From: Paracoccaceae bacterium
Lineage (GTDB): Bacteria; Pseudomonadota; Alphaproteobacteria; Rhodobacterales; Rhodobacteraceae
Reading direction: 5' to 3'
NCBI GenBank assembly: GCA_009920775.1
Contig: RFZI01000003.1
Coordinates: 1-52,343, forward strand
DNA length: 52,343 nt
Below, piece after piece: positions 1-52,343 of the stretch. Within the stretch, counting starts at the first letter, position 1; each line of letters begins with the position of its first letter. The notes beneath the pieces are model-generated. The model saw nothing but the letters and a program-made list of their open reading frames with translations. It had not been told where the DNA came from and ran no database searches. Position numbers and translations under genes: made by a program.

Positions 1-282
1 ATCCTGCCCAATGCCCTTTCGCCCTTGGTGGCCGAGCTTGGCCTGCGCTTCATCTTCGCGGTTCTCTTCATCTCGACCCTCTCTTTCCTCGGCCTTGGCG
101 TTCAGCCGCCGCTCGCCGATTGGGGCGGCATCGTGAAGGAGAACAAGGAAGGCCTCGTCTACGGCATCCCCGCAGCCCTCGTGCCTGCCGTGGCCATTGC
201 CGCGCTCGCGATCTCGGTTAATCTCGTCGCTGACTGGGTTCTCAACCGCACCACCAGCCTGAAAGGAGGCCGCGGTGCCTGA
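1..282 (+). CDS. ABC transporter permease, DppC/OppC type (C-terminal part only)
   Basis: The reading frame is open from the first base, so the gene starts outside the window; 93 residues are visible. It begins ILPNALSPLVAELGL, which resembles the conserved cytoplasmic loop of DppC/OppC-type permeases (usually ILPN..P), followed by hydrophobic segments at about residues 17-35 and 58-80. The STLSFLGLGVQPP stretch is typical of the last third of this permease family. It would form the membrane channel of a peptide/nickel/opine-type importer. Its stop overlaps the next gene, the fused ATPase, by 8 nt, so the two are translated as one operon. The substrate cannot be told from this fragment. Confidence 0.9.
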   Translation: MLPNALSPLVAELGLRFIFAVLFISTLSFLGLGVQPPLADWGGIVKENKEGLVYGIPAALVPAVAIAALAISVNLVADWVLNRTTSLKGGRGA

Positions 283-1909
283 GACCCTGCTCGACATCAA
301 GAACCTCAAGATCGAAGCCACCGTCTATCCGCCGGGCGAACACCCCCACGAAATCACTATCGTAGAAGGCGTCTCGGTCAGCCTCGAAGGCGGCAAAGTG
401 CTTGGCCTCATCGGTGAATCCGGCGCCGGCAAATCGACGATCGGCCTTTCCGCCATGGCCTATGGCCGCGGCGGCGTGCGGATCACCGGCGGCGAGGTCA
501 CGCTCAATGGCCGCGATATCCTCACGCTCGGCCCCAAGGGCCTGCGGGCCTTACGCGGGCGCGAAGTCACCTATGTCGCCCAATCCGCCGCCGCGTCGTT
601 CAATCCGGCCAAGCGCCTGATGGAACAGGTGATCGAGGCCACTCTCAAGCACGGACTCTGCAGCCGCTCCGAGGCCGAGGCGCGGGCGATCAAACTTTTC
701 CGCAAGCTCGGCCTGCCCAACCCCGAAACCATTGGCAACCGCTATCCCCACCAGGTCTCGGGCGGCCAGCTGCAACGGGTGATGACGGCGATGGCGCTCT
801 GCCCCGAGCCGAGCCTTGTGATCTTTGACGAGCCGACGACCGCGCTTGACGTGACAACCCAGATCGACGTTCTGGCCGCGATCAAGGAGGCGATCCGCGA
901 TACCGGCGTTGCCGCGCTCTATATCACCCACGATCTCGCCGTCGTGGCGCAGGTCTCGGATCACATCCTCGTTCTGCGCAATGGCAACAAGGTCGAATAC
1001 GGCCCCGTCAAACAGATCATCGAAGACCCCCACGAAGACTATACCCGCGCGCTCGTCTCGGTCCGCTCGATTGACCATGAAGAGAAGAAACCAGCCGAAC
1101 CCGTGCTGCGCGTCGATAACGTCACCGCCCGCTATAAGGGGACGAATTTCGACGTGCTGTCCAATGTGAGCGTCGATGTCGCCCCTGGCCAGACCCTCGC
1201 CATCGTGGGCGAAAGCGGCTCGGGCAAATCGACCCTCGCCCGCGCGATCACCGGCCTTTTGCCGCCTTCCGCAGGGCGGATCACCTTCGCTGGCCGCACG
1301 CTGACCCCCGATCTAAAAACCCGCAGCATCGACGATCTGCGCGAGCTGCAGATGATCTATCAGATGGCTGACGTGGCGATGAACCCGCGCCAGACGGTCG
1401 GCACGATCATCGGCCGCCCGCTTGAGTTCTATTTCGGGATGAGGGGCGAGGAAAAGCGCAGGCGCGTCCAAGAGCTTCTCGACCAGATCGAGATGGGCAA
1501 AGGCTTCATCGACCGCTATCCGGCCGAGCTTTCCGGCGGCCAGAAACAGCGCGTCTGCATCGCCCGCGCACTGGCGGCCAAGCCCAAGCTCATCATCTGC
1601 GACGAAGTCACCTCCGCCCTCGACCCGCTTGTGGCCGACGGCATCCTCAAGCTCCTCCTAGACCTTCAGGCGCAGGAAGGCGTGGCCTATCTATTCATCA
1701 CCCACGATTTGGCCACGGTCAAAGCCATCGCCGACAGCATCGCCGTGATGTATCGCGGCAAGGTCGTCCGCTATGGCCCCAAGACGCAGGTGCTGACCCC
1801 GCCCTTCGACGATTACACCGATCTTCTGCTGTCGTCGGTTCCAGAAATGCGCCTTGGCTGGCTTGAACACGTCATCGAAACCCGCAAGATGGAAAGCGCC
1901 GGCAACTAG
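275..1909 (+). CDS. ABC transporter ATP-binding protein, fused DppD-DppF type (two nucleotide-binding domains)
   Basis: 544 residues. GTG start, chosen because AAAGGAGG lies just upstream and it overlaps the permease gene. Two complete ATPase domains are joined: domain 1 (about 1-260) has Walker A GESGAGKS, signature VSGGQLQR and Walker B LVIFDEPTTALD; domain 2 (about 270-530) has GESGSGKS, LSGGQKQR and LIICDEVTSALD, where the usual P after E is V. Such two-in-one proteins energise oligopeptide-, dipeptide- or glutathione-type importers in alphaproteobacteria. It follows the permease and precedes a phosphodiesterase-fold hydrolase by 32 nt, which may act on the imported solute. The substrate is unknown. 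Confidence 0.93.
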   Translation: MPETLLDIKNLKIEATVYPPGEHPHEITIVEGVSVSLEGGKVLGLIGESGAGKSTIGLSAMAYGRGGVRITGGEVTLNGRDILTLGPKGLRALRGREVTYVAQSAAASFNPAKRLMEQVIEATLKHGLCSRSEAEARAIKLFRKLGLPNPETIGNRYPHQVSGGQLQRVMTAMALCPEPSLVIFDEPTTALDVTTQIDVLAAIKEAIRDTGVAALYITHDLAVVAQVSDHILVLRNGNKVEYGPVKQIIEDPHEDYTRALVSVRSIDHEEKKPAEPVLRVDNVTARYKGTNFDVLSNVSVDVAPGQTLAIVGESGSGKSTLARAITGLLPPSAGRITFAGRTLTPDLKTRSIDDLRELQMIYQMADVAMNPRQTVGTIIGRPLEFYFGMRGEEKRRRVQELLDQIEMGKGFIDRYPAELSGGQKQRVCIARALAAKPKLIICDEVTSALDPLVADGILKLLLDLQAQEGVAYLFITHDLATVKAIADSIAVMYRGKVVRYGPKTQVLTPPFDDYTDLLLSSVPEMRLGWLEHVIETRKMESAGN

Positions 1910-1941
1910 CCCGGCCTTTCCAAACTCACAGGCCTTCTCTC

Positions 1942-2775
1942 ATGAACAAGCTGCTGCTCATCATCCTCGATGGGGTTCCCTACGATAATTGGCGCCGCCT
2001 CTTCGGCAATCTCGAAGGCTGGGTGCAATCGGGCGAGGCCCAGGTCTGGAAGATGCGCTCGGTGCTGCCTTCAATCTCGGCGACCTGCTATGCCTCGATC
2101 CACACCGGCATCTCGCCGCAGGTCCACCATGTCTATGGCAATGAATTCGTGCGCCGCCTCGACGTGCCGGATGTGTTCTCCGAGGTGACACGCGCCGGCG
2201 GCCTTACCGGAGCAGTTGCTCACAGCTTTTGGTCCGAGTTTTTCAATCGCCACCCCTTCGATTTCGTGAACGACATCGAATACGACGAGCCGGGTCAAAG
2301 CCCGATCAGCCACGGCCGCTTTCACACCATGACCGGTTATGGCCACACCAACCAGATGACCCCCTCCGATGTCGATCTTTTCGCAACTCTCACCATGCTC
2401 TGCGAGAAGAAGGGGATCGACTACGGGATGCTCCATACCTGCACGCTTGACAGCATGGGCCACCGCTTCGGCCACGATAATACGCCGATGGACAATGCCT
2501 GCGAGGCGGTCGATGTGATGTTGCAGCCTTTTCTCAAGCGCTGGCGCGATGCGGGCTACGAAGTCATCGTCACCGCCGATCACGGGCAAGACGCCCGCGG
2601 CCACCATGGCGGAACCGGCCCCGAACAGCAGGACTTCGCGCTCTACTATTTCGGCCCCGCAACGGGCCCCGCGCCCGACACGCTGCTCGACCAGCTTCAG
2701 CTCGCTCCAACGATCCTGAAACGCATGGGCGTACCCATCCCCGCTACGATGACCGCCAAGCCGTTCCTCTCCTGA
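1942..2775 (+). CDS. Alkaline phosphatase superfamily protein (type I phosphodiesterase / nucleotide pyrophosphatase fold)
   Basis: 277 residues. The two-metal site of the family can be read: D10 in LLLIILDG, nucleophile T48 in SISATCY, D170 and H174 in TLDSMGHRFGHD, D213-H214 in TADHGQ, and H221/H222 in RGHHGG. No signal peptide is seen, so it is probably cytoplasmic. Family members hydrolyse phosphodiesters, nucleotide pyrophosphates or phosphonates. It lies 32 nt after the peptide-type ABC ATPase in the same direction, and probably processes the imported compound; that link is inference. At 277 residues it is on the short side for the family but has all the metal ligands. Confidence 0.85.
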   Translation: MNKLLLIILDGVPYDNWRRLFGNLEGWVQSGEAQVWKMRSVLPSISATCYASIHTGISPQVHHVYGNEFVRRLDVPDVFSEVTRAGGLTGAVAHSFWSEFFNRHPFDFVNDIEYDEPGQSPISHGRFHTMTGYGHTNQMTPSDVDLFATLTMLCEKKGIDYGMLHTCTLDSMGHRFGHDNTPMDNACEAVDVMLQPFLKRWRDAGYEVIVTADHGQDARGHHGGTGPEQQDFALYYFGPATGPAPDTLLDQLQLAPTILKRMGVPIPATMTAKPFLS

Positions 2776-2778
2776 GGC

Positions 2779-2842
2779 TTCTTTTGGCTGAAAATACTCC
2801 GGGGTTAATGCCCGAAGGGCAGAGGGGCAGCGCCCCTCCCCC
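2779..2842 (-). repeat. GC-rich intergenic palindromic repeat, copy 1
   Basis: Between two convergent genes. Read on the minus strand it has a GGGGC/GCCCC hairpin around GCT, then a second small GCCC/GGGC hairpin, then CCCCGGAGTATTTTCAGCC. A second copy with the same order of parts (GGGGGCGCTGCC, GCGGGC, CCCCCCGGGATATTTTC) lies at 21331-21388 on the plus strand. It may also end polA transcripts. Probably an interspersed extragenic palindromic element of this genome. Confidence 0.5.
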
Positions 2843-5650
2843 TTAATGCGCCTCGGCCCAGTTCGCGCCGCGCCCGGCATCGACCGAAAGCGCCACATCC
2901 ATCTTCACCGCAGGGGCGGCAGCCCCTTCCATGACCTCGCGGGCAACGCCGATCAAATCGTCGGCTGCAGCCTCGTCGACCTCGAACAAAAGCTCGTCAT
3001 GCACCTGCAAAAGCATTTTCGCAGGCAGATGCCCAATCGCCCCGTCCATCCGGATCATCGCCCGTCGGATGACATCCGCCGCCGTCCCCTGAATCGGCGC
3101 GTTGATCGCGGCGCGGCGGGCAAAGCCTGCGCCCGGCCCCTTGGCGTTGATCTCGGGCGTGTGGATCTTGCGGCCAAAAAGCGTCTGCACAAAACCGTTC
3201 TCTTTGGCGAAGGCCACGGTATCGTCCATATAGGCGCGGATGCCGGGGAAGCGCTCGAAATAGCGGTCGATGAACCCCTGCGCCTGATCGCGCGGGATAC
3301 GCAGATTGCGGGCAAGGCCAAAGCCCGAGATGCCATAGATCACGCCAAAGTTGATCGCCTTCGCTTGCCGCCGGATATCCGGGGTCATCTGATCCAAAGG
3401 CACGTCAAACATCTCCGACGCCGTCATCGCGTGAATGTCGTGCCCCTCGCGGAACGCCGTCTTCAGCGCCTCGATCCCCGCCACATGAGCAAGGATACGC
3501 AGCTCGATCTGGCTGTAATCGAGGCTGACCAGAACCTTCCCCTTCTCCGCCACGAAAGCCTCGCGGATGCGGCGCCCCTCTTCGGTCCTCACCGGAATAT
3601 TCTGCAGGTTGGGATCGGTCGAGGCGAGGCGGCCGGTGTTGGCCCCGGCTATGGAATAAGAGGTATGAACCCGCCCCGTCTCGGGGTTGATGTGGTCCTG
3701 CAAAGCGTCCGTATAGGTCGATTTCAGCTTCGCCAGCTGCCGCCAATCGAGCACCTTGCCCGGCAGCTCATGCTCGGTCGCCAAGTCCTCGAGCACATCC
3801 GCGCCCGTGCCATAGGCCCCGGTCTTGCCCTTCACGCCACCGGGCAGAGCCATCTCGTCGAACAGGATCTCGCCCAGCTGCTTCGGGCTGCCCACGTTGA
3901 ACGGGCGGCCCGCCAGCTTTTGAATTTCATCCTCTAGCCCCGCCATCGACTGGGCAAAGGCGTTGGACATCCGGCTCAGCGTATCGCGGTCAACCTTGAT
4001 CCCCGCCATCTCCATCCGCGCCAGAACCGACACGAGCGGGCGCTCCAAGGTCTCGTAGACGGTCGCCACCCGCTTGCGGTGCAGCTGAGGCTTGAACGTC
4101 TCCCAAAGCCGCATCGTCACATCCGCATCCTCGGCGGCATAGCGCACGGCATCGGCCACGGGCACGCGATCGAAGGTGATGGCCGATTTTCCAGTGCCCA
4201 GCAGGGTTTTGATCTCGATCGGGATATGGCCGAGATATTGCTCGCTCAGAAGGTCCATGCCGTGGTTATGCAGGCCCGCGTTCATCGCATAGGACATGAG
4301 CATCGTGTCGTCGATCGGCGCCACGGTGATACCGTTGCGGGCGAAAATCTTGGCGTCGTATTTGATGTTCTGACCGATCTTGAGGATCGCCGCGTCCTCG
4401 AGCACGGGCCCCAGCATATCGAGGCATTCGTTTAGCCCCATCTGCCCCTCGGCGAGTGCTACGCCGCCAAAAAGATCGTCGGCAGCCGAGGCCTTATGCG
4501 TCAGCGGGATATAGCAGGCCTGCCCCGGCTCGACGCAAAGCGAGATGCCGACAAGCTCGGCCCGCATCTCGTCAAGGCTCGTGGTCTCGGTATCGACAGC
4601 GACATAGCCGCGCCCGCGGATGCGGTCGATCCAGATCTGAAGAGCCGCGGCATCGCTGACACATTCGTAGGTGTCAGGATCGAAGGGCAGCGCCTTGGGC
4701 GCCTCCGGTTCGGAAACCGGATCGGCCCCTTGCGGCGTGGTGTCCATCACCGCTGGCGGCTCGACGCCGAGCTTGTCGGCCACGCGCTTGAGGATGGTGC
4801 GGAATTCCATTTCGGCGAGGAAGCCGAAGAGGGCATCGGGCTCGGGATCGCGCACCTCGAGATCGTCGAGGGTGAAATCCAAGGGCGTCTCGCAATCGAG
4901 CGAAACGAGGCGCTTTGATAGCTCGATCTGCTCGCGGTTGGCGATCAGAGTCTCGCGGCGTTTGGGCTGGGGGATTTCTTCGGCGCGGTCGAGAAGGCTT
5001 TCGAGATCACCGAACTCGTTGATCAGCAGCGCGGCCGTTTTGATGCCGATCCCCGGCGCGCCGGGCACGTTATCGACGCTGTCGCCCGCCAGCGCCTGAA
5101 CGTCGACCACCCGCTCGGGACCGACACCGAATTTCTCGATCACGCCCTCGCGGTCGATCCGCTTGTTCTTCATCGGGTCGAGCATCTCGACCCCGTTGCC
5201 CACAAGCTGCATCAGGTCTTTGTCGGAGCTGATGATCGTGACCCGCCCGCCCGCATCGCGCGCCTGATGGGCGAGCGTGGCGATGATATCGTCGGCCTCG
5301 TAGCCTTCGATCTCTTTGCAGGCGATGTTGAAGGCCTCGGTCGCGCGGCGGGTCAGCGGGAACTGGGGGATCAGGTCTTCGGGCGCGGGGGGGCGGTTGG
5401 CCTTGTATTGATCGTAAAGGTCATTGCGGAACGAGCGCCCCGAATAATCGAAGATCACCGCCACATGGGTCGCCGCGTCGCTGCCGGAGTTATTCTCGAT
5501 ATAGCGCTGGAGCATATTCACAAAGCCCGACACAGCGCCGACCGGCAGGCCATCGGACTTGCGCGTAAGCGGCGGCAGCGCGTGATAGGCGCGGAAGATA
5601 AAGGCCGAGCCGTCGATCAGGTGCAGGTGGCAACCCTTGCCAAAACTCAT
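2843..5650 (-). CDS. polA: DNA polymerase I
   Basis: 935 residues, the normal length for a full PolA. The N-terminal 5'-3' exonuclease domain (about 1-300) carries YDQYKANRP and a helix-hairpin-helix GAPGIGIKTA; a 3'-5' exonuclease domain (about 340-530) keeps VAVDTETTSLDEM with the acidic Exo I pair; the polymerase domain (about 560-935) has DYSQIELRILAH, the O-helix RRQAKAINFGVIYG and VHDELLFEV. All three activities look intact. It fills gaps in excision repair and removes Okazaki primers. It stands alone on the minus strand, 60 nt downstream of the zinc protein gene, and ends against the phosphodiesterase gene. Confidence 0.98.
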   Translation of the reverse strand: MSFGKGCHLHLIDGSAFIFRAYHALPPLTRKSDGLPVGAVSGFVNMLQRYIENNSGSDAATHVAVIFDYSGRSFRNDLYDQYKANRPPAPEDLIPQFPLTRRATEAFNIACKEIEGYEADDIIATLAHQARDAGGRVTIISSDKDLMQLVGNGVEMLDPMKNKRIDREGVIEKFGVGPERVVDVQALAGDSVDNVPGAPGIGIKTAALLINEFGDLESLLDRAEEIPQPKRRETLIANREQIELSKRLVSLDCETPLDFTLDDLEVRDPEPDALFGFLAEMEFRTILKRVADKLGVEPPAVMDTTPQGADPVSEPEAPKALPFDPDTYECVSDAAALQIWIDRIRGRGYVAVDTETTSLDEMRAELVGISLCVEPGQACYIPLTHKASAADDLFGGVALAEGQMGLNECLDMLGPVLEDAAILKIGQNIKYDAKIFARNGITVAPIDDTMLMSYAMNAGLHNHGMDLLSEQYLGHIPIEIKTLLGTGKSAITFDRVPVADAVRYAAEDADVTMRLWETFKPQLHRKRVATVYETLERPLVSVLARMEMAGIKVDRDTLSRMSNAFAQSMAGLEDEIQKLAGRPFNVGSPKQLGEILFDEMALPGGVKGKTGAYGTGADVLEDLATEHELPGKVLDWRQLAKLKSTYTDALQDHINPETGRVHTSYSIAGANTGRLASTDPNLQNIPVRTEEGRRIREAFVAEKGKVLVSLDYSQIELRILAHVAGIEALKTAFREGHDIHAMTASEMFDVPLDQMTPDIRRQAKAINFGVIYGISGFGLARNLRIPRDQAQGFIDRYFERFPGIRAYMDDTVAFAKENGFVQTLFGRKIHTPEINAKGPGAGFARRAAINAPIQGTAADVIRRAMIRMDGAIGHLPAKMLLQVHDELLFEVDEAAADDLIGVAREVMEGAAAPAVKMDVALSVDAGRGANWAEAH

Positions 5651-5710
5651 CGGCGTCTCTCCCGTCCGGCGGGGGCCCCGCCTTTTACCGCAGCACTCTG
5701 GCCCGAGGGC

Positions 5711-5893
5711 TCAGTGCGCCTCTTCGGCGGCCTTCCCGTGAACGAAGCGGCAATCGCAATAGGGGCATTCGACCCAGCCCTTGTCGTGCGGGATCGTCAG
5801 CCAGACGCGCGGATGGCCCAGCGCCCCTTCGCCGCCGTCACAGGCCACACGCCAGGTTTCGACGATCTTGGTTTCAGGGGCGGGAATAGTCAT
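5711..5893 (-). CDS. Zinc-finger CHCC domain protein (NDUFS6-like), 60 residues
   Basis: 60 residues. The ATG at 5893 gives MTIPAPET; the frame stays open to 5986 but the extra residues do not look like this family. The zinc pattern is Cys in VACDGG, His in LGHP and a final CPYC, matching the CHCC domain of the complex I accessory subunit NDUFS6. In alphaproteobacteria such small proteins are linked to complex I assembly, which is inference here. It precedes polA on the same strand and is divergent from the ABC ATPase; the 95-bp gap holds both promoters. Confidence 0.8.
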
Positions 5894-5988
5894 CTCGATG
5901 CCTTCATCTGTTGCCGCCGGGCGCAGGCCCGCATAGATCAGGCTAGTGTATAACAACGAGCCGCACCGGCAAGACTGGAAAGCCATCC

Positions 5989-6930
5989 ATGACCGAGAAC
6001 GCCATCGAAATCACCGGCCTTCGCAAGACCTATCGCGGTTCGGCGAAGTCGGGGCCGAAAGAGGCGCTCAAGGGCATCGACCTGACGATCCCGCGCGGCA
6101 TGATCTTTGGCCTTCTGGGACCGAACGGGGCGGGCAAATCGACGATCATCAATATCCTCGCGGGCCTTGTGAACAAGACCTCGGGGCAGGTGCGAATCTG
6201 GGGCTTTGATCAGGACGTTAACCCGCGCCAATCCCGCGCCTCGATTGGCGTGATGCCGCAAGAACCCAACCTCGATCCCTTCTTCACCCCGCGCCAGAGC
6301 CTTGAAGTGCAAGCGGGCCTTTACGGCGTGTCGGCCGCCCAGCGCAAGACCGACGAGATCCTCGAGCTTATCGGCCTCACCGACAAGGCCGGCGCCTATG
6401 CCCGCACGCTTTCGGGCGGGATGCGGCGGCGGCTTCTTCTGGGCAAGGCGCTCGTGCATACGCCGCAGATCCTCGTTTTGGATGAGCCGACAGCGGGGGT
6501 CGATATCGAGCTTCGCAATATGCTCTGGGCCAATGTTCGCAAGCTCAACGAGCAAGGGATGACCATTATCCTGACAACCCATTACCTCGAAGAGGCCGAG
6601 GCGATGTGCGACGAGATCGCCATCATCAACCACGGCACGCTGGTGACCCGCGACACCACCGCCAACCTGATCGGCCGGATCGACGCCAAGACGATGGTGA
6701 TCGTGCCCGAAGTGCCCGCCGCCCTGCCCGACCTGCCGGAAGGGGTCGAGGGGCACCTGCGCGACGACGGCGCGCTGGAGTTCACCTACCGGACAACGGA
6801 GGTTCCGGCCGAAGCCGTTTTGGCGGCTGTGCGCCAAGCGGGCATCGCCATCCGTGATGTGAAAACGCAGGAAGCCAACCTAGAGGATGTGTTCCTCTCG
6901 CTCACCGCCGGGGCGCACACAAAGGGCTAG
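5989..6930 (+). CDS. ABC transporter ATP-binding protein, ABC-2 / NodI-CcmA type
   Basis: 313 residues, one ATPase domain: Walker [11 protein letters not shown]-loop [10 protein letters not shown], signature LSGGMRRRL, Walker [13 protein letters not shown], and switch His in TTHYLEEAE. The C-terminal 80 residues are the extension usual in exporter ATPases of the ABC-2 (NodI, DrrA) group. The matching permease is normally the next gene, but here the next gene is a sulfotransferase on the other strand whose stop codon overlaps this one. The membrane partner must therefore be elsewhere. The substrate is unknown; drug, lipid and polysaccharide export are all possible for the group. Confidence 0.92.
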
Positions 6931-7745
6931 TCACCCAGCTTGGCGTGGATTTCCTGAAGGTCGAGCTCGCCCGTCGGCATCTTGTTGGCGGGGTTCTCGA
7001 AATCATAGCGGAAGAGCTGGAAGTCTTTTTTGTAGATCTCGAACTTAAGGTGCATCGACAGATCGTCGAAATAGTCCTCGACCGGATGCGCCCGCTTGGG
7101 TCCGTGGCCTTCGCTCTCGTTGAAGCGGGGAATCTTTTTCAGATCGACCTTGTGCGGCGTCTCGATCGCATCGAGCACCTTCTGCATTCCGGGATTGAAA
7201 TCCTCGGTCCAGAAAATCTGGTCATAGCGGCCGCCATTGACGATGAAGGTCGAGACATGGCCGGACATGGCCGACCAGTGGATGTCGGGCTCCATCGGGC
7301 GGCGCCAGCGTATGGTGTCGCGGGCAAAGAGAAGGAAGCGGCGGAAGCTCTTGATCTGATCGAATTCAAATCCGTCCTCGGGGCTCCCGACCTCGATCCC
7401 GTATTTCTGGATCAGCATCGGCACCAGATTGCCGCGATAGCGTTTGCCGTTGCGCTGAATGCCACAGATCTTGTCGAAGAAGGACGACAGGATGCGGGTG
7501 TAGGGATTTCTAACGCAGGTGAAGGTCTGGGATTTGTGGCCTTTGACGTTGGCCTCGATGATCGGCTGGCTCGCCTCTTGGGCCCACTTGTGCAGGCCTT
7601 CGGTCGAGTCGTGGATATCACCATCGAAAAAGCGGCCATGATCCGAATAGAACATGATCTGGCCGATCGTTGAACACGCACACTTTGGAACAACCCGATA
7701 GACCATGCTTTCGCTTTCGGTCATCCAGGTACCTGGAAATCCCAT
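6927..7745 (-). CDS. Sulfotransferase family protein (sulfotransferase family 2-like)
   Basis: 272 residues. The 5'-phosphosulfate loop is readable near the N-terminus as VVPKCACSTI (about 18-27), and a second PAPS-binding segment as TCVRNPYTRILSSFF (about 75-90). Such enzymes move sulfate from PAPS to a sugar or other hydroxyl/amino group and in marine bacteria are often tied to exopolysaccharides. The neighbour on the other strand is a GT14-like glycosyltransferase, divergently transcribed from a shared 151-bp gap, which supports a surface-glycan role (inference). ATG at 7745 is used; an internal ATG at residue 8 is possible. Confidence 0.82.
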   Translation of the reverse strand: MGFPGTWMTESESMVYRVVPKCACSTIGQIMFYSDHGRFFDGDIHDSTEGLHKWAQEASQPIIEANVKGHKSQTFTCVRNPYTRILSSFFDKICGIQRNGKRYRGNLVPMLIQKYGIEVGSPEDGFEFDQIKSFRRFLLFARDTIRWRRPMEPDIHWSAMSGHVSTFIVNGGRYDQIFWTEDFNPGMQKVLDAIETPHKVDLKKIPRFNESEGHGPKRAHPVEDYFDDLSMHLKFEIYKKDFQLFRYDFENPANKMPTGELDLQEIHAKLGD

Positions 7746-7896
7746 CTACCTCAAACTCCGTTGCCGATCAGACTGTTGCTGCGGCACTTTCCGAATTATC
7801 TTTACCCAACAGAACAAACTAAGGGTGTTTATTCAACGTTTGTTCGGTCTATCAAGAAGAAACTGACAGGCACTCGATCAGGTAATTGTTTCGGAA

Positions 7897-9474
7897 ATGG
7901 CAAAGATCGCCTTCATCCTCCTCTGCCACAAGGATCCCGAGGCGGTTATCCAGCAGGCCGAGATGCTCTCGGCTGTTGGCGATTACATATCTATCCACTT
8001 CGACGCCAATTCGAGCGACAGCGATTTCGAAAGGATCGAGCGTGGGCTTGCCAACAATCCCAACGTCGCTTTTGCCAAGAAGCGGGTGAAATGTGGCTGG
8101 GGCGAGTGGAGCCTTGTGGAAGCAACGCTCAACGCTGTTGAGACCGCGCTTGACGCATTTCCGAGGACGACCCATTTTTATATGCTGTCGGGCGACTGCT
8201 TGGCGATCAAGTCCGCCGAATATGCCCATGCCTTTCTTGATTCAGAAGACGCGGACTTTATTGAAAGTTTCGATTTCTTCACTAGCGATTGGATCAAGAC
8301 CGGGTTGAAAGAAGACCGCCTGATCTATCGCCATTGGTTCAATGAGAGAAAGTACAAGCGGCTTTTCTATTGGTCATTCCGGGCCCAACGTTGTCTTGGT
8401 CTGCAACGGGCAATCCCCAAGGATATCGAGGTTCAGATCGGCAGCCAGTGGTGGTGCCTCAGGCGTCTGACCATTGAGCGGATCGTCGAGTTCACCCGCA
8501 AGCGCCCCGATGTTATGCGCTTTTTCCGAACAACGTGGATCCCCGACGAAACCTTCTTTCAGACCCTAGTTCGTCATCTCGTCCCCGATGCCGAAATCCG
8601 CACCAAGACGCTGACCTTCCTGATGTTTACCGACTACGGGATGCCGGTTGTTTTCTGCAACGATCACTACGATCTCTTGCTTGGGCAGGATGCGCTTTTT
8701 GCGCGCAAGATCAGCCCCGAGGCAAAAGAGCTCAAAAAACGGCTCGGGCGGCTCTATGCCTCTGGACGGACGGATTTTCGGATCTCCGACGAAGGCCGCA
8801 GCCTCTTCAAGTTTCTCACCGGTCGCGGGCGGATTGGGCGGCGCTTTGCCGCGCGGTTCTGGGAATCGGAAGGCAGCCTCGGGCGTGACCGCGAGCTTTT
8901 GATCATCGCCTCAAAGAAATGGCACATTGGCAAGCGGCTATTGGAAGCGATCCAGACAACCGCAGGTATTCAGGGGATTGCCTATCTCTTCAACGAGGAA
9001 TCCACCCCGCTCCCCGATTTGGGCGGCATTCAAACCTCGCTTGGCAAACGCACCCGCCATCGCCGGGCGCTCATGCGGATGCTGTTCGACTATTATGCCA
9101 CCGACCGTCTGGTAATCTGCCTCGATACTTCATCGATCGACCTCATTCAGGATTTCTTCACGGATCGTTCCAAGACCCACCTACTGGAAATCGAATGCGA
9201 GTTTTCGGACGACTATCTCAGTGGTCACGCTCGCCGCGTGGGCCTTGCCGGTGACGAGACCACACCTGAGACGCTCGCGCGGCTCTTGCCGACGATCCGA
9301 TATGATGTTGTGTTCGAATCCGAACGCATCCGTGATGCAGGTTTCGCCAATTATCGACGCCTGCGGCAAACTGCGTCGCTTGAGGAAAACTCCGACGCAC
9401 TTGGCGCATTCCTTTCGGTCTCGCCAGACACGGCACGCAAGATTGCCCAGACAGATCACCTTTTCGACGACTGA
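7897..9474 (+). CDS. Core-2/I-branching-type (GT14-like) glycosyltransferase, DUF5928-like
   Basis: 525 residues. The N-terminal half (1-300) looks like a beta-1,6-N-acetylglucosaminyltransferase fold: AFILLCHKDPE, then IHFDANSSDSDF, GWGEWSLVEATL, HFYMLSGDCLAI and later WIPDETFFQTLV. The C-terminal half has no motif I can name; it resembles the extra domain found in rhodobacterial members of this family. No membrane helix or signal is evident. It is divergent from the sulfotransferase and followed after 8 nt by the HIT gene. Likely role: building or branching a surface polysaccharide; acceptor and donor are unknown. Confidence 0.78.
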   Translation: MAKIAFILLCHKDPEAVIQQAEMLSAVGDYISIHFDANSSDSDFERIERGLANNPNVAFAKKRVKCGWGEWSLVEATLNAVETALDAFPRTTHFYMLSGDCLAIKSAEYAHAFLDSEDADFIESFDFFTSDWIKTGLKEDRLIYRHWFNERKYKRLFYWSFRAQRCLGLQRAIPKDIEVQIGSQWWCLRRLTIERIVEFTRKRPDVMRFFRTTWIPDETFFQTLVRHLVPDAEIRTKTLTFLMFTDYGMPVVFCNDHYDLLLGQDALFARKISPEAKELKKRLGRLYASGRTDFRISDEGRSLFKFLTGRGRIGRRFAARFWESEGSLGRDRELLIIASKKWHIGKRLLEAIQTTAGIQGIAYLFNEESTPLPDLGGIQTSLGKRTRHRRALMRMLFDYYATDRLVICLDTSSIDLIQDFFTDRSKTHLLEIECEFSDDYLSGHARRVGLAGDETTPETLARLLPTIRYDVVFESERIRDAGFANYRRLRQTASLEENSDALGAFLSVSPDTARKIAQTDHLFDD

Positions 9475-9482
9475 GGACCAAG

Positions 9483-9851
9483 ATGGATTTCACCTACGAC
9501 CCGCAAAACATCTTTGCCCGCATCCTGCGCGGCGAGATCCCGAACAAGACCGTTTTTGAAAACGATCACGCGCTCGCGTTTCACGATATCGCCCCGCAAG
9601 CGCCTGTCCATGTGCTGGTGATCCCCAAGGGCGCCTATGTCAGCCTCGATCACTTTGCCCGCGATGCCTCGGCCGAAGAACATTTCGGCTTCATGCAGGC
9701 TGTGGCCGAGGTGTGCCGGATCACCGGCGTCGACGCCGGCTTCCGTGCCATCTCCAACACACGCGCGCACGGACGGCAGGACGTGCCGCATTACCACCTG
9801 CACATCCTCGGCGGGCGTCAGCTTGGCCTGATGCTCGACGACGCGGGCTAA
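9483..9851 (+). CDS. HIT family nucleotide-binding protein (HINT-like)
   Basis: 122 residues, the usual HINT size. The histidine triad HYHLHILGG is near the C-terminus, and the N-terminal IFARILRGEIPNK and DIAPQAPVHVLVIPK match the HINT family of purine nucleoside phosphoramidases. The start follows GAGGACCAAG. It begins 8 nt after the glycosyltransferase and ends in a 4-nt convergent overlap with the PfkB kinase gene. Confidence 0.93.
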   Translation: MDFTYDPQNIFARILRGEIPNKTVFENDHALAFHDIAPQAPVHVLVIPKGAYVSLDHFARDASAEEHFGFMQAVAEVCRITGVDAGFRAISNTRAHGRQDVPHYHLHILGGRQLGLMLDDAG

Positions 9852-10840
9852 AGCAGCCCGTGCTTGGCGAAAAGCGCCTTGAGGTTCGCCTCGGGGCGCG
9901 CGCCGATGTGGCTGATGACCTCGGAGGCCGCCACGCAGCCCATCCGCCCGCAGGTTTCAAGGTCATGCCCGTTGGTGAGCCCCCAGAGGAAGGCTCCCGC
10001 GAAAAGATCGCCTGCGCCGGTGGCATCGACGATATCGGTCGGGATCGCCGGCACATCCCAGCGCTTGCCGCGCGAGAGGATATGCGCGCCTTTCTCGCTG
10101 TCGGTGCAGGCCACAATCTCGACCTCAAGCGCGGCGGCGGCCAGCGCCGCTTCGAAATCGTCGGTGCGATACATCGACAGGATCTCGGCGCGGTTGCAGA
10201 ACAGAAGATCGACATCTTCGCGGATCATCATGCGGAAGGCATCGCGGTGCCGCTCGACGCAGAACGGGTCTGATAGGGTCAGCGACACGCGCCCGCCGTG
10301 GCCCTTGCAGGCGTTGATCGCCTTGGCGAAGGCGGCGTGGCTGTCGGGGCCATCGAAGCGATAGCCTTCGAGATAGATCCACTCGGCATCGGCCATCATC
10401 GCGGGATCGATATCGGAGGGTTCGAGGAATTCGGTCACGCCGAGATAGGTGTTCATAGACCGCTCGCCGTCGGGGGTGACGATCACGATGCAGCGGCCGG
10501 TTTCCTGTTCGGCCGATTTCGGGGCGAGCGAGGTTTCATAAACCGCCCCCTGCGCCCGCAGGTCATGCGCGAAGATCGCGCCCAGCTGGTCGTCCTTGAC
10601 CTTGCCGACATAGGCGGTGCGGCCACCAAGATGGGCGATGCCGGCAATCGTGTTGGCCGCCGAACCGCCGCTGATTTCCTTGGCGGGGCCGATCGCCCCA
10701 TAGAGCGACACGGCGCGATCCATGTCTATGAGCTGCATGATCCCCTTCTCGATTCCCGCCTCTGCGAGAAAGAGCTCATCGCCCCGGGTCAGCACATCGA
10801 CCATTGCGTTGCCGATGCCGACAATCTGGAACTTCTTCAT
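9848..10840 (-). CDS. PfkB family carbohydrate kinase, adenosine kinase-like
   Basis: 330 residues, starting MKKFQIVGIGNAMVDVL. PfkB signatures are present: GGSAANTIAGIAHLGG in the N-terminal part and DATGAGDLFAGAFLWG with the catalytic Asp near the C-terminus. The pattern fits the adenosine kinase branch used for purine salvage in alphaproteobacteria, but substrate choice within PfkB cannot be proven from motifs. It is coupled to nth by an ATGA overlap. Confidence 0.9.
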   Translation of the reverse strand: MKKFQIVGIGNAMVDVLTRGDELFLAEAGIEKGIMQLIDMDRAVSLYGAIGPAKEISGGSAANTIAGIAHLGGRTAYVGKVKDDQLGAIFAHDLRAQGAVYETSLAPKSAEQETGRCIVIVTPDGERSMNTYLGVTEFLEPSDIDPAMMADAEWIYLEGYRFDGPDSHAAFAKAINACKGHGGRVSLTLSDPFCVERHRDAFRMMIREDVDLLFCNRAEILSMYRTDDFEAALAAAALEVEIVACTDSEKGAHILSRGKRWDVPAIPTDIVDATGAGDLFAGAFLWGLTNGHDLETCGRMGCVAASEVISHIGARPEANLKALFAKHGLL

Positions 10841-11481
10841 TGGGTCTTGTCCTCGTAATCGCAGAGATCGCGGATGTGGCAGGCGCCGCACTTGGGCTTT
10901 CTCGCAACGCAAATATACCGCCCATGCAGGATGAGCCAGTGGTGGGCGTGCTGCTGGAAATCCGCCGGCACATTGTCTTCGATGGCGCGCTCGACAGCCA
11001 CCACATCCTTGCCCGCGGCGATGCCGGTGCGATTGCCGACGCGGAAGATATGCGTGTCCACCGCCTGTGCGGGGAAATGCCACCACATATTCAGGACGAC
11101 ATTCGCCGTCTTGCGCCCCACGCCGGGCAACGATTGCAGAGCGGCGCGCGAGTTGGGCACGATGCCGCCGTAGTCCTCAACGAGGATCTGGCTCAGCTTC
11201 ATCACGTTCTTCGCCTTTTGGCGGAAGAGGCCGATGGTCTTGATATGCTCGGTCAGCCCTTCTTCACCGAGGTCGAGCATCTTCTGCGGCGTGTCCGCGA
11301 TCTGGAAGAGCTTGCGCGTGGCCTTGTTGACGCCCGCATCGGTGGCCTGCGCCGAAAGCGCCACGGCCACCAGAAGGGTGAAGGCATTGACGTGCTCGAG
11401 CTCGCCCTTGGGCTCGGGCTCTGACGCCTGAAACCGCTCGAAGATCTCGCGCATCCGGTGATAGGAAAGCTGCTTTGCCAT
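10837..11481 (-). CDS. nth: Endonuclease III (base-excision repair glycosylase/AP lyase)
   Basis: 214 residues. The helix-hairpin-helix LPGVGRKTANVVLN with its catalytic Lys, the catalytic Asp in VDTHIFRV, and the C-X6-C-X2-C-X5-C iron-sulfur loop at the C-terminus (CVARKPKCGACHIRDLC) are all present. It removes oxidised pyrimidines from DNA. The next gene in the operon, the PfkB kinase, overlaps by 4 nt (ATGA). The divergent neighbour is another repair gene, the Ada-like methyltransferase, 95 bp away. Confidence 0.97.
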   Translation of the reverse strand: MAKQLSYHRMREIFERFQASEPEPKGELEHVNAFTLLVAVALSAQATDAGVNKATRKLFQIADTPQKMLDLGEEGLTEHIKTIGLFRQKAKNVMKLSQILVEDYGGIVPNSRAALQSLPGVGRKTANVVLNMWWHFPAQAVDTHIFRVGNRTGIAAGKDVVAVERAIEDNVPADFQQHAHHWLILHGRYICVARKPKCGACHIRDLCDYEDKTQ

Positions 11482-11576
11482 GCCTCCGGTATGCCCGCCC
11501 CACCCGCCTCAGGCAAGCACCTCTTTGGCGCAGGAATCGGGTCGCCCGGCGGTCGGTGGCGCCCTATGTTCGACGC

Positions 11577-12413
11577 ATGGAACAGAACCGTAGCTATCAC
11601 TATCAAATCATGCGCCGGGCGATCGACCTGATCGACACCCAGCCGGAAACCGCGCTCTCGCTCGAGGCACTGGCGGCCGTGATGAACCTCAGCCCCGCGC
11701 ATTTTCAACGACTCTTCTCGCAATGGGTCGGCGTCTCGCCGAAGCGCTATCAGCAATACCTCGCGCTGGATCAGGCGAAAGATCTTCTGCGCGAACGCCA
11801 CACCACCCTTGCCACCGCCGATGCGGTGGGCCTGAGCGGCAGCGGGCGGCTGCACGATCTTTTCCTGCGCTGGGAGGCGATGAGCCCCGGCGACTATGCC
11901 AAGGGAGGCGAGGGGCTCACCATCCATTGGGGTTGGTTCGATAGCCCGTTTGGCCCCGCGCTCGTCATGGGCACCGACAAGGGCATTTGCGGCATCGGTT
12001 TTGCTTCGGAAACCGGCGAGGCCGAGGCGATGACCGACCTGAAGGGCCGCTGGCCCAAGGCCGCGTTTGTGGAAGACACCGAGCGCCTGCGCCCATGGGT
12101 CGGGGCCGCCTTTGGTGTGAACGGGGAAACCACGCCGCTCCACCTCATCGGCGCTCCGTTCCAGATCAAGGTCTGGGAGGCTCTCCTTGCAATCCCTTCG
12201 GGCCATGTGACCACCTATTCCGATATCGCAGGCGCCATCGGCCATCCCAAGGCTGTCCGCGCGGTCGGCACAGCGGTGGGGCGTAACCCGATCAGCCTTC
12301 TCATCCCATGCCATCGCGCATTGCGGAAATCCGGCGGGCTTGGCGGCTATCACTGGGGCCTGCCGGTCAAGCGGGCGATCCTTGCCTATGAAAGCGCCCG
12401 CCTCGAGGCTTGA
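11577..12413 (+). CDS. AraC-type regulator fused to O6-alkylguanine-DNA methyltransferase (Ada-like, without the N-terminal zinc domain)
   Basis: 278 residues from ATG 11577; the frame is open further upstream, but those 34 residues overlap nth and look non-coding. An AraC helix-turn-helix domain (about 20-95, with LSPAHFQRLFSQWVGVSPKRYQQ) is followed by an Ada/Ogt core with IPSGHVTTYSDIA, AVGTAVGRNPISLLIPCHR containing the acceptor Cys, and SGGLGGYHWG. The Ada N-terminal Cys4 phosphotriester-repair domain is absent, so the methyl-sensing Cys of E. coli Ada is missing. It repairs O6-methylguanine and may also regulate genes. Confidence 0.9.
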   Translation: MEQNRSYHYQIMRRAIDLIDTQPETALSLEALAAVMNLSPAHFQRLFSQWVGVSPKRYQQYLALDQAKDLLRERHTTLATADAVGLSGSGRLHDLFLRWEAMSPGDYAKGGEGLTIHWGWFDSPFGPALVMGTDKGICGIGFASETGEAEAMTDLKGRWPKAAFVEDTERLRPWVGAAFGVNGETTPLHLIGAPFQIKVWEALLAIPSGHVTTYSDIAGAIGHPKAVRAVGTAVGRNPISLLIPCHRALRKSGGLGGYHWGLPVKRAILAYESARLEA

Positions 12414-12531
12414 TAGGCGAGAACAAGCCGAAAGGCGGCTCCTGATATTGGATAGCGACACTAGTTGCGCCAACTATGGCTCAACGCCACGGGTGCTCCC
12501 TGCCCGTGGCCGACCATTCAAGGATTTGCCA

Positions 12532-13173
12532 ATGACCTACGGAAAAACATCTGCCGCCCTCGCCCTCTCGGCGCTTCTTGCCGCGACGGCCTGCACTGTG
12601 ACCGACCCCAACAACCCCAACCGCAATGCCCAGCAAGCGGCAATAATTGGCGCCGGCATGGGCGCGCTGATCGGCAACTCAAGTGGTGGCAAAGACGGCG
12701 CTATCAAAGGCGCGATCATCGGCGGCACGATTGGCGCAATCGCTGGCAACCAGCTTGACAAGCAGGAAGCCGAGTTGCGCGCCCAGATGGGCAGCCAGGT
12801 CGGCATCGTGAACACCGGCAACCAGCTTATCGTGACGATACCGCAGGACATCCTGTTCGCGACCGACTCGGCTTCGCTGACCGGCTCGCTGCGGAGCGAT
12901 CTCTATACGCTCGCCGCCAACCTCAACCGCTATCCGGGTTCGACCGTCAACGTCGTTGGCCACACCGACAACGTTGGCACCGCCGCCTATAACCAAGATC
13001 TGAGCGAGCGTCGTGCCCGCGCTGTGGCTTCGGTTCTCATGGATGGCGGCGTATCGCCCTACCGGATCGTTTCCTTCGGCCGCGGCGAAGATCAGCCTAT
13101 CGCCACCAACCTGACCGCAGAAGGCCGTCAGCAGAACCGTCGGGTCGAGATCATCATCACGCCTAACGGCTAA
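12532..13173 (+). CDS. OmpA family lipoprotein with glycine-zipper segment (YiaD-like)
   Basis: 213 residues; ATG 12532 follows AAGGATTTGCCA. A signal sequence ending LLAATAC suggests a lipoprotein with Cys about 23, though the residue three before Cys is not the usual Leu. Residues 35-80 are Gly/Ala-rich (GAGMGALIGNSSGGKDGAIKG), typical of a glycine zipper. The C-terminal 110 residues are an OmpA peptidoglycan-binding domain with NVVGHTDNVGTAAYN, LSERRARAVASVL and NRRVEIIITP. Likely role: outer-membrane anchoring to the cell wall. A strong terminator follows. Confidence 0.93.
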   Translation: MTYGKTSAALALSALLAATACTVTDPNNPNRNAQQAAIIGAGMGALIGNSSGGKDGAIKGAIIGGTIGAIAGNQLDKQEAELRAQMGSQVGIVNTGNQLIVTIPQDILFATDSASLTGSLRSDLYTLAANLNRYPGSTVNVVGHTDNVGTAAYNQDLSERRARAVASVLMDGGVSPYRIVSFGRGEDQPIATNLTAEGRQQNRRVEIIITPNG

Positions 13174-13196
13174 CACCTCGATTGGATCTTGTTTGG

Positions 13197-13226
13197 AAGG
13201 GCCGCCATCTGCGCGGCCCTTTCTTG
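13197..13226 (+). terminator. Rho-independent terminator after the OmpA lipoprotein gene
   Basis: A 9-bp perfect stem AAGGGCCGC / GCGGCCCTT with a 7-nt loop, followed by a T-rich tail (TTCTTGTT). It starts 24 nt after the stop codon. Confidence 0.85.
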
Positions 13227-13258
13227 TTGAGACATTGCGGTTCTGGTCCTATATTTTG

Positions 13259-13268
13259 ACCAATTGGT
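13259..13268. promoter_or_regulatory. Perfect palindrome ACCAATTGGT, candidate GntR/FadR-type operator
   Basis: A 10-bp perfect palindrome ending 10 nt before the ATG of the GntR-like gene and touching its ribosome-binding site. PdhR/LldR-type GntR regulators bind AATTGGT/ACCAATT-like sites, so it may be an old autoregulatory operator. The function is inferred from sequence and position only. Confidence 0.45.
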
Positions 13269-13278
13269 AGGAGCCGCC

Positions 13279-13955
13279 ATGCCGTTTGAGAAGATCCAGC
13301 CCGAAAAACTCTCGCACAGCGTTATTCGACAGATTGAGGCGTTGATCCTGCGCGGCATCCTCAGGATCGTGGCCTGCTCGTCAGCAAGGCCGGTGCCGGG
13401 GTCTTTGTGGCCGATGTGCTCGGCTCTGCCTTCTCAGAGGCGTTGGTCAAACTTTTTGCCGGCCACCCCGAGGCGCTTTTCGATTACATCTCCTTCCGGC
13501 GCGACATGGAGGGGCTTGCGGCCGAACGGGCTGCGCGGCTCGGGTCGGACACCGATCTGAAGGTGATCGACACGATCTTCAAGAAGATGGAAGCGGCGCA
13601 TACCAAACGCAATCCTGCGGACGAGGCCTCGTTAGACGCCGACTTTCACCTCGCCATCATCGAGGCAAGCCACAACGTTATCATGCTGCATATGATGAGG
13701 TCGATGTATCAGCTTCTGCGCGAGGGCGTGTTCTACAACCGCCAGGTCATGTTCAAGCAGCGCACCACGCGGCAAACGCTCCTCGACCAGCACCGCGTCA
13801 TCAACGATGCGCTTCAGGCCCGCGACCCCGTGGCCGCACGCGATGCTGTTGCGGCACATCTCAATTTCGTCGAGCGCTCACTTCTCGAACAGCAAAAGGC
13901 CGACCGCAACGAGGCCATCGCCCGCAAGCGGTTCGAGCACGAACTCAACCGCTGA
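13279..13955 (+). pseudogene. GntR (FadR/PdhR-type) regulator, broken by an internal deletion that removes the DNA-binding helices
   Basis: The first 29 codons (MPFEKIQPEKLSHSVIRQIE... to about 13362) read like the start of a FadR-group GntR regulator. The next sequence in another frame (GLLVSKAGAGVFVADVLG onward) continues with the normal end of the wing and an FCD effector domain to 13955 (GMEGLAAERAARLG, DADFHLAIIEASHN, LDQHRVINDALQARDP). The roughly 30-35 residues that carry the helix-turn-helix are missing and the frame shifts at about 13357-13366 (GCATCCTCAGGATCG). The FCD part could still be made from an internal start but could not bind DNA. An assembly error is the alternative. Confidence 0.8.
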
Positions 13956-13960
13956 TCCCC

Positions 13961-14006
13961 GAAAAGCAAAAAGCCCGGCCGCTTGCGCGCCGGGCTCTTC
14001 GTTTCG
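13961..14006. terminator. Bidirectional terminator between the GntR remnant and the ATP synthase operon
   Basis: An 8-bp stem AGCCCGGC / GCCGGGCT with a 9-nt loop. It is preceded by an A-rich run (GAAAAGCAAAAA) and followed by CTTCGTTTCGTTTC, so it can end transcripts in both directions. It serves the two convergent units. Confidence 0.8.
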
Positions 14007-14018
14007 TTTCTGTGCGCC

Positions 14019-14579
14019 TTAGTGGAGGCGCGACTCGACGGTCGCGATTGCGTCGTCGATCAGCTTGTTGGCTTCGGTCGCGGTCATCTGTGCGGCCAGA
14101 AGATCGCGGGCAGCGCCCACGGCCACGTTGACTGCGCGATCGCGGATCTCGCGAACAGCGGCAGCCTCGGCGCTGGCGATCTGGTCTTCGGCAGCGGCCA
14201 AGCGGCGCACCACGGAAGCTTTGATGTCGGCCTTGGCCTGCTCGGCGGCCTTCACGGCCTCGTCGCGGGCGGCTTCGACGATCCGCTCGGCCTGAGCCTG
14301 AACTTCTTTCTGCTTGCGCTCATAGGAGGCAAGGAGCGTCTGGGCTTCTTCGCGAAGCGCCTTGGCTTCTTCAAGCTCGGCGCGGATCGTGTCGGCCCGC
14401 TTGTCTAGCAGGCCGGCAATCATTGCCGGAACCTTGAAGTAGAGCAGGACACCGATGAAGACGATGAACGCCAACAGAACGATGAAGTTCGTGTTCTTGA
14501 GCGACACGAACGGGCCGGACGCCGCGAAAGCGGGCGAGGCGGCCAGCGAAAGAAGCGCGGTAGTTGCGAGCTTTTTCAT
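14019..14579 (-). CDS. atpF: F0F1 ATP synthase subunit b
   Basis: 186 residues. A short N-terminal hydrophobic leader ending SPAFAASG, then one membrane helix ([18 protein letters not shown], about 31-48), then a long charged helical coil rich in Ala/Glu/Lys (about 55-180). This is the peripheral-stalk layout. It is the last gene of atpI-B-E-b'-b, starting 4 nt after the stop of b'. As usual in Rhodobacteraceae, the F1 genes are not here. Confidence 0.95.
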
Positions 14580-14583
14580 CTGA

Positions 14584-15141
14584 TTAGCCTTTCATCCGGG
14601 CGGTCACAGCCGCGGTGACAGCTTTGGCGTCAGCCTTGCCGCCCAGCGCCGAGACGATTTCCTTGGCGGCATCTTTGGCCACCGCTGTCACGCTCTTGAC
14701 GGCACCGGCGCGAATTTCGGCAATCGCCTTTTCGCTCTCGGCGGTTTTGGCAGAGATTGCCGCGTCTGCTTTTTGCAGCTCGATATCAAGCTCGGCCTGA
14801 ATCTCGGCCTTGGCCTCGGCGACGATGCGCGAGGCCTCGGCACGGGCATCGACGAGCGCCTTTTCATAGGCGGCCTCGGCGGCCTCGGCCTTTTGCTTGA
14901 GCTCTTCGGCTGCAGCAATATCGTTGGTGATCGTGCCGGCACGTTCCGCAAGCACCGCGCCAATGCGCGGGATCGCGATGCGCGACATCACGAAGTAGAT
15001 CACGACAAGCGTGACCAGAAGCCAGAAAATCTGGTTGGGGAAGGTCGAAAAATCGAGCTGCGGCATACCTGCACTCGAGGCTTCAGCCCCGTGCGCGGCA
15101 GCGTCAGCTGCATGTTCGACCGATGTCGTTCCGCTTGCCAT
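14584..15141 (-). CDS. atpX: F0F1 ATP synthase subunit b' (second peripheral-stalk subunit)
   Basis: 185 residues. An Ala-rich, poorly hydrophobic N-terminus (1-30) precedes one membrane helix ([20 protein letters not shown], about 34-53) and a long Ala/Glu-rich coil. Photosynthetic and related alphaproteobacteria have unequal b and b' subunits that pair in the stalk, and tandem b' and b genes after the c subunit match that arrangement. Some databases call it atpF2 or atpG. Confidence 0.94.
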
Positions 15142-15224
15142 CTCGTCTCTCCGTCGGACCTGAAAGTGTCATCGGGGGCGCGGAAAGGTCCGCGCACCCC
15201 GACCGTAAGGACACGTCTTTGGTC

Positions 15225-15461
15225 TTAGACGGCGAACATCAGCAGAAGTGCTACGAGGAACGAGAAGATCCCGAGCGCTTCGGCGAAAGCGAGGCCGATG
15301 AAGAGGGTAGCGGTCTGCGAAGCAGCAGCCGACGGGTTGCGCAGGGCGCCCGCCAGGTAGTTGCCGGCAACGTGGCCGACACCGATAGCGGCAGCGCCGG
15401 AGCCGATGGCAGCCAGACCGGCGCCGACGAATTGACCGAGTTGAGCGATATCGCCTTCCAT
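15225..15461 (-). CDS. atpE: F0F1 ATP synthase subunit c (rotor ring)
   Basis: 78 residues: two membrane helices with a polar loop. The first helix has [21 protein letters not shown] (long Gly motif, split here only by reading), the loop has LRNPSA, and the second helix has the proton-carrying Glu in [16 protein letters not shown]. No sodium-type ligand set is evident, so it is a proton ring. It lies between subunit a and b'. Confidence 0.97.
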
Positions 15462-15506
15462 GATTTTCTCCTTACGATGGAATTGCGGTGATAGGGAACC
15501 TGACCG

Positions 15507-16262
15507 TCAGTGGTGCGGATGCAGCGCGTCCTTGAGGTAGACGCAGGTCAGGATGGTGAACACATAGGCCTGGATACCGGCCACGAGCACTTCAAGCCCG
15601 TAGATCGCGGTGATGGCCAGAACCGAAACGGGGCTGATCAGGGCGATGGCGGCGAAGCCTGCGAAGACCTTGATAACAGCGTGGCCCGCCATGATGTTGC
15701 CGGCAAGACGGATCGAGTGGCTGACCGGGCGGACGAAGTAGGAAATCACCTCGATGATCGCGATGATCGGGCGCAGAAGGGCCGGCGCGTCGCTCATCCA
15801 GAAGAGCGACAGAAAGCTCGGGCCGTTCTTGACGAAGCCGATCAGGGTGACGGTGATAAAGACGCCAAAGCCCAGAACGGCGGTCACGGCGATGTGCGAG
15901 GTCGTGGTGAACGACATCGGGATCAGGCCGAGGAAGTTGGCGAACAGGATGAAGATGAAGATGGTCAGGATATAGGGGAAATACTTGATCCCGTCCTTGC
16001 CGGTCACGTCTTCAACCATCTTGTAGATGAAGCCGTAGATCATCTCGCCGACCGACTGGGTGCGCGTGGGCACAATGGCGCGGCCGCGGCTGCCGAAGAC
16101 GAAAAGCGCGAGAACAGCCACAACAGCGATTGCCATCCACAGGGTCACGTTGGTGATCGTGTACCAATGGATCGGGCCGTCGCCGAAAAGCGGCTTGACG
16201 ATGAACTGGTCCAGCGGGTGGAAAACCAGTCCGGTGCTTTCTTCCTGCGTTTCGGTCGCCAC
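15507..16262 (-). CDS. atpB: F0F1 ATP synthase subunit a (proton channel)
   Basis: 251 residues with several hydrophobic helices. The essential Arg is in helix motif [18 protein letters not shown] (about 178-195), and [21 protein letters not shown] is the conserved last helix. It forms the proton half-channels against the c ring. It begins 1 nt before the atpI stop, so the two are tightly linked. Confidence 0.97.
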
Positions 16263-16263
16263 G

Positions 16264-16620
16264 TCAGTTGTCCTTGTCTTCGCCGGCCAGTTTGGCCAGC
16301 TGTTTAGCCTGAACCTCTTTGGCCGAGCGGAGCATCGTGTTGATGCCGGCCGCTAGGCCGAAGAATATGAAAATCACCAGGAAGATCGGCTTGGTTCCCA
16401 AGAGGGTGTCCAGGCCGTACCCGATGATGAAACCGATCCCGAGACCGGCCACAAGTTCGATGACCATCCGCCAGGCAAGCTGTGCCTGGGAATAATCCTT
16501 CTTCATGTGGTGCTCTTCAGCGTCCTTGTGCTTGGCCGCGGCGATCCGGGTTTCCAGCGCCTTCAGACGGTCGGCGTCGGTGTTCGAATGCGGGTCAGAC
16601 ACGGGCTTTGGCCCCCTCAT
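16264..16620 (-). CDS. atpI: ATP synthase protein I (assembly factor)
   Basis: 118 residues. A charged N-terminus (1-45) is followed by two membrane helices (about 48-67 [20 protein letters not shown] and 75-95 [18 protein letters not shown]). AtpI helps assemble the c ring. It is the first gene of the F0 operon, and its promoter must lie in the 213-bp gap to the divergent ArsR gene. Confidence 0.9.
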
Positions 16621-16786
16621 GAATCCTGCGCCTTGCTATTTCGAGGGGGATTATGAGTCAAGCAGCCGGAAAGCGCCGCGACATTGCGCTCAACTTACTG
16701 ATATTCATGGCGTTTTGCGCTTCTTCATGGATCGGCCTACCGCCCCGTCGAGCGCGATTCTGCCAATTCGAGGCAAATTCGCATAT

Positions 16787-16802
16787 TCAACCAACTGGTT
16801 GA
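16787..16802. promoter_or_regulatory. Inverted repeat TCAACCA-AC-TGGTTGA, candidate ArsR operator
   Basis: Two perfect 7-bp arms with a 2-bp spacer, ending 31 bp before the ArsR start codon. This form, with ACCA and TGGT arms, resembles sites in front of ArsR genes of the SRPBCC-associated type. Binding by the adjacent regulator is inferred. Confidence 0.5.
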
Positions 16803-16833
16803 CATTCCTCGGCCGCCCACGTTGATCTTCGCC

Positions 16834-17181
16834 ATGGCCGCATCGCTCGACACCGTCTTTTCCGCCCTAGCCGACCCGACCCGTCGGGCGATCCTCGCCA
16901 TGCTTCTGGAAGACGATATGGCGGTAACCGATGTGGCCGAGCCTTTCGAGATGTCACTCGCCGCGATCTCGAAACATCTCGCGGTTCTAAGCAACGCGGG
17001 CCTCATTAGTCAGGAGCGGCGCGGGCGGGTCAAATGGTGCAAACTCGAACCCGACGCGCTGCGCGAGGCGAGTGTCTGGATGCAGGGCTTTGGCATGATG
17101 GACGGGCTTGATCTCGACGCCTTCGAGCGCTTCCTCGATGCCGAGCTTGCCGATCCCTCACTCCTTGAGGAGAAGGAGTAG
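16834..17181 (+). CDS. ArsR family transcriptional regulator
   Basis: 115 residues from ATG 16834; a TTG 12 nt upstream is less likely. The winged-helix fold is clear: ALADPTRRAILAMLLEDD, DVAEPFEMSLAAISKHLAVL as recognition helix region, and RRGRVKWCKLEPDAL as wing. No cysteine pair of the classic metal sites is visible. This subgroup is usually followed by an SRPBCC (AHSA1) gene, but here the 3' end overlaps the convergent LysR-EamA gene by 24 bp and no partner is present. The palindrome at 16787-16802 suggests autoregulation. Confidence 0.9.
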   Translation: MAASLDTVFSALADPTRRAILAMLLEDDMAVTDVAEPFEMSLAAISKHLAVLSNAGLISQERRGRVKWCKLEPDALREASVWMQGFGMMDGLDLDAFERFLDAELADPSLLEEKE

Positions 17182-18912
17182 CGCGCCGATCGTGGCAGCA
17201 AAGCCTATGAGGACGATGGCGGAAGGTGCGCTTTCGCCCAGTGACAGCTGCCAAAGGATCACCCAGCTTGGCGTGAGATAGGTATAGGCCATGACCTTGG
17301 ACGAGGGCAGGCGCAGGGTGGCGAATTGCAAGAGGACGAAGGTCGCGGCGCTGGCAAAGATCGCCGTATAGAAAAGCGTGATCCAGACGATCGAAGGCAG
17401 ATGTGCCCAGTCGGTCGTGCGGATATCGCCCCAGGCCCATATCGTCAGGATCAGACCGCCCGCGAGAAGCATCCCCAGCGTGAAATGAAAAGCACTCTCG
17501 CCGCGGTTCAGCTTGCGCACCATCGGTGTATAGATCGCGTGCGAAACACAGCCCCAGAAATAGATCAGCTCGCCCTTGCCGATATCGAGCGACAAAAGCG
17601 CCGCGATGTTTCCGCGAAAGATGACCCAGATCGCGCCCACGCCGCCGACGGCGAGGGCAAAGGCGATGCGCGGGGTCATCACCTGCCGCAGGAGGAGCCA
17701 GCCAAAGAAGCCCGACATGATGGGCGTGAGGGTAAAGACAGCCGCGGCGCTGACCGGAGCGGCGGTTTTCAGCCCCTCGAACATCATCACAAAGTAGATC
17801 GAGAAGAGGCCGCCAAGGATCATATAGCGCCACGGCGCACGAAAGGTATTGGCCGGGACTCCGCCCCGCGCCATGGCGAAACCGGCGATGATTGCGGCGG
17901 CGATCCAGAAGCGCACGGCATTGATCGCGGCGGGCGAGATCAAGTCACCCACCTTGGCGCCCAGCGAGAATGAGCCTGCCACAAGCGCCGAGAAGAGGAG
18001 CATCGCAGCGTGCCCCTGATAGGGGCGTGGGATCACAGCGTTAACCTCTTGGGCGCGGGATTTCAGATAGTGCAGGAAGCCCTGCACCTTGGGCGTCCGG
18101 TGCAAATCGACATGGGTGACGAGCCAAAGCCGTACCGACCATTCCTCGCGGCAGGGCAAGACGCGGTGAAGGCTTGGATCATTCTCGGCCTCCCAATTGG
18201 CGACAAAGCCGATCCCCGCGCCCTCCTGAACGGCGCTGCGCATGGCCTTGTCGTCGCTGGTGCGAAAGATGATCCGCTCGGCGCCGACAAGCGACTTGAT
18301 CCACTCGCCCCACGGCGCACGGCTGCCGGTCACGTCATTGGCGACGAACCAGTGGTTGGCAAGGTCGTTGGTATCCTTCGGCATTCCATAGCGGTCGATA
18401 TAGGCGTCAGAAGCCACCAGCGCGGCGCGGAACTGGCCGAAAGGCTGAACCACATTGTCCGGCTCCTGCGGCGCGTTGCCCGCACGAAGCGCAACATGGG
18501 CCTCGCCGTATTCCAGCCGGAACAGGCGGTCGGAGGTGAGGTAGCGAATATGTAGGCCGGGGTTTTCTTGTTGAAAGCCGACAAGGATCGGCGTGAGCAC
18601 ATGGCTCACCAGCGGCAGCGAGGTGACCACAAGATCGCCGATCACGCCTTCGCCCTGCCCGCGTATCCGACCCGCCAGCTGCTGAAACTGATCGTCGGTC
18701 GCGCCCGCCACGCGCAAGAGATCGTGCCCGGCTTCGGTGGGCGTATAGCCGCGGGCGTGGCGTTGAAAGAGCTTGGCCCCGAGCCGCGCCTCGAGCGCGT
18801 CGATATGGCGGATCACGGTTGCATGGTGCACACCCAGCACGTCAGCGGCGCCGCTCACTGTCCCTTGCTTGGCCACCTGATAGGCGGTTCTGATCTCGTC
18901 CCAGTGTTCCAT
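17158..18912 (-). CDS. LysR-type regulator fused in frame to an EamA/DMT-type membrane transporter
   Basis: 584 residues from ATG 18912 (AAGGTGG upstream). Residues 1-290 are a full LysR protein: helix-turn-helix VSGAADVLGVHHATVIRHID (about 20-40), then an effector domain. From about 292 (RPYQGHAAMLLFSALVAG) to the end it is a DMT-family transporter with about ten hydrophobic helices in two EamA halves. The two are normally separate neighbouring genes. An internal GTG at 18036, in frame and preceded by AAGAGG, could start the transporter alone, and in the +1 frame a TGA overlaps that GTG, so a small indel in the LysR end may have made the fusion. Solute unknown. Confidence 0.8.
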   Translation of the reverse strand: MEHWDEIRTAYQVAKQGTVSGAADVLGVHHATVIRHIDALEARLGAKLFQRHARGYTPTEAGHDLLRVAGATDDQFQQLAGRIRGQGEGVIGDLVVTSLPLVSHVLTPILVGFQQENPGLHIRYLTSDRLFRLEYGEAHVALRAGNAPQEPDNVVQPFGQFRAALVASDAYIDRYGMPKDTNDLANHWFVANDVTGSRAPWGEWIKSLVGAERIIFRTSDDKAMRSAVQEGAGIGFVANWEAENDPSLHRVLPCREEWSVRLWLVTHVDLHRTPKVQGFLHYLKSRAQEVNAVIPRPYQGHAAMLLFSALVAGSFSLGAKVGDLISPAAINAVRFWIAAAIIAGFAMARGGVPANTFRAPWRYMILGGLFSIYFVMMFEGLKTAAPVSAAAVFTLTPIMSGFFGWLLLRQVMTPRIAFALAVGGVGAIWVIFRGNIAALLSLDIGKGELIYFWGCVSHAIYTPMVRKLNRGESAFHFTLGMLLAGGLILTIWAWGDIRTTDWAHLPSIVWITLFYTAIFASAATFVLLQFATLRLPSSKVMAYTYLTPSWVILWQLSLGESAPSAIVLIGFAATIGALLLLLKE

Positions 18913-18921
18913 GACCCACCT

Positions 18922-18937
18922 TGTGCGAATGCGCACA
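18922..18937. promoter_or_regulatory. Inverted repeat TGTGCG-AATG-CGCACA, candidate LysR operator
   Basis: A perfect 6-bp inverted repeat with a 4-bp spacer, 10 bp upstream of the LysR-EamA start and in the 103-bp gap shared with the divergent azoreductase gene. A LysR protein commonly binds such a site and controls the divergent gene; binding here is inferred. Confidence 0.45.
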
Positions 18938-19015
18938 TCTGATGTGTCATCTTCGATCTTTTGTTCGTTTGAGTAAATCACAATCTTGGGGCCAGTCACC
19001 AAATCGGAGCCTCAA

Positions 19016-19564
19016 ATGTCCAAGACCATCCTTCACATCGACGCCTCAGTTTCGCTGAACGAGTCCAAATCCCGCGCCGCCTCGGCGAGGCTTGTCGAAG
19101 CCAGCGGCGCCGACACAATCCTGCGCCGCGATTTGGCCCTGACACCTGTCCCGCATATTGATCACCACTGGGTCACCGCGGGTATGATCCCGGTCAGCGG
19201 GCGCAGCGAGTTTGACCATGCCAAACTCTCGCTGTCTAACGAACTCATCGCCGAAATCGAAGCGGCGGACGAGATTGTCATCGGGATGCCGATCTATAAT
19301 TTCACCGTTCCGGCCCAGATCAAATCTTGGGTCGATCTCATCGCCCGCCCCGGCGTGAGCTTCAAATATACCGAGAAGGGCCCCATCGGCCTTCTACGCG
19401 ACAAACCTGTGAAAGTTGTCGTTGCCTCCGGCGGAACACCGATTGGCGCCCAGCACGATCACGCGACGCCCTATATGCGGTTTATCCTCGGCTTCGTCGG
19501 CATTACCGATGTGACCTTCATCGAGGCGGCAGATATCTTGGAGCAGACCGCCCTCGCAGCCTGA
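19016..19564 (+). CDS. azoR: FMN-dependent NADH-azoreductase / quinone reductase family
   Basis: 182 residues from ATG 19016 (GGAG upstream). The flavodoxin-like fold is shown by ILHIDASVSLNESKSRA at the N-terminus (phosphate loop), MPIYNFTVPAQIKSWVDLI in the middle, and VVVASGGTPIG. AzoR enzymes reduce quinones and azo compounds with NADH. It is divergent from the LysR-EamA fusion, whose regulator half probably controls it. Confidence 0.9.
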   Translation: MSKTILHIDASVSLNESKSRAASARLVEASGADTILRRDLALTPVPHIDHHWVTAGMIPVSGRSEFDHAKLSLSNELIAEIEAADEIVIGMPIYNFTVPAQIKSWVDLIARPGVSFKYTEKGPIGLLRDKPVKVVVASGGTPIGAQHDHATPYMRFILGFVGITDVTFIEAADILEQTALAA

Positions 19565-19703
19565 TCTCGTATCGTCGCCGGTCCGGTTCACGCCGGTCCG
19601 GCTTGACTCTCTCCCTCCATCCCTCTATCCGCTCCCCAATCTCCGGAAGCACTCTGTCTTCCGGTCCTCGCCCAATTGCGGGGATCGCCGCCCACTAGCG
19701 CGT

Positions 19704-19727
19704 CGCGCCCGTGGGCGCGCATTTCGT
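19704..19727 (+). terminator. Candidate terminator upstream of ffh
   Basis: Stem CGCGCCC / GGGCGCG with a very short loop, then ATTTCGTTT. Two 10-bp direct copies of GCCGGTCCGG and a second stem (CCGGAAG / CTTCCGG) lie between it and the azoR stop. It would end azoR transcripts. Confidence 0.4.
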
Positions 19728-19756
19728 TTGGACGCATCGATGTGCGTTTGTGATAT
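19728..19756 (+). promoter_or_regulatory. Candidate sigma-70 promoter of ffh
   Basis: TTGGAC, 17 bp, TGATAT, ending 55 bp before the ffh start. The -35 box is good and the -10 box moderate. Confidence 0.45.
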
Positions 19757-19811
19757 GAGCGGTCCCGACCTATCTGGGATCTAGGGAAACGGGTCTGAAG
19801 GAGACCGAGGC

Positions 19812-21308
19812 ATGTTTGAATCACTTTCCGAACGCCTGTCAGGTGTCTTCGACCGGCTGACCAAGCAAGGCGCTCTTTCGGAAGATGATGTAAAGACCGC
19901 CCTGCGCGAGGTGCGTGTGGCGCTTCTCGAGGCTGACGTCTCGCTGCCTGTCGCCCGTGATTTCGTGACCGCGGTTCAGGCCAAGGCCACCGGCCAAGCC
20001 GTGACCAAGTCGATCACGCCGGGCCAGCAGGTCGTCAAGATCGTCCATGACGAGTTGGTCTCGGTCCTGACCGGCGCGGAAGATCCCGGCGCGCTCAAGA
20101 TCGACAACCCGCCCGCGCCGATCCTGATGGTCGGCCTGCAGGGTTCGGGCAAGACGACCACCACCGCTAAACTCGCCAAGCGTCTCAAGGAGCGCGAGGG
20201 CAAGCGCGTTTTGATGGCCTCGCTCGACACCAATCGCCCCGCCGCTATGGAGCAGCTGCAGATCCTTGGTGCGCAAATCGGTGTCGATACCCTGCCGATC
20301 GTCAAAGGCGAGACACCGGTGCAGATCGCCAAGCGCGCCAAGACCCAAGCGAGCCTTGGCGGCTATGACGTCTATATGCTCGACACCGCGGGCCGCCTGC
20401 ATATCGACGCCGAGCTCATTCAACAGGCCGCCGATGTTCGTGACGTGGTCAAGCCGCGCGAGACGCTTCTCGTGGTCGACGGCTTGACCGGTCAGGATGC
20501 GGTGAACGTGGCGACCGAGTTTGACGCCAAGATCGGCGTGACCGGTGTTGTCCTCACGCGGATGGACGGCGACGGCCGCGGCGGTGCGGCGCTGTCGATG
20601 CGGGCCGTGACCGGCAAGCCGATCCGTTTCGTCGGCCTCGGCGAGAAGATGGACGCGATAGAGACCTTCGAGCCGAGCCGCATCGCCGGCCGCATCCTTG
20701 GCATGGGCGATATCGTGGCCCTCGTCGAGAAGGCGCAGGCGACGATCGAGGCCGAGCAGGCCGAGAAGATGATGAAGCGGTTCCAGAAGGGCCGTTTCAA
20801 CATGAACGATCTGAAGATGCAGCTTGAGCAGATGCTGAAGATGGGCGGCATGGAAAGCATGATGGGGATGCTTCCGGGGATGGCCAAAGCCTCCAAGCAG
20901 ATGAGCGCCGCCGGTCTCGACGACACGATGCTGAAGCGCCAGATCGCCCTCATCAACTCGATGACAAAGAAGGAACGCGCCAACCCCGATCTGATGCAGG
21001 CGAGCCGCAAGAAGCGGGTTGCGGCCGGGGCCGGGCTTGAAGTGTCGGAACTCAATCGTCTGCTCAAGCAGCAGAAGCAGATGGCCGACATGATGAAGAA
21101 GATGGGCAAGATGGGCAAAGGCGGCGCGCTCAAGCAGATGATGAAGGGGATGATGGGCAAGGGCGGCGGTATGCCCGATCTCAATGACCCTGCGGCTCTG
21201 GAAGAGGCGGCCAAGGCGATGGGCGCGAAGTTGCCGGGCAATTTGCCGGGCCTTGGAGGTGGGATGCAGCTTCCGGGCAACCTTTCGGGCTTTGGCAAGA
21301 AGAAGTGA
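19812..21308 (+). CDS. ffh: Signal recognition particle GTPase Ffh (SRP54)
   Basis: 498 residues, start after GAAGGAGACC. The N domain (1-90) is followed by the G domain with GLQGSGKTTTTAKLA, DTNRPAAMEQL, DTAGRLH and TRMDGDGRGGA, then a Met-rich M domain (about 300-498) ending in a Gly/Met/Lys-rich tail (KMGKMGKGGALKQMMKGM). It binds 4.5S RNA and signal sequences on ribosomes. No 4.5S RNA gene was recognised in the flanks. Its stop overlaps a possible early start of the first acetyltransferase. Confidence 0.98.
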   Translation: MFESLSERLSGVFDRLTKQGALSEDDVKTALREVRVALLEADVSLPVARDFVTAVQAKATGQAVTKSITPGQQVVKIVHDELVSVLTGAEDPGALKIDNPPAPILMVGLQGSGKTTTTAKLAKRLKEREGKRVLMASLDTNRPAAMEQLQILGAQIGVDTLPIVKGETPVQIAKRAKTQASLGGYDVYMLDTAGRLHIDAELIQQAADVRDVVKPRETLLVVDGLTGQDAVNVATEFDAKIGVTGVVLTRMDGDGRGGAALSMRAVTGKPIRFVGLGEKMDAIETFEPSRIAGRILGMGDIVALVEKAQATIEAEQAEKMMKRFQKGRFNMNDLKMQLEQMLKMGGMESMMGMLPGMAKASKQMSAAGLDDTMLKRQIALINSMTKKERANPDLMQASRKKRVAAGAGLEVSELNRLLKQQKQMADMMKKMGKMGKGGALKQMMKGMMGKGGGMPDLNDPAALEEAAKAMGAKLPGNLPGLGGGMQLPGNLSGFGKKK

Positions 21309-21330
21309 GTGTAGCTTCGGCAGATAAGCA

Positions 21331-21388
21331 AGAGGGGGGCGCTGCCACCCGTCCCGCGGGCGGGACTCCCCCCGGGATATTTTCGGGC
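21331..21388 (+). repeat. GC-rich intergenic palindromic repeat, copy 2
   Basis: GGGGGGCGCTGCC, CCCGCGGGCGGG, CCCCCCGGGATATTTTCGGGCC in order. The parts match copy 1 at 2779-2842 (minus strand) in order and spacing. It lies between the ffh stop and the more likely start of the first acetyltransferase, which is why the early GTG at 21305 is doubted. Confidence 0.45.
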
Positions 21389-21397
21389 CTCGGAGAG

Positions 21398-21913
21398 GTG
21401 CGGGCGATTCCGGTTTTGCAGACGGCGCGGTTGGCGCTGGGGCCGTTTTCGATGGCGCATTTCGAGGCCTTTGCGGCCTTTTGCGAGACCGAGCGGTCGG
21501 TGTTCCTAGGTGGGCCGACGACGGACCGGCGCCACGCATGGGATAGCTGCATGATCCACCTCGGCCATTGGCAGGCGCGGGGCTATGGCGCGTTTTTTGC
21601 GACCGAGACCGCGACGGGCAGGCCGGCGGGCCGGATTTCGATCTGGCATCCGATCACGCTGGATGAGCCGGAACTGAGCTGGGTTGTGTTCGACGGCTAC
21701 GAGGGCAAGGGCTTTGCGGCTGAGGGTGCGCGTGCGGTTCGCAATTGGGCGGCGGCGCAGGGCATGGGGCCTTTGATGTCGCTCGTTGCGCCGGAGAATG
21801 ATGCTTCGGTGCGTCTGGCCCAGCGTCTTGGCTGCACCGAAGAGGGGCGGCATACCTATCCGTCGGGCGCCGAGGTGATCCGGTTCCGGCATCCTTTGGG
21901 GGAGGCTGCGTGA
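21398..21913 (+). CDS. GNAT family N-acetyltransferase, first of three in tandem
   Basis: 171 residues if started at GTG 21398 (GGAGAG just upstream). The frame is open to a GTG at 21305 that overlaps the ffh stop, but those 31 extra residues lie on a repeat element. Features of the RimJ/RimL-like group: LQTARLALGPFSMAHFEAF, and the acetyl-CoA loop FDGYEGKGFAAEGARAV. It overlaps the next GNAT gene (GTGATG junction). Substrate unknown: ribosomal protein, antibiotic or small metabolite are all possible. Confidence 0.85.
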   Translation: MRAIPVLQTARLALGPFSMAHFEAFAAFCETERSVFLGGPTTDRRHAWDSCMIHLGHWQARGYGAFFATETATGRPAGRISIWHPITLDEPELSWVVFDGYEGKGFAAEGARAVRNWAAAQGMGPLMSLVAPENDASVRLAQRLGCTEEGRHTYPSGAEVIRFRHPLGEAA

Positions 21914-22443
21914 TGGCGACGATGCTTCCCAATGTGCCCGTTCTTGAGACCGAGCGCCTGATCCTGCGCGGGCCTGCGCCGCAAGATATCGAGCCGGTGA
22001 TTGCCTTCTATGCCGATCCCGTCCGCTCGGCTGGCTTCGGCGGCCCCTTGAAGCGGGACGATGCGTGGCGTTGGTTTGCCCTGTCGGTCGGCCATTGGTG
22101 CCTGCATGGCTATGGCTTTTGGACGGTCGAGACCAAGGCGAGAGAGATCGTCGGGATCGTCGGCCTGTGGAACCCCGAGGGCTGGCCCGAGCCCGAGCTT
22201 GGCTGGGTCTTGTTCGAAGGCGCCGAGGGCAAGGGCTATGCCATCGAGGCGGCCGAGGCGGTGCGCGACTATGCCTATGACGTGCTGGGCATGACGACGA
22301 TGACTTCGAACATTCTGCCCTCGAACGAGCGCTCCAAGGCCCTCGCCCGCAAGATGGGCGCGGTCTACGAGCGCACCTATGACAACCCCAACATGGGAAC
22401 CGACGAACTTTGGCGTCACCCCGGACCGGAGGCCCGCGCATGA
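21913..22443 (+). CDS. GNAT family N-acetyltransferase, second of three in tandem
   Basis: 176 residues from ATG 21913, 7 nt after GGAGG; a GTG directly before is an alternative. It has LETERLILRGPAPQDIEPV, an acetyl-CoA loop FEGAEGKGYAIEAAEAV and EPELGWVLF like its neighbours. The three genes share order of motifs and clearly arose by duplication. It is joined to the third by an ATGA overlap, so all three are co-translated after ffh. Confidence 0.88.
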   Translation: MATMLPNVPVLETERLILRGPAPQDIEPVIAFYADPVRSAGFGGPLKRDDAWRWFALSVGHWCLHGYGFWTVETKAREIVGIVGLWNPEGWPEPELGWVLFEGAEGKGYAIEAAEAVRDYAYDVLGMTTMTSNILPSNERSKALARKMGAVYERTYDNPNMGTDELWRHPGPEARA

Positions 22444-23012
22444 AATTGAAACCCTGGCAGAAACCGATGACCGGTCAGGCCGCTGTGGCGGTCGACCGGA
22501 TTTGCGCCTCGCTCCCGCGAATTGCGCGGGGCCGCATCATCCTGCGGGCGCCCTATCTTGAGGATTACCCGCTCTTTGAATCGATCGTCACCGGCGAGCG
22601 GGGCCGCTGGATCGGCGGGCCGCTCACGCCCGAGGCGGCGTGGCTCGATTTCATCCAGATGGTCGCCGGCTGGGTTCTGCGCGGCGCTGGCCTCTGGACG
22701 GTCGAGCTGCAGGCCACTGGCGAGCGGGTGGGCTTTGTCGTCCTCAACCACGAGACCGGCGATCCCGAGATGGAGCTTGGCTTCCTCTTCCCCGTCGAAA
22801 ACGAGGGCAAGGGCTATGCCTTCGAAGCAGGCGAAGCGGCGCGCAACAACGCTTTCTTCGCGCTGAACCGCGATACCCTTATCAGCTGGATCGACCCCGA
22901 GAACGCCCGCGCGATCAAATTGGTTGAGCGCCTCGGCGCCCAGCGCGATCCCGCATCCGATATTGATGGCTGCGTGGCCTATCGTTATCCGCGCCCCGAA
23001 TTCGAGATGTGA
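22440..23012 (+). CDS. GNAT family N-acetyltransferase, third of three in tandem
   Basis: 190 residues; ATG overlaps the previous stop as ATGA. It has GRIILRAPYLEDYPLFESI, DPEMELGFLF and the acetyl-CoA loop VENEGKGYAFEAGEAA. An N-terminal extension of about 28 residues (MKLKPWQKPMTGQAAV) distinguishes it from the other two. Substrate unknown. It is followed after 8 nt by chorismate mutase. Confidence 0.88.
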   Translation: MKLKPWQKPMTGQAAVAVDRICASLPRIARGRIILRAPYLEDYPLFESIVTGERGRWIGGPLTPEAAWLDFIQMVAGWVLRGAGLWTVELQATGERVGFVVLNHETGDPEMELGFLFPVENEGKGYAFEAGEAARNNAFFALNRDTLISWIDPENARAIKLVERLGAQRDPASDIDGCVAYRYPRPEFEM

Positions 23013-23020
23013 GGCCAAAG

Positions 23021-23317
23021 ATGACCGACGCCACCACCCGCGCCGCCGCGCTTCTGAAATCGCACCGCGAGTCGATCGACCGGCTCGATGCGATCCTCGT
23101 TTTCACGCTGGCTGAGCGCTTCAAGCACACCCAGTCGGTCGGCCGTCTCAAGGCCGAACACGCCCTGCCCCCGTCCGATCCGGTCCGCGAAGAGGCCCAG
23201 ATCGCACGGCTCACCGATCTTGCGAAACAGGCCGATCTCGACCCGGACTTCGCCAAGAAATTCCTGGCCTTCATCATCCAGGAAGTCATCAAACACCACG
23301 AACAACACCAATCCTGA
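23021..23317 (+). CDS. Chorismate mutase, AroQ (all-helical) type
   Basis: 98 residues from ATG 23021. Predicted all-helical, with the AroQ pattern: [20 protein letters not shown] in helix 1, VGRLKAEH with the active-site Lys, and [14 protein letters not shown] at the end. It converts chorismate to prephenate for Phe/Tyr synthesis. It sits between the acetyltransferases and rpsP, and the gap to rpsP is 43 bp with its own strong ribosome-binding site. Confidence 0.9.
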
Positions 23318-23360
23318 CGGGCCCCTGCCCGTCACCACGCCATTCAAAGGAGAAATCGAC

Positions 23361-23723
23361 ATGGCTATGAAAATCCGTCTCGCCCGCGGCGGCTCGAAAA
23401 AGCGCCCCCACTACGCGATCGTTGCGTCCGACAGCCGGATGCCGCGTGATGGCCGCTTCATCGAGAAGCTGGGCACCTACAACCCGCTTCTCGCCAAGGA
23501 CAGCGAAGATCGCGTCAAGATGGACATCGACCGCGTGAAGCATTGGCTGTCGCTCGGCGCCCAGCCGACCGATCGCGTGGCCCGCTTCCTCGAGGCCGCC
23601 GGCGTTGTTGCCAAGAAAGAGCGCAGCAACCCCAAGAAAGCCGTTCCGGGCAAAGCCGCCCAAGAGCGCGCCGCAGCGAAAGCCGAAAAGGCTGCTGCTC
23701 CGGCCGAGGAGGCTTCGGAGTAA
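23361..23723 (+). CDS. rpsP: 30S ribosomal protein S16
   Basis: 120 residues. ATG preceded by AAAGGAGAAATCGAC. The S16 core [32 protein letters not shown] and [13 protein letters not shown] is intact. An Ala/Lys/Glu-rich tail (about 85-120) is the usual alphaproteobacterial extension. First gene of the rpsP-rimM-trmD set. Confidence 0.98.
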
Positions 23724-23734
23724 TTCCAAGCTGG

Positions 23735-23762
23735 GGCCCGCGCCGATGGTGCGGGCCTCTTT
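23735..23762 (+). terminator. Stem-loop with T-rich tail after rpsP
   Basis: Stem GGCCCGC / GCGGGCC with a 9-nt loop, then TCTTTCC. It may be a partial terminator that lowers rimM-trmD expression compared with S16. Confidence 0.55.
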
Positions 23763-23781
23763 CCCCCAAACGGAGCCGCAG

Positions 23782-23928
23782 ATGTTCTGGCTTCTTCGCA
23801 AACTCCTGATCCCGGTTGCCACCTTCGGTTTTGGCATGGCGCTGCAGCTTCAGATCGACACCGACCGCTGCCACGCGGCCGGTGGCATCTGGTGGGAAGG
23901 GGTTTGCCAAGGTGCCATTGCCGACTGA
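23782..23928 (+). CDS. Small single-helix membrane protein, 48 residues
   Basis: Start ATG 23782 with CGGAG at 8 nt. A hydrophobic N-terminal segment (LLRKLLIPVATFGFGMAL) acts as membrane anchor or signal; the rest is DTDRCHAAGGIWWEGVCQGA with two Cys that could form a disulfide outside the membrane. Codon use and a good ribosome-binding site support a real gene. Not recognised as a named family. It sits between rpsP and rimM. Confidence 0.65.
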   Translation: MFWLLRKLLIPVATFGFGMALQLQIDTDRCHAAGGIWWEGVCQGAIAD

Positions 23929-23959
23929 TAGTGCCGGAGGCGGCAAACTGGGATGAGCC

Positions 23960-24472
23960 ATGTCTGACACGCGCGTGATCGTAGGAGCCATTGCCGGAGC
24001 GTTCGGCGTGAAGGGCGAGGTGCGCCTCAAGTCTTTCTGTGCCGATCCTGCCGCCATTGCCGACTATACGCCCCTCTACTCCAAGGACGGCCGCCGCTTT
24101 GCCACCGTGGTTCTGACCGGAGCCGCCGCCAACGCGCTGACCGCCCGTATCGATGGAGTGGCAACCAAGGAAGAGGCCGATGCCCTGAAAGGCACCGAGC
24201 TCTATGCCGAGCGCGATCAGCTTCCCTCGCTGCCGGACGACGAGTTTTATCATGCCGACCTCATTGGCCTGCCGGTCTATGATGCAGGCGGGCAGCTTTT
24301 GGGCAAGGTGAAGGCGGTGCTCAATCACGGCGCTTCGGACCTCCTTGAAATCCACAGCCCCGGCGCGAAATCGACCGTTCTTCTGCCCTTCACCAAGGCC
24401 GCGGTTCCGACGGTCGACCTTGCTGCTGGCCGGATCGTTGCCGATCCGCCCGCGGGCATTTTCGAAAACTGA
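23960..24472 (+). CDS. rimM: 16S rRNA processing protein RimM
   Basis: 170 residues. The N-terminal domain starts [21 protein letters not shown] and the C-terminal PRC-barrel has [15 protein letters not shown] and [19 protein letters not shown]. RimM helps mature the 30S head with S19. trmD follows after 7 nt. Confidence 0.96.
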
Positions 24473-24479
24473 GGGCGCG

Positions 24480-25289
24480 ATGACCGACGCCCCGCTCACC
24501 GGCAAATCCCACGGGCGCAAGTCGATCACGGCCTCGCTCAAACCGCGCGACCTGATGGAAGAGCCCGCGACCCTCGCCCGCGCTTTTCAAGCGCAGGTGA
24601 TCACCCTCTTTCCCGGCGCCTTCCCCGGTGTTCTGGGCGAGAGCCTGACCGGCAAGGCGCTGAACGAGGGGCTCTGGCAGCTCAAGACCTACGACCTGCG
24701 CCAATTTGGCGAGGGGCGGCATCGCAATGTCGACGACACGCCCGCAGGCGGCGGCGCGGGGATGGTTTTGCGGCCTGACGTGTTGGAAAAGGCGATCACC
24801 GCCGCCCGATCCGAAGCGCGGGGTGTGATGCCGCTTATCTATCTTTCGCCGCGTGGCAAGCCGATGGATCAGGCGATGATGCGCCAGCTTGCGGCCTGCG
24901 ATGGCGTAACGCTTCTTTGCGGGCGGTTTGAAGGGGTGGACCAGCGGGTGCTCGATCACTTCGGCATCGAAGAGGTGAGCCTCGGTGACTTTGTCCTCAC
25001 TGGTGGGGAGATCGCCGCGCAGGCGCTTCTGGATGCCACCGTGCGACTTCTACCGGGCGTTCTCGGCAATGCCGCCTCGACCGAAGAGGAAAGCTTCTCG
25101 GCGGGCCTTCTCGAGCATCCGCAATACACCCGCCCCGCCATCTGGCAGGACCGCGAGATCCCGCCTGTCCTGATGTCGGGCCACCACGCCGAGATCGAGA
25201 AATGGCGCAAGGCCGAGGCCGAGAAAATCACCAAAGAACGCCGCCCCGACCTATGGGACGCTCATTCCAGAAAGCGGTCGGGGCTTTAG
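24480..25289 (+). CDS. trmD: tRNA (guanine-37-N1)-methyltransferase TrmD
   Basis: 269 residues. The SPOUT knot and active site are clear: RHRNVDDTPAGGGAGMV, LLCGRFEGVDQRVLDHF, and SLGDFVLTGGEIAA. The first 40 residues (GKSHGRKSITASLKPRDL) extend beyond E. coli TrmD, as I recall is usual in Rhodobacteraceae. It methylates G37 in tRNAs reading CNN codons and prevents frameshifts. Ends in a 4-nt convergent overlap with the SDR gene. Confidence 0.96.
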   Translation: MTDAPLTGKSHGRKSITASLKPRDLMEEPATLARAFQAQVITLFPGAFPGVLGESLTGKALNEGLWQLKTYDLRQFGEGRHRNVDDTPAGGGAGMVLRPDVLEKAITAARSEARGVMPLIYLSPRGKPMDQAMMRQLAACDGVTLLCGRFEGVDQRVLDHFGIEEVSLGDFVLTGGEIAAQALLDATVRLLPGVLGNAASTEEESFSAGLLEHPQYTRPAIWQDREIPPVLMSGHHAEIEKWRKAEAEKITKERRPDLWDAHSRKRSGL

Positions 25290-26086
25290 TCCTTCACCAG
25301 CCCCGCCATCTGCTTGGTGATATAACGGATCGCCTTTTCCGGCATGATCCGTATCAGAGCGTTCAGCATCTTCGCATCCTTGCCGATCAGCACATGAAGC
25401 CTGTTGGCCTCAATCCCGTCTAGGATGATCCGCGCCGCCTCGGGCGCGGGCACTGGTTTCATGCTCTTGGCAGCCTCGTCCGCACCTTTGGGCATCGGCA
25501 CGCCCGAGTTCTGCGAGATGTTGGTATCAACCCCGCCGGGCATCACCACCGTGACATGGACGTTGGTGCCAAGTGTCTCGGCGTAGATCCCTTCCGAGAG
25601 GAGCTTCACCGCCGCCTTGGAGGCGCCATACATCGTTTGCCCCGGAAAGGGGATAAAGCCGCCCATGCTCGAGACGTTGCAGATATGCGCCTCGGGCCGG
25701 GCCTTGAGGTGTGGGAAGAAGGCCTTGATCATGTGGATCTGGCTCCAGAGGTTCACATTGATCATCCGCTCGATCAATTCGTAGGACAGGTCGGCAAAAT
25801 CAATGAACGGCTGGATCACACCGGCGCAGTTGATGATCGCATCGACCTGACCGTGCTCGGCGATCACTTCCTCAGGCAACTCATGGACGCGCTTGCGATC
25901 GGACACATCGGCCACATGGGTCGAAAGCCGCTCGCCCGCCACCGCGCTGGTAAAGTTGGCCAAGCCCTCGGGCCGAAGATCGACCGCCGCGACCCGCGCA
26001 CCACGCGCCAGGAGCGCCAGCACCAACGCCCGCCCGATGCCGCTGCCTCCGCCGGTAACGACAAAGACTTTGTCCTTGATTTTCAT
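25286..26086 (-). CDS. Short-chain dehydrogenase/reductase (SDR)
   Basis: 266 residues from ATG 26086, placed 7 nt after GGAGGG. The NAD(P) motif TGGGSGIGRALVLAL, NNAG-type INCAGVIQPF, catalytic Ser in SSMGGFIPF and YGASK with catalytic Tyr/Lys are present, so it should be active. The C-terminal 60 residues are basic and hydrophobic (IRIMPEKAIRYITKQM). Substrate unknown. It is divergent from rplS and not clearly part of an operon. Confidence 0.9.
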   Translation of the reverse strand: MKIKDKVFVVTGGGSGIGRALVLALLARGARVAAVDLRPEGLANFTSAVAGERLSTHVADVSDRKRVHELPEEVIAEHGQVDAIINCAGVIQPFIDFADLSYELIERMINVNLWSQIHMIKAFFPHLKARPEAHICNVSSMGGFIPFPGQTMYGASKAAVKLLSEGIYAETLGTNVHVTVVMPGGVDTNISQNSGVPMPKGADEAAKSMKPVPAPEAARIILDGIEANRLHVLIGKDAKMLNALIRIMPEKAIRYITKQMAGLVKD

Positions 26087-26169
26087 GGTCACTCCCTCCG
26101 TGTTGCGGCGCTATTCTATCAGACCGTTAACGCCGCCAAATTGACCTTGCTCAAGTCGCACTCCGGGGC

Positions 26170-26198
26170 TTGAACGCGCCAGCCAACCCGCCTATACA
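26170..26198 (+). promoter_or_regulatory. Candidate sigma-70 promoter of rplS-rpmE
   Basis: TTGAAC, 17 bp, TATACA, within the 319-bp gap between the SDR and rplS. It would give a leader of about 200 nt before rplS. The leader has several GC-rich inverted stretches but no RNA family I recognise; autogenous control of the ribosomal protein genes is possible but not shown. Confidence 0.6.
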
Positions 26199-26405
26199 CC
26201 GCCCGTCCGGGGCTCGGCTGAGTCGTCCGGCTTTCTTTCTTTGCTCATCGGCCTGCTTTCTTCGGCGGGGTGGAGCGGAAGGAACGACGAATAAGGAACG
26301 TTGCCTGATCTCTGGCGGGCGCTGCGGCGACCCGGAAGAAGACCGAGAGCTCTGAGGCGCATCACCTTTGCGGAACAAACCGCAAGCAAAATAGGAGCGC
26401 ATCAG

Positions 26406-26792
26406 ATGGACCTGATCGCACAACTCGAGGCGGAACAAGTTGCCGCCCTTGGGAAGGACATTCCCGATTTCAAAGCTGGCGACACCATTCGCGTCGGCTA
26501 CAAGGTGACCGAAGGCACCCGCACCCGCGTTCAGATGTATGAAGGCGTTTGCATCAGCCGCAAGAACGGCTCGGGCATTGCCGGTTCGTTCACCGTTCGC
26601 AAGATTTCGTTCGGCGAAGGCGTGGAGCGCGTGTTCCCGCTGCACTCGACCAACATCGACAGCATCACAGTTGTCCGTCGTGGTCGTGTCCGCCGCGCCA
26701 AGCTCTACTACCTCCGTTCGCGTCGCGGCAAATCGGCCCGTATCGCCGAGGTGAGCAACTACAAGGCGCTCGACAGCGCCGCTGACGCATAA
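26406..26792 (+). CDS. rplS: 50S ribosomal protein L19
   Basis: 128 residues, ATG after AGGAGCGCATCAG. L19 signatures: [53 protein letters not shown] and the basic C-terminus [15 protein letters not shown]. Starts a two-gene unit with rpmE (11 nt gap). Confidence 0.98.
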
Positions 26793-26803
26793 GGAGCACC
26801 ACT

Positions 26804-27025
26804 ATGCGCAAAGGTATTCACCCCGACTATCACATGATCGACGTCAAGCTCGTCGACGGCACCGTGGTCCAGATGAAATCGACCTGGGGCAAAGAGGGCG
26901 AGCAAATGTCGCTCGACATCGACCCCTCGGTTCACCCGGCCTGGACCGGCGGTTCGTCCCGCCTGCTCGACACCGGCGGCCGCGTGTCGAAGTTCAAGAA
27001 CAAATACGCTGGCCTCGGCTTCTAA
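26804..27025 (+). CDS. rpmE: 50S ribosomal protein L31 (cysteine-free form)
   Basis: 73 residues: [19 protein letters not shown] and [15 protein letters not shown], with [13 protein letters not shown] at the end. There is no cysteine, so this is the zinc-independent C-minus type. Ends at a terminator 22 nt downstream. Confidence 0.97.
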
Positions 27026-27046
27026 GCCTGACGCCTCCGGAAAACG

Positions 27047-27079
27047 AAACGCCGGCCCTCGGGGCGGCGTTTTGCATTT
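27047..27079 (+). terminator. Rho-independent terminator after rpmE
   Basis: Stem AAACGCCG / CGGCGTTT with GC-rich loop, then TTGCATTTC. Confidence 0.75.
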
Positions 27080-27124
27080 CTGGGGATTGAGGCTAGGGTT
27101 TCTCAAACAATAGCAGAGGCCCCT

Positions 27125-27460
27125 ATGTCCTTCCCCGATTTCTTCAACCAGTTCCCGCTTCTCGATGTTCCGATCTCGGAAGATATCGTCACCATCCGGG
27201 CGATCCGGTCGGATCAAGGGCTCGTGGCGTTCTTCACTTTTCACAAGGATTTCGAGATGCCGCCACATTCCCACGGGTTTCAGTGGGGCACGGTGATCAA
27301 GGGCCAGCTCACCTTCACCATCGACGGCAATTCGACAACCTATGGCCCCGGCGACACATATTTGCTCGACCGGAGCGAGGTTCACGCCGTCAAGGCTGCT
27401 GCGGGAACGCAGGCTCTCGATGTCTTCGAAGAGCCTGACCGTTATCCGCTGAAAGCCTAG
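27125..27460 (+). CDS. Small cupin-domain protein
   Basis: 111 residues, a single cupin barrel. Motif 1 is PPHSHGFQWGTVIKGQ (H48, H50, Q53) and motif 2 contains YGPGDTYLLDRSEVHAV (H87), so a metal site of His/Gln residues is likely. The glutamate of classic cupin motif 1 is replaced by Gln. Function unknown; small single cupins act as isomerases, dioxygenases or sensors. Convergent with the rhlE gene, overlapping by 4 nt. Confidence 0.85.
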   Translation: MSFPDFFNQFPLLDVPISEDIVTIRAIRSDQGLVAFFTFHKDFEMPPHSHGFQWGTVIKGQLTFTIDGNSTTYGPGDTYLLDRSEVHAVKAAAGTQALDVFEEPDRYPLKA

Positions 27461-28752
27461 GCCTTCGCCGCGCGATTGCCCTTGGCGCCACGGCGCTTGA
27501 AGCCGCCGGGCTTGCCCATTGCGGGCTTCGCGCCAGCGGGGCGGGCGCCCTGCCCCTGACCACCCGGCTTGCCACCGCCACGACGCGGCCCGCCGCGGCG
27601 CTTGGGCTGCTCGGGGGCGACCGGATCCCACGGACGGCCCGAGGCCACAGGGATCGACGCTTTCATCGCCTTCTCGATATCGCTCAGATAGCCCATCTCG
27701 TCGGGCGCGCAGAGCGCGATCGCCATGCCATCGGCACCCGCGCGCGCGGTGCGGCCGATGCGGTGGACATAGTTTTCCGGCACGTTCGGCAGCTCGTAGT
27801 TATAGACGTGCTTCACGCCGGGAATATCGAGGCCACGGGCGGCCACATCGGTCGCCACCAGCACCCGCACCTTGCCTTCGCGGAATTCCTGAATGGCGCG
27901 TTCGCGCTGGCCCTGGCTCTTGTTGCCGTGGATCGCGGTCACGGCAAAGCCTTTGGCCGCGAGGTTGCGCGAGAGCTTCTCCATGCCGTGCTTGGTGCGG
28001 CCAAAAACAAGCGCCAGCTCGTCGCGGTGTTTGTCGAGAAGCTCCACCAGCAGGTCCATCTTGGCGGCGGCGCCGACGAAATGGACGCATTGCTCGATCT
28101 TGTCGGCGGCCTTGCCCGGCGGGTTGACCTGAACGCGGATCGGGTTCGAGAGGTAAGCCTCGCTCAGTTCGGCCATCTGCTTGGGCATGGTGGCCGAGAA
28201 AAGCATCGTCTGACGCTCTTTCGCCAGAAGCGGCGCGATGCGGCGCAGGGGTTGGATGAAGCCCAGATCAAGCATCTGGTCGGCCTCGTCGAGAACGAGG
28301 AAGCGGGTCTCGTCAAGACGGACAGCCTTGCGGTCGATCAGGTCGAGCAGGCGGCCGGGGGTGGCCACGAGAACGGCGGTGCCTTTCTCGAGCTTGCGCA
28401 TCTGGCCGGTGATGCCGGCGCCGCCGACCACGAGAACGATCTTGAGGTGGCTGCCTGCGGCAAACATCATCAGATTGTCGGCGATCTGCTTGGCCAGCTC
28501 GCGGGTCGGCGCAAGGATCAGCGCCTTGGCCGATTTGGGCGAGGGGCGCCCGCCTTCTTTCAGAAGCGCATCGAGCATCGGCAGGCCGAAAGCTGCGGTT
28601 TTGCCGGTTCCGGTCTGGGCAAGGCCCATCACGTCGCGGCCATTCATGGCGTGCGGGATGGCCTGCGCCTGAATCGGCGTCGGGTCGGTGATGCCGTTTT
28701 CGGCAAGTTTCGCGATGAGGCGGGGCGCGAGGCCCAGCATATCAAAATCCAT
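27457..28752 (-). CDS. rhlE: DEAD-box RNA helicase, RhlE type
   Basis: 431 residues from ATG 28752 (AGGA upstream); the frame is open further but without supporting homology. All motifs are present: Q motif PTPIQAQAIPHAM, AQTGTGKTAAF, PTRELA, DEADQMLDLGF, FSATMP, and HRIGRTARAG. The C-terminal 60 residues are a basic Gly/Pro/Lys tail (KRRGGPRRGGGKPGGQGQG) that would bind RNA. Likely in ribosome assembly and cold-shock RNA handling. Confidence 0.93.
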   Translation of the reverse strand: MDFDMLGLAPRLIAKLAENGITDPTPIQAQAIPHAMNGRDVMGLAQTGTGKTAAFGLPMLDALLKEGGRPSPKSAKALILAPTRELAKQIADNLMMFAAGSHLKIVLVVGGAGITGQMRKLEKGTAVLVATPGRLLDLIDRKAVRLDETRFLVLDEADQMLDLGFIQPLRRIAPLLAKERQTMLFSATMPKQMAELSEAYLSNPIRVQVNPPGKAADKIEQCVHFVGAAAKMDLLVELLDKHRDELALVFGRTKHGMEKLSRNLAAKGFAVTAIHGNKSQGQRERAIQEFREGKVRVLVATDVAARGLDIPGVKHVYNYELPNVPENYVHRIGRTARAGADGMAIALCAPDEMGYLSDIEKAMKASIPVASGRPWDPVAPEQPKRRGGPRRGGGKPGGQGQGARPAGAKPAMGKPGGFKRRGAKGNRAAKA

Positions 28753-29112
28753 AATATTTTCCTGTCTGGCGCAGCCCATAGGCATACGCACATCATGCGC
28801 CACGGCTTTAGCAGCCGCAGCATCGGCAAAGGGTTGCGCCAAGGGCTGACAGGCGCACCGAATTGCGCGCACACCGCCAAAGCGCGGCACCCCTGCGTGA
28901 CTGTGGGAACCAGTTGATCCGTTGCTCTCGCTCGGCCACATCATTGCGGGCGGCGCACTGCTCACGCGGCAGGAAGCATCGGTCTTAGGGCACATGGGGC
29001 TTGGGCGACACAAAGTCAAGCCAAGGAATTGCGGCTTATGCTGCGCTGCCGCGCTTCCCCTTGGGCGCGGCTCAAACTATACTGGCGCCAAGAAACTATC
29101 GGGGAAGAGCAC
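28753..29112. other. 360-bp intergenic region between divergent rhlE and mipZ
   Basis: No credible gene. It should hold both promoters: near mipZ, AAACTATACTGG offers a -10 box (TATACT, about 29076-29081) with only a weak -35. GC-rich throughout; no repeat or RNA fold was recognised. Confidence 0.5.
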
Positions 29113-29922
29113 GTGGCGCATATCATCGTCGTGGGCAACGAAAAGGGCGGCGCGGGCAAGTCGACCGTGTCGATGCACGTAGCGACGGCGCTCGCGCGGA
29201 TGGGCCACAAGGTCGGGACACTCGATCTCGATCTGCGGCAGAAAACACTCGCCCGTTATATGCACAACCGGAATCGGTTTCTTCAGGCCGAAGGGCTGGA
29301 CCTGCCGACACCGAGCTATCACGAACTGCCCGAAATCGATCAATCTAGCCTCAAACCGGGTGAGAACGTTTTCGATCATCGTCTTTCGATGGCTGTGGCG
29401 GGCCTTGAGCCGGACGTGGATTTCATCCTGATCGACTGCCCCGGCAGCCACACGCGCCTGAGCCAAGTCGCCCATTCGTTGGCCGATACGCTCTTCACGC
29501 CCCTGAACGACAGCTTCGTCGATTTCGATCTTCTCGCCCATGTCGACAATGACGGCGAGACGATCACCGGCCCCTCCGTCTATGCCGAGATGGTCTGGAA
29601 TGCCCGCCAGCTTCGGGCGCAGGCCGGCTTGCCGCCGATCGACTGGATCGTGGTCCGCAACCGCCTTGGCGCGCAGAACATGGTCAACAAGCAGAAGATG
29701 GAAACCGCGCTGACCAAGCTCTCGCGGCGCATCGGCTTCCGGCTTGCCCCGGGCTTCAACGAGCGCGTGATCTTCCGCGAGCTGTTCCCGCGCGGCCTGA
29801 CGCTCCTTGATCTGCGCGATATCGGCGTCTCGCAGCTCAATATCTCCAACGTCGCTGCGCGGCAGGAGCTTCGGGATCTGATGAAAGCGCTGAATCTGCC
29901 GGGCGTCAGCGTCGATTTCTGA
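29113..29922 (+). CDS. mipZ: Cell-division positioning ATPase MipZ (ParA/MinD family)
   Basis: 269 residues from GTG 29113 (GGGGAAGAG upstream), beginning MAHIIVVGNEKGGAGKSTVS with the deviant Walker A, then DLDLRQKTLARY and ILIDCPGSHTRLS. The C-terminal part (KLSRRIGFRLAPGFNERVIFRELFPRGLTLLDL) matches MipZ rather than plasmid ParA. MipZ forms a gradient from ParB at the poles and blocks FtsZ ring assembly there; it is confined to alphaproteobacteria. A membrane protein gene follows after 22 nt. Confidence 0.93.
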   Translation: MAHIIVVGNEKGGAGKSTVSMHVATALARMGHKVGTLDLDLRQKTLARYMHNRNRFLQAEGLDLPTPSYHELPEIDQSSLKPGENVFDHRLSMAVAGLEPDVDFILIDCPGSHTRLSQVAHSLADTLFTPLNDSFVDFDLLAHVDNDGETITGPSVYAEMVWNARQLRAQAGLPPIDWIVVRNRLGAQNMVNKQKMETALTKLSRRIGFRLAPGFNERVIFRELFPRGLTLLDLRDIGVSQLNISNVAARQELRDLMKALNLPGVSVDF

Positions 29923-29944
29923 TCCATTTTTCGGCCCGGTTCGT

Positions 29945-30934
29945 ATGTCGCTTATGAGTAAGATTTCGCCCCTCTGGATCGCCTTCTGGACCGCCCTTCT
30001 CGGCGCGGTTCTCGCGACATTCGCCATTCTGACCCTTAAGCCCTTCCTCGATCAGGTGCCTCACCTGCCGGATCAAGGCGCGGCCTGGTATTACTGGAAG
30101 CGGATCGACCCCGACTGGGCGAGCCGCGCCACAGCCTGGGGCTTCTATCTCGCGCATCAGTTCTTCTTCTGGGGTCTGATCTGGTGGGCCGTGCGGCATC
30201 GTGAGGAGCTGCGTGATCGGGGCCGGATGCATCCCGTGAACTGGATCGGCCTGATTGGCACCTTCGCCTTCATCGGCCTGCATTATTTTCAAACGGCGAT
30301 CTGGTATGACGGTCTGGCGCAAGACACCTCGGTGTTTTCCTCGCAGATTTCGGTGATCTTCCTCCTGATTATCGTGCTGATGATCGAAGCCCCGCGCCGC
30401 GGCCTTTTCTTCGGCTATGGCGGCGGCTGGTTGAAAACGCTGCGCCCTATGCTCATCCGCTATCACGGCTATTATTTCGCCTGGGCTGTGACCTACACCT
30501 ATTGGTTCCACCCGATGGAAACCACGCCGGGCCACCTTCTGGGCTTCTTCTACACCTTCTTGCTGCTCATTCAGGGGGCCTTCGTATTCACCCGCGTTCA
30601 CACCAACAAATGGTGGACCGTGACGCTTGAGCTCTCGGTCCTCGTGCATGGTGTCACCGTGGCGCTTGTGGCCGGGCAGGAGATTTGGCCGATGTTCCTC
30701 TTCGGATTTGCAGCGATGTTCATCGTCACGCAGATGCACGGCCTCGGCCTGAGCCGACTTGTCCGCGGCGTGATCCTCGCTCTGTTCGCAGGCTCGGTCT
30801 ATCTGGTCTATTCCGAAAGGGGATGGGCACAGCTGAACGAGATCATCCGCATCCCGGTGATCGACTATGGCCTGCTGGCGATCCTTGGTGGCGTGGCGAT
30901 CTGGATCACCAGACGCCGGCTCAAAGCGGCCTAG
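29945..30934 (+). CDS. Conserved-looking polytopic membrane protein, function unknown
   Basis: 329 residues with about nine hydrophobic helices (for example LWIAFWTALLGAVLATFAIL and FLLIIVLMIEAP) and many aromatic residues (YYWKR, AHQFFFWGLIWWAVRHREE, HGYYFAWAVTYTYWFHP). The His residues in HQFFFWG, HYFQ and HGYY could bind a cofactor. No known family is recognised. It lies 22 nt after mipZ and is probably co-transcribed; ATG 29945 or 29954 may be the start. Island sequence begins about 105 bp downstream. Confidence 0.8.
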   Translation: MSLMSKISPLWIAFWTALLGAVLATFAILTLKPFLDQVPHLPDQGAAWYYWKRIDPDWASRATAWGFYLAHQFFFWGLIWWAVRHREELRDRGRMHPVNWIGLIGTFAFIGLHYFQTAIWYDGLAQDTSVFSSQISVIFLLIIVLMIEAPRRGLFFGYGGGWLKTLRPMLIRYHGYYFAWAVTYTYWFHPMETTPGHLLGFFYTFLLLIQGAFVFTRVHTNKWWTVTLELSVLVHGVTVALVAGQEIWPMFLFGFAAMFIVTQMHGLGLSRLVRGVILALFAGSVYLVYSERGWAQLNEIIRIPVIDYGLLAILGGVAIWITRRRLKAA

Positions 30935-31039
30935 CGCCGGACGAGCGCGAGCTGACAAGAATCACTTGCGCGATGCAGCTACACCCCGAGAGCTGAGGCA
31001 ACGGCTCAGGGGCAACACTCAGAAGTTTATCGGGAGAAG

Positions 31040-31055
31040 TGGCGGACTGGAGAGG
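31040..31055 (+). repeat. Candidate att site: 16-bp copy of the tRNA-Arg 3' end
   Basis: TGGCGGACTGGAGAGG matches the tRNA 3' end at 36431-36446 (TGGCGGACTGGGGAGG) in 15 of 16 positions, same orientation. This is what integration at the tRNA would leave at the far end of the insert. Confidence 0.7.
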
Positions 31056-31158
31056 TGTATAACTAATGTTCTAGCGCATTCTATAGTCTCGGCAATCGTC
31101 TATAAATTATAGCTTTCTAAGAACCTTGATCTTCCTTACTGTTCTAGAAGTTCCCGTC

Positions 31159-31195
31159 TGTTCCAGTGCATCTGTGGGGACGAATGTGGGGACGA
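31159..31195 (+). repeat. 37-bp repeat, copy A, next to the integrase remnant
   Basis: Contains two tandem copies of TGTGGGGACGAA/TGTGGGGACGA after TGTTCCA. Copy B at 36341-36377 has the same orientation and matches 32 of 37. Copy A ends 5 nt before the integrase start codon. Could be integrase arm-type binding sites or an element edge. Confidence 0.6.
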
Positions 31196-31199
31196 GTAG

Positions 31200-31355
31200 A
31201 TGGCCAAGCAACTAACCGCGGCATTTGTGAATAGCGTCAAGGACGCAGGCAAATACTTTGATGGTAGTGGCCTAGGCTTGATCCTGCAGCACTTCAACCT
31301 GCCGAAGCTTCGATACGATCTCTTCGGGCTTCTCTCGCTTTCCAGCCATCGCTGA
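31200..31355 (+). pseudogene. Tyrosine integrase, N-terminal remnant (about 26 codons)
   Basis: The frame gives MAKQLTAAFVNSVKDAGKYF then DGSGLG, which is the start of the Arm-DNA-binding domain (DUF4102-like) of phage/island integrases, normally about 400 residues. After about codon 26 the frame runs into the inverted IS3-type fragment and stops at 31355, so the rest is lost. The cut is at about 31272-31280. It lies just inside the att-like repeat, the usual place of the integrase gene. Confidence 0.65.
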
Positions 31356-31413
31356 TCCTCCAATTTTTGGGACAATCTATCCCAGTTGGTGGACCACTTT
31401 CAGGGGGCTACTC
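31275..31413 (-). mobile_element. IS3-family insertion sequence, left-end fragment
   Basis: On the minus strand an ATG at 31349 starts MAGKREKPEEIVSKLRQVEV, the N-terminus of an IS3-family OrfA, and the frame ends after about 25 codons where the integrase sequence begins. The bases upstream (GTAGCCCCCTGAAAGTGGTCCACC on the minus strand, split about 31390-31413) look like the terminal part of such an element. All of the rest (OrfA end, OrfB, right end) is missing. The insertion or a later deletion destroyed the integrase. Confidence 0.65.
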
Positions 31414-31429
31414 CATTCTGATGATTTCG

Positions 31430-31462
31430 CAAAAGAAATCGGGCGCCACTGAGGCGCCCGAT
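31430..31462 (-). terminator. Rho-independent terminator of the proteorhodopsin gene
   Basis: A perfect 10-bp stem ATCGGGCGCC / GGCGCCCGAT with a 5-nt loop, followed on the minus strand by TTCTTTT. It starts 23 nt after the stop codon, so the proteorhodopsin gene is a single-gene transcript. Confidence 0.9.
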
Positions 31463-31485
31463 CAAACAAGCTTTGATTGTCCTAA

Positions 31486-32190
31486 TTAGCCGTGCGCGTG
31501 TTCGCTGTCTCTGACGGCCAAATTCCAAATGATTAGGCCGAACAAGATTTTGTTCACAAAGTCTGCAAGGTTGTAGACAGCGTTTAACGTTCCTTGGTCA
31601 ACCCCGCCCGTAAAATAACCAAGCACATAGCCGATTGGGTAGATTGCCCAACCAACCAAAACAATCCACCGCATGGAGTTAAAGGCGGATCGTACCGAAG
31701 GCTCTGCATTAGCAGCGGCTCTGCCGGCCTCACCACCATAGATTTCCCATATGATGATGACCCAGCCAACCATACCGATAGCAAAACCCAACGCGGCGGA
31801 CATGATACCTGCTTCGCCAAAGTAGCCGAAGACAAGCATAACCAAGGTTCCAACAAGTAGTCTTACAAAAGACTGAACGCCAACCTTCGCCCCAACTGCA
31901 CGCAAAATGATGAAGAACTCAATCATTAGAAGAGGCACTGTTATCAGCCAATCAATGTAGCGATAAACAATTGGCGTCGTTTGCTCCGCAACCCAGAAGT
32001 CGCGCATGTAGTCATAATGCACTCCCGCAACCAGAGTGACGAGGCCTGCCACGAGCAAAGACAGACGCCAATGTTGTTTGACCCTTAAGCCTTCGTAGAG
32101 GAAGAAGACTGTCGATGCGACCATCGCTATTGACACGAGCCAGAATGTAACACCGACAAAATCGTCGCTTTGTAGAAACAGTTTTTCCAT
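31486..32190 (-). CDS. Proteorhodopsin (green-type, light-driven proton pump)
   Basis: 234 residues, seven hydrophobic helices. The helix C motif YRYIDWLITVPLLMIEF gives D80 (proton acceptor), T84 and E91 (proton donor), the DTE set of outward proton pumps. L88 is at the position where Leu gives green and Gln gives blue absorption. H58 corresponds to the His that pairs with the acceptor Asp, and K214 in NLADFVNKILFGLIIW is the retinal Schiff-base Lys. There is no separate signal peptide, unlike SAR86-type pumps. Alone in its transcript; the retinal enzyme must come from elsewhere. Codon composition differs from the flanking genome, indicating transfer. Confidence 0.97.
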   Translation of the reverse strand: MEKLFLQSDDFVGVTFWLVSIAMVASTVFFLYEGLRVKQHWRLSLLVAGLVTLVAGVHYDYMRDFWVAEQTTPIVYRYIDWLITVPLLMIEFFIILRAVGAKVGVQSFVRLLVGTLVMLVFGYFGEAGIMSAALGFAIGMVGWVIIIWEIYGGEAGRAAANAEPSVRSAFNSMRWIVLVGWAIYPIGYVLGYFTGGVDQGTLNAVYNLADFVNKILFGLIIWNLAVRDSEHAHG

Positions 32191-32673
32191 TTCGTTTGCT
32201 CCCTGTTACCCGAACTCTATCCAGTTCGAACATTCGTGATACGCAGCAACGTAGAAGTTGGATCACAGTCAATCAACGCGAACCAACACAGCGGGTGTTA
32301 ATGTGTACCAGCTGCGGCGGCGCAAGTCGTGAAACCCCCCATCCCAGACTATCGGCGGTATGGGTCGGGGCCGGAGGTGGCTAGGATCAAACCAAGATCC
32401 GTGATAAAGACCGCATGAGGGTGAAAATAATCGCCATCCAACATACTCCCAAAAAACTGGGCCGAGCAGTAAAGGCCTTTCTTTGCCTTGTCGGCATCTA
32501 CCAGCGGCTAGACATTGCGCCGTCGGGCGGTTTTGACGGTTAGCATGAGTGTGAAGACTAATGGCGATAGCAAAATATTGAGAGATCCATCACAATAACG
32601 AGGCAATCACATAGCTAATTGCATGCATTTCTGTTGAGAGGCGTGGCTTGGATCCGGCGCATAGAGTAGGACA
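32191..32673. other. 483-bp gap between divergent proteorhodopsin and VOC genes
   Basis: Should contain both promoters. On the minus strand TTGATT, 17 bp, TACGTT (about 100 bp before the proteorhodopsin start) is a weak candidate. GTTCGAAC at 32224-32231 is a perfect 8-bp palindrome. A 42-codon open frame at 32415-32543 has no good start signal and is not called. Confidence 0.4.
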
Positions 32674-33102
32674 ATGAAACTAGAATTCCACCACATCAAC
32701 TATGTAAGTCACGACGTAGATAGCTTGCACAAGTTCTACACCAAGATACTTGGCCTGACCGACATCCCAGTATCGACGTTTCCTCGACCGGAGGCCACCT
32801 CGACTAGCGGTTATGATGGCGCGATCAGGTTTGCTACCGACGGCAAGATTCAGATGCATCTTGCTACCAAAGACTTCAATGTCGCCTTCAAGAACGGCGA
32901 AGTGATCAATCCTGTTGAACGAGGTCATATCGCATTCCGAACAGATGACATTGTCGGCCTGAAGTCGCTACTTGATGCGCATTCCATTCCCTATTCAGAT
33001 TATGGCACTGCCTTTGCCGAGGAGTGGCATCAGGTGTTCTTCCATGACCCAGAGGGCAATGTCATTGAAGTGCATCAAGCGGTTCGGATGACTGAGGGCT
33101 AA
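32674..33102 (+). CDS. VOC superfamily protein (glyoxalase/bleomycin-resistance fold)
   Basis: 142 residues, one VOC pair of beta-alpha-beta repeats. LEFHHINYVSHDVDSLHKFY and WHQVFFHDPEGNVIEVHQ are typical, with possible metal ligands H7, H62 or H85, and E132. Such proteins include glyoxalase I, fosfomycin-type thiol transferases and dioxygenases; which of these applies is not visible. Short TAGGA ribosome-binding site. With the GST two genes downstream it could form a glutathione-linked detoxification pair (inference). Confidence 0.9.
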   Translation: MKLEFHHINYVSHDVDSLHKFYTKILGLTDIPVSTFPRPEATSTSGYDGAIRFATDGKIQMHLATKDFNVAFKNGEVINPVERGHIAFRTDDIVGLKSLLDAHSIPYSDYGTAFAEEWHQVFFHDPEGNVIEVHQAVRMTEG

Positions 33103-33177
33103 AGACCAGAAATCGACAGCAGAGTAGCCTTAGCATCGTCCCATATCGATCACACACGGGGGGCTAAATACCCTTGC

Positions 33178-34710
33178 TTAGAGCGGTTCGCCCTGATCCA
33201 ATCTGATAAGCAGTTCCTCCGCGTCGGCCATGATCTGTGCCCTATCGCTCGCATTGCGGTTTTCCCACGATCGACAAATCACGGCCATTCTGGGATTGGA
33301 ACGGAACTGGTCAGCGTGACGGTCTATGAAGTGCCAGTAGAGCACGTTGAAGGGACAGGCCATCCGACCTGACTTTGCCCTCACGTCATACACACAGCCT
33401 GCGCAGTAATCGGACATTCGGGCGATATAGGCGCCGGAGGAGACATAAGGTTTGGATGCCAAAACACCACTATCAGCATACTGGCTCATGCCAATGGTGT
33501 TCGGCGCCTCTACCCATTCAAAAGCATCGATATAGACAGATAAATACCATTCGTGGACCTGCTGCGGATCGATACCAGCCAAAAGCGCAAAATTCCCAGT
33601 GACCATCAAGCGCTGGATATGGTGGGCGTAGGCGTGGCTTCGAGCCTGGGCCACGGCCTCCTTCATACACTGCATTCCAGTTTCGCCACCCCAATAGACA
33701 TCAGGCAGCTTGCGGCTATGTCCCAAGGCATTGCTAGAGACGTAGTCGGGGCCCTTAAGAAAATAGATCCCACGCACGTATTCGCGCCAGCCGATGATCT
33801 GCCGGATGAAACCTTCAACGGCGTTTAGCGGTGCCGCGCCGAGCGTCCACGCTGAGACCGCACGTGCGCAGACTTCAAGCGGGGATAGAAGTCCAATGTT
33901 GAGGTAAGGCGAGATCACAGAGTGCCACAGGGTCGGCTCACCACGGATCATCACGTCCTGATAGTCCCCGAAGTGCGGCAAGTTATGCGTGATAAAATGG
34001 TCTAGGACCTGCAGCGCCTGATCGCGGTCTGTGGCATAGCTAAAGGGTCGCAGATCTCCAAAGTTGGCCGCAAATCGTGCCTCCACAAGGTCAAGCACCG
34101 CACTTACGTGTTTATCTGGCGCGAAGGCGGGCGGCGGGACAGGTCGGACATCTATTGGAGCTACTTTACGATTGTCACTGTCGAAGTTCCACTTGCCACC
34201 GGCGGGTTTATCTCCCTCCATCAGCAGGCCTGTCTTGCGTCTGACGTCGCGATAGAACCACTCCATTCGAAGTTCTTTGCGGTCCTTGGCCCAGTTTGCA
34301 AAATCACTGGTCGAAGTGATGAAGCGGCTGTCTGGCAACATTGTAAGAGGTAAAGGAAAATCAGTCAGCTCAGTGTTCAGCCGCCATTCGCCCGGCTCGG
34401 TGGCGATAACCTTGGTCGCGCCGAAGTTGGTCGCATGGTGCAGAAGTTCGCCAGTTATCGAGCCTGAGTTTCTGGGGTCGTCAAGCTGTGTATAGGCAAC
34501 AGTCCACCCTTCTTGCCGAAGCCACTCGGCGTACTTTCGCATTGCGGACAGAACCAGAGCGATCTTTTTAGGGTGATGAGGGACATAAGTGGCTTCGGCC
34601 ATGACTTCGGCCATGACCACTACATCTCGATCTTTGTTCCCTTTTTGCAGGGCAGCGATGTTAGGCGAAAGTTGGTCGCCAAGTATTAGGATAAGGCGGG
34701 GCTCTTTCAC
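33178..34710 (-). CDS. phrB: Prokaryotic (6-4) photolyase / FeS-BCP cryptochrome (PhrB/CryB type)
   Basis: 510 residues from GTG 34710 (GGAG upstream), giving MKEPRLILILGDQLSPNI, the expected start; the frame is open to 34848 but the extra part is unlike the family. The 4Fe-4S cysteines of this class are all present: one in GMQCMKEAV, then, 88 residues on, C-X2-C-X12-C in DYCAGCVYDVRAKSGRMACP, the same spacing as Agrobacterium PhrB. FAD-region motifs RQIIGWREYVRG and MVTGNFALL are seen. It repairs UV (6-4) photoproducts or acts as blue-light photoreceptor. Low-GC island gene. Confidence 0.95.
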   Translation of the reverse strand: MKEPRLILILGDQLSPNIAALQKGNKDRDVVVMAEVMAEATYVPHHPKKIALVLSAMRKYAEWLRQEGWTVAYTQLDDPRNSGSITGELLHHATNFGATKVIATEPGEWRLNTELTDFPLPLTMLPDSRFITSTSDFANWAKDRKELRMEWFYRDVRRKTGLLMEGDKPAGGKWNFDSDNRKVAPIDVRPVPPPAFAPDKHVSAVLDLVEARFAANFGDLRPFSYATDRDQALQVLDHFITHNLPHFGDYQDVMIRGEPTLWHSVISPYLNIGLLSPLEVCARAVSAWTLGAAPLNAVEGFIRQIIGWREYVRGIYFLKGPDYVSSNALGHSRKLPDVYWGGETGMQCMKEAVAQARSHAYAHHIQRLMVTGNFALLAGIDPQQVHEWYLSVYIDAFEWVEAPNTIGMSQYADSGVLASKPYVSSGAYIARMSDYCAGCVYDVRAKSGRMACPFNVLYWHFIDRHADQFRSNPRMAVICRSWENRNASDRAQIMADAEELLIRLDQGEPL

Positions 34711-35059
34711 GGGACCGGCTGCTCCGCTAACAACATGAGGGTAAATGCGAAGCGCATAGCTTTCATGGCTAGACCCTAGACACCCCAACGACAGCAGAAA
34801 AGTGTGATTCCGTCCACCTAGCAGTAACGGCCTAGATCTCAACCTCATGTACCAAATTGCTTATGGGAAAATTGAGAGTGATTGCACCCCAACCATTAGC
34901 CCTTTGCACCTGCTACGAGGTGCTTTGGCACCAATTTTGGGAACACTTAGATGAGCATTGACTTGTCTAGCGTTTGAGCAAGTTCTGGCCTTCGAAGTGT
35001 TCGATGTGTGGGCTATCTAGCCTTGACTAATTTCGGCAGAGATTTCGTAAGGAGCTGCA
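34711..35059. other. 349-bp gap between divergent photolyase and GST genes
   Basis: AT-rich, no credible gene. A small hairpin GGTGC-TTTG-GCACC at 34919-34932 precedes AATTTT. GTAAGGAGCTGCA directly precedes the GST start. No clear -35/-10 pair could be fixed. Confidence 0.4.
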
Positions 35060-35917
35060 ATGCCATCGCAGGTTAAATATACACCCCCAAAGGTTTGGAG
35101 ATGGGATCAGCCCAGTGGCGGTGCTTTTGCATCCACCAACCGGCCAATAGCCGGTGCGACCCATGATAAGGATCTGCCACTCGGTAAGCATCCATTCCAG
35201 CTATATTCGCTAGCAACGCCGAACGGGGTTAAAGTGACGATCTTATTCGAAGAGCTGTTAGAAGCTGGCCACGAGGGGGCGGAATATGATGCTTGGCTGA
35301 TCGATATCGGAGGTGGGCAGTTTGGCTCGGGGTTTGTCGAAGTTAATCCTAATTCCAAAATCCCAGCATTGATGGACTATTCGGGGCCGACCCCCCTTCG
35401 CGTCTTCGAATCCGGTTCGATACTGCTGCACTTGGCGCAAAAATTCAGTGCCTTTATGCCAATTGATCCGAGCGCTAGAGTTGAAACCATAAACTGGCTC
35501 TTCTGGCAGATGGCATCGACTCCCTACCTAGGAGGCGGATTTGGTCATTTTTACAAGTATGCTCCCGAAAAGCTCGAATATCCGATTAACCGCTTTGCCA
35601 TGGAGACAAAGCGGCAACTTGACGTCTTGGACCGTCGTCTCTCGGACGTTGATTGGGTTGATGGCAATGGATACTCCATAGCCGACATAGCGATTTGGCC
35701 GTGGTATGGAAATCTTGTGTTGGGCCGTACCTATGACGCAGCCGAGTTCCTTAACGTCGATGGGTATGCCAACGTGCTTCGCTGGGCGCGGGCAATCGAC
35801 GCCCGTCCTGCTGTCCAAAGAGGGCGTAAAGTGAATCGAAATTGGGGTGAGCTTTGGGAGCAGATGCCAGAGCGCCACGATGCTTCTGATTTCGAAAGGG
35901 TTCCCAAACAAACTTAA
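35060..35917 (+). CDS. Glutathione S-transferase, YghU-like (Nu class)
   Basis: 285 residues, ATG after AAGGAG. The N-terminal extension (PPKVWRWDQPSGGAFASTNR) and thioredoxin-fold start FQLYSLATPNGVKVTILFEE are typical of the YghU group, which works as glutathione-dependent disulfide-bond reductase/peroxidase. NPNSKIPALMDYSG holds the cis-Pro, FESGSILLHLAQKF the glutathione site, and the all-helical C-domain ends IDARPAVQRGRKVNR. It could deal with peroxides or disulfides made under light stress. Confidence 0.95.
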   Translation: MPSQVKYTPPKVWRWDQPSGGAFASTNRPIAGATHDKDLPLGKHPFQLYSLATPNGVKVTILFEELLEAGHEGAEYDAWLIDIGGGQFGSGFVEVNPNSKIPALMDYSGPTPLRVFESGSILLHLAQKFSAFMPIDPSARVETINWLFWQMASTPYLGGGFGHFYKYAPEKLEYPINRFAMETKRQLDVLDRRLSDVDWVDGNGYSIADIAIWPWYGNLVLGRTYDAAEFLNVDGYANVLRWARAIDARPAVQRGRKVNRNWGELWEQMPERHDASDFERVPKQT

Positions 35918-36340
35918 AGCAGTCGCCCTAGAACCCTCAGCTACCCGCACAGGTCCTCAACTCAAAGCATCTGTGTCTGACTTGCTTTTTTGGGTCTGGT
36001 GACTTGGATGCAACTTCCTACCGCCACAAGCGTAGCGCCAATACATTAGATCGCTGAGGCGCAAGGCGGCCTTGGTTGCAGATCAAGAATCAGCAACTCA
36101 CATCGGGAGCAAACTCACCCAACAACGCAAACCCCGCGCGGCGCCTTCGGTCTCAGCCTCAGGCGCCACCTTGCGTCTACGGGCAGCCGCAACACCGCAC
36201 ACCACCGCGAGCGACGCGCCCGCGCGCGGGTGCGGTCGCCCCCTGTGGAGGCGGTTTCGGTGGGGGCGGAGGCTGAGAGGAGGATGGGAAGGGGCGGAAG
36301 GGCGCGAAGGACGGCAACCGACTGCTCTTTCGTTTCCGCA
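35918..36340. other. Gap between GST and the tRNA-proximal repeat; GC-rich block without gene
   Basis: The first part (35918-36110) is AT-rich like the island. About 36130-36330 is abruptly GC-rich on both strands with open frames of low-complexity Arg/Pro/Ala that look like shadows. No gene, RNA or repeat is supported. The block may be old host flank or a remnant of an earlier element. Confidence 0.5.
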
Positions 36341-36377
36341 TGTTCCACCGCGTTTGTGGGGACGGATGTGGGGACGA
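36341..36377 (+). repeat. 37-bp repeat, copy B, near tRNA-Arg
   Basis: Matches copy A (31159-31195) in 32 of 37 positions, same orientation, with the same double TGTGGGGACG. It ends 53 bp before the tRNA 3' end. Confidence 0.6.
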
Positions 36378-36430
36378 AATAGTCATCAGGCCGTCAAGAG
36401 GCTGATTTAAAACAAGTTTTGAGGATTAAT

Positions 36431-36507
36431 TGGCGGACTGGGGAGGATTCGAACCCCCGACCCCTTGATTCGTAGTCAAGTACTCTATCCAACTGAGCTA
36501 CCAGTCC
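36431..36507 (-). tRNA. tRNA-Arg (anticodon ACG)
   Basis: 77 nt. The acceptor stem GGACTGG pairs with CCAGTCC, followed by G73 and an encoded CCA. D arm AGCTCAGTTGGATAGAGT, anticodon stem CTTGA/TCAAG around CTACGAA (anticodon ACG), and T loop TTCGAAT are regular. The island starts right at its 3' end. Confidence 0.97.
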
Positions 36508-36570
36508 GCGTCAGAGTGGGGCGGATGTAGCCGTAGCGGCTGGGCTTTGCAAGGGCGAAAACGAAAGAAA

Positions 36571-37962
36571 TCATTTTCCCGACGCGAGCTCGGCTTTGGG
36601 CAGGCAGATGATGAATTCCGTGCCGCTTTCGTTCGTCCGCCCAAGCTCCAGCCGGCCCCCATGCCCCCGCACCAGCTCGGCCGCGATGACAAGGCCGAGG
36701 CCCGCGCCGCCTTTGGATACGCCACCTTGAAACGCCTGAAACAGATGCTCGCGGGCGCGCTGGGGCAGGCCGGGGCCGGTGTCGGCCAAGGTGATCCACC
36801 ACTGGGCATCGTCCTCATGGGCGTGAATGCTGATCTCGCCCGGCTTGCCGGTTGCCATGATCGCCTGCCGGGCGTTGCGCACGAGGTTTGACAGGACGCG
36901 GTAGAGCTGCTCGGCATCGGCGCGGATCGTCAGGTTGCCTGGAATGTCCTCCGAGAAACTCAGCTCATACTCCCCTGCCGCAAGGCGTTCGCCATCGAGC
37001 ACCTCGGCGACAACAGAGGCAAGGCTCACCCGGCCGAGCTTGGGCGGGGCTTCGTCGGCGCGGCCAAACGCGAGAGTGTTCTCGCAAAGATGCACCGCGC
37101 GGGTGATCGAGTTGACGAGCTTGGGCGCGAGGCGCTGCACGGCGGGATCTTCCGAGGCTTCGATCCGGTCGACGAAAAGCTGGGCCGAAGAAAGGATATT
37201 CCGCAGGTCGTGGCTGACCTTGGCGACGCCCTCGCCAAGCTGCGCGAGCCGCTCGCGCTGGCGCAGGGCGGCGGTGAGCTGCTGCTGCATCATCTGCAGC
37301 GCCTCTTCCGCCTCGCGCAGCTCGATCAGCCCAGCGGTCGGTGCGATGATCCGGCGGGCATCTTCCGGCGCCATGGCATAGCTTTGCATATGCCCCACAA
37401 CGCCCTTGATGGGTTTCACAAGGAAGGCCCGCACCGCAACGAAAAGAAGCGCCGCGGTGATGATCGAGATCACCGCGGAGAGCATCAGGATATTCAAGCC
37501 ATAGTCGATCATCGCGGTGCGGAGCGGCGCCTGCTCCATCGTCACCTCGATCTCTTGCCCGCCGCCCTGAACCGGCATCCCGATCACCCGGATCACCGGA
37601 TCACCCGGTTCGAAGAGGGTCATCATAGCGTCACGCATCAGCGCCCAAGCCGAAGCGCCACGCAGGTCATAGGTCGCCTCGGCCGGCCCGGGCACTTCGG
37701 AGGAAAGGATCAGCTGGCGCACTTCGTCGCGGCGCAGCACCACGTTGAAGACGCCAGCATTTGTCAGAAGCTCTTTCTCGAGATCCTCCGAGATCATGTC
37801 ATCGGCCAGAAGCGAGAGTGAGGCGATCTGCGCCCGCTCGAGGCGCAGAAGGAGGTAATCCTGCCGGAAGCGGGCCACGGAAGGCACGAAGATCAGCACC
37901 TCCGCCAGCATGACGAAGACGACCGTCAGAACCAGAAAACGCCCCGAGAGCGTGTTCAGCAT
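36571..37962 (-). CDS. Sensor histidine kinase
   Basis: 463 residues. TM1 at about 8-28, a periplasmic loop, TM2 at about 153-176, HAMP-like segment (VKPIKGVVGHMQSYA), coiled link, H box KVSHDLRNILSSAQ with the phospho-His, N box NLVRNARQAI, and G boxes DTGPGLP and GGAGLGL. The signal is probably periplasmic but unknown. No response regulator gene is next to it (tRNA on one side, a flavoprotein on the other), so the partner is elsewhere. Confidence 0.93.
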   Translation of the reverse strand: MLNTLSGRFLVLTVVFVMLAEVLIFVPSVARFRQDYLLLRLERAQIASLSLLADDMISEDLEKELLTNAGVFNVVLRRDEVRQLILSSEVPGPAEATYDLRGASAWALMRDAMMTLFEPGDPVIRVIGMPVQGGGQEIEVTMEQAPLRTAMIDYGLNILMLSAVISIITAALLFVAVRAFLVKPIKGVVGHMQSYAMAPEDARRIIAPTAGLIELREAEEALQMMQQQLTAALRQRERLAQLGEGVAKVSHDLRNILSSAQLFVDRIEASEDPAVQRLAPKLVNSITRAVHLCENTLAFGRADEAPPKLGRVSLASVVAEVLDGERLAAGEYELSFSEDIPGNLTIRADAEQLYRVLSNLVRNARQAIMATGKPGEISIHAHEDDAQWWITLADTGPGLPQRAREHLFQAFQGGVSKGGAGLGLVIAAELVRGHGGRLELGRTNESGTEFIICLPKAELASGK

Positions 37963-37975
37963 TGTCCCTCCGCCC

Positions 37976-39352
37976 CTAGGGCAGCCACCTCTGAACGAAA
38001 CGGGTGATCCGCTTGATCATACGGCTTTCGAATAGTCTTGGACCAAAATAGGCACTCGCGGCCCGTTTGTTAATCTCGGCAAGGGTTGGATAAGGCAAGA
38101 CAGTGTTCGAAATCGCCGCCATCCCAAGGCCCGCCGAAATCGCCATCGCCCACATGGCGATGAGCTCGCCTGCCTCGGGCCCGACAATGCCTGCCCCAAT
38201 CGGTTTGCCCTTGCGGACGATCACCTTGATCGCCCCTTCGGTCTGGCCCGCCGTGACCGCGCGGTCGCTTTTGTCGAAGCCGACCTGAACCACCTCGATG
38301 CCCGACCCGAATTTCGCCCGCGCTTCGGCCTCGGTCAGGCCGACATGGGCGATCTCGAGGCTGGTGAAGGTCGCACGGGGGATGTGGTCTTGCCGCTCGC
38401 GGGCCGGAAGGCCGAGCACCGCCGAGCGGACGACGATCCCCGCCTGATAGCCCGCCAGATGGGTGAAATGCCGCCGCCCGGCCACATCGCCGATGGCGTA
38501 AACGCGGCGGTTGCCAGTGGTCTTGAGGTCGGGGCGAACGGCGATACCCGCAATGGGATCAAAGGTGATTCCTGCTGCCTCGAGCCCAAGGCTCTGCACA
38601 TTGGGGGCGCGACCCGCGGCAACGAGAAGGTGGGAGCCTTCAATTCGGCCCGCGACGGTCTCGACCCAGATCGCCCCTGCCTTGCCGCCCACCTTGGCGA
38701 CGGGCGTGTTCTCATGGATCACAAGCCCGTCCTGCCGCAGCCGATCTACGACGATCTTGGCAAGCTCCGGCTCTTCCCGACCCAGCGCCGTCTGCGCCTC
38801 GATGACCGTGACCTCGCACCCAAGCCGCAGATGCGCCTGTGCAAGCTCAAGGCCGATGGGGCCAGCGCCAATGACGATCAGGTGCTCGGGCTGGTCCTTC
38901 TGCTCGAAGATTGTCTCGTTCGTGAGGAAGGGCGTCCCCGCCAGACCCTCGATCGCCGGGATCATCGGCCGCGAGCCCGTTGCCATGACAAAGCGCCGCG
39001 CCTCGATCTCATGGTCACCCGCCCGAACGGTCTTGGGGCCGACGAATGCGCCCCGCGCCCGGATCACGCGAACACCAAGCCCTTCAAACCGCTCTTGGCT
39101 GTCATGCGGCGCAATCGCGGCGATGGAAGCCCGCACATGGGCCATCGCCTCGGCATAGCTCGGGCGCGGCATGCGGGCCGAAGCCGCGAGCAGAGCCTTG
39201 GACGGCACGCAGCCGTGGTTGAGGCAATCGCCCCCCATCTCGCCCTCTTCGAGGAGGACCACCCGCGCACCCATCTGTGCGGCGCCGGCGGCCACCGAAA
39301 GCCCGCCCGAGCCCGCGCCGATGATGCAGATATCTGTCTTGATGCGCTCCAT
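37976..39352 (-). CDS. FAD-dependent pyridine nucleotide-disulfide oxidoreductase (mercuric reductase-like)
   Basis: 458 residues. FAD motif IIGAGSGGLSVAAGAAQMG, redox pair GDCLNHGCVPSK (C-X4-C), NAD motif VIGAGPIGLELAQAH, second FAD motif VYAIGDVAG. The C-terminal active-site HPHP motif of dihydrolipoamide dehydrogenase is VLPYPTLAEINKRAA here, without the catalytic His, so it is not Lpd. The substrate is unknown. Its ATG overlaps the stop of the TVP38 gene (TGATG), so the two are coupled and probably work together. Confidence 0.9.
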   Translation of the reverse strand: MERIKTDICIIGAGSGGLSVAAGAAQMGARVVLLEEGEMGGDCLNHGCVPSKALLAASARMPRPSYAEAMAHVRASIAAIAPHDSQERFEGLGVRVIRARGAFVGPKTVRAGDHEIEARRFVMATGSRPMIPAIEGLAGTPFLTNETIFEQKDQPEHLIVIGAGPIGLELAQAHLRLGCEVTVIEAQTALGREEPELAKIVVDRLRQDGLVIHENTPVAKVGGKAGAIWVETVAGRIEGSHLLVAAGRAPNVQSLGLEAAGITFDPIAGIAVRPDLKTTGNRRVYAIGDVAGRRHFTHLAGYQAGIVVRSAVLGLPARERQDHIPRATFTSLEIAHVGLTEAEARAKFGSGIEVVQVGFDKSDRAVTAGQTEGAIKVIVRKGKPIGAGIVGPEAGELIAMWAMAISAGLGMAAISNTVLPYPTLAEINKRAASAYFGPRLFESRMIKRITRFVQRWLP

Positions 39353-40062
39353 CAGATCCGCGCGCCTCTCCGTCTGGCCCGAACAATGGCCGGGATCAGG
39401 GCGAGGATACACAAGCCAACGAGCGGCACCAGAACCGGCGCGGTGAAGATCACGCCGAGTTCCGGCTCCGCACCGCTGGCGAAAACCTCGCCCAGACCGG
39501 AGCCGAGGCTGGTGAATACGAAAGCGCCGGGCAGGATGCCGAGGAAGGTCGAGACCACAAAACGCGAGAGCGGGACGTTGAGGAGAGCGGGAATCAAGTT
39601 GGCGACGAAAAACGGAACAGCAGGCACAAGGCGAATGAGAAACAGCATCGACCACTGATTCTCATCAAGTCCCGCCTTGATCCGCGCCACACGTCCGCCA
39701 TAGGCCTCAAGCCGCTTCGCCAGCCCGTCGCCCAGTCCGGCACGAACGGCCAGAAAGAGCGCGGTCGCTCCGATCGTCGCACCGGTCACGTTGAAAAGAA
39801 CGCCGGGGAAGAGGCCGAAGAGATAGCCCCCTGCCAGAGTGATCATCAGGCCGCCGGGCAGCGAAAAGGCAACGGCCAGAGCATAGGCGGCCACGAAACC
39901 GAGGGTGAAAGCCGAATAATTCGCATCCCGCAGGCCGTTCAGCCAATCGCGATTCTCGGCCAGCGCCGCAAAAGTCACCTCATCGCGCAGGAACACGACG
40001 CCGATAACGGCGACCGCTGCGATCGTAATCCAGGGCAGGTGGCGGGAAATCGGGGCGGGCAA
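39352..40062 (-). CDS. TVP38/TMEM64 (DedA-like) membrane protein
   Basis: 236 residues, several membrane helices, with the family motif SLPGGLMITLAGGYLFG and IRLVPAVPFFVANLI. The best start is a TTG at 40062 without a strong ribosome-binding site, so the start is uncertain. Members of this family scramble lipids or support transport. It is coupled to the disulfide oxidoreductase downstream, an arrangement I recall from other proteobacteria. Confidence 0.85.
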   Translation of the reverse strand: MPAPISRHLPWITIAAVAVIGVVFLRDEVTFAALAENRDWLNGLRDANYSAFTLGFVAAYALAVAFSLPGGLMITLAGGYLFGLFPGVLFNVTGATIGATALFLAVRAGLGDGLAKRLEAYGGRVARIKAGLDENQWSMLFLIRLVPAVPFFVANLIPALLNVPLSRFVVSTFLGILPGAFVFTSLGSGLGEVFASGAEPELGVIFTAPVLVPLVGLCILALIPAIVRARRRGARI

Positions 40063-40237
40063 GGCGAGGTCCGGTTTTTGATCTGTTCAAACCGACATGG
40101 ACCAAAGAGGCCTTTCGCGCCAGTGGCTTCACAGGAGCTTGATTGCCCGTGCCTCTTTGCCGGTGTAAAAGCCCCCGACTGTAACAAACCGGCCCGGAAA
40201 AAACGCGCAAAGCGGTCGATTCTTCGCTCGGCTCGTG

Positions 40238-40266
40238 TTGACAGGCTCCCCGCCCGCCTCTATTGG
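40238..40266 (+). promoter_or_regulatory. Strong sigma-70-like promoter of rpmH-rnpA-yidD
   Basis: Perfect -35 TTGACA, 17 bp, -10 TATTGG, 85 bp before rpmH. Fits a strongly expressed ribosomal gene. Confidence 0.65.
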
Positions 40267-40351
40267 CAGGGCTTCGAATGACACAGGCCTCGAATCCCGC
40301 CCACGAATCCCGCGATGTGCGGTTCGGCCTCAAGGATACGGAGAGAACGCG

Positions 40352-40486
40352 ATGAAGCGCACGTTCCAACCCTCGAACCGGGTTCGCAAGGCCCGTCACG
40401 GCTTCCGCGCCCGCATGGCGACCAAGGGTGGCCGCAAGGTGCTTAACGCCCGTCGCGCCCGCGGCCGCAAGGTCCTGAGCGCCTGA
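40352..40486 (+). CDS. rpmH: 50S ribosomal protein L34
   Basis: 44 residues, [20 protein letters not shown] and the basic end [23 protein letters not shown] lies before the ATG. First gene of rpmH-rnpA-yidD. Confidence 0.98.
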
Positions 40487-40504
40487 TAGCGTTTGGGTGT
40501 GGCC

Positions 40505-40900
40505 ATGACCACGCCAGAAGCTGAAAAGCCTGAAACCGCCGAGGCCACGCCTGCGGCGGTTTTCGTTCGCCCAGAGATCATGACAAAGCGCGCGGATTTC
40601 CTTGCCGCCGCGCAGGGGCGCCGGATGGCGCTTCCCGGATTTCACCTACAAGCCCGATTTCGCGATGATGGCTCTAATGCCATCCGCGTGGGCTTTACCT
40701 GCTCTAAGAAGGTCGGCAATGCCGTGGCCCGCAACCGCGCCAAGCGCCGTTTGCGAGAAATCGCGCGGCTGGTGCTGCCGACTTGCGCGAGGCCCGGCTG
40801 GGATTATGTATTGGTTGGCCGCCGCGATGCGACCGCGGCCGCCGATTTCGCTCAGATGCAGAGCGATTTGAAAGCCGCGCTTCGGAAGATCCACAAATGA
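40505..40900 (+). CDS. rnpA: Ribonuclease P protein component
   Basis: 131 residues from ATG 40505. Core motif [20 protein letters not shown] is the RNA-binding RNR signature. The N-terminal 35 residues are longer than in E. coli. It ends in ATGA overlap with yidD. Confidence 0.96.
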
Positions 40901-41118
40901 CCCCGCTCGCCTGGATCCTGTCACTTCCCGTCAAGGGCTATCGTCTGGTCTTTAGCCCCTGGGTCGGGCACGGCTGCCGCTATCAGCCGACCTGTAGCGC
41001 CTATGCGCTCGAGGCGCTGGAAAAGCATGGCGGGATCAAGGGCGGCTACCTCGCCGCGCGGCGCATCCTGCGCTGCCATCCCTTGGGCGGATCGGGCATC
41101 GACAACGTGCCGGATTGA
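40897..41118 (+). CDS. yidD: Membrane protein insertion efficiency factor YidD
   Basis: 73 residues with [20 protein letters not shown] and [17 protein letters not shown], the HCxxxPTCS-type core of the family. It supports YidC-dependent insertion. Coupled to rnpA. Confidence 0.95.
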
Positions 41119-41161
41119 CCTCGGGCCGGGGGCGCGGTCTTTTCGCTGAAAAGGACTGTAG

Positions 41162-42802
41162 ATGCTGACGCCCCAAGCCACCGTCGCTGAAACCCGCGCC
41201 AAGTTTCGCTGGGACATCCCAGCGCGCTATAACATTGGCGTCGATATCTGCGACAAATGGGCGGACCGCGAGCCGGAGCGGATCGCCCTCATAGATGTGG
41301 GCGCAGATGGGGTCGGGACCGAAATCACCTTTGGCGCCCTCAAGGCCCGTTCCAATCAACTGGCCAATGCGCTTTCCAAGACCTACCAGCAAGGCGACCG
41401 GATCGCGGTTCTCCTGCCGCAAGGCGTCGAGACAGCGCTGGCCCACATCGCCGCGCTGAAGATGGGCTGTGTCTCGCTGCCGCTCTTCACCCTCTTTGGG
41501 CCGGATGCCCTTTTGCATCGCTTGAGGGATTCGGGGGCAAAGGTCGTCATTACAAACGCCGAAGGTGCGACCAAGGTTTCTGCATTGCAGGGTCAGCTGC
41601 CCGCGCTTGAGCGGGTTCTTTGCATCGAGGCATCGCAGGGCGCGGAGGATTTCCACGCCGCACTAGCAGGCGAGAGCACCGACTTCCGCCCCGCCGACAC
41701 CGCCGCCGATGACCCCGCCATCCTGATCTACACCTCCGGCACCACCGGCAATCCCAAGGGGGCACTGCACGCCCATCGCGTCCTCCTTGGCCACCTGCCC
41801 GGCGTCGAGATGAGCCATGATTTCTTTCCCCAAGAGGGCGACCGGATCTGGACGCCCGCAGATTGGGCTTGGATCGGCGGGCTCCTCGATGTCTTGATGC
41901 CCGCGCTGCATCACGGGATCACCGTGGTCTCGCGCCGGATGCCCAAGTTTTCAGCCACCGAGGCCTTCGACCTGTTGCGCCGCTTTGGCGTCCGCAACGC
42001 CTTCCTGCCGCCGACGGCTCTAAAGATCATGCGCCAAGCCCCTGCCGAGGCGGCCCAAGGCCTCTCCTTGCGGTCCGTCGCCTCGGGCGGCGAGACGCTC
42101 GGGGCCGAGCTCATCGACTGGGGCCGAGCTACATTCGGCTGCACCATCAACGAGTTCTACGGCCAGACCGAGTGCAACATGATCGTCTCCTCCTGTGCCG
42201 CCCTCGCCCCTGCCGAGCCCGGCGTCATGGGCTTTGCCGTGCCGGGGCATGAGGTCGAGGTCTTGAACGAGGCTGAGAAGCGCCCCTGCGCCGCTGGCGA
42301 GGAAGGGGCCATCGCGGTCAGGGTACCCGATCCGGTGATGTTCCTTGAGTATTGGAACAAGCCCGAGGCGACCGAGGCCAAGTTCCTCGAGATCGCGGGC
42401 GAGAAGTGGCTCCTGACTGGCGACCGCGGCGCCAAGACGCCCTCGGGCCGTATCCACTTCATCGGCCGCGACGACGATGTGATCTCTTCCGCTGGCTACC
42501 GGATCGGCCCTGCCGAGATCGAGGATTGCCTCCTCACCCACCCCGCCGTTCAGCTTGCGGGCGTGATCGGCGCGGCCGATCCGATCCGGGGCCAAGCTGT
42601 CTGGGCCTATATCCAGCTGGCCGGCGGCTTTACCCCTTCCGACACCCTCGCCGACGAGATCGCCGGCCACGTCAAATCCCGCCTTTCGGCCCATGAATAC
42701 CCTCGCGCCGTCCGCTTTATCGACGCCATGCCGATGACCACCACCGGCAAGATCATCCGCGGCGCGCTGCGCGCCCTTGCTGCACAGGACCAAAGCGACT
42801 AG
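41162..42802 (+). CDS. AMP-binding acyl-CoA synthetase
   Basis: 546 residues. ATP motif [26 protein letters not shown], acyl-binding [30 protein letters not shown] and the C-terminal Lys in [12 protein letters not shown]. Domain order matches acetate/short-to-medium-chain acid CoA ligases rather than long-chain FadD. It makes acyl-CoA through acyl-AMP. It sits between yidD and ttcA, in the same direction. Confidence 0.92.
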
Positions 42803-42812
42803 ATCGGGCGCC

Positions 42813-43679
42813 ATGCTTGACGATCTTGACGATATCCATCCGCTCTTCCACGGCGCTCCCAAAAGCACCGAGTTCAAGAAGCTGCGTAAACGCATCGTTC
42901 AGAACGTCCGCGAGGCGATCGAGCAATACGGCATGATCGAGCGCGACGCGCGTTGGCTGGTGTGTCTCTCGGGCGGGAAAGACAGCTATACGCTCTTGGC
43001 CGTGCTCTACGAGCTGAAATGGCGCGGGCTTCTGCCGGTGGACCTTCTGGCCTGCAACCTCGATCAGGGCCAGCCCGGCTTTCCGGCCACCGTTCTGCCC
43101 GAGTTCCTCTCGAAAATGGGCGTGCCGCACCGGATCGAATACCAAGACACCTATTCCATCGTCGTCGACAAGGTGCCGGCGGGCCGCACCTATTGCGCCC
43201 TTTGCTCACGGCTGCGGCGCGGCAATCTTTACCGGATCGCCCGCGAAGAGGGCTGCTCGGCCGTGGTTCTCGGCCATCACCGCGACGACATTCTCGAGAC
43301 CTTCTTCCTCAACCTCTTCCACGGCTCGCGGCTGGCCACCATGCCACCGAAGCTCGTGAACGAAGACGGCGATCTCTTCGTCTATCGCCCTCTGGCCCAT
43401 GTGGCCGAGGAAGACTGCGAGAAATTCGCCCGCTCGATGAACTATCCGATCATTCCTTGCGATCTCTGCGGCTCGCAAGACGGGCTCCAGCGCCAGCAGG
43501 TCAAGGGCATCCTCGACCAGTGGGAAAAGAACGCGCCGGGGCGGCGGCAAAAGATGTTTCGGGCGCTGATGAACACGCGGCCCTCACACCTGCTCGATCC
43601 TTCGATCTTCGATTTCAAAGGGCTGACAATCGGCCCCCGCAAGGAAGCCGACAAAAGCGGCATCCCCGACCTCGGCTAG
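42813..43679 (+). CDS. ttcA: tRNA 2-thiocytidine biosynthesis protein TtcA
   Basis: 288 residues from ATG 42813, 10 nt after the previous stop. PP-loop [11 protein letters not shown], and two CxxC pairs, [12 protein letters not shown] and [10 protein letters not shown], that hold the iron-sulfur cluster. It thiolates C32 of certain tRNAs. The full set of motifs is present. Confidence 0.95.
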
Positions 43680-43799
43680 ACCCCGCTCAGGCCTTGCTGC
43701 AAAAGGGCCGCAGGCCGGAAATCCCTGAAAACCGCTTGACCTTTCGGCCTATGGGCTGTTGAACCGGCCTGACCTTTTAACGGTAAAATGGCGGCTCCT

Positions 43800-45632
43800 A
43801 TGGACGATCAGAACAAGAACCTATTCCTGGCGACAGCATTGAGCTTCGTCGTCATCCTTGCATGGTTCTGGATGTTCCCCCCCGAAGAGCCTCAGACAAC
43901 GGTTGATCCGGTTGCCGCGACGCAGGAATTGGCCGCCTCTGACGCGACCACGCCCAGCGCCGGTGCTGTCGAGGCGACCGCTGCCGCCCCGACCGATGCA
44001 GTGGCCGTTGAAGCCGACGCTCCGCGCATTGCCATCGAGACCCCCGAGCTTTCGGGCTCGATCTCGCTCCTCGGCGGCCGCATCGACGACGTCTATCTCA
44101 GCCAGTATCGCCTCACCCTCGACGAGGGTGCCGAGACCGTTCGCCTCCTCCGCCCCGTGGGCGAGGAAGACGCCTATTACGCCAGCTTCGGCTGGGCCGC
44201 CGCCGAAGGCATCGCCGCCGATGCCGTTCCCGGCCCCGATACGCTCTGGAGCCTCGAAGCTGGCACCACGCTGACACCGGAAACCCCCGTCACCCTTTCT
44301 TGGGACAACGGCGCGGGCCAGATCTTCCGCACCGTGATCTCGGTCGACGACAAGTTTATGTTCACCTTCGTCCAGTCGATCGAAAACACCGGCGCCAGCG
44401 CGATTTCCGCTCGCCCCTACGGCCTTCTGCGCCGCGTGACCGAGCCGAACGACCTCAAGAACTTCTTTGTTCTGCACGAAGGCCTCGTGCGCGTGTCCGA
44501 CGGCATTCTCGATCAGGCGAAATACAAGGCGATCCGCGATTACACAGTTGATGACCGCGAGCGCACCCAGGCCGAGCGTGTCGATGTTACCGAAGGCGGC
44601 TGGATCGGCTATACCGACCACTATTGGATGACGACGATCATCCCCTCGGCCGGCGCGTTCCGGTCGGTCTCGAAATACTTTGAGTCGCGCGATCTCTATC
44701 AGGCCGAAGCCGTGATGGAGCCCCAGACGGTTGCCGCCGGTGGCAGCACCTCGGTCGAAACTCGCCTCTTTGTCGGCGCCAAGGAATGGGAAGCGATCCG
44801 CGAATACCAGGACGATGCCGGGGTCGAGAAGTTCATCGACTCGATCGACTGGGGCTGGTTCTTCTTCTTCACCAAGCCGATCTTCTGGCTTTTGCACGTT
44901 CTGCACGGCCTCATCGGAAACATGGGCTGGGCCATCATGGCGCTAACCCTCGTGCTCAAGATTCTCGTCCTGCCGCTGGCCTATAAATCCTATGTCTCGA
45001 TGGCGCGGATGAAGGAAATCCAGCCCGAGATGGAGAAGCTCAAAGAGCGCGCCGGCGATGACCGTCAGGCGATGCAGCAGGGCATGATGAAGCTCTACAA
45101 GGACAACAAGGTGAACCCGGCTTCGGGCTGCCTGCCGATCCTGATCCAGATCCCGATCTTCTTCTCGCTCTACAAGGTGATCTTCGTCACCATCGAGCTT
45201 CGGCACCAGCCCTGGCTTGGCTGGATCCGCGACCTTTCGGCGCCGGATCCGTCGTCGATCCTCAACCTCTTCGGCCTCTTCTCCTGGGCAACGCCCCAGC
45301 CCGGAAGCCTGTTCTTCCTCTTCTCGCTGGGCGTCCTGCCGATCCTTCTCGGTATCTCGATGTGGCTGCAGCAGAAGCTGAATCCCGCCCCGACCGATCC
45401 GACCCAGAAGATCGTTTTCGCCTGGATGCCATGGGTCTTCATGTTCATGCTTGGCTCCTTCGCCAGTGGCCTTGTGCTCTACTGGATCACCAACAACATG
45501 ATCACCTTCGCGCAGCAGTACATTATCATGCGCAGCCATGGGCATAAGCCGGACGTTTTCGGCAATATCCTGAGCGGCCTGAAACGCAAACCTGCGGTGG
45601 CGAACAGCAACAAGAAACCGGACGGCAAATAA
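43800..45632 (+). CDS. yidC: Membrane protein insertase YidC
   Basis: 610 residues from ATG 43800 (an ATG four codons earlier is possible but lacks a ribosome-binding site). TM1 (FLATALSFVVILAWFWMF), a large periplasmic domain (about 60-370), then the conserved five-helix core: GWAIMALTLVLKILVLPLAY, the cytoplasmic hairpin EIQPEMEKLKERAGDDRQAM, NPASGCLPILIQIPIFFSLY and last helix FASGLVLYWITNN. It inserts inner-membrane proteins, for example ATP synthase c. Confidence 0.97.
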   Translation: MDDQNKNLFLATALSFVVILAWFWMFPPEEPQTTVDPVAATQELAASDATTPSAGAVEATAAAPTDAVAVEADAPRIAIETPELSGSISLLGGRIDDVYLSQYRLTLDEGAETVRLLRPVGEEDAYYASFGWAAAEGIAADAVPGPDTLWSLEAGTTLTPETPVTLSWDNGAGQIFRTVISVDDKFMFTFVQSIENTGASAISARPYGLLRRVTEPNDLKNFFVLHEGLVRVSDGILDQAKYKAIRDYTVDDRERTQAERVDVTEGGWIGYTDHYWMTTIIPSAGAFRSVSKYFESRDLYQAEAVMEPQTVAAGGSTSVETRLFVGAKEWEAIREYQDDAGVEKFIDSIDWGWFFFFTKPIFWLLHVLHGLIGNMGWAIMALTLVLKILVLPLAYKSYVSMARMKEIQPEMEKLKERAGDDRQAMQQGMMKLYKDNKVNPASGCLPILIQIPIFFSLYKVIFVTIELRHQPWLGWIRDLSAPDPSSILNLFGLFSWATPQPGSLFFLFSLGVLPILLGISMWLQQKLNPAPTDPTQKIVFAWMPWVFMFMLGSFASGLVLYWITNNMITFAQQYIIMRSHGHKPDVFGNILSGLKRKPAVANSNKKPDGK

Positions 45633-46387
45633 TGGCGCGGGTCACCGCTCTTTGGCGGCATCCGATCAAAAGCCACGGCCGCGAGGCGCTGGATAGCGTT
45701 GCCCTCGTGGCTGGCCGACCCTTCCCTTGGGATCGGCGCTGGGCCGTTGTCCATGATGCGGCGGCGGATGATGCCTCGACAGGCTGGATCCCCTGCCAGA
45801 ACTTCATGATCGGCACCCGCACGCCGGCCCTTGCCGGCATCTGGGCGCGGCTAGACCCAGACGCAAGGCGCATCACGCTGTCCCATGCCGATTTGGGCGA
45901 AATCAGCTTCTCGCCCGACGACGCCGGGGATCAGGCCCGCTTTCTCGACTGGGTCAAGCCCCTTTGCCCCGAAACCCGCGCGCGCCCTGCGGCTGTCGTC
46001 GCTTTGCCTGATCGCGGTTGGACCGATACCGATTATCCGTCGGTGACGCTAATGAACACCGCCTCGCACCGCGCCGTGGAAGAGCGTCTTGGCCGCCCGC
46101 TGGAGAAAGAACGCTGGCGCGGCAATATCTGGTTTGACGGGCATACGGCCTTTGAAGAGCTCGACTGGATCGGCAAGCGCCTTCGGGTCGGCACAGTCAT
46201 CTTCGAGGTGCGCGAGCCGGTCAAACGCTGCCTCCACACCGCCGCCAACCCTCGGACCGGCACGCGCGATGCCGACACACTCGGTGCGCTTGATGCGGGC
46301 TGGGGCCATCGGAACTTTGGCATTTACACAGAAGTCGTGCAGGATGGGGCCGTGGCCCTCGGAGACGAACTGGAGGTCCTGAATTGA
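45632..46387 (+). CDS. MOSC domain protein (molybdenum cofactor-type sulfurase fold)
   Basis: 251 residues. The N-terminal MOSC beta-barrel starts VTALWRHPIKSHGREAL, and the C-terminal MOSC part has the Cys in VKRCLHTAANPRTG. Possible roles are molybdenum cofactor transfer or reductase subunit, as in YcbX. It overlaps yidC by 1 nt (TAATG) and engB by 4 nt. Confidence 0.88.
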   Translation: MARVTALWRHPIKSHGREALDSVALVAGRPFPWDRRWAVVHDAAADDASTGWIPCQNFMIGTRTPALAGIWARLDPDARRITLSHADLGEISFSPDDAGDQARFLDWVKPLCPETRARPAAVVALPDRGWTDTDYPSVTLMNTASHRAVEERLGRPLEKERWRGNIWFDGHTAFEELDWIGKRLRVGTVIFEVREPVKRCLHTAANPRTGTRDADTLGALDAGWGHRNFGIYTEVVQDGAVALGDELEVLN

Positions 46388-47034
46388 ACCTGACCTTCCC
46401 CGAGGCCGAAGCCCCCGACGAAGAGGCCCGCGAGATCGGCCGCAAGCTGTTTGCCGGCCAGACCGAGTTTCTCAAAGGCGTTGTCGCCATGTCCGGGATG
46501 CCGCCTGCCGACCGGATCGAGGTCTGCTTTGCGGGGCGCTCGAACGTCGGCAAATCAAGCCTCATCAACGCGCTGACCGGCCGCAAGGGCCTAGCGCGTG
46601 CCTCCAACACACCGGGGCGCACGCAAGAGATCAACTTCTTTACCGTGGCCGAGGCGCATTATCTTGTCGACCTTCCCGGCTATGGCTTTGCCAATGCGCC
46701 GCTCGCGGTTGTGCAGAAATGGCAAAAGCTTCTGAAATCCTATCTCTCGGGCCGCCCCACCCTTCGGCGCGTCTTCGTCCTGATCGACGCCCGCCACGGC
46801 GCCAAGGCCGTTGACGAAGAGATTATGGGCCTTCTCGACAAATCCGCCGTGACCTTTCAGGTGGTGATGACCAAGACCGACAAGGTCAGCAAAGCCGAGC
46901 TTGCCAAATCGCTCGAGATCACGCGGGCCTCGCTGGCAAAGCATCCCGCAGCCTTCCCCGAGATCGTTCTGACCTCTTCGGAAAAGAGCGACGGGATCGA
47001 GACACTTCGCGCTATCATTGCAACCATCGACTAA
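46384..47034 (+). CDS. engB: Ribosome biogenesis GTPase EngB (YsxC/YihA)
   Basis: 216 residues, TTG start that overlaps the MOSC stop. GTPase motifs: AGRSNVGKSSLI, DLPGYGFA, TKTDKVSK. The long N-terminal extension (about 40 residues) precedes the G domain. Needed for 50S assembly. Confidence 0.94.
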   Translation: MNLTFPEAEAPDEEAREIGRKLFAGQTEFLKGVVAMSGMPPADRIEVCFAGRSNVGKSSLINALTGRKGLARASNTPGRTQEINFFTVAEAHYLVDLPGYGFANAPLAVVQKWQKLLKSYLSGRPTLRRVFVLIDARHGAKAVDEEIMGLLDKSAVTFQVVMTKTDKVSKAELAKSLEITRASLAKHPAAFPEIVLTSSEKSDGIETLRAIIATID

Positions 47035-47070
47035 CCCGCAGAAGGGGATCAGAGGGTGAGGATACAAGAC

Positions 47071-47949
47071 ATGAACCGAGACTGGATCGCCACCGCCCGG
47101 ACCCTTTCCGAGGCCCTGCCGTTCCTCCAGCGCTATTCCGGGGCGATTGTCGTCGTGAAATTCGGCGGCAACGCGATGGGCGACGCCGAGGCCATGGCCG
47201 AATTTGCCCGCGATATCGTCTTGATGCGGCAGGTGGGGGTCAATCCGGTTGTCGTTCATGGCGGCGGTCCGATGATCAATGATCTTCTGAACCGTCTTGG
47301 CATCAAATCCGAATTCGTGCGTGGCAAGCGCGTGACGGATCAGGCCACGGTCGAGGTGGTCGAGATGGTCCTCACCGGCCTTGTCAACAAGCGCATCGTT
47401 CAGGCAATCATGGATGAAGGCGGCCGCGCCGTGGGCCTTTCCGGCAAGGACGACGATCTGATGGTCTGCGAGGCCGACGATCCCGAACTGGGCTTTGTCG
47501 GCCGCCCGATCGAGATGAACGTGCAGGTGCTGCGCGATCTCTTCACCGCAGGGATCATTCCGGTTGTCGCCCCTGTCGCCACCGGCATGGACCCGCTTGA
47601 GACCTTCAACGTCAACGGCGATACCGCCGCTGGCGCCATTGCTGGCGCCCTCAAGGCCGACCGCCTTCTTCTTCTGACCGATGTGCCGGGTGTCAAGGAT
47701 GCCTCGGGCGAGATCGTCACCCAGCTCAGCCCCGAGCAGGTCAAAGCGATGATCGCCGACGGCACCATCTCGGGCGGCATGATCCCCAAGACCGAAACCG
47801 CGCTGAAGGCTATCGAAGATGGGGTTCGCGCCGTGGTCATCCTCGACGGACGCCTGCCTAACGCGGCACTCCTCGAGCTTTTCACCGAGCATGGCGCGGG
47901 CTCGATCATCCGCTCGACCGAACCGCGCGTAAAGCCCAAGCATAAATGA
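47071..47949 (+). CDS. argB: N-acetylglutamate kinase
   Basis: 292 residues from ATG 47071 (GAGG 9 nt upstream; a GTG at 47056 is the other option). Motifs: [45 protein letters not shown] and [12 protein letters not shown], all of the amino-acid kinase fold. Second step of arginine synthesis. ATGA overlap with the following Fe-S gene. Confidence 0.96.
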
Positions 47950-48569
47950 CCGATCTCGCCGGCATCACCGCTCTTGCCAGCCCCAACGGGCTTTTCGTGG
48001 CAGGGGTGGTGCCGGATGGAAACCAGTCGATTGTCATCCTCTCGCCCGCCGAACCGGATTTCTGGCCACACCTGAAAGGGCAGCCGGAATATTCCGACGG
48101 CCAGCCTGATCCGATCGACCGCTGGAGCGTGCGGGTGATCGGCGAGATGGCAAGGGCGCTCGGCGGCGAGGCAGTCCTGCCCCATCACGGGCCGCCCTAT
48201 GCGCCCTTCTACACTTGGGCTTTGGCCTCGGGCCGGTTCTGGGCCTCGCCGGTCATGCTCCTCGTCCATGCCGAGGCGGGCCTCTTCGCCTCGATGCGCG
48301 GCGCGATCCGTCTATCCGGCAAGATCGACCTGCCCGCCTCCGAACGGCCCTGCGATAGCTGCGCCGACAAGCCTTGCCTTGCCGCCTGCCCTGCGGGTGC
48401 CCTCACCGGCGCGGGCTATGACGTGCCCGCCTGCCACGCTCATCTCGATACCGCCGCAGGGCGCGCGTGTTTTGAGGGTGGCTGCCTCGTGCGCCGTGCT
48501 TGCCCTGTCGGGCAGGGCCGCCGCAGCGCAGAGCAATCGGCCCATCATATGAGGCATTTCCACAAATGA
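47946..48569 (+). CDS. Ferredoxin-like protein with CxxC-type 4Fe-4S motif, function unknown
   Basis: 207 residues. The centre has [18 protein letters not shown] (C-X2-C-X4-C-X3-C, one 4Fe-4S site), and more cysteines follow as [27 protein letters not shown]. The shape recalls the Fe-S part of QueG-like reductases but lacks its cobalamin domain. Cytoplasmic by sequence. Between argB and the phosphatase with ATGA overlaps on both sides. The role is not known to me. Confidence 0.82.
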
Positions 48570-49081
48570 CCCTGCGCCTCATCCTGACTCGCCATGCCAA
48601 GTCCGGCTGGGACGATCCCGACTTAGAGGATTTCGACCGCCCGCTGACCGAGCGCGGGCGCCGCTCGGCCACGGCGATCGGACGCTGGCTTTGGGAAAAG
48701 GGCTATCGGCCCGACCTGATCCTCTGCTCCGCCGCCGAACGGACGAGGGCGACGCTCGACCTGATCCTTGCCGAATGGCCCGAGCGCCTCGAGGTGAGCT
48801 ATCGTCAGGCGCTCTATCACGCCTCTGCGCGGGGTATCCATGATGTGATGGCGGGGACCGATGCCCAAACGGTCATGGTCGTCGGCCACAACCCCGGTAT
48901 CGGCACGCTGGCCTGCTGCATGGTCGCCAAGCGGCCCGACCATCCTGATTTCGGCCGCTACCCGACGGGCGCGACCGCAATTCTCGATTTCGACGCCGAG
49001 GACTGGCGCAGCATCAAGGCCGGCACCTGCGCTGATTTCATAGTCCCCCGCGACCTGTTGAACGACGCCGAAAACGACTAG
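48566..49081 (+). CDS. SixA-like histidine phosphatase
   Basis: 171 residues from ATG 48566. The RHG-type motif LILTRHAKSGWDD holds the catalytic His, LTERGRRSATAIG and VVGHNPGIGTLAC the second. This branch contains SixA-type protein-His phosphatases, so it may act on a phosphorelay. Last gene of the argB string; convergent with bztD. Confidence 0.85.
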   Translation: MTLRLILTRHAKSGWDDPDLEDFDRPLTERGRRSATAIGRWLWEKGYRPDLILCSAAERTRATLDLILAEWPERLEVSYRQALYHASARGIHDVMAGTDAQTVMVVGHNPGIGTLACCMVAKRPDHPDFGRYPTGATAILDFDAEDWRSIKAGTCADFIVPRDLLNDAEND

Positions 49082-49126
49082 GGGCGCGCGGTCTCCCGCA
49101 CGCCGCCATAGTCCATTCCCGAAAGA

Positions 49127-49831
49127 TCAGTGACCGAGAATCTGGCTCAGGAAGAGCTTGGTCCGGTCGTTCTGCGGGTTCTTGAAGAACTCTTCCGGCT
49201 CGTTCTGTTCGACGATCTGGCCCTGATCCATGAAGATCACGCGGTTGGCGACCTGACGGGCAAAGCCCATCTCATGGGTCACGCAGAGCATGGTCATACC
49301 ATCTTCCGCTAGCTCGATCATGGTGTCGAGAACCTCTTTGATCATCTCGGGGTCGAGTGCCGAGGTCGGCTCGTCGAAAAGCATGATGCGCGGCTTCATG
49401 CAGAGCGAACGGGCGATGGCCACACGTTGCTGCTGACCGCCCGAAAGCTGCCCTGGGTATTTGTGGGCCTGCTCGGGGATTTTCACTTTCTCAAGGAAGT
49501 GCATGGCGATTTCCTCGGCCTCGCGCTTGGGCGTCTTGCGGACCCAGATCGGCGCAAGAGTACAATTCTCAAGGATCGTCAGATGCGGAAAGAGGTTGAA
49601 GTGCTGAAAGAGCATACCAACCTCGGAGCGGATCTTGTCGATGTTCTTGAGGTCCGAGGAAAGCTCGGTCCCATCAACGATGATCGAACCTGCCTGATGT
49701 TCTTCCAGACGGTTGATGCAGCGGATCAGCGTCGATTTACCGGATCCCGAAGGTCCGCAGACCACGATGACCTCATCCGTCACCTTCATGTGGCTGCGGT
49801 CGATTTCGCGTTCGATAGCGAGTTCGGACAT
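49127..49831 (-). CDS. bztD: Amino-acid ABC transporter ATP-binding protein (BztD/AapP), with internal deletion
   Basis: 234 residues; the family is about 260. The N-terminus [20 protein letters not shown] joins directly to [17 protein letters not shown], skipping about 30 residues that normally hold the aromatic A-loop (KWYG.FHVL) and first beta strands. Junction about 49761-49775. Walker [16 protein letters not shown], and [11 protein letters not shown] remain, in frame. Without the A-loop, ATP binding should be impaired; otherwise it would drive acidic/amide amino-acid uptake. The 705-nt frame is intact, so this is not a simple frameshift. Confidence 0.85.
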
Positions 49832-49843
49832 GACAAGTCTCCC

Positions 49844-51154
49844 TTAACGATGTTCACGCTGGAGTTTTTTCTCCAGGTAAAGTGAGTAGCGGCCCATGCT
49901 GTAGCAGAAGATGAAGAACATCAGGCCGATGAAGATGAAAAGCTCCCAATAGATGCCCTGCCAATCGGTCGAGGCCCGGATCGCACCAGCAAGGCCGATA
50001 GGATCAAGAAGACCGATGAATACTACCAGCGTCGTATCTTTGAAAAGTCCGATGAAGGTGTTGACGATACCGGGGATCGAGATCTTGAGCGCCTGCGGTA
50101 GAATGATGAGGCGCATTGAAAGCCAATAATCCAAACCAAGCGCGTCTGCGGCCTCATACTGCCCCCTGGGAAGCGCGGCCAAACCGCCACGGATGACCTC
50201 GGCGATATAAGCAGCCGAGAAGAGGGTCACCATGATGATCACCCGCAGCATCAGGTCAAAATTCGTGCCCGGGGGCAGGAAGTAGTTGAGCAGAAGCGAC
50301 GCGGTGAAGAGCCACGCAATCAGAGGAACGCCGCGGATAACCTCGATGAACCCGACCGAAACATATTTGATCAGGAAGAGGTTTGACTGACGGCCCAAAG
50401 CCAGAAGGATGCCCAGCGGCAGCGACAGAACGATGCCTGCGATACCGATGATCACGGACAGGGTGAAGCCACCGAATTCCTTGGATTGGACCTTGGGAAG
50501 CTCGATCGGGATAATGCCGCTAAATGCGCCGGAAACCGGACCGTGCAGAACGCTCCAATACATTATCGGCGCCGCAATTGCAGCAAGAATTGCCAATAGG
50601 CTCGATCCGATCGAGGAGGACACGACGCGGTAGGCGACGAACCCTGCCAGGAAGCCAAGCGCCACAGACACTGCCACCCAGATTGAGCCGCCCCAAAGCA
50701 GCCAGACCAAACCGAAGGGCGCCGCAGCAGTTCCCAAGAGAAGCTTTCGGGGCAGTGCCGCGAAGAGGACCGGCATGATCGACCCAAGGAAAAGGAACAG
50801 CGCCAAGATTGGCCGCCAATACCCATCACTGGGATAGAAGCCGAACAGGAGCTGTTGCCAGCGGTCAGAAATGACCGCGAAACAAGCCGCGGATGCCCCT
50901 TCTCCAAGGGTAGCATCCCTGATCTCGCGGCATTCGTTCAAGGAGCCGCCGCTCCAGATCGAATTATAGAACCACGGGAACATATGGCTGACTACAGTCC
51001 AGACGAACCAGACCGACAGAATAGTCAGCATCGCGTTGAGCCAGCTTGAGAACAGGTTCTCACGTAGCCACCGGATCACCCCAGTCTGACCCAGAGGCGG
51101 ATCTTGCGGAGCCAGCATTTCCTCGCGGACATAGCTAAGGTTTGCGTTGGTCAT
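49844..51154 (-). CDS. bztC: Amino-acid ABC transporter permease (BztC/AapM)
   Basis: 436 residues, normal length. Charged N-terminus, about eight membrane helices, and the permease loop FIEVIRGVPLIAWLF plus GLAALPRGQYEAADALGL (EAA motif), GRYSLYLEKKLQREHR end. Forms the channel with BztB. It begins after bztB with a 1-nt gap and precedes bztD by 12 nt. Confidence 0.94.
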   Translation of the reverse strand: MTNANLSYVREEMLAPQDPPLGQTGVIRWLRENLFSSWLNAMLTILSVWFVWTVVSHMFPWFYNSIWSGGSLNECREIRDATLGEGASAACFAVISDRWQQLLFGFYPSDGYWRPILALFLFLGSIMPVLFAALPRKLLLGTAAAPFGLVWLLWGGSIWVAVSVALGFLAGFVAYRVVSSSIGSSLLAILAAIAAPIMYWSVLHGPVSGAFSGIIPIELPKVQSKEFGGFTLSVIIGIAGIVLSLPLGILLALGRQSNLFLIKYVSVGFIEVIRGVPLIAWLFTASLLLNYFLPPGTNFDLMLRVIIMVTLFSAAYIAEVIRGGLAALPRGQYEAADALGLDYWLSMRLIILPQALKISIPGIVNTFIGLFKDTTLVVFIGLLDPIGLAGAIRASTDWQGIYWELFIFIGLMFFIFCYSMGRYSLYLEKKLQREHR

Positions 51155-51155
51155 T

Positions 51156-52161
51156 TCAGCGCTCCTTCAGCTTTATGCGGTTATTATAGATGTTCATCAC
51201 GCTTGAGATCATCAGACTCGCCGTCAGATAGAACAGCCCCAGAAGAAGCATCCCCTCAAGCTCGCGGCCGGTCTGGTTGATCGTAATGCCGCCAAGGGTG
51301 GCGCGAACGTCCATGTAGCCAACCGCGATCGCCAGAGACGAGTTCTTCGTGAGGTTGAGAAACTGCGAAATCAGCGGCGGGATGATGACCCGCATTGCCT
51401 GCGGCAGGATCACGAGGTTCATGGTTCGGTTCGGACGCAGGCCGAGGGCGAAGGCCGCCTCGGTTTGGCCCTTGCTGACCGCAAGAATGCCTGCGCGGAC
51501 GATCTCGGCGATGAAGGCGCCGGTATAGAGCGACAGAGCGAACCACAGCGCGATGAGCGAGTTCCTCACCTGAAGGCCGCCCTGGAAGTTGAAACCTCCA
51601 AGTTCGGGGTATTCCAGCGTCACCGGATGACCAAGCACAAAGTAGAACAGCGTGACCGGAACAATAAAGAGACCCAGCGAAACCCAGAAGACGGGAAGGA
51701 TATCGCCTGTCTGCTCTTGCCGCTTGCGCGCATAGCGCCGGAAAGCCCATATCCCAATAAGCGAGAGCACAAAGATGGCGCCCAAAATCATCGATCCGTC
51801 ATGCCAGATCGGTTTGGGGATAAAGACGCCTCGGTTGGTGAGTTGCAACGATGCAGCCCAGAAAGGCCACGAGCAAGGTGTTCAGAATGCCGACAATCGC
51901 AGCACGGCCATGCGAACTTTGCGAGCTGTATTCGATGAGGCGCTGGTTGATGTCATACCCCGCCGGCGTCGACAGGAATCCGAAATCGAAATCCTTGCCC
52001 AGCGCCGATAGGTTTTGAACGGTGTTGGAGACAAGCCACGAGAACGACAACATCAACAGGATGAAGGCCACCACCTGGATGGTCAATGATCTGTAGCGCG
52101 TATCATAGAGAAGTTGTCTCAGCCGGAAGGAATCCTTCGGCACATCAACGGAAATTGTCAT
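51156..52161 (-). pseudogene. bztB: Amino-acid ABC transporter permease (BztB/AapQ), split by deletion and frameshift
   Basis: The first 107 codons (MTISVDVPKDSFRLRQLL to LLVAFLGCIVAT) read well, then the frame goes wrong and stops at 51799. The rest of the protein (LTNRGVFIPKPIWHDGS to IYNNRIKLKER, about 228 residues) continues in another frame. About 60-65 residues are missing compared with a family length near 396-400, covering a membrane helix and the loop that usually contains FRNVPVLL. Junction about 51836-51847. As it stands the permease is not made in full. An assembly error is the other explanation. Confidence 0.78.
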
Positions 52162-52251
52162 TTTAACTCACCGGCTCCCTGGTGCGACGTTTGACCCGAG
52201 GAAATGGGCGTCGCTAGTCGTGGGACATGCCAAAAGGCACTCTATTATTGA

Positions 52252-52280
52252 GAAAGGGCGCGGCATTGCCGCGCCCTTTC
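52252..52280 (-). terminator. Strong stem-loop between bztA and bztB
   Basis: GAAAGGGCGCGGC / GCCGCGCCCTTTC, a perfect 13-bp stem with a 3-nt loop, 12 nt after the bztA stop. On the minus strand the tail is TCAATAATAG, T-poor. Such hairpins after a binding-protein gene stabilise its mRNA and reduce read-through to the permeases. Confidence 0.8.
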
Positions 52281-52292
52281 CAGAATCAAAGC

Positions 52293-52343
52293 TTAGCGGA
52301 ACGGCGGCGAGTACAGCAGACCGCCGTTGGTCCACAGAGCGTT
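52293..52343 (-). CDS. bztA: Amino-acid ABC transporter substrate-binding protein (BztA/AapJ), C-terminal end only
   Basis: Only the last 16 codons and the stop are in the window: NALWTNGGLLYSPPFR. That ending is typical of BztA/AapJ-type binding proteins. It is the first gene of the bztABCD order read on the minus strand. Confidence 0.7.
   Translation of the reverse strand, partial: NALWTNGGLLYSPPFR

Follow-up and report, generated by a model that had tools for sequence, protein, structure and literature searches.

Features of the locus

The window analyzed here is the whole stretch of 52,343 nt, and all coordinates are positions in that window. An insert occupies 31040-36446, at the 3' end of a tRNA-Arg(ACG) gene, and its outer limits are two attachment cores that correspond to the end of this tRNA. 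The insert, its contents and its flanking genes comprise the following features.

29945-30934, plus strand: left flank gene (329 aa), known in 5 of 37 genomes, all of the same genus
31040-31055, plus strand: left attachment core, a 15/16 copy of the tRNA-Arg 3' end
31150-31195, plus strand: left end repeat, containing TGTGGGGACG twice
31200-31289, plus strand: integrase remnant of DUF4102 type, the first 30 codons, remainder lost
31290-31415, minus strand: end fragment (126 bp) of an IS3-family element, 95.2% identical to a Phaeobacter inhibens plasmid copy
31486-32190, minus strand: green-type proteorhodopsin (234 aa), Pfam Bac_rhodopsin at 160 bits
32674-33102, plus strand: VOC superfamily protein (142 aa), Glyoxalase at 24.9 bits (cut-off 20.6)
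33178-34710, minus strand: CryB-type FeS photolyase/cryptochrome (510 aa), DPRP domain, GTG start
35060-35917, plus strand: YghU-type glutathione-dependent disulfide-bond oxidoreductase (GST; 285 aa), NF008731 at 487 bits (cut-off 325)
36117-36430, no strand: tRNA-proximal element end, related to an element end in the congener G001
36332-36377, inside the tRNA-proximal element end: right end repeat, containing TGTGGGGACG twice
36431-36446: right attachment core, identical with the 3' end of tRNA-Arg(acg)
36431-36507, minus strand: tRNA-Arg(acg), the integration target
36571-37962, minus strand: right flank gene (463 aa), 91-98% identical in four congeners, where it adjoins the same tRNA

The right flank gene is presumably histidine-kinase-like. 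The reading frames of all four cargo genes are open, with no internal stops.

Integration site and element ends

The first-pass annotation had described the region as bounded by the 3' end of tRNA-Arg(ACG) and a 15/16 copy of it, and had called it a dead integrative element. Both statements were borne out. The direct repeat of the 16-base core at 31040 and 36431 accounts for the only two sites in the whole genome with no more than one mismatch. No third copy was found in the window on the plus strand (up to three mismatches) or on the minus strand (up to two), and 40 pair-shuffles of positions 26001-36000 gave 13/16 at best.

Inside the cores lies a pair of 46-base end repeats with 83% identity. 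All four occurrences of the nine-mer TGTGGGGAC in the window lie within these two repeats, and the paired repeat pattern was found in two of 147 genomes, with two copies in the bacterium's own genome (G000) and one in the congener G001, all of them at this tRNA. The paired end repeats are most likely arm-type sites of the integrase. The stretch 36117-36430 is an element end and not cargo, and no plasmid copies of 35918-36431 were found. A paired repeat, TGTGGGGACGNNTGTGGGGACG, was also seen about 150 bp downstream of tRNA-Met on three near-identical IMG/VR viral contigs (L177, L178 and L179). Phage kinship of the element ends was considered and rejected, as there was no tRNA-Arg-end match among the matches listed on these contigs, and the repeat was taken as the same sort of motif rather than as kin.

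The integrase reading frame begins directly after the left repeat pair, so that an integrase does stand beside one end of the insert, though as a 30-codon remnant only. The remnant scored 86 (BLOSUM62) against the N terminus of the DUF4102 integrase of locus L223, the search covering 384 ORFs from 50 loci, while 30 shuffled versions scored at most 43 against the same ORFs. In five of the eight integrase loci listed, a TGGCGGAGAG core, which resembles a tRNA end, precedes the integrase by roughly 100-200 bp, a layout like the one found here. Neither the profile libraries nor searches against plasmid and phage proteins gave a match to the 30-residue fragment. Beyond codon 30 the sequence switches to the end of the IS3 element. 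The matching Phaeobacter inhibens copy is annotated as an IS3 family transposase, and 51 plasmid records match the fragment. Because the IS3 fragment cuts the integrase to 30 codons, the element is dead, and it would be unable to excise or transfer.

Base composition and codon usage

The GC content (1-kb windows) is 0.49-0.55 inside the insert and about 0.60-0.65 in the adjoining sequence. The GC3 of the four cargo genes is 0.53-0.61, while 18 of 21 long ORFs outside the insert, chosen mechanically by length alone, have a GC3 of at least 0.65 (0.44-0.57 in the other three). The cargo genes are both intact and AT-richer, as first annotated. The plot of GC and codon usage proposed as a check gave a divided answer, since GC and GC3 are low in the cargo but a codon-adaptation-like score of 0.48-0.60 overlaps that of the same outside ORFs (0.43-0.82) and separates the two sets less well than GC3.

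Two other stretches of the window are also low in GC. The first, at 7000-9500 (0.52-0.57), holds a single protein, Core-2/I-Branching enzyme plus DUF5928, at 7897-9474, and the second, at 49000-52000 (0.55-0.58), holds a transporter permease at 49844-51154. In view of these stretches, low GC alone is no proof of insertion.

The tRNA-Arg site in congeners

The same site was compared in four congeners (G001-G004). The bins of the genus, G000-G004, are 82-95% complete, and that of G000 itself is 82.6% complete. A search for an empty site in relatives had been suggested at the outset, and it found a near-empty one in G003 and other sequence in the remaining three. In G003, 60 bp separate the left flank gene from the tRNA; the contig stops inside the tRNA, where the contig with the right flank starts, and the two are joined only by a 31-base overlap. 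In G004 both flanks lie on one contig, which places the left flank gene in synteny with the tRNA, and about 3.1 kb of different sequence with a single core copy lies between them. Next to the tRNA of G001 comes an element end that is 69.5% identical to window positions 36101-36430 (242 of 348 alignment columns), and then an unrelated 277-aa ORF. The G001 contig with the left flank diverges from the window at 30313, leaving the left limit of the insert unseen. In G002 the end next to the tRNA is a different one that carries TGTGTGGAA repeats, and a separate contig has the left flank together with other ORFs.

Two further observations were made at these sites. On contig G001:C39 (L133), from position 1863, the left flank gene breaks at the equivalent of 30313 and enters a long ORF, presumably penicillin-binding-protein-like, which is either a rearrangement or an assembly join. 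Beside the same tRNA, G004 carries a 386-aa ORF (L123) and G002 carries ORFs that look related by eye (L132); we take these to be ATP-grasp-like, and they represent another local cargo.

The content of the tRNA-Arg site thus differs in all five genomes of the genus, and the site is an insertion hot spot. The pump, the photolyase and the VOC gene are absent from all four congeners. For the GST, congeners gave distant matches only, with best E values of 3.9e-32 to 1.4e-34, whereas the best members of the family reach 1e-119 to 1e-145.

The cargo genes

The proteorhodopsin has the residues expected of the green type, D80, L88, E91 and K214, which we take to be the proton acceptor, the tuning site, the proton donor and the retinal lysine, respectively. 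Its nearest solved chains are 9r22 and then the green proteorhodopsin 2l6x. Counting its own genome and paralogues, proteorhodopsin matches were found in 10 of 147 genomes. A 90-row tree makes the pump the sister of one from a Marivivens bin (support 100/98), and the two fall within a clade of 22 rows (99/99), of which the other 20 are gammaproteobacterial by record title. Between the two sister pumps dN is 0.08 and dS is too high to compute. A plasmid origin of the pump was rejected, the eight matching plasmid records all being below 60% identity. The protein would pump protons in the light, provided that the host imports retinal or produces it by a route other than the known one.

The start of the photolyase was moved from the ATG at 34848 (long ORF) to the GTG at 34710; the matches of relatives mostly begin near residues 40-51. 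Among solved structures the protein matches Rhodobacter sphaeroides CryB (3zxs) at 729 bits and PhrB at 592 bits. The DPRP domain, the near-full-length similarity to CryB and PhrB and four aligned cysteines, presumably the FeS cysteines, place it among the FeS-BCP/CryPro proteins, and it would be expected to repair (6-4) photoproducts. Photolyase matches occur in 69 of 147 genomes, and the VOC protein has matches in 25 of them (own genome and paralogues included in both counts). In all six relatives for which an upstream ORF was listed, a gene ends at the photolyase or a few bases from it. This gene, which we take to be short-chain dehydrogenase-like, is missing here. A remnant of it before the photolyase was suggested by a short likeness seen by eye and was rejected, as a translated search gave nothing significant among the matches listed. 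Plasmid photolyases (88 records) were likewise set aside, all being below 60% identity.

The VOC protein can be assigned at superfamily level only, since the NCBIfam models score well under their cut-offs. An identity as lactoylglutathione lyase (glyoxalase I) was rejected (TIGR00068, 21 bits against a cut-off of 120), and no relative of it was found among solved structures. The YghU-type protein matches the E. coli YghU structure 3c8e at 412 bits and would probably take part in thiol or peroxide chemistry that depends on glutathione. GST matches were found in at least 126 of 147 genomes, again with the own genome and paralogues counted. The best matches of the VOC protein, the photolyase and the GST are all in the host's own family.

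Single arrivals or one package

The first-pass annotation had proposed a single package, in which the four genes arrived jointly and are maintained jointly. This was not supported. When the positions of the genes were compared by eye in 147 genomes, with the GST taken from among the matches listed, no pair of the four was seen at 12 kb or less outside the window, and the origins of the cargo are mixed. The search of other genomes for the same gene set, which had been put forward as a check, therefore returned none within that distance. The nearest pair was a photolyase (33% identical) with a GST at 12.8 kb in G061, followed by a photolyase (36%) with a VOC gene at 13.9 kb in G081. This lack of close linkage elsewhere counts against a joint package and favors genes gathered singly at a hot spot.

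One way in which this may have happened is that the genes accumulated one by one through several insertions and deletions, with only some of them belonging to the element whose ends are visible. The different content of the site in each of the five genomes points in this direction, as do the IS3 fragment that separates the integrase remnant from the cargo, the photolyase without its usual upstream neighbor and the mixed cargo origins. However, the insert has two cores and one pair of end repeats only, so no second element is visible, and we regard the case for stepwise accretion as evenly balanced.

Retinal supply

Whether the pump gene is of use to its host depends on retinal, and it may be a useless passenger in a host that is unable to make it. 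Blh (PF15461) was not found in G000-G004, the bins being 82-95% complete, and was matched in 6 of 147 genomes. The phytoene-synthase family is present in four of the five genus members. The match in G000 is partial (70 bits), lies outside any carotenoid cluster and has a neighbor that is presumably citramalate-synthase-like, for which reasons it was not taken for CrtB. On the other hand, the pump gene is unbroken and keeps its key residues, the G000 bin is incomplete and the search for retinal genes covered Blh and the phytoene-synthase family. In addition, a working rhodopsin is described, in the available part of one report, from a bacterium without known retinal genes (PMC7734400), so the absence of Blh is no proof that the pump does not function. 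We consider a useless passenger the less probable state of the gene.

The lineage of the pump as a whole sits apart from Blh. An iterated profile, which recovers the control loci L137, L139 and L140, found Blh in none of the flanks of 21 pump-clade loci (up to 8 kb per side, several much shorter) and in those of 19 of 68 other rhodopsin loci. A speculative extension is that this Blh-distant lineage spread on tRNA-targeted islands, that a host without a known retinal enzyme uses the retinal of its neighbors or another route, and that the CryB photolyase and YghU on the same island stand alongside as sunlight protection. We think it improbable.

A possible light-and-stress module

The remaining possibility for a joint origin is that the four genes arrived together and were kept as one light-and-stress module, for example a photo-oxidative-stress set. 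All four are intact neighbors, and cryB of Rhodobacter sphaeroides is placed under RpoHII, the singlet-oxygen sigma factor, in the available parts of two papers (PMC3320616, PMC7074977). A DPRP photolyase stands beside the pump in 3 of 80 pump loci drawn from genome contigs (the best 80 of 130), though it is only 32-33% identical to the photolyase of the island, and a GST of 34-35% identity lies within 8 kb of the pump in 2 of the same 80. In L058, L062 and L069 (SUP05/Pseudothioglobus), three related gammaproteobacterial loci, a DPRP photolyase is arranged tail to tail with proteorhodopsin at a distance of about 230 bp.

The two divergent gene pairs noted earlier, pump with VOC and photolyase with GST, are a real arrangement. 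A promoter scan of the divergent gaps gave one TGATC-N16-20-TA match before the pump and one CTTG-type match before the GST; the patterns are loose, and the matches were judged to be at chance level by a rough estimate without a shuffled control. The failure to find a shared promoter motif in the gaps, the lack of any two cargo genes within 12 kb in the genomes compared by eye and the separate origin of the pump from the other three genes all speak against a module, which we consider unlikely.

Proposed history of the island

Taken together, the locus is very probably a decayed integrative island at the tRNA-Arg gene of a small-genome bacterium, with a cargo of four single genes from two or more sources. 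To judge by the kinship of its genes, the host probably belongs to the Rhodobacteraceae. This reading is supported for several reasons. First, the cores are unique, the end repeats stand at this tRNA and G003 has a near-empty site. Secondly, an integrase remnant and an IS3 fragment are present where the element begins. Third, GC and GC3 are low in genes that are nonetheless intact. Lastly, the tree places the pump with a foreign lineage. Several points stand against it. The integrase fragment has 30 residues and matches neither a profile library nor a plasmid or phage protein. The G003 site is one-sided, with its 31-base overlap join, and the left boundary is out of view in G001. In addition, no known retinal gene was found, and the codon-adaptation-like score overlaps that of outside ORFs. 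An assembly chimera in the metagenome bin, which is fragmented into 319 contigs, is scarcely credible, given that the junctions coincide with the tRNA-end repeat, the integrase remnant and the end repeats, and that the right end has a relative beside this tRNA in G001.

The history of the decayed island may be pictured as follows. A tyrosine integrase of the DUF4102 type would have recombined the core of the element with the 3' end of tRNA-Arg, so that the tRNA stayed whole on the right and its 15/16 copy came to lie at the opposite end. Insertion of an IS3 element and a subsequent deletion, which we infer from the junction, would then have stripped away almost the entire integrase and locked the remainder in place. 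The pump would derive from a gammaproteobacterial lineage that also reached Marivivens, whereas the CryB photolyase, YghU and the VOC protein would be genes typical of the host's family. Most likely each cargo gene would act alone and help the cell to cope with sunlight or oxidative stress.

Proteorhodopsin is known to be transferred, but what carries it can rarely be seen. In the present case the two ends of the element, its target and a near-empty site were all observed. The tRNA-Arg hot spot can be compared across five genomes of one genus, and the island raises the testable question of whether a pump gene is useful to a host in which a known retinal-making gene was not found.

Comparison with known systems

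Two of the cargo genes can be compared with solved proteins. The photolyase resembles Rhodobacter sphaeroides CryB (3zxs), the solved protein that it matches best, along almost all of its length and in four aligned cysteines. It differs from CryB-type relatives, six of six of which have the presumed dehydrogenase-like neighbor, in that it stands without this gene. The YghU-type protein is like E. coli YghU (3c8e), passing the NCBIfam equivalog NF008731, but it is island-borne and its function is read from sequence.

No publication on this particular island was found among the open-licence papers listed. A rhodopsin operon at tRNA genes has already been described, and the island reported here is a further member of this known kind. 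The available part of a study of Great Lakes nitrifiers reports the acquisition of a pump and of photolyases (PMC9239080). In Tardiphaga, as far as the accessible text of that report goes, a xanthorhodopsin operon lies near tRNA-Lys / tRNA-Glu with a tyrosine-type integrase and repeats (PMC7701988). The two cases share a proton-pump gene gained beside a tRNA, a tyrosine-type integrase, repeats, IS elements and a relative without the pump. They differ in that Tardiphaga has a whole operon and an integrase gene that is present, whereas here a lone proteorhodopsin lies in a dead element among unrelated neighbors. In the Roseobacter group, proteorhodopsin was gained by transfer according to the part of the account available (PMC12661815). 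As in that account, proteorhodopsin is patchy and mostly of the green type, with transfer as the explanation. That part of the account names neither a vehicle nor an integration site, whereas both are visible here.
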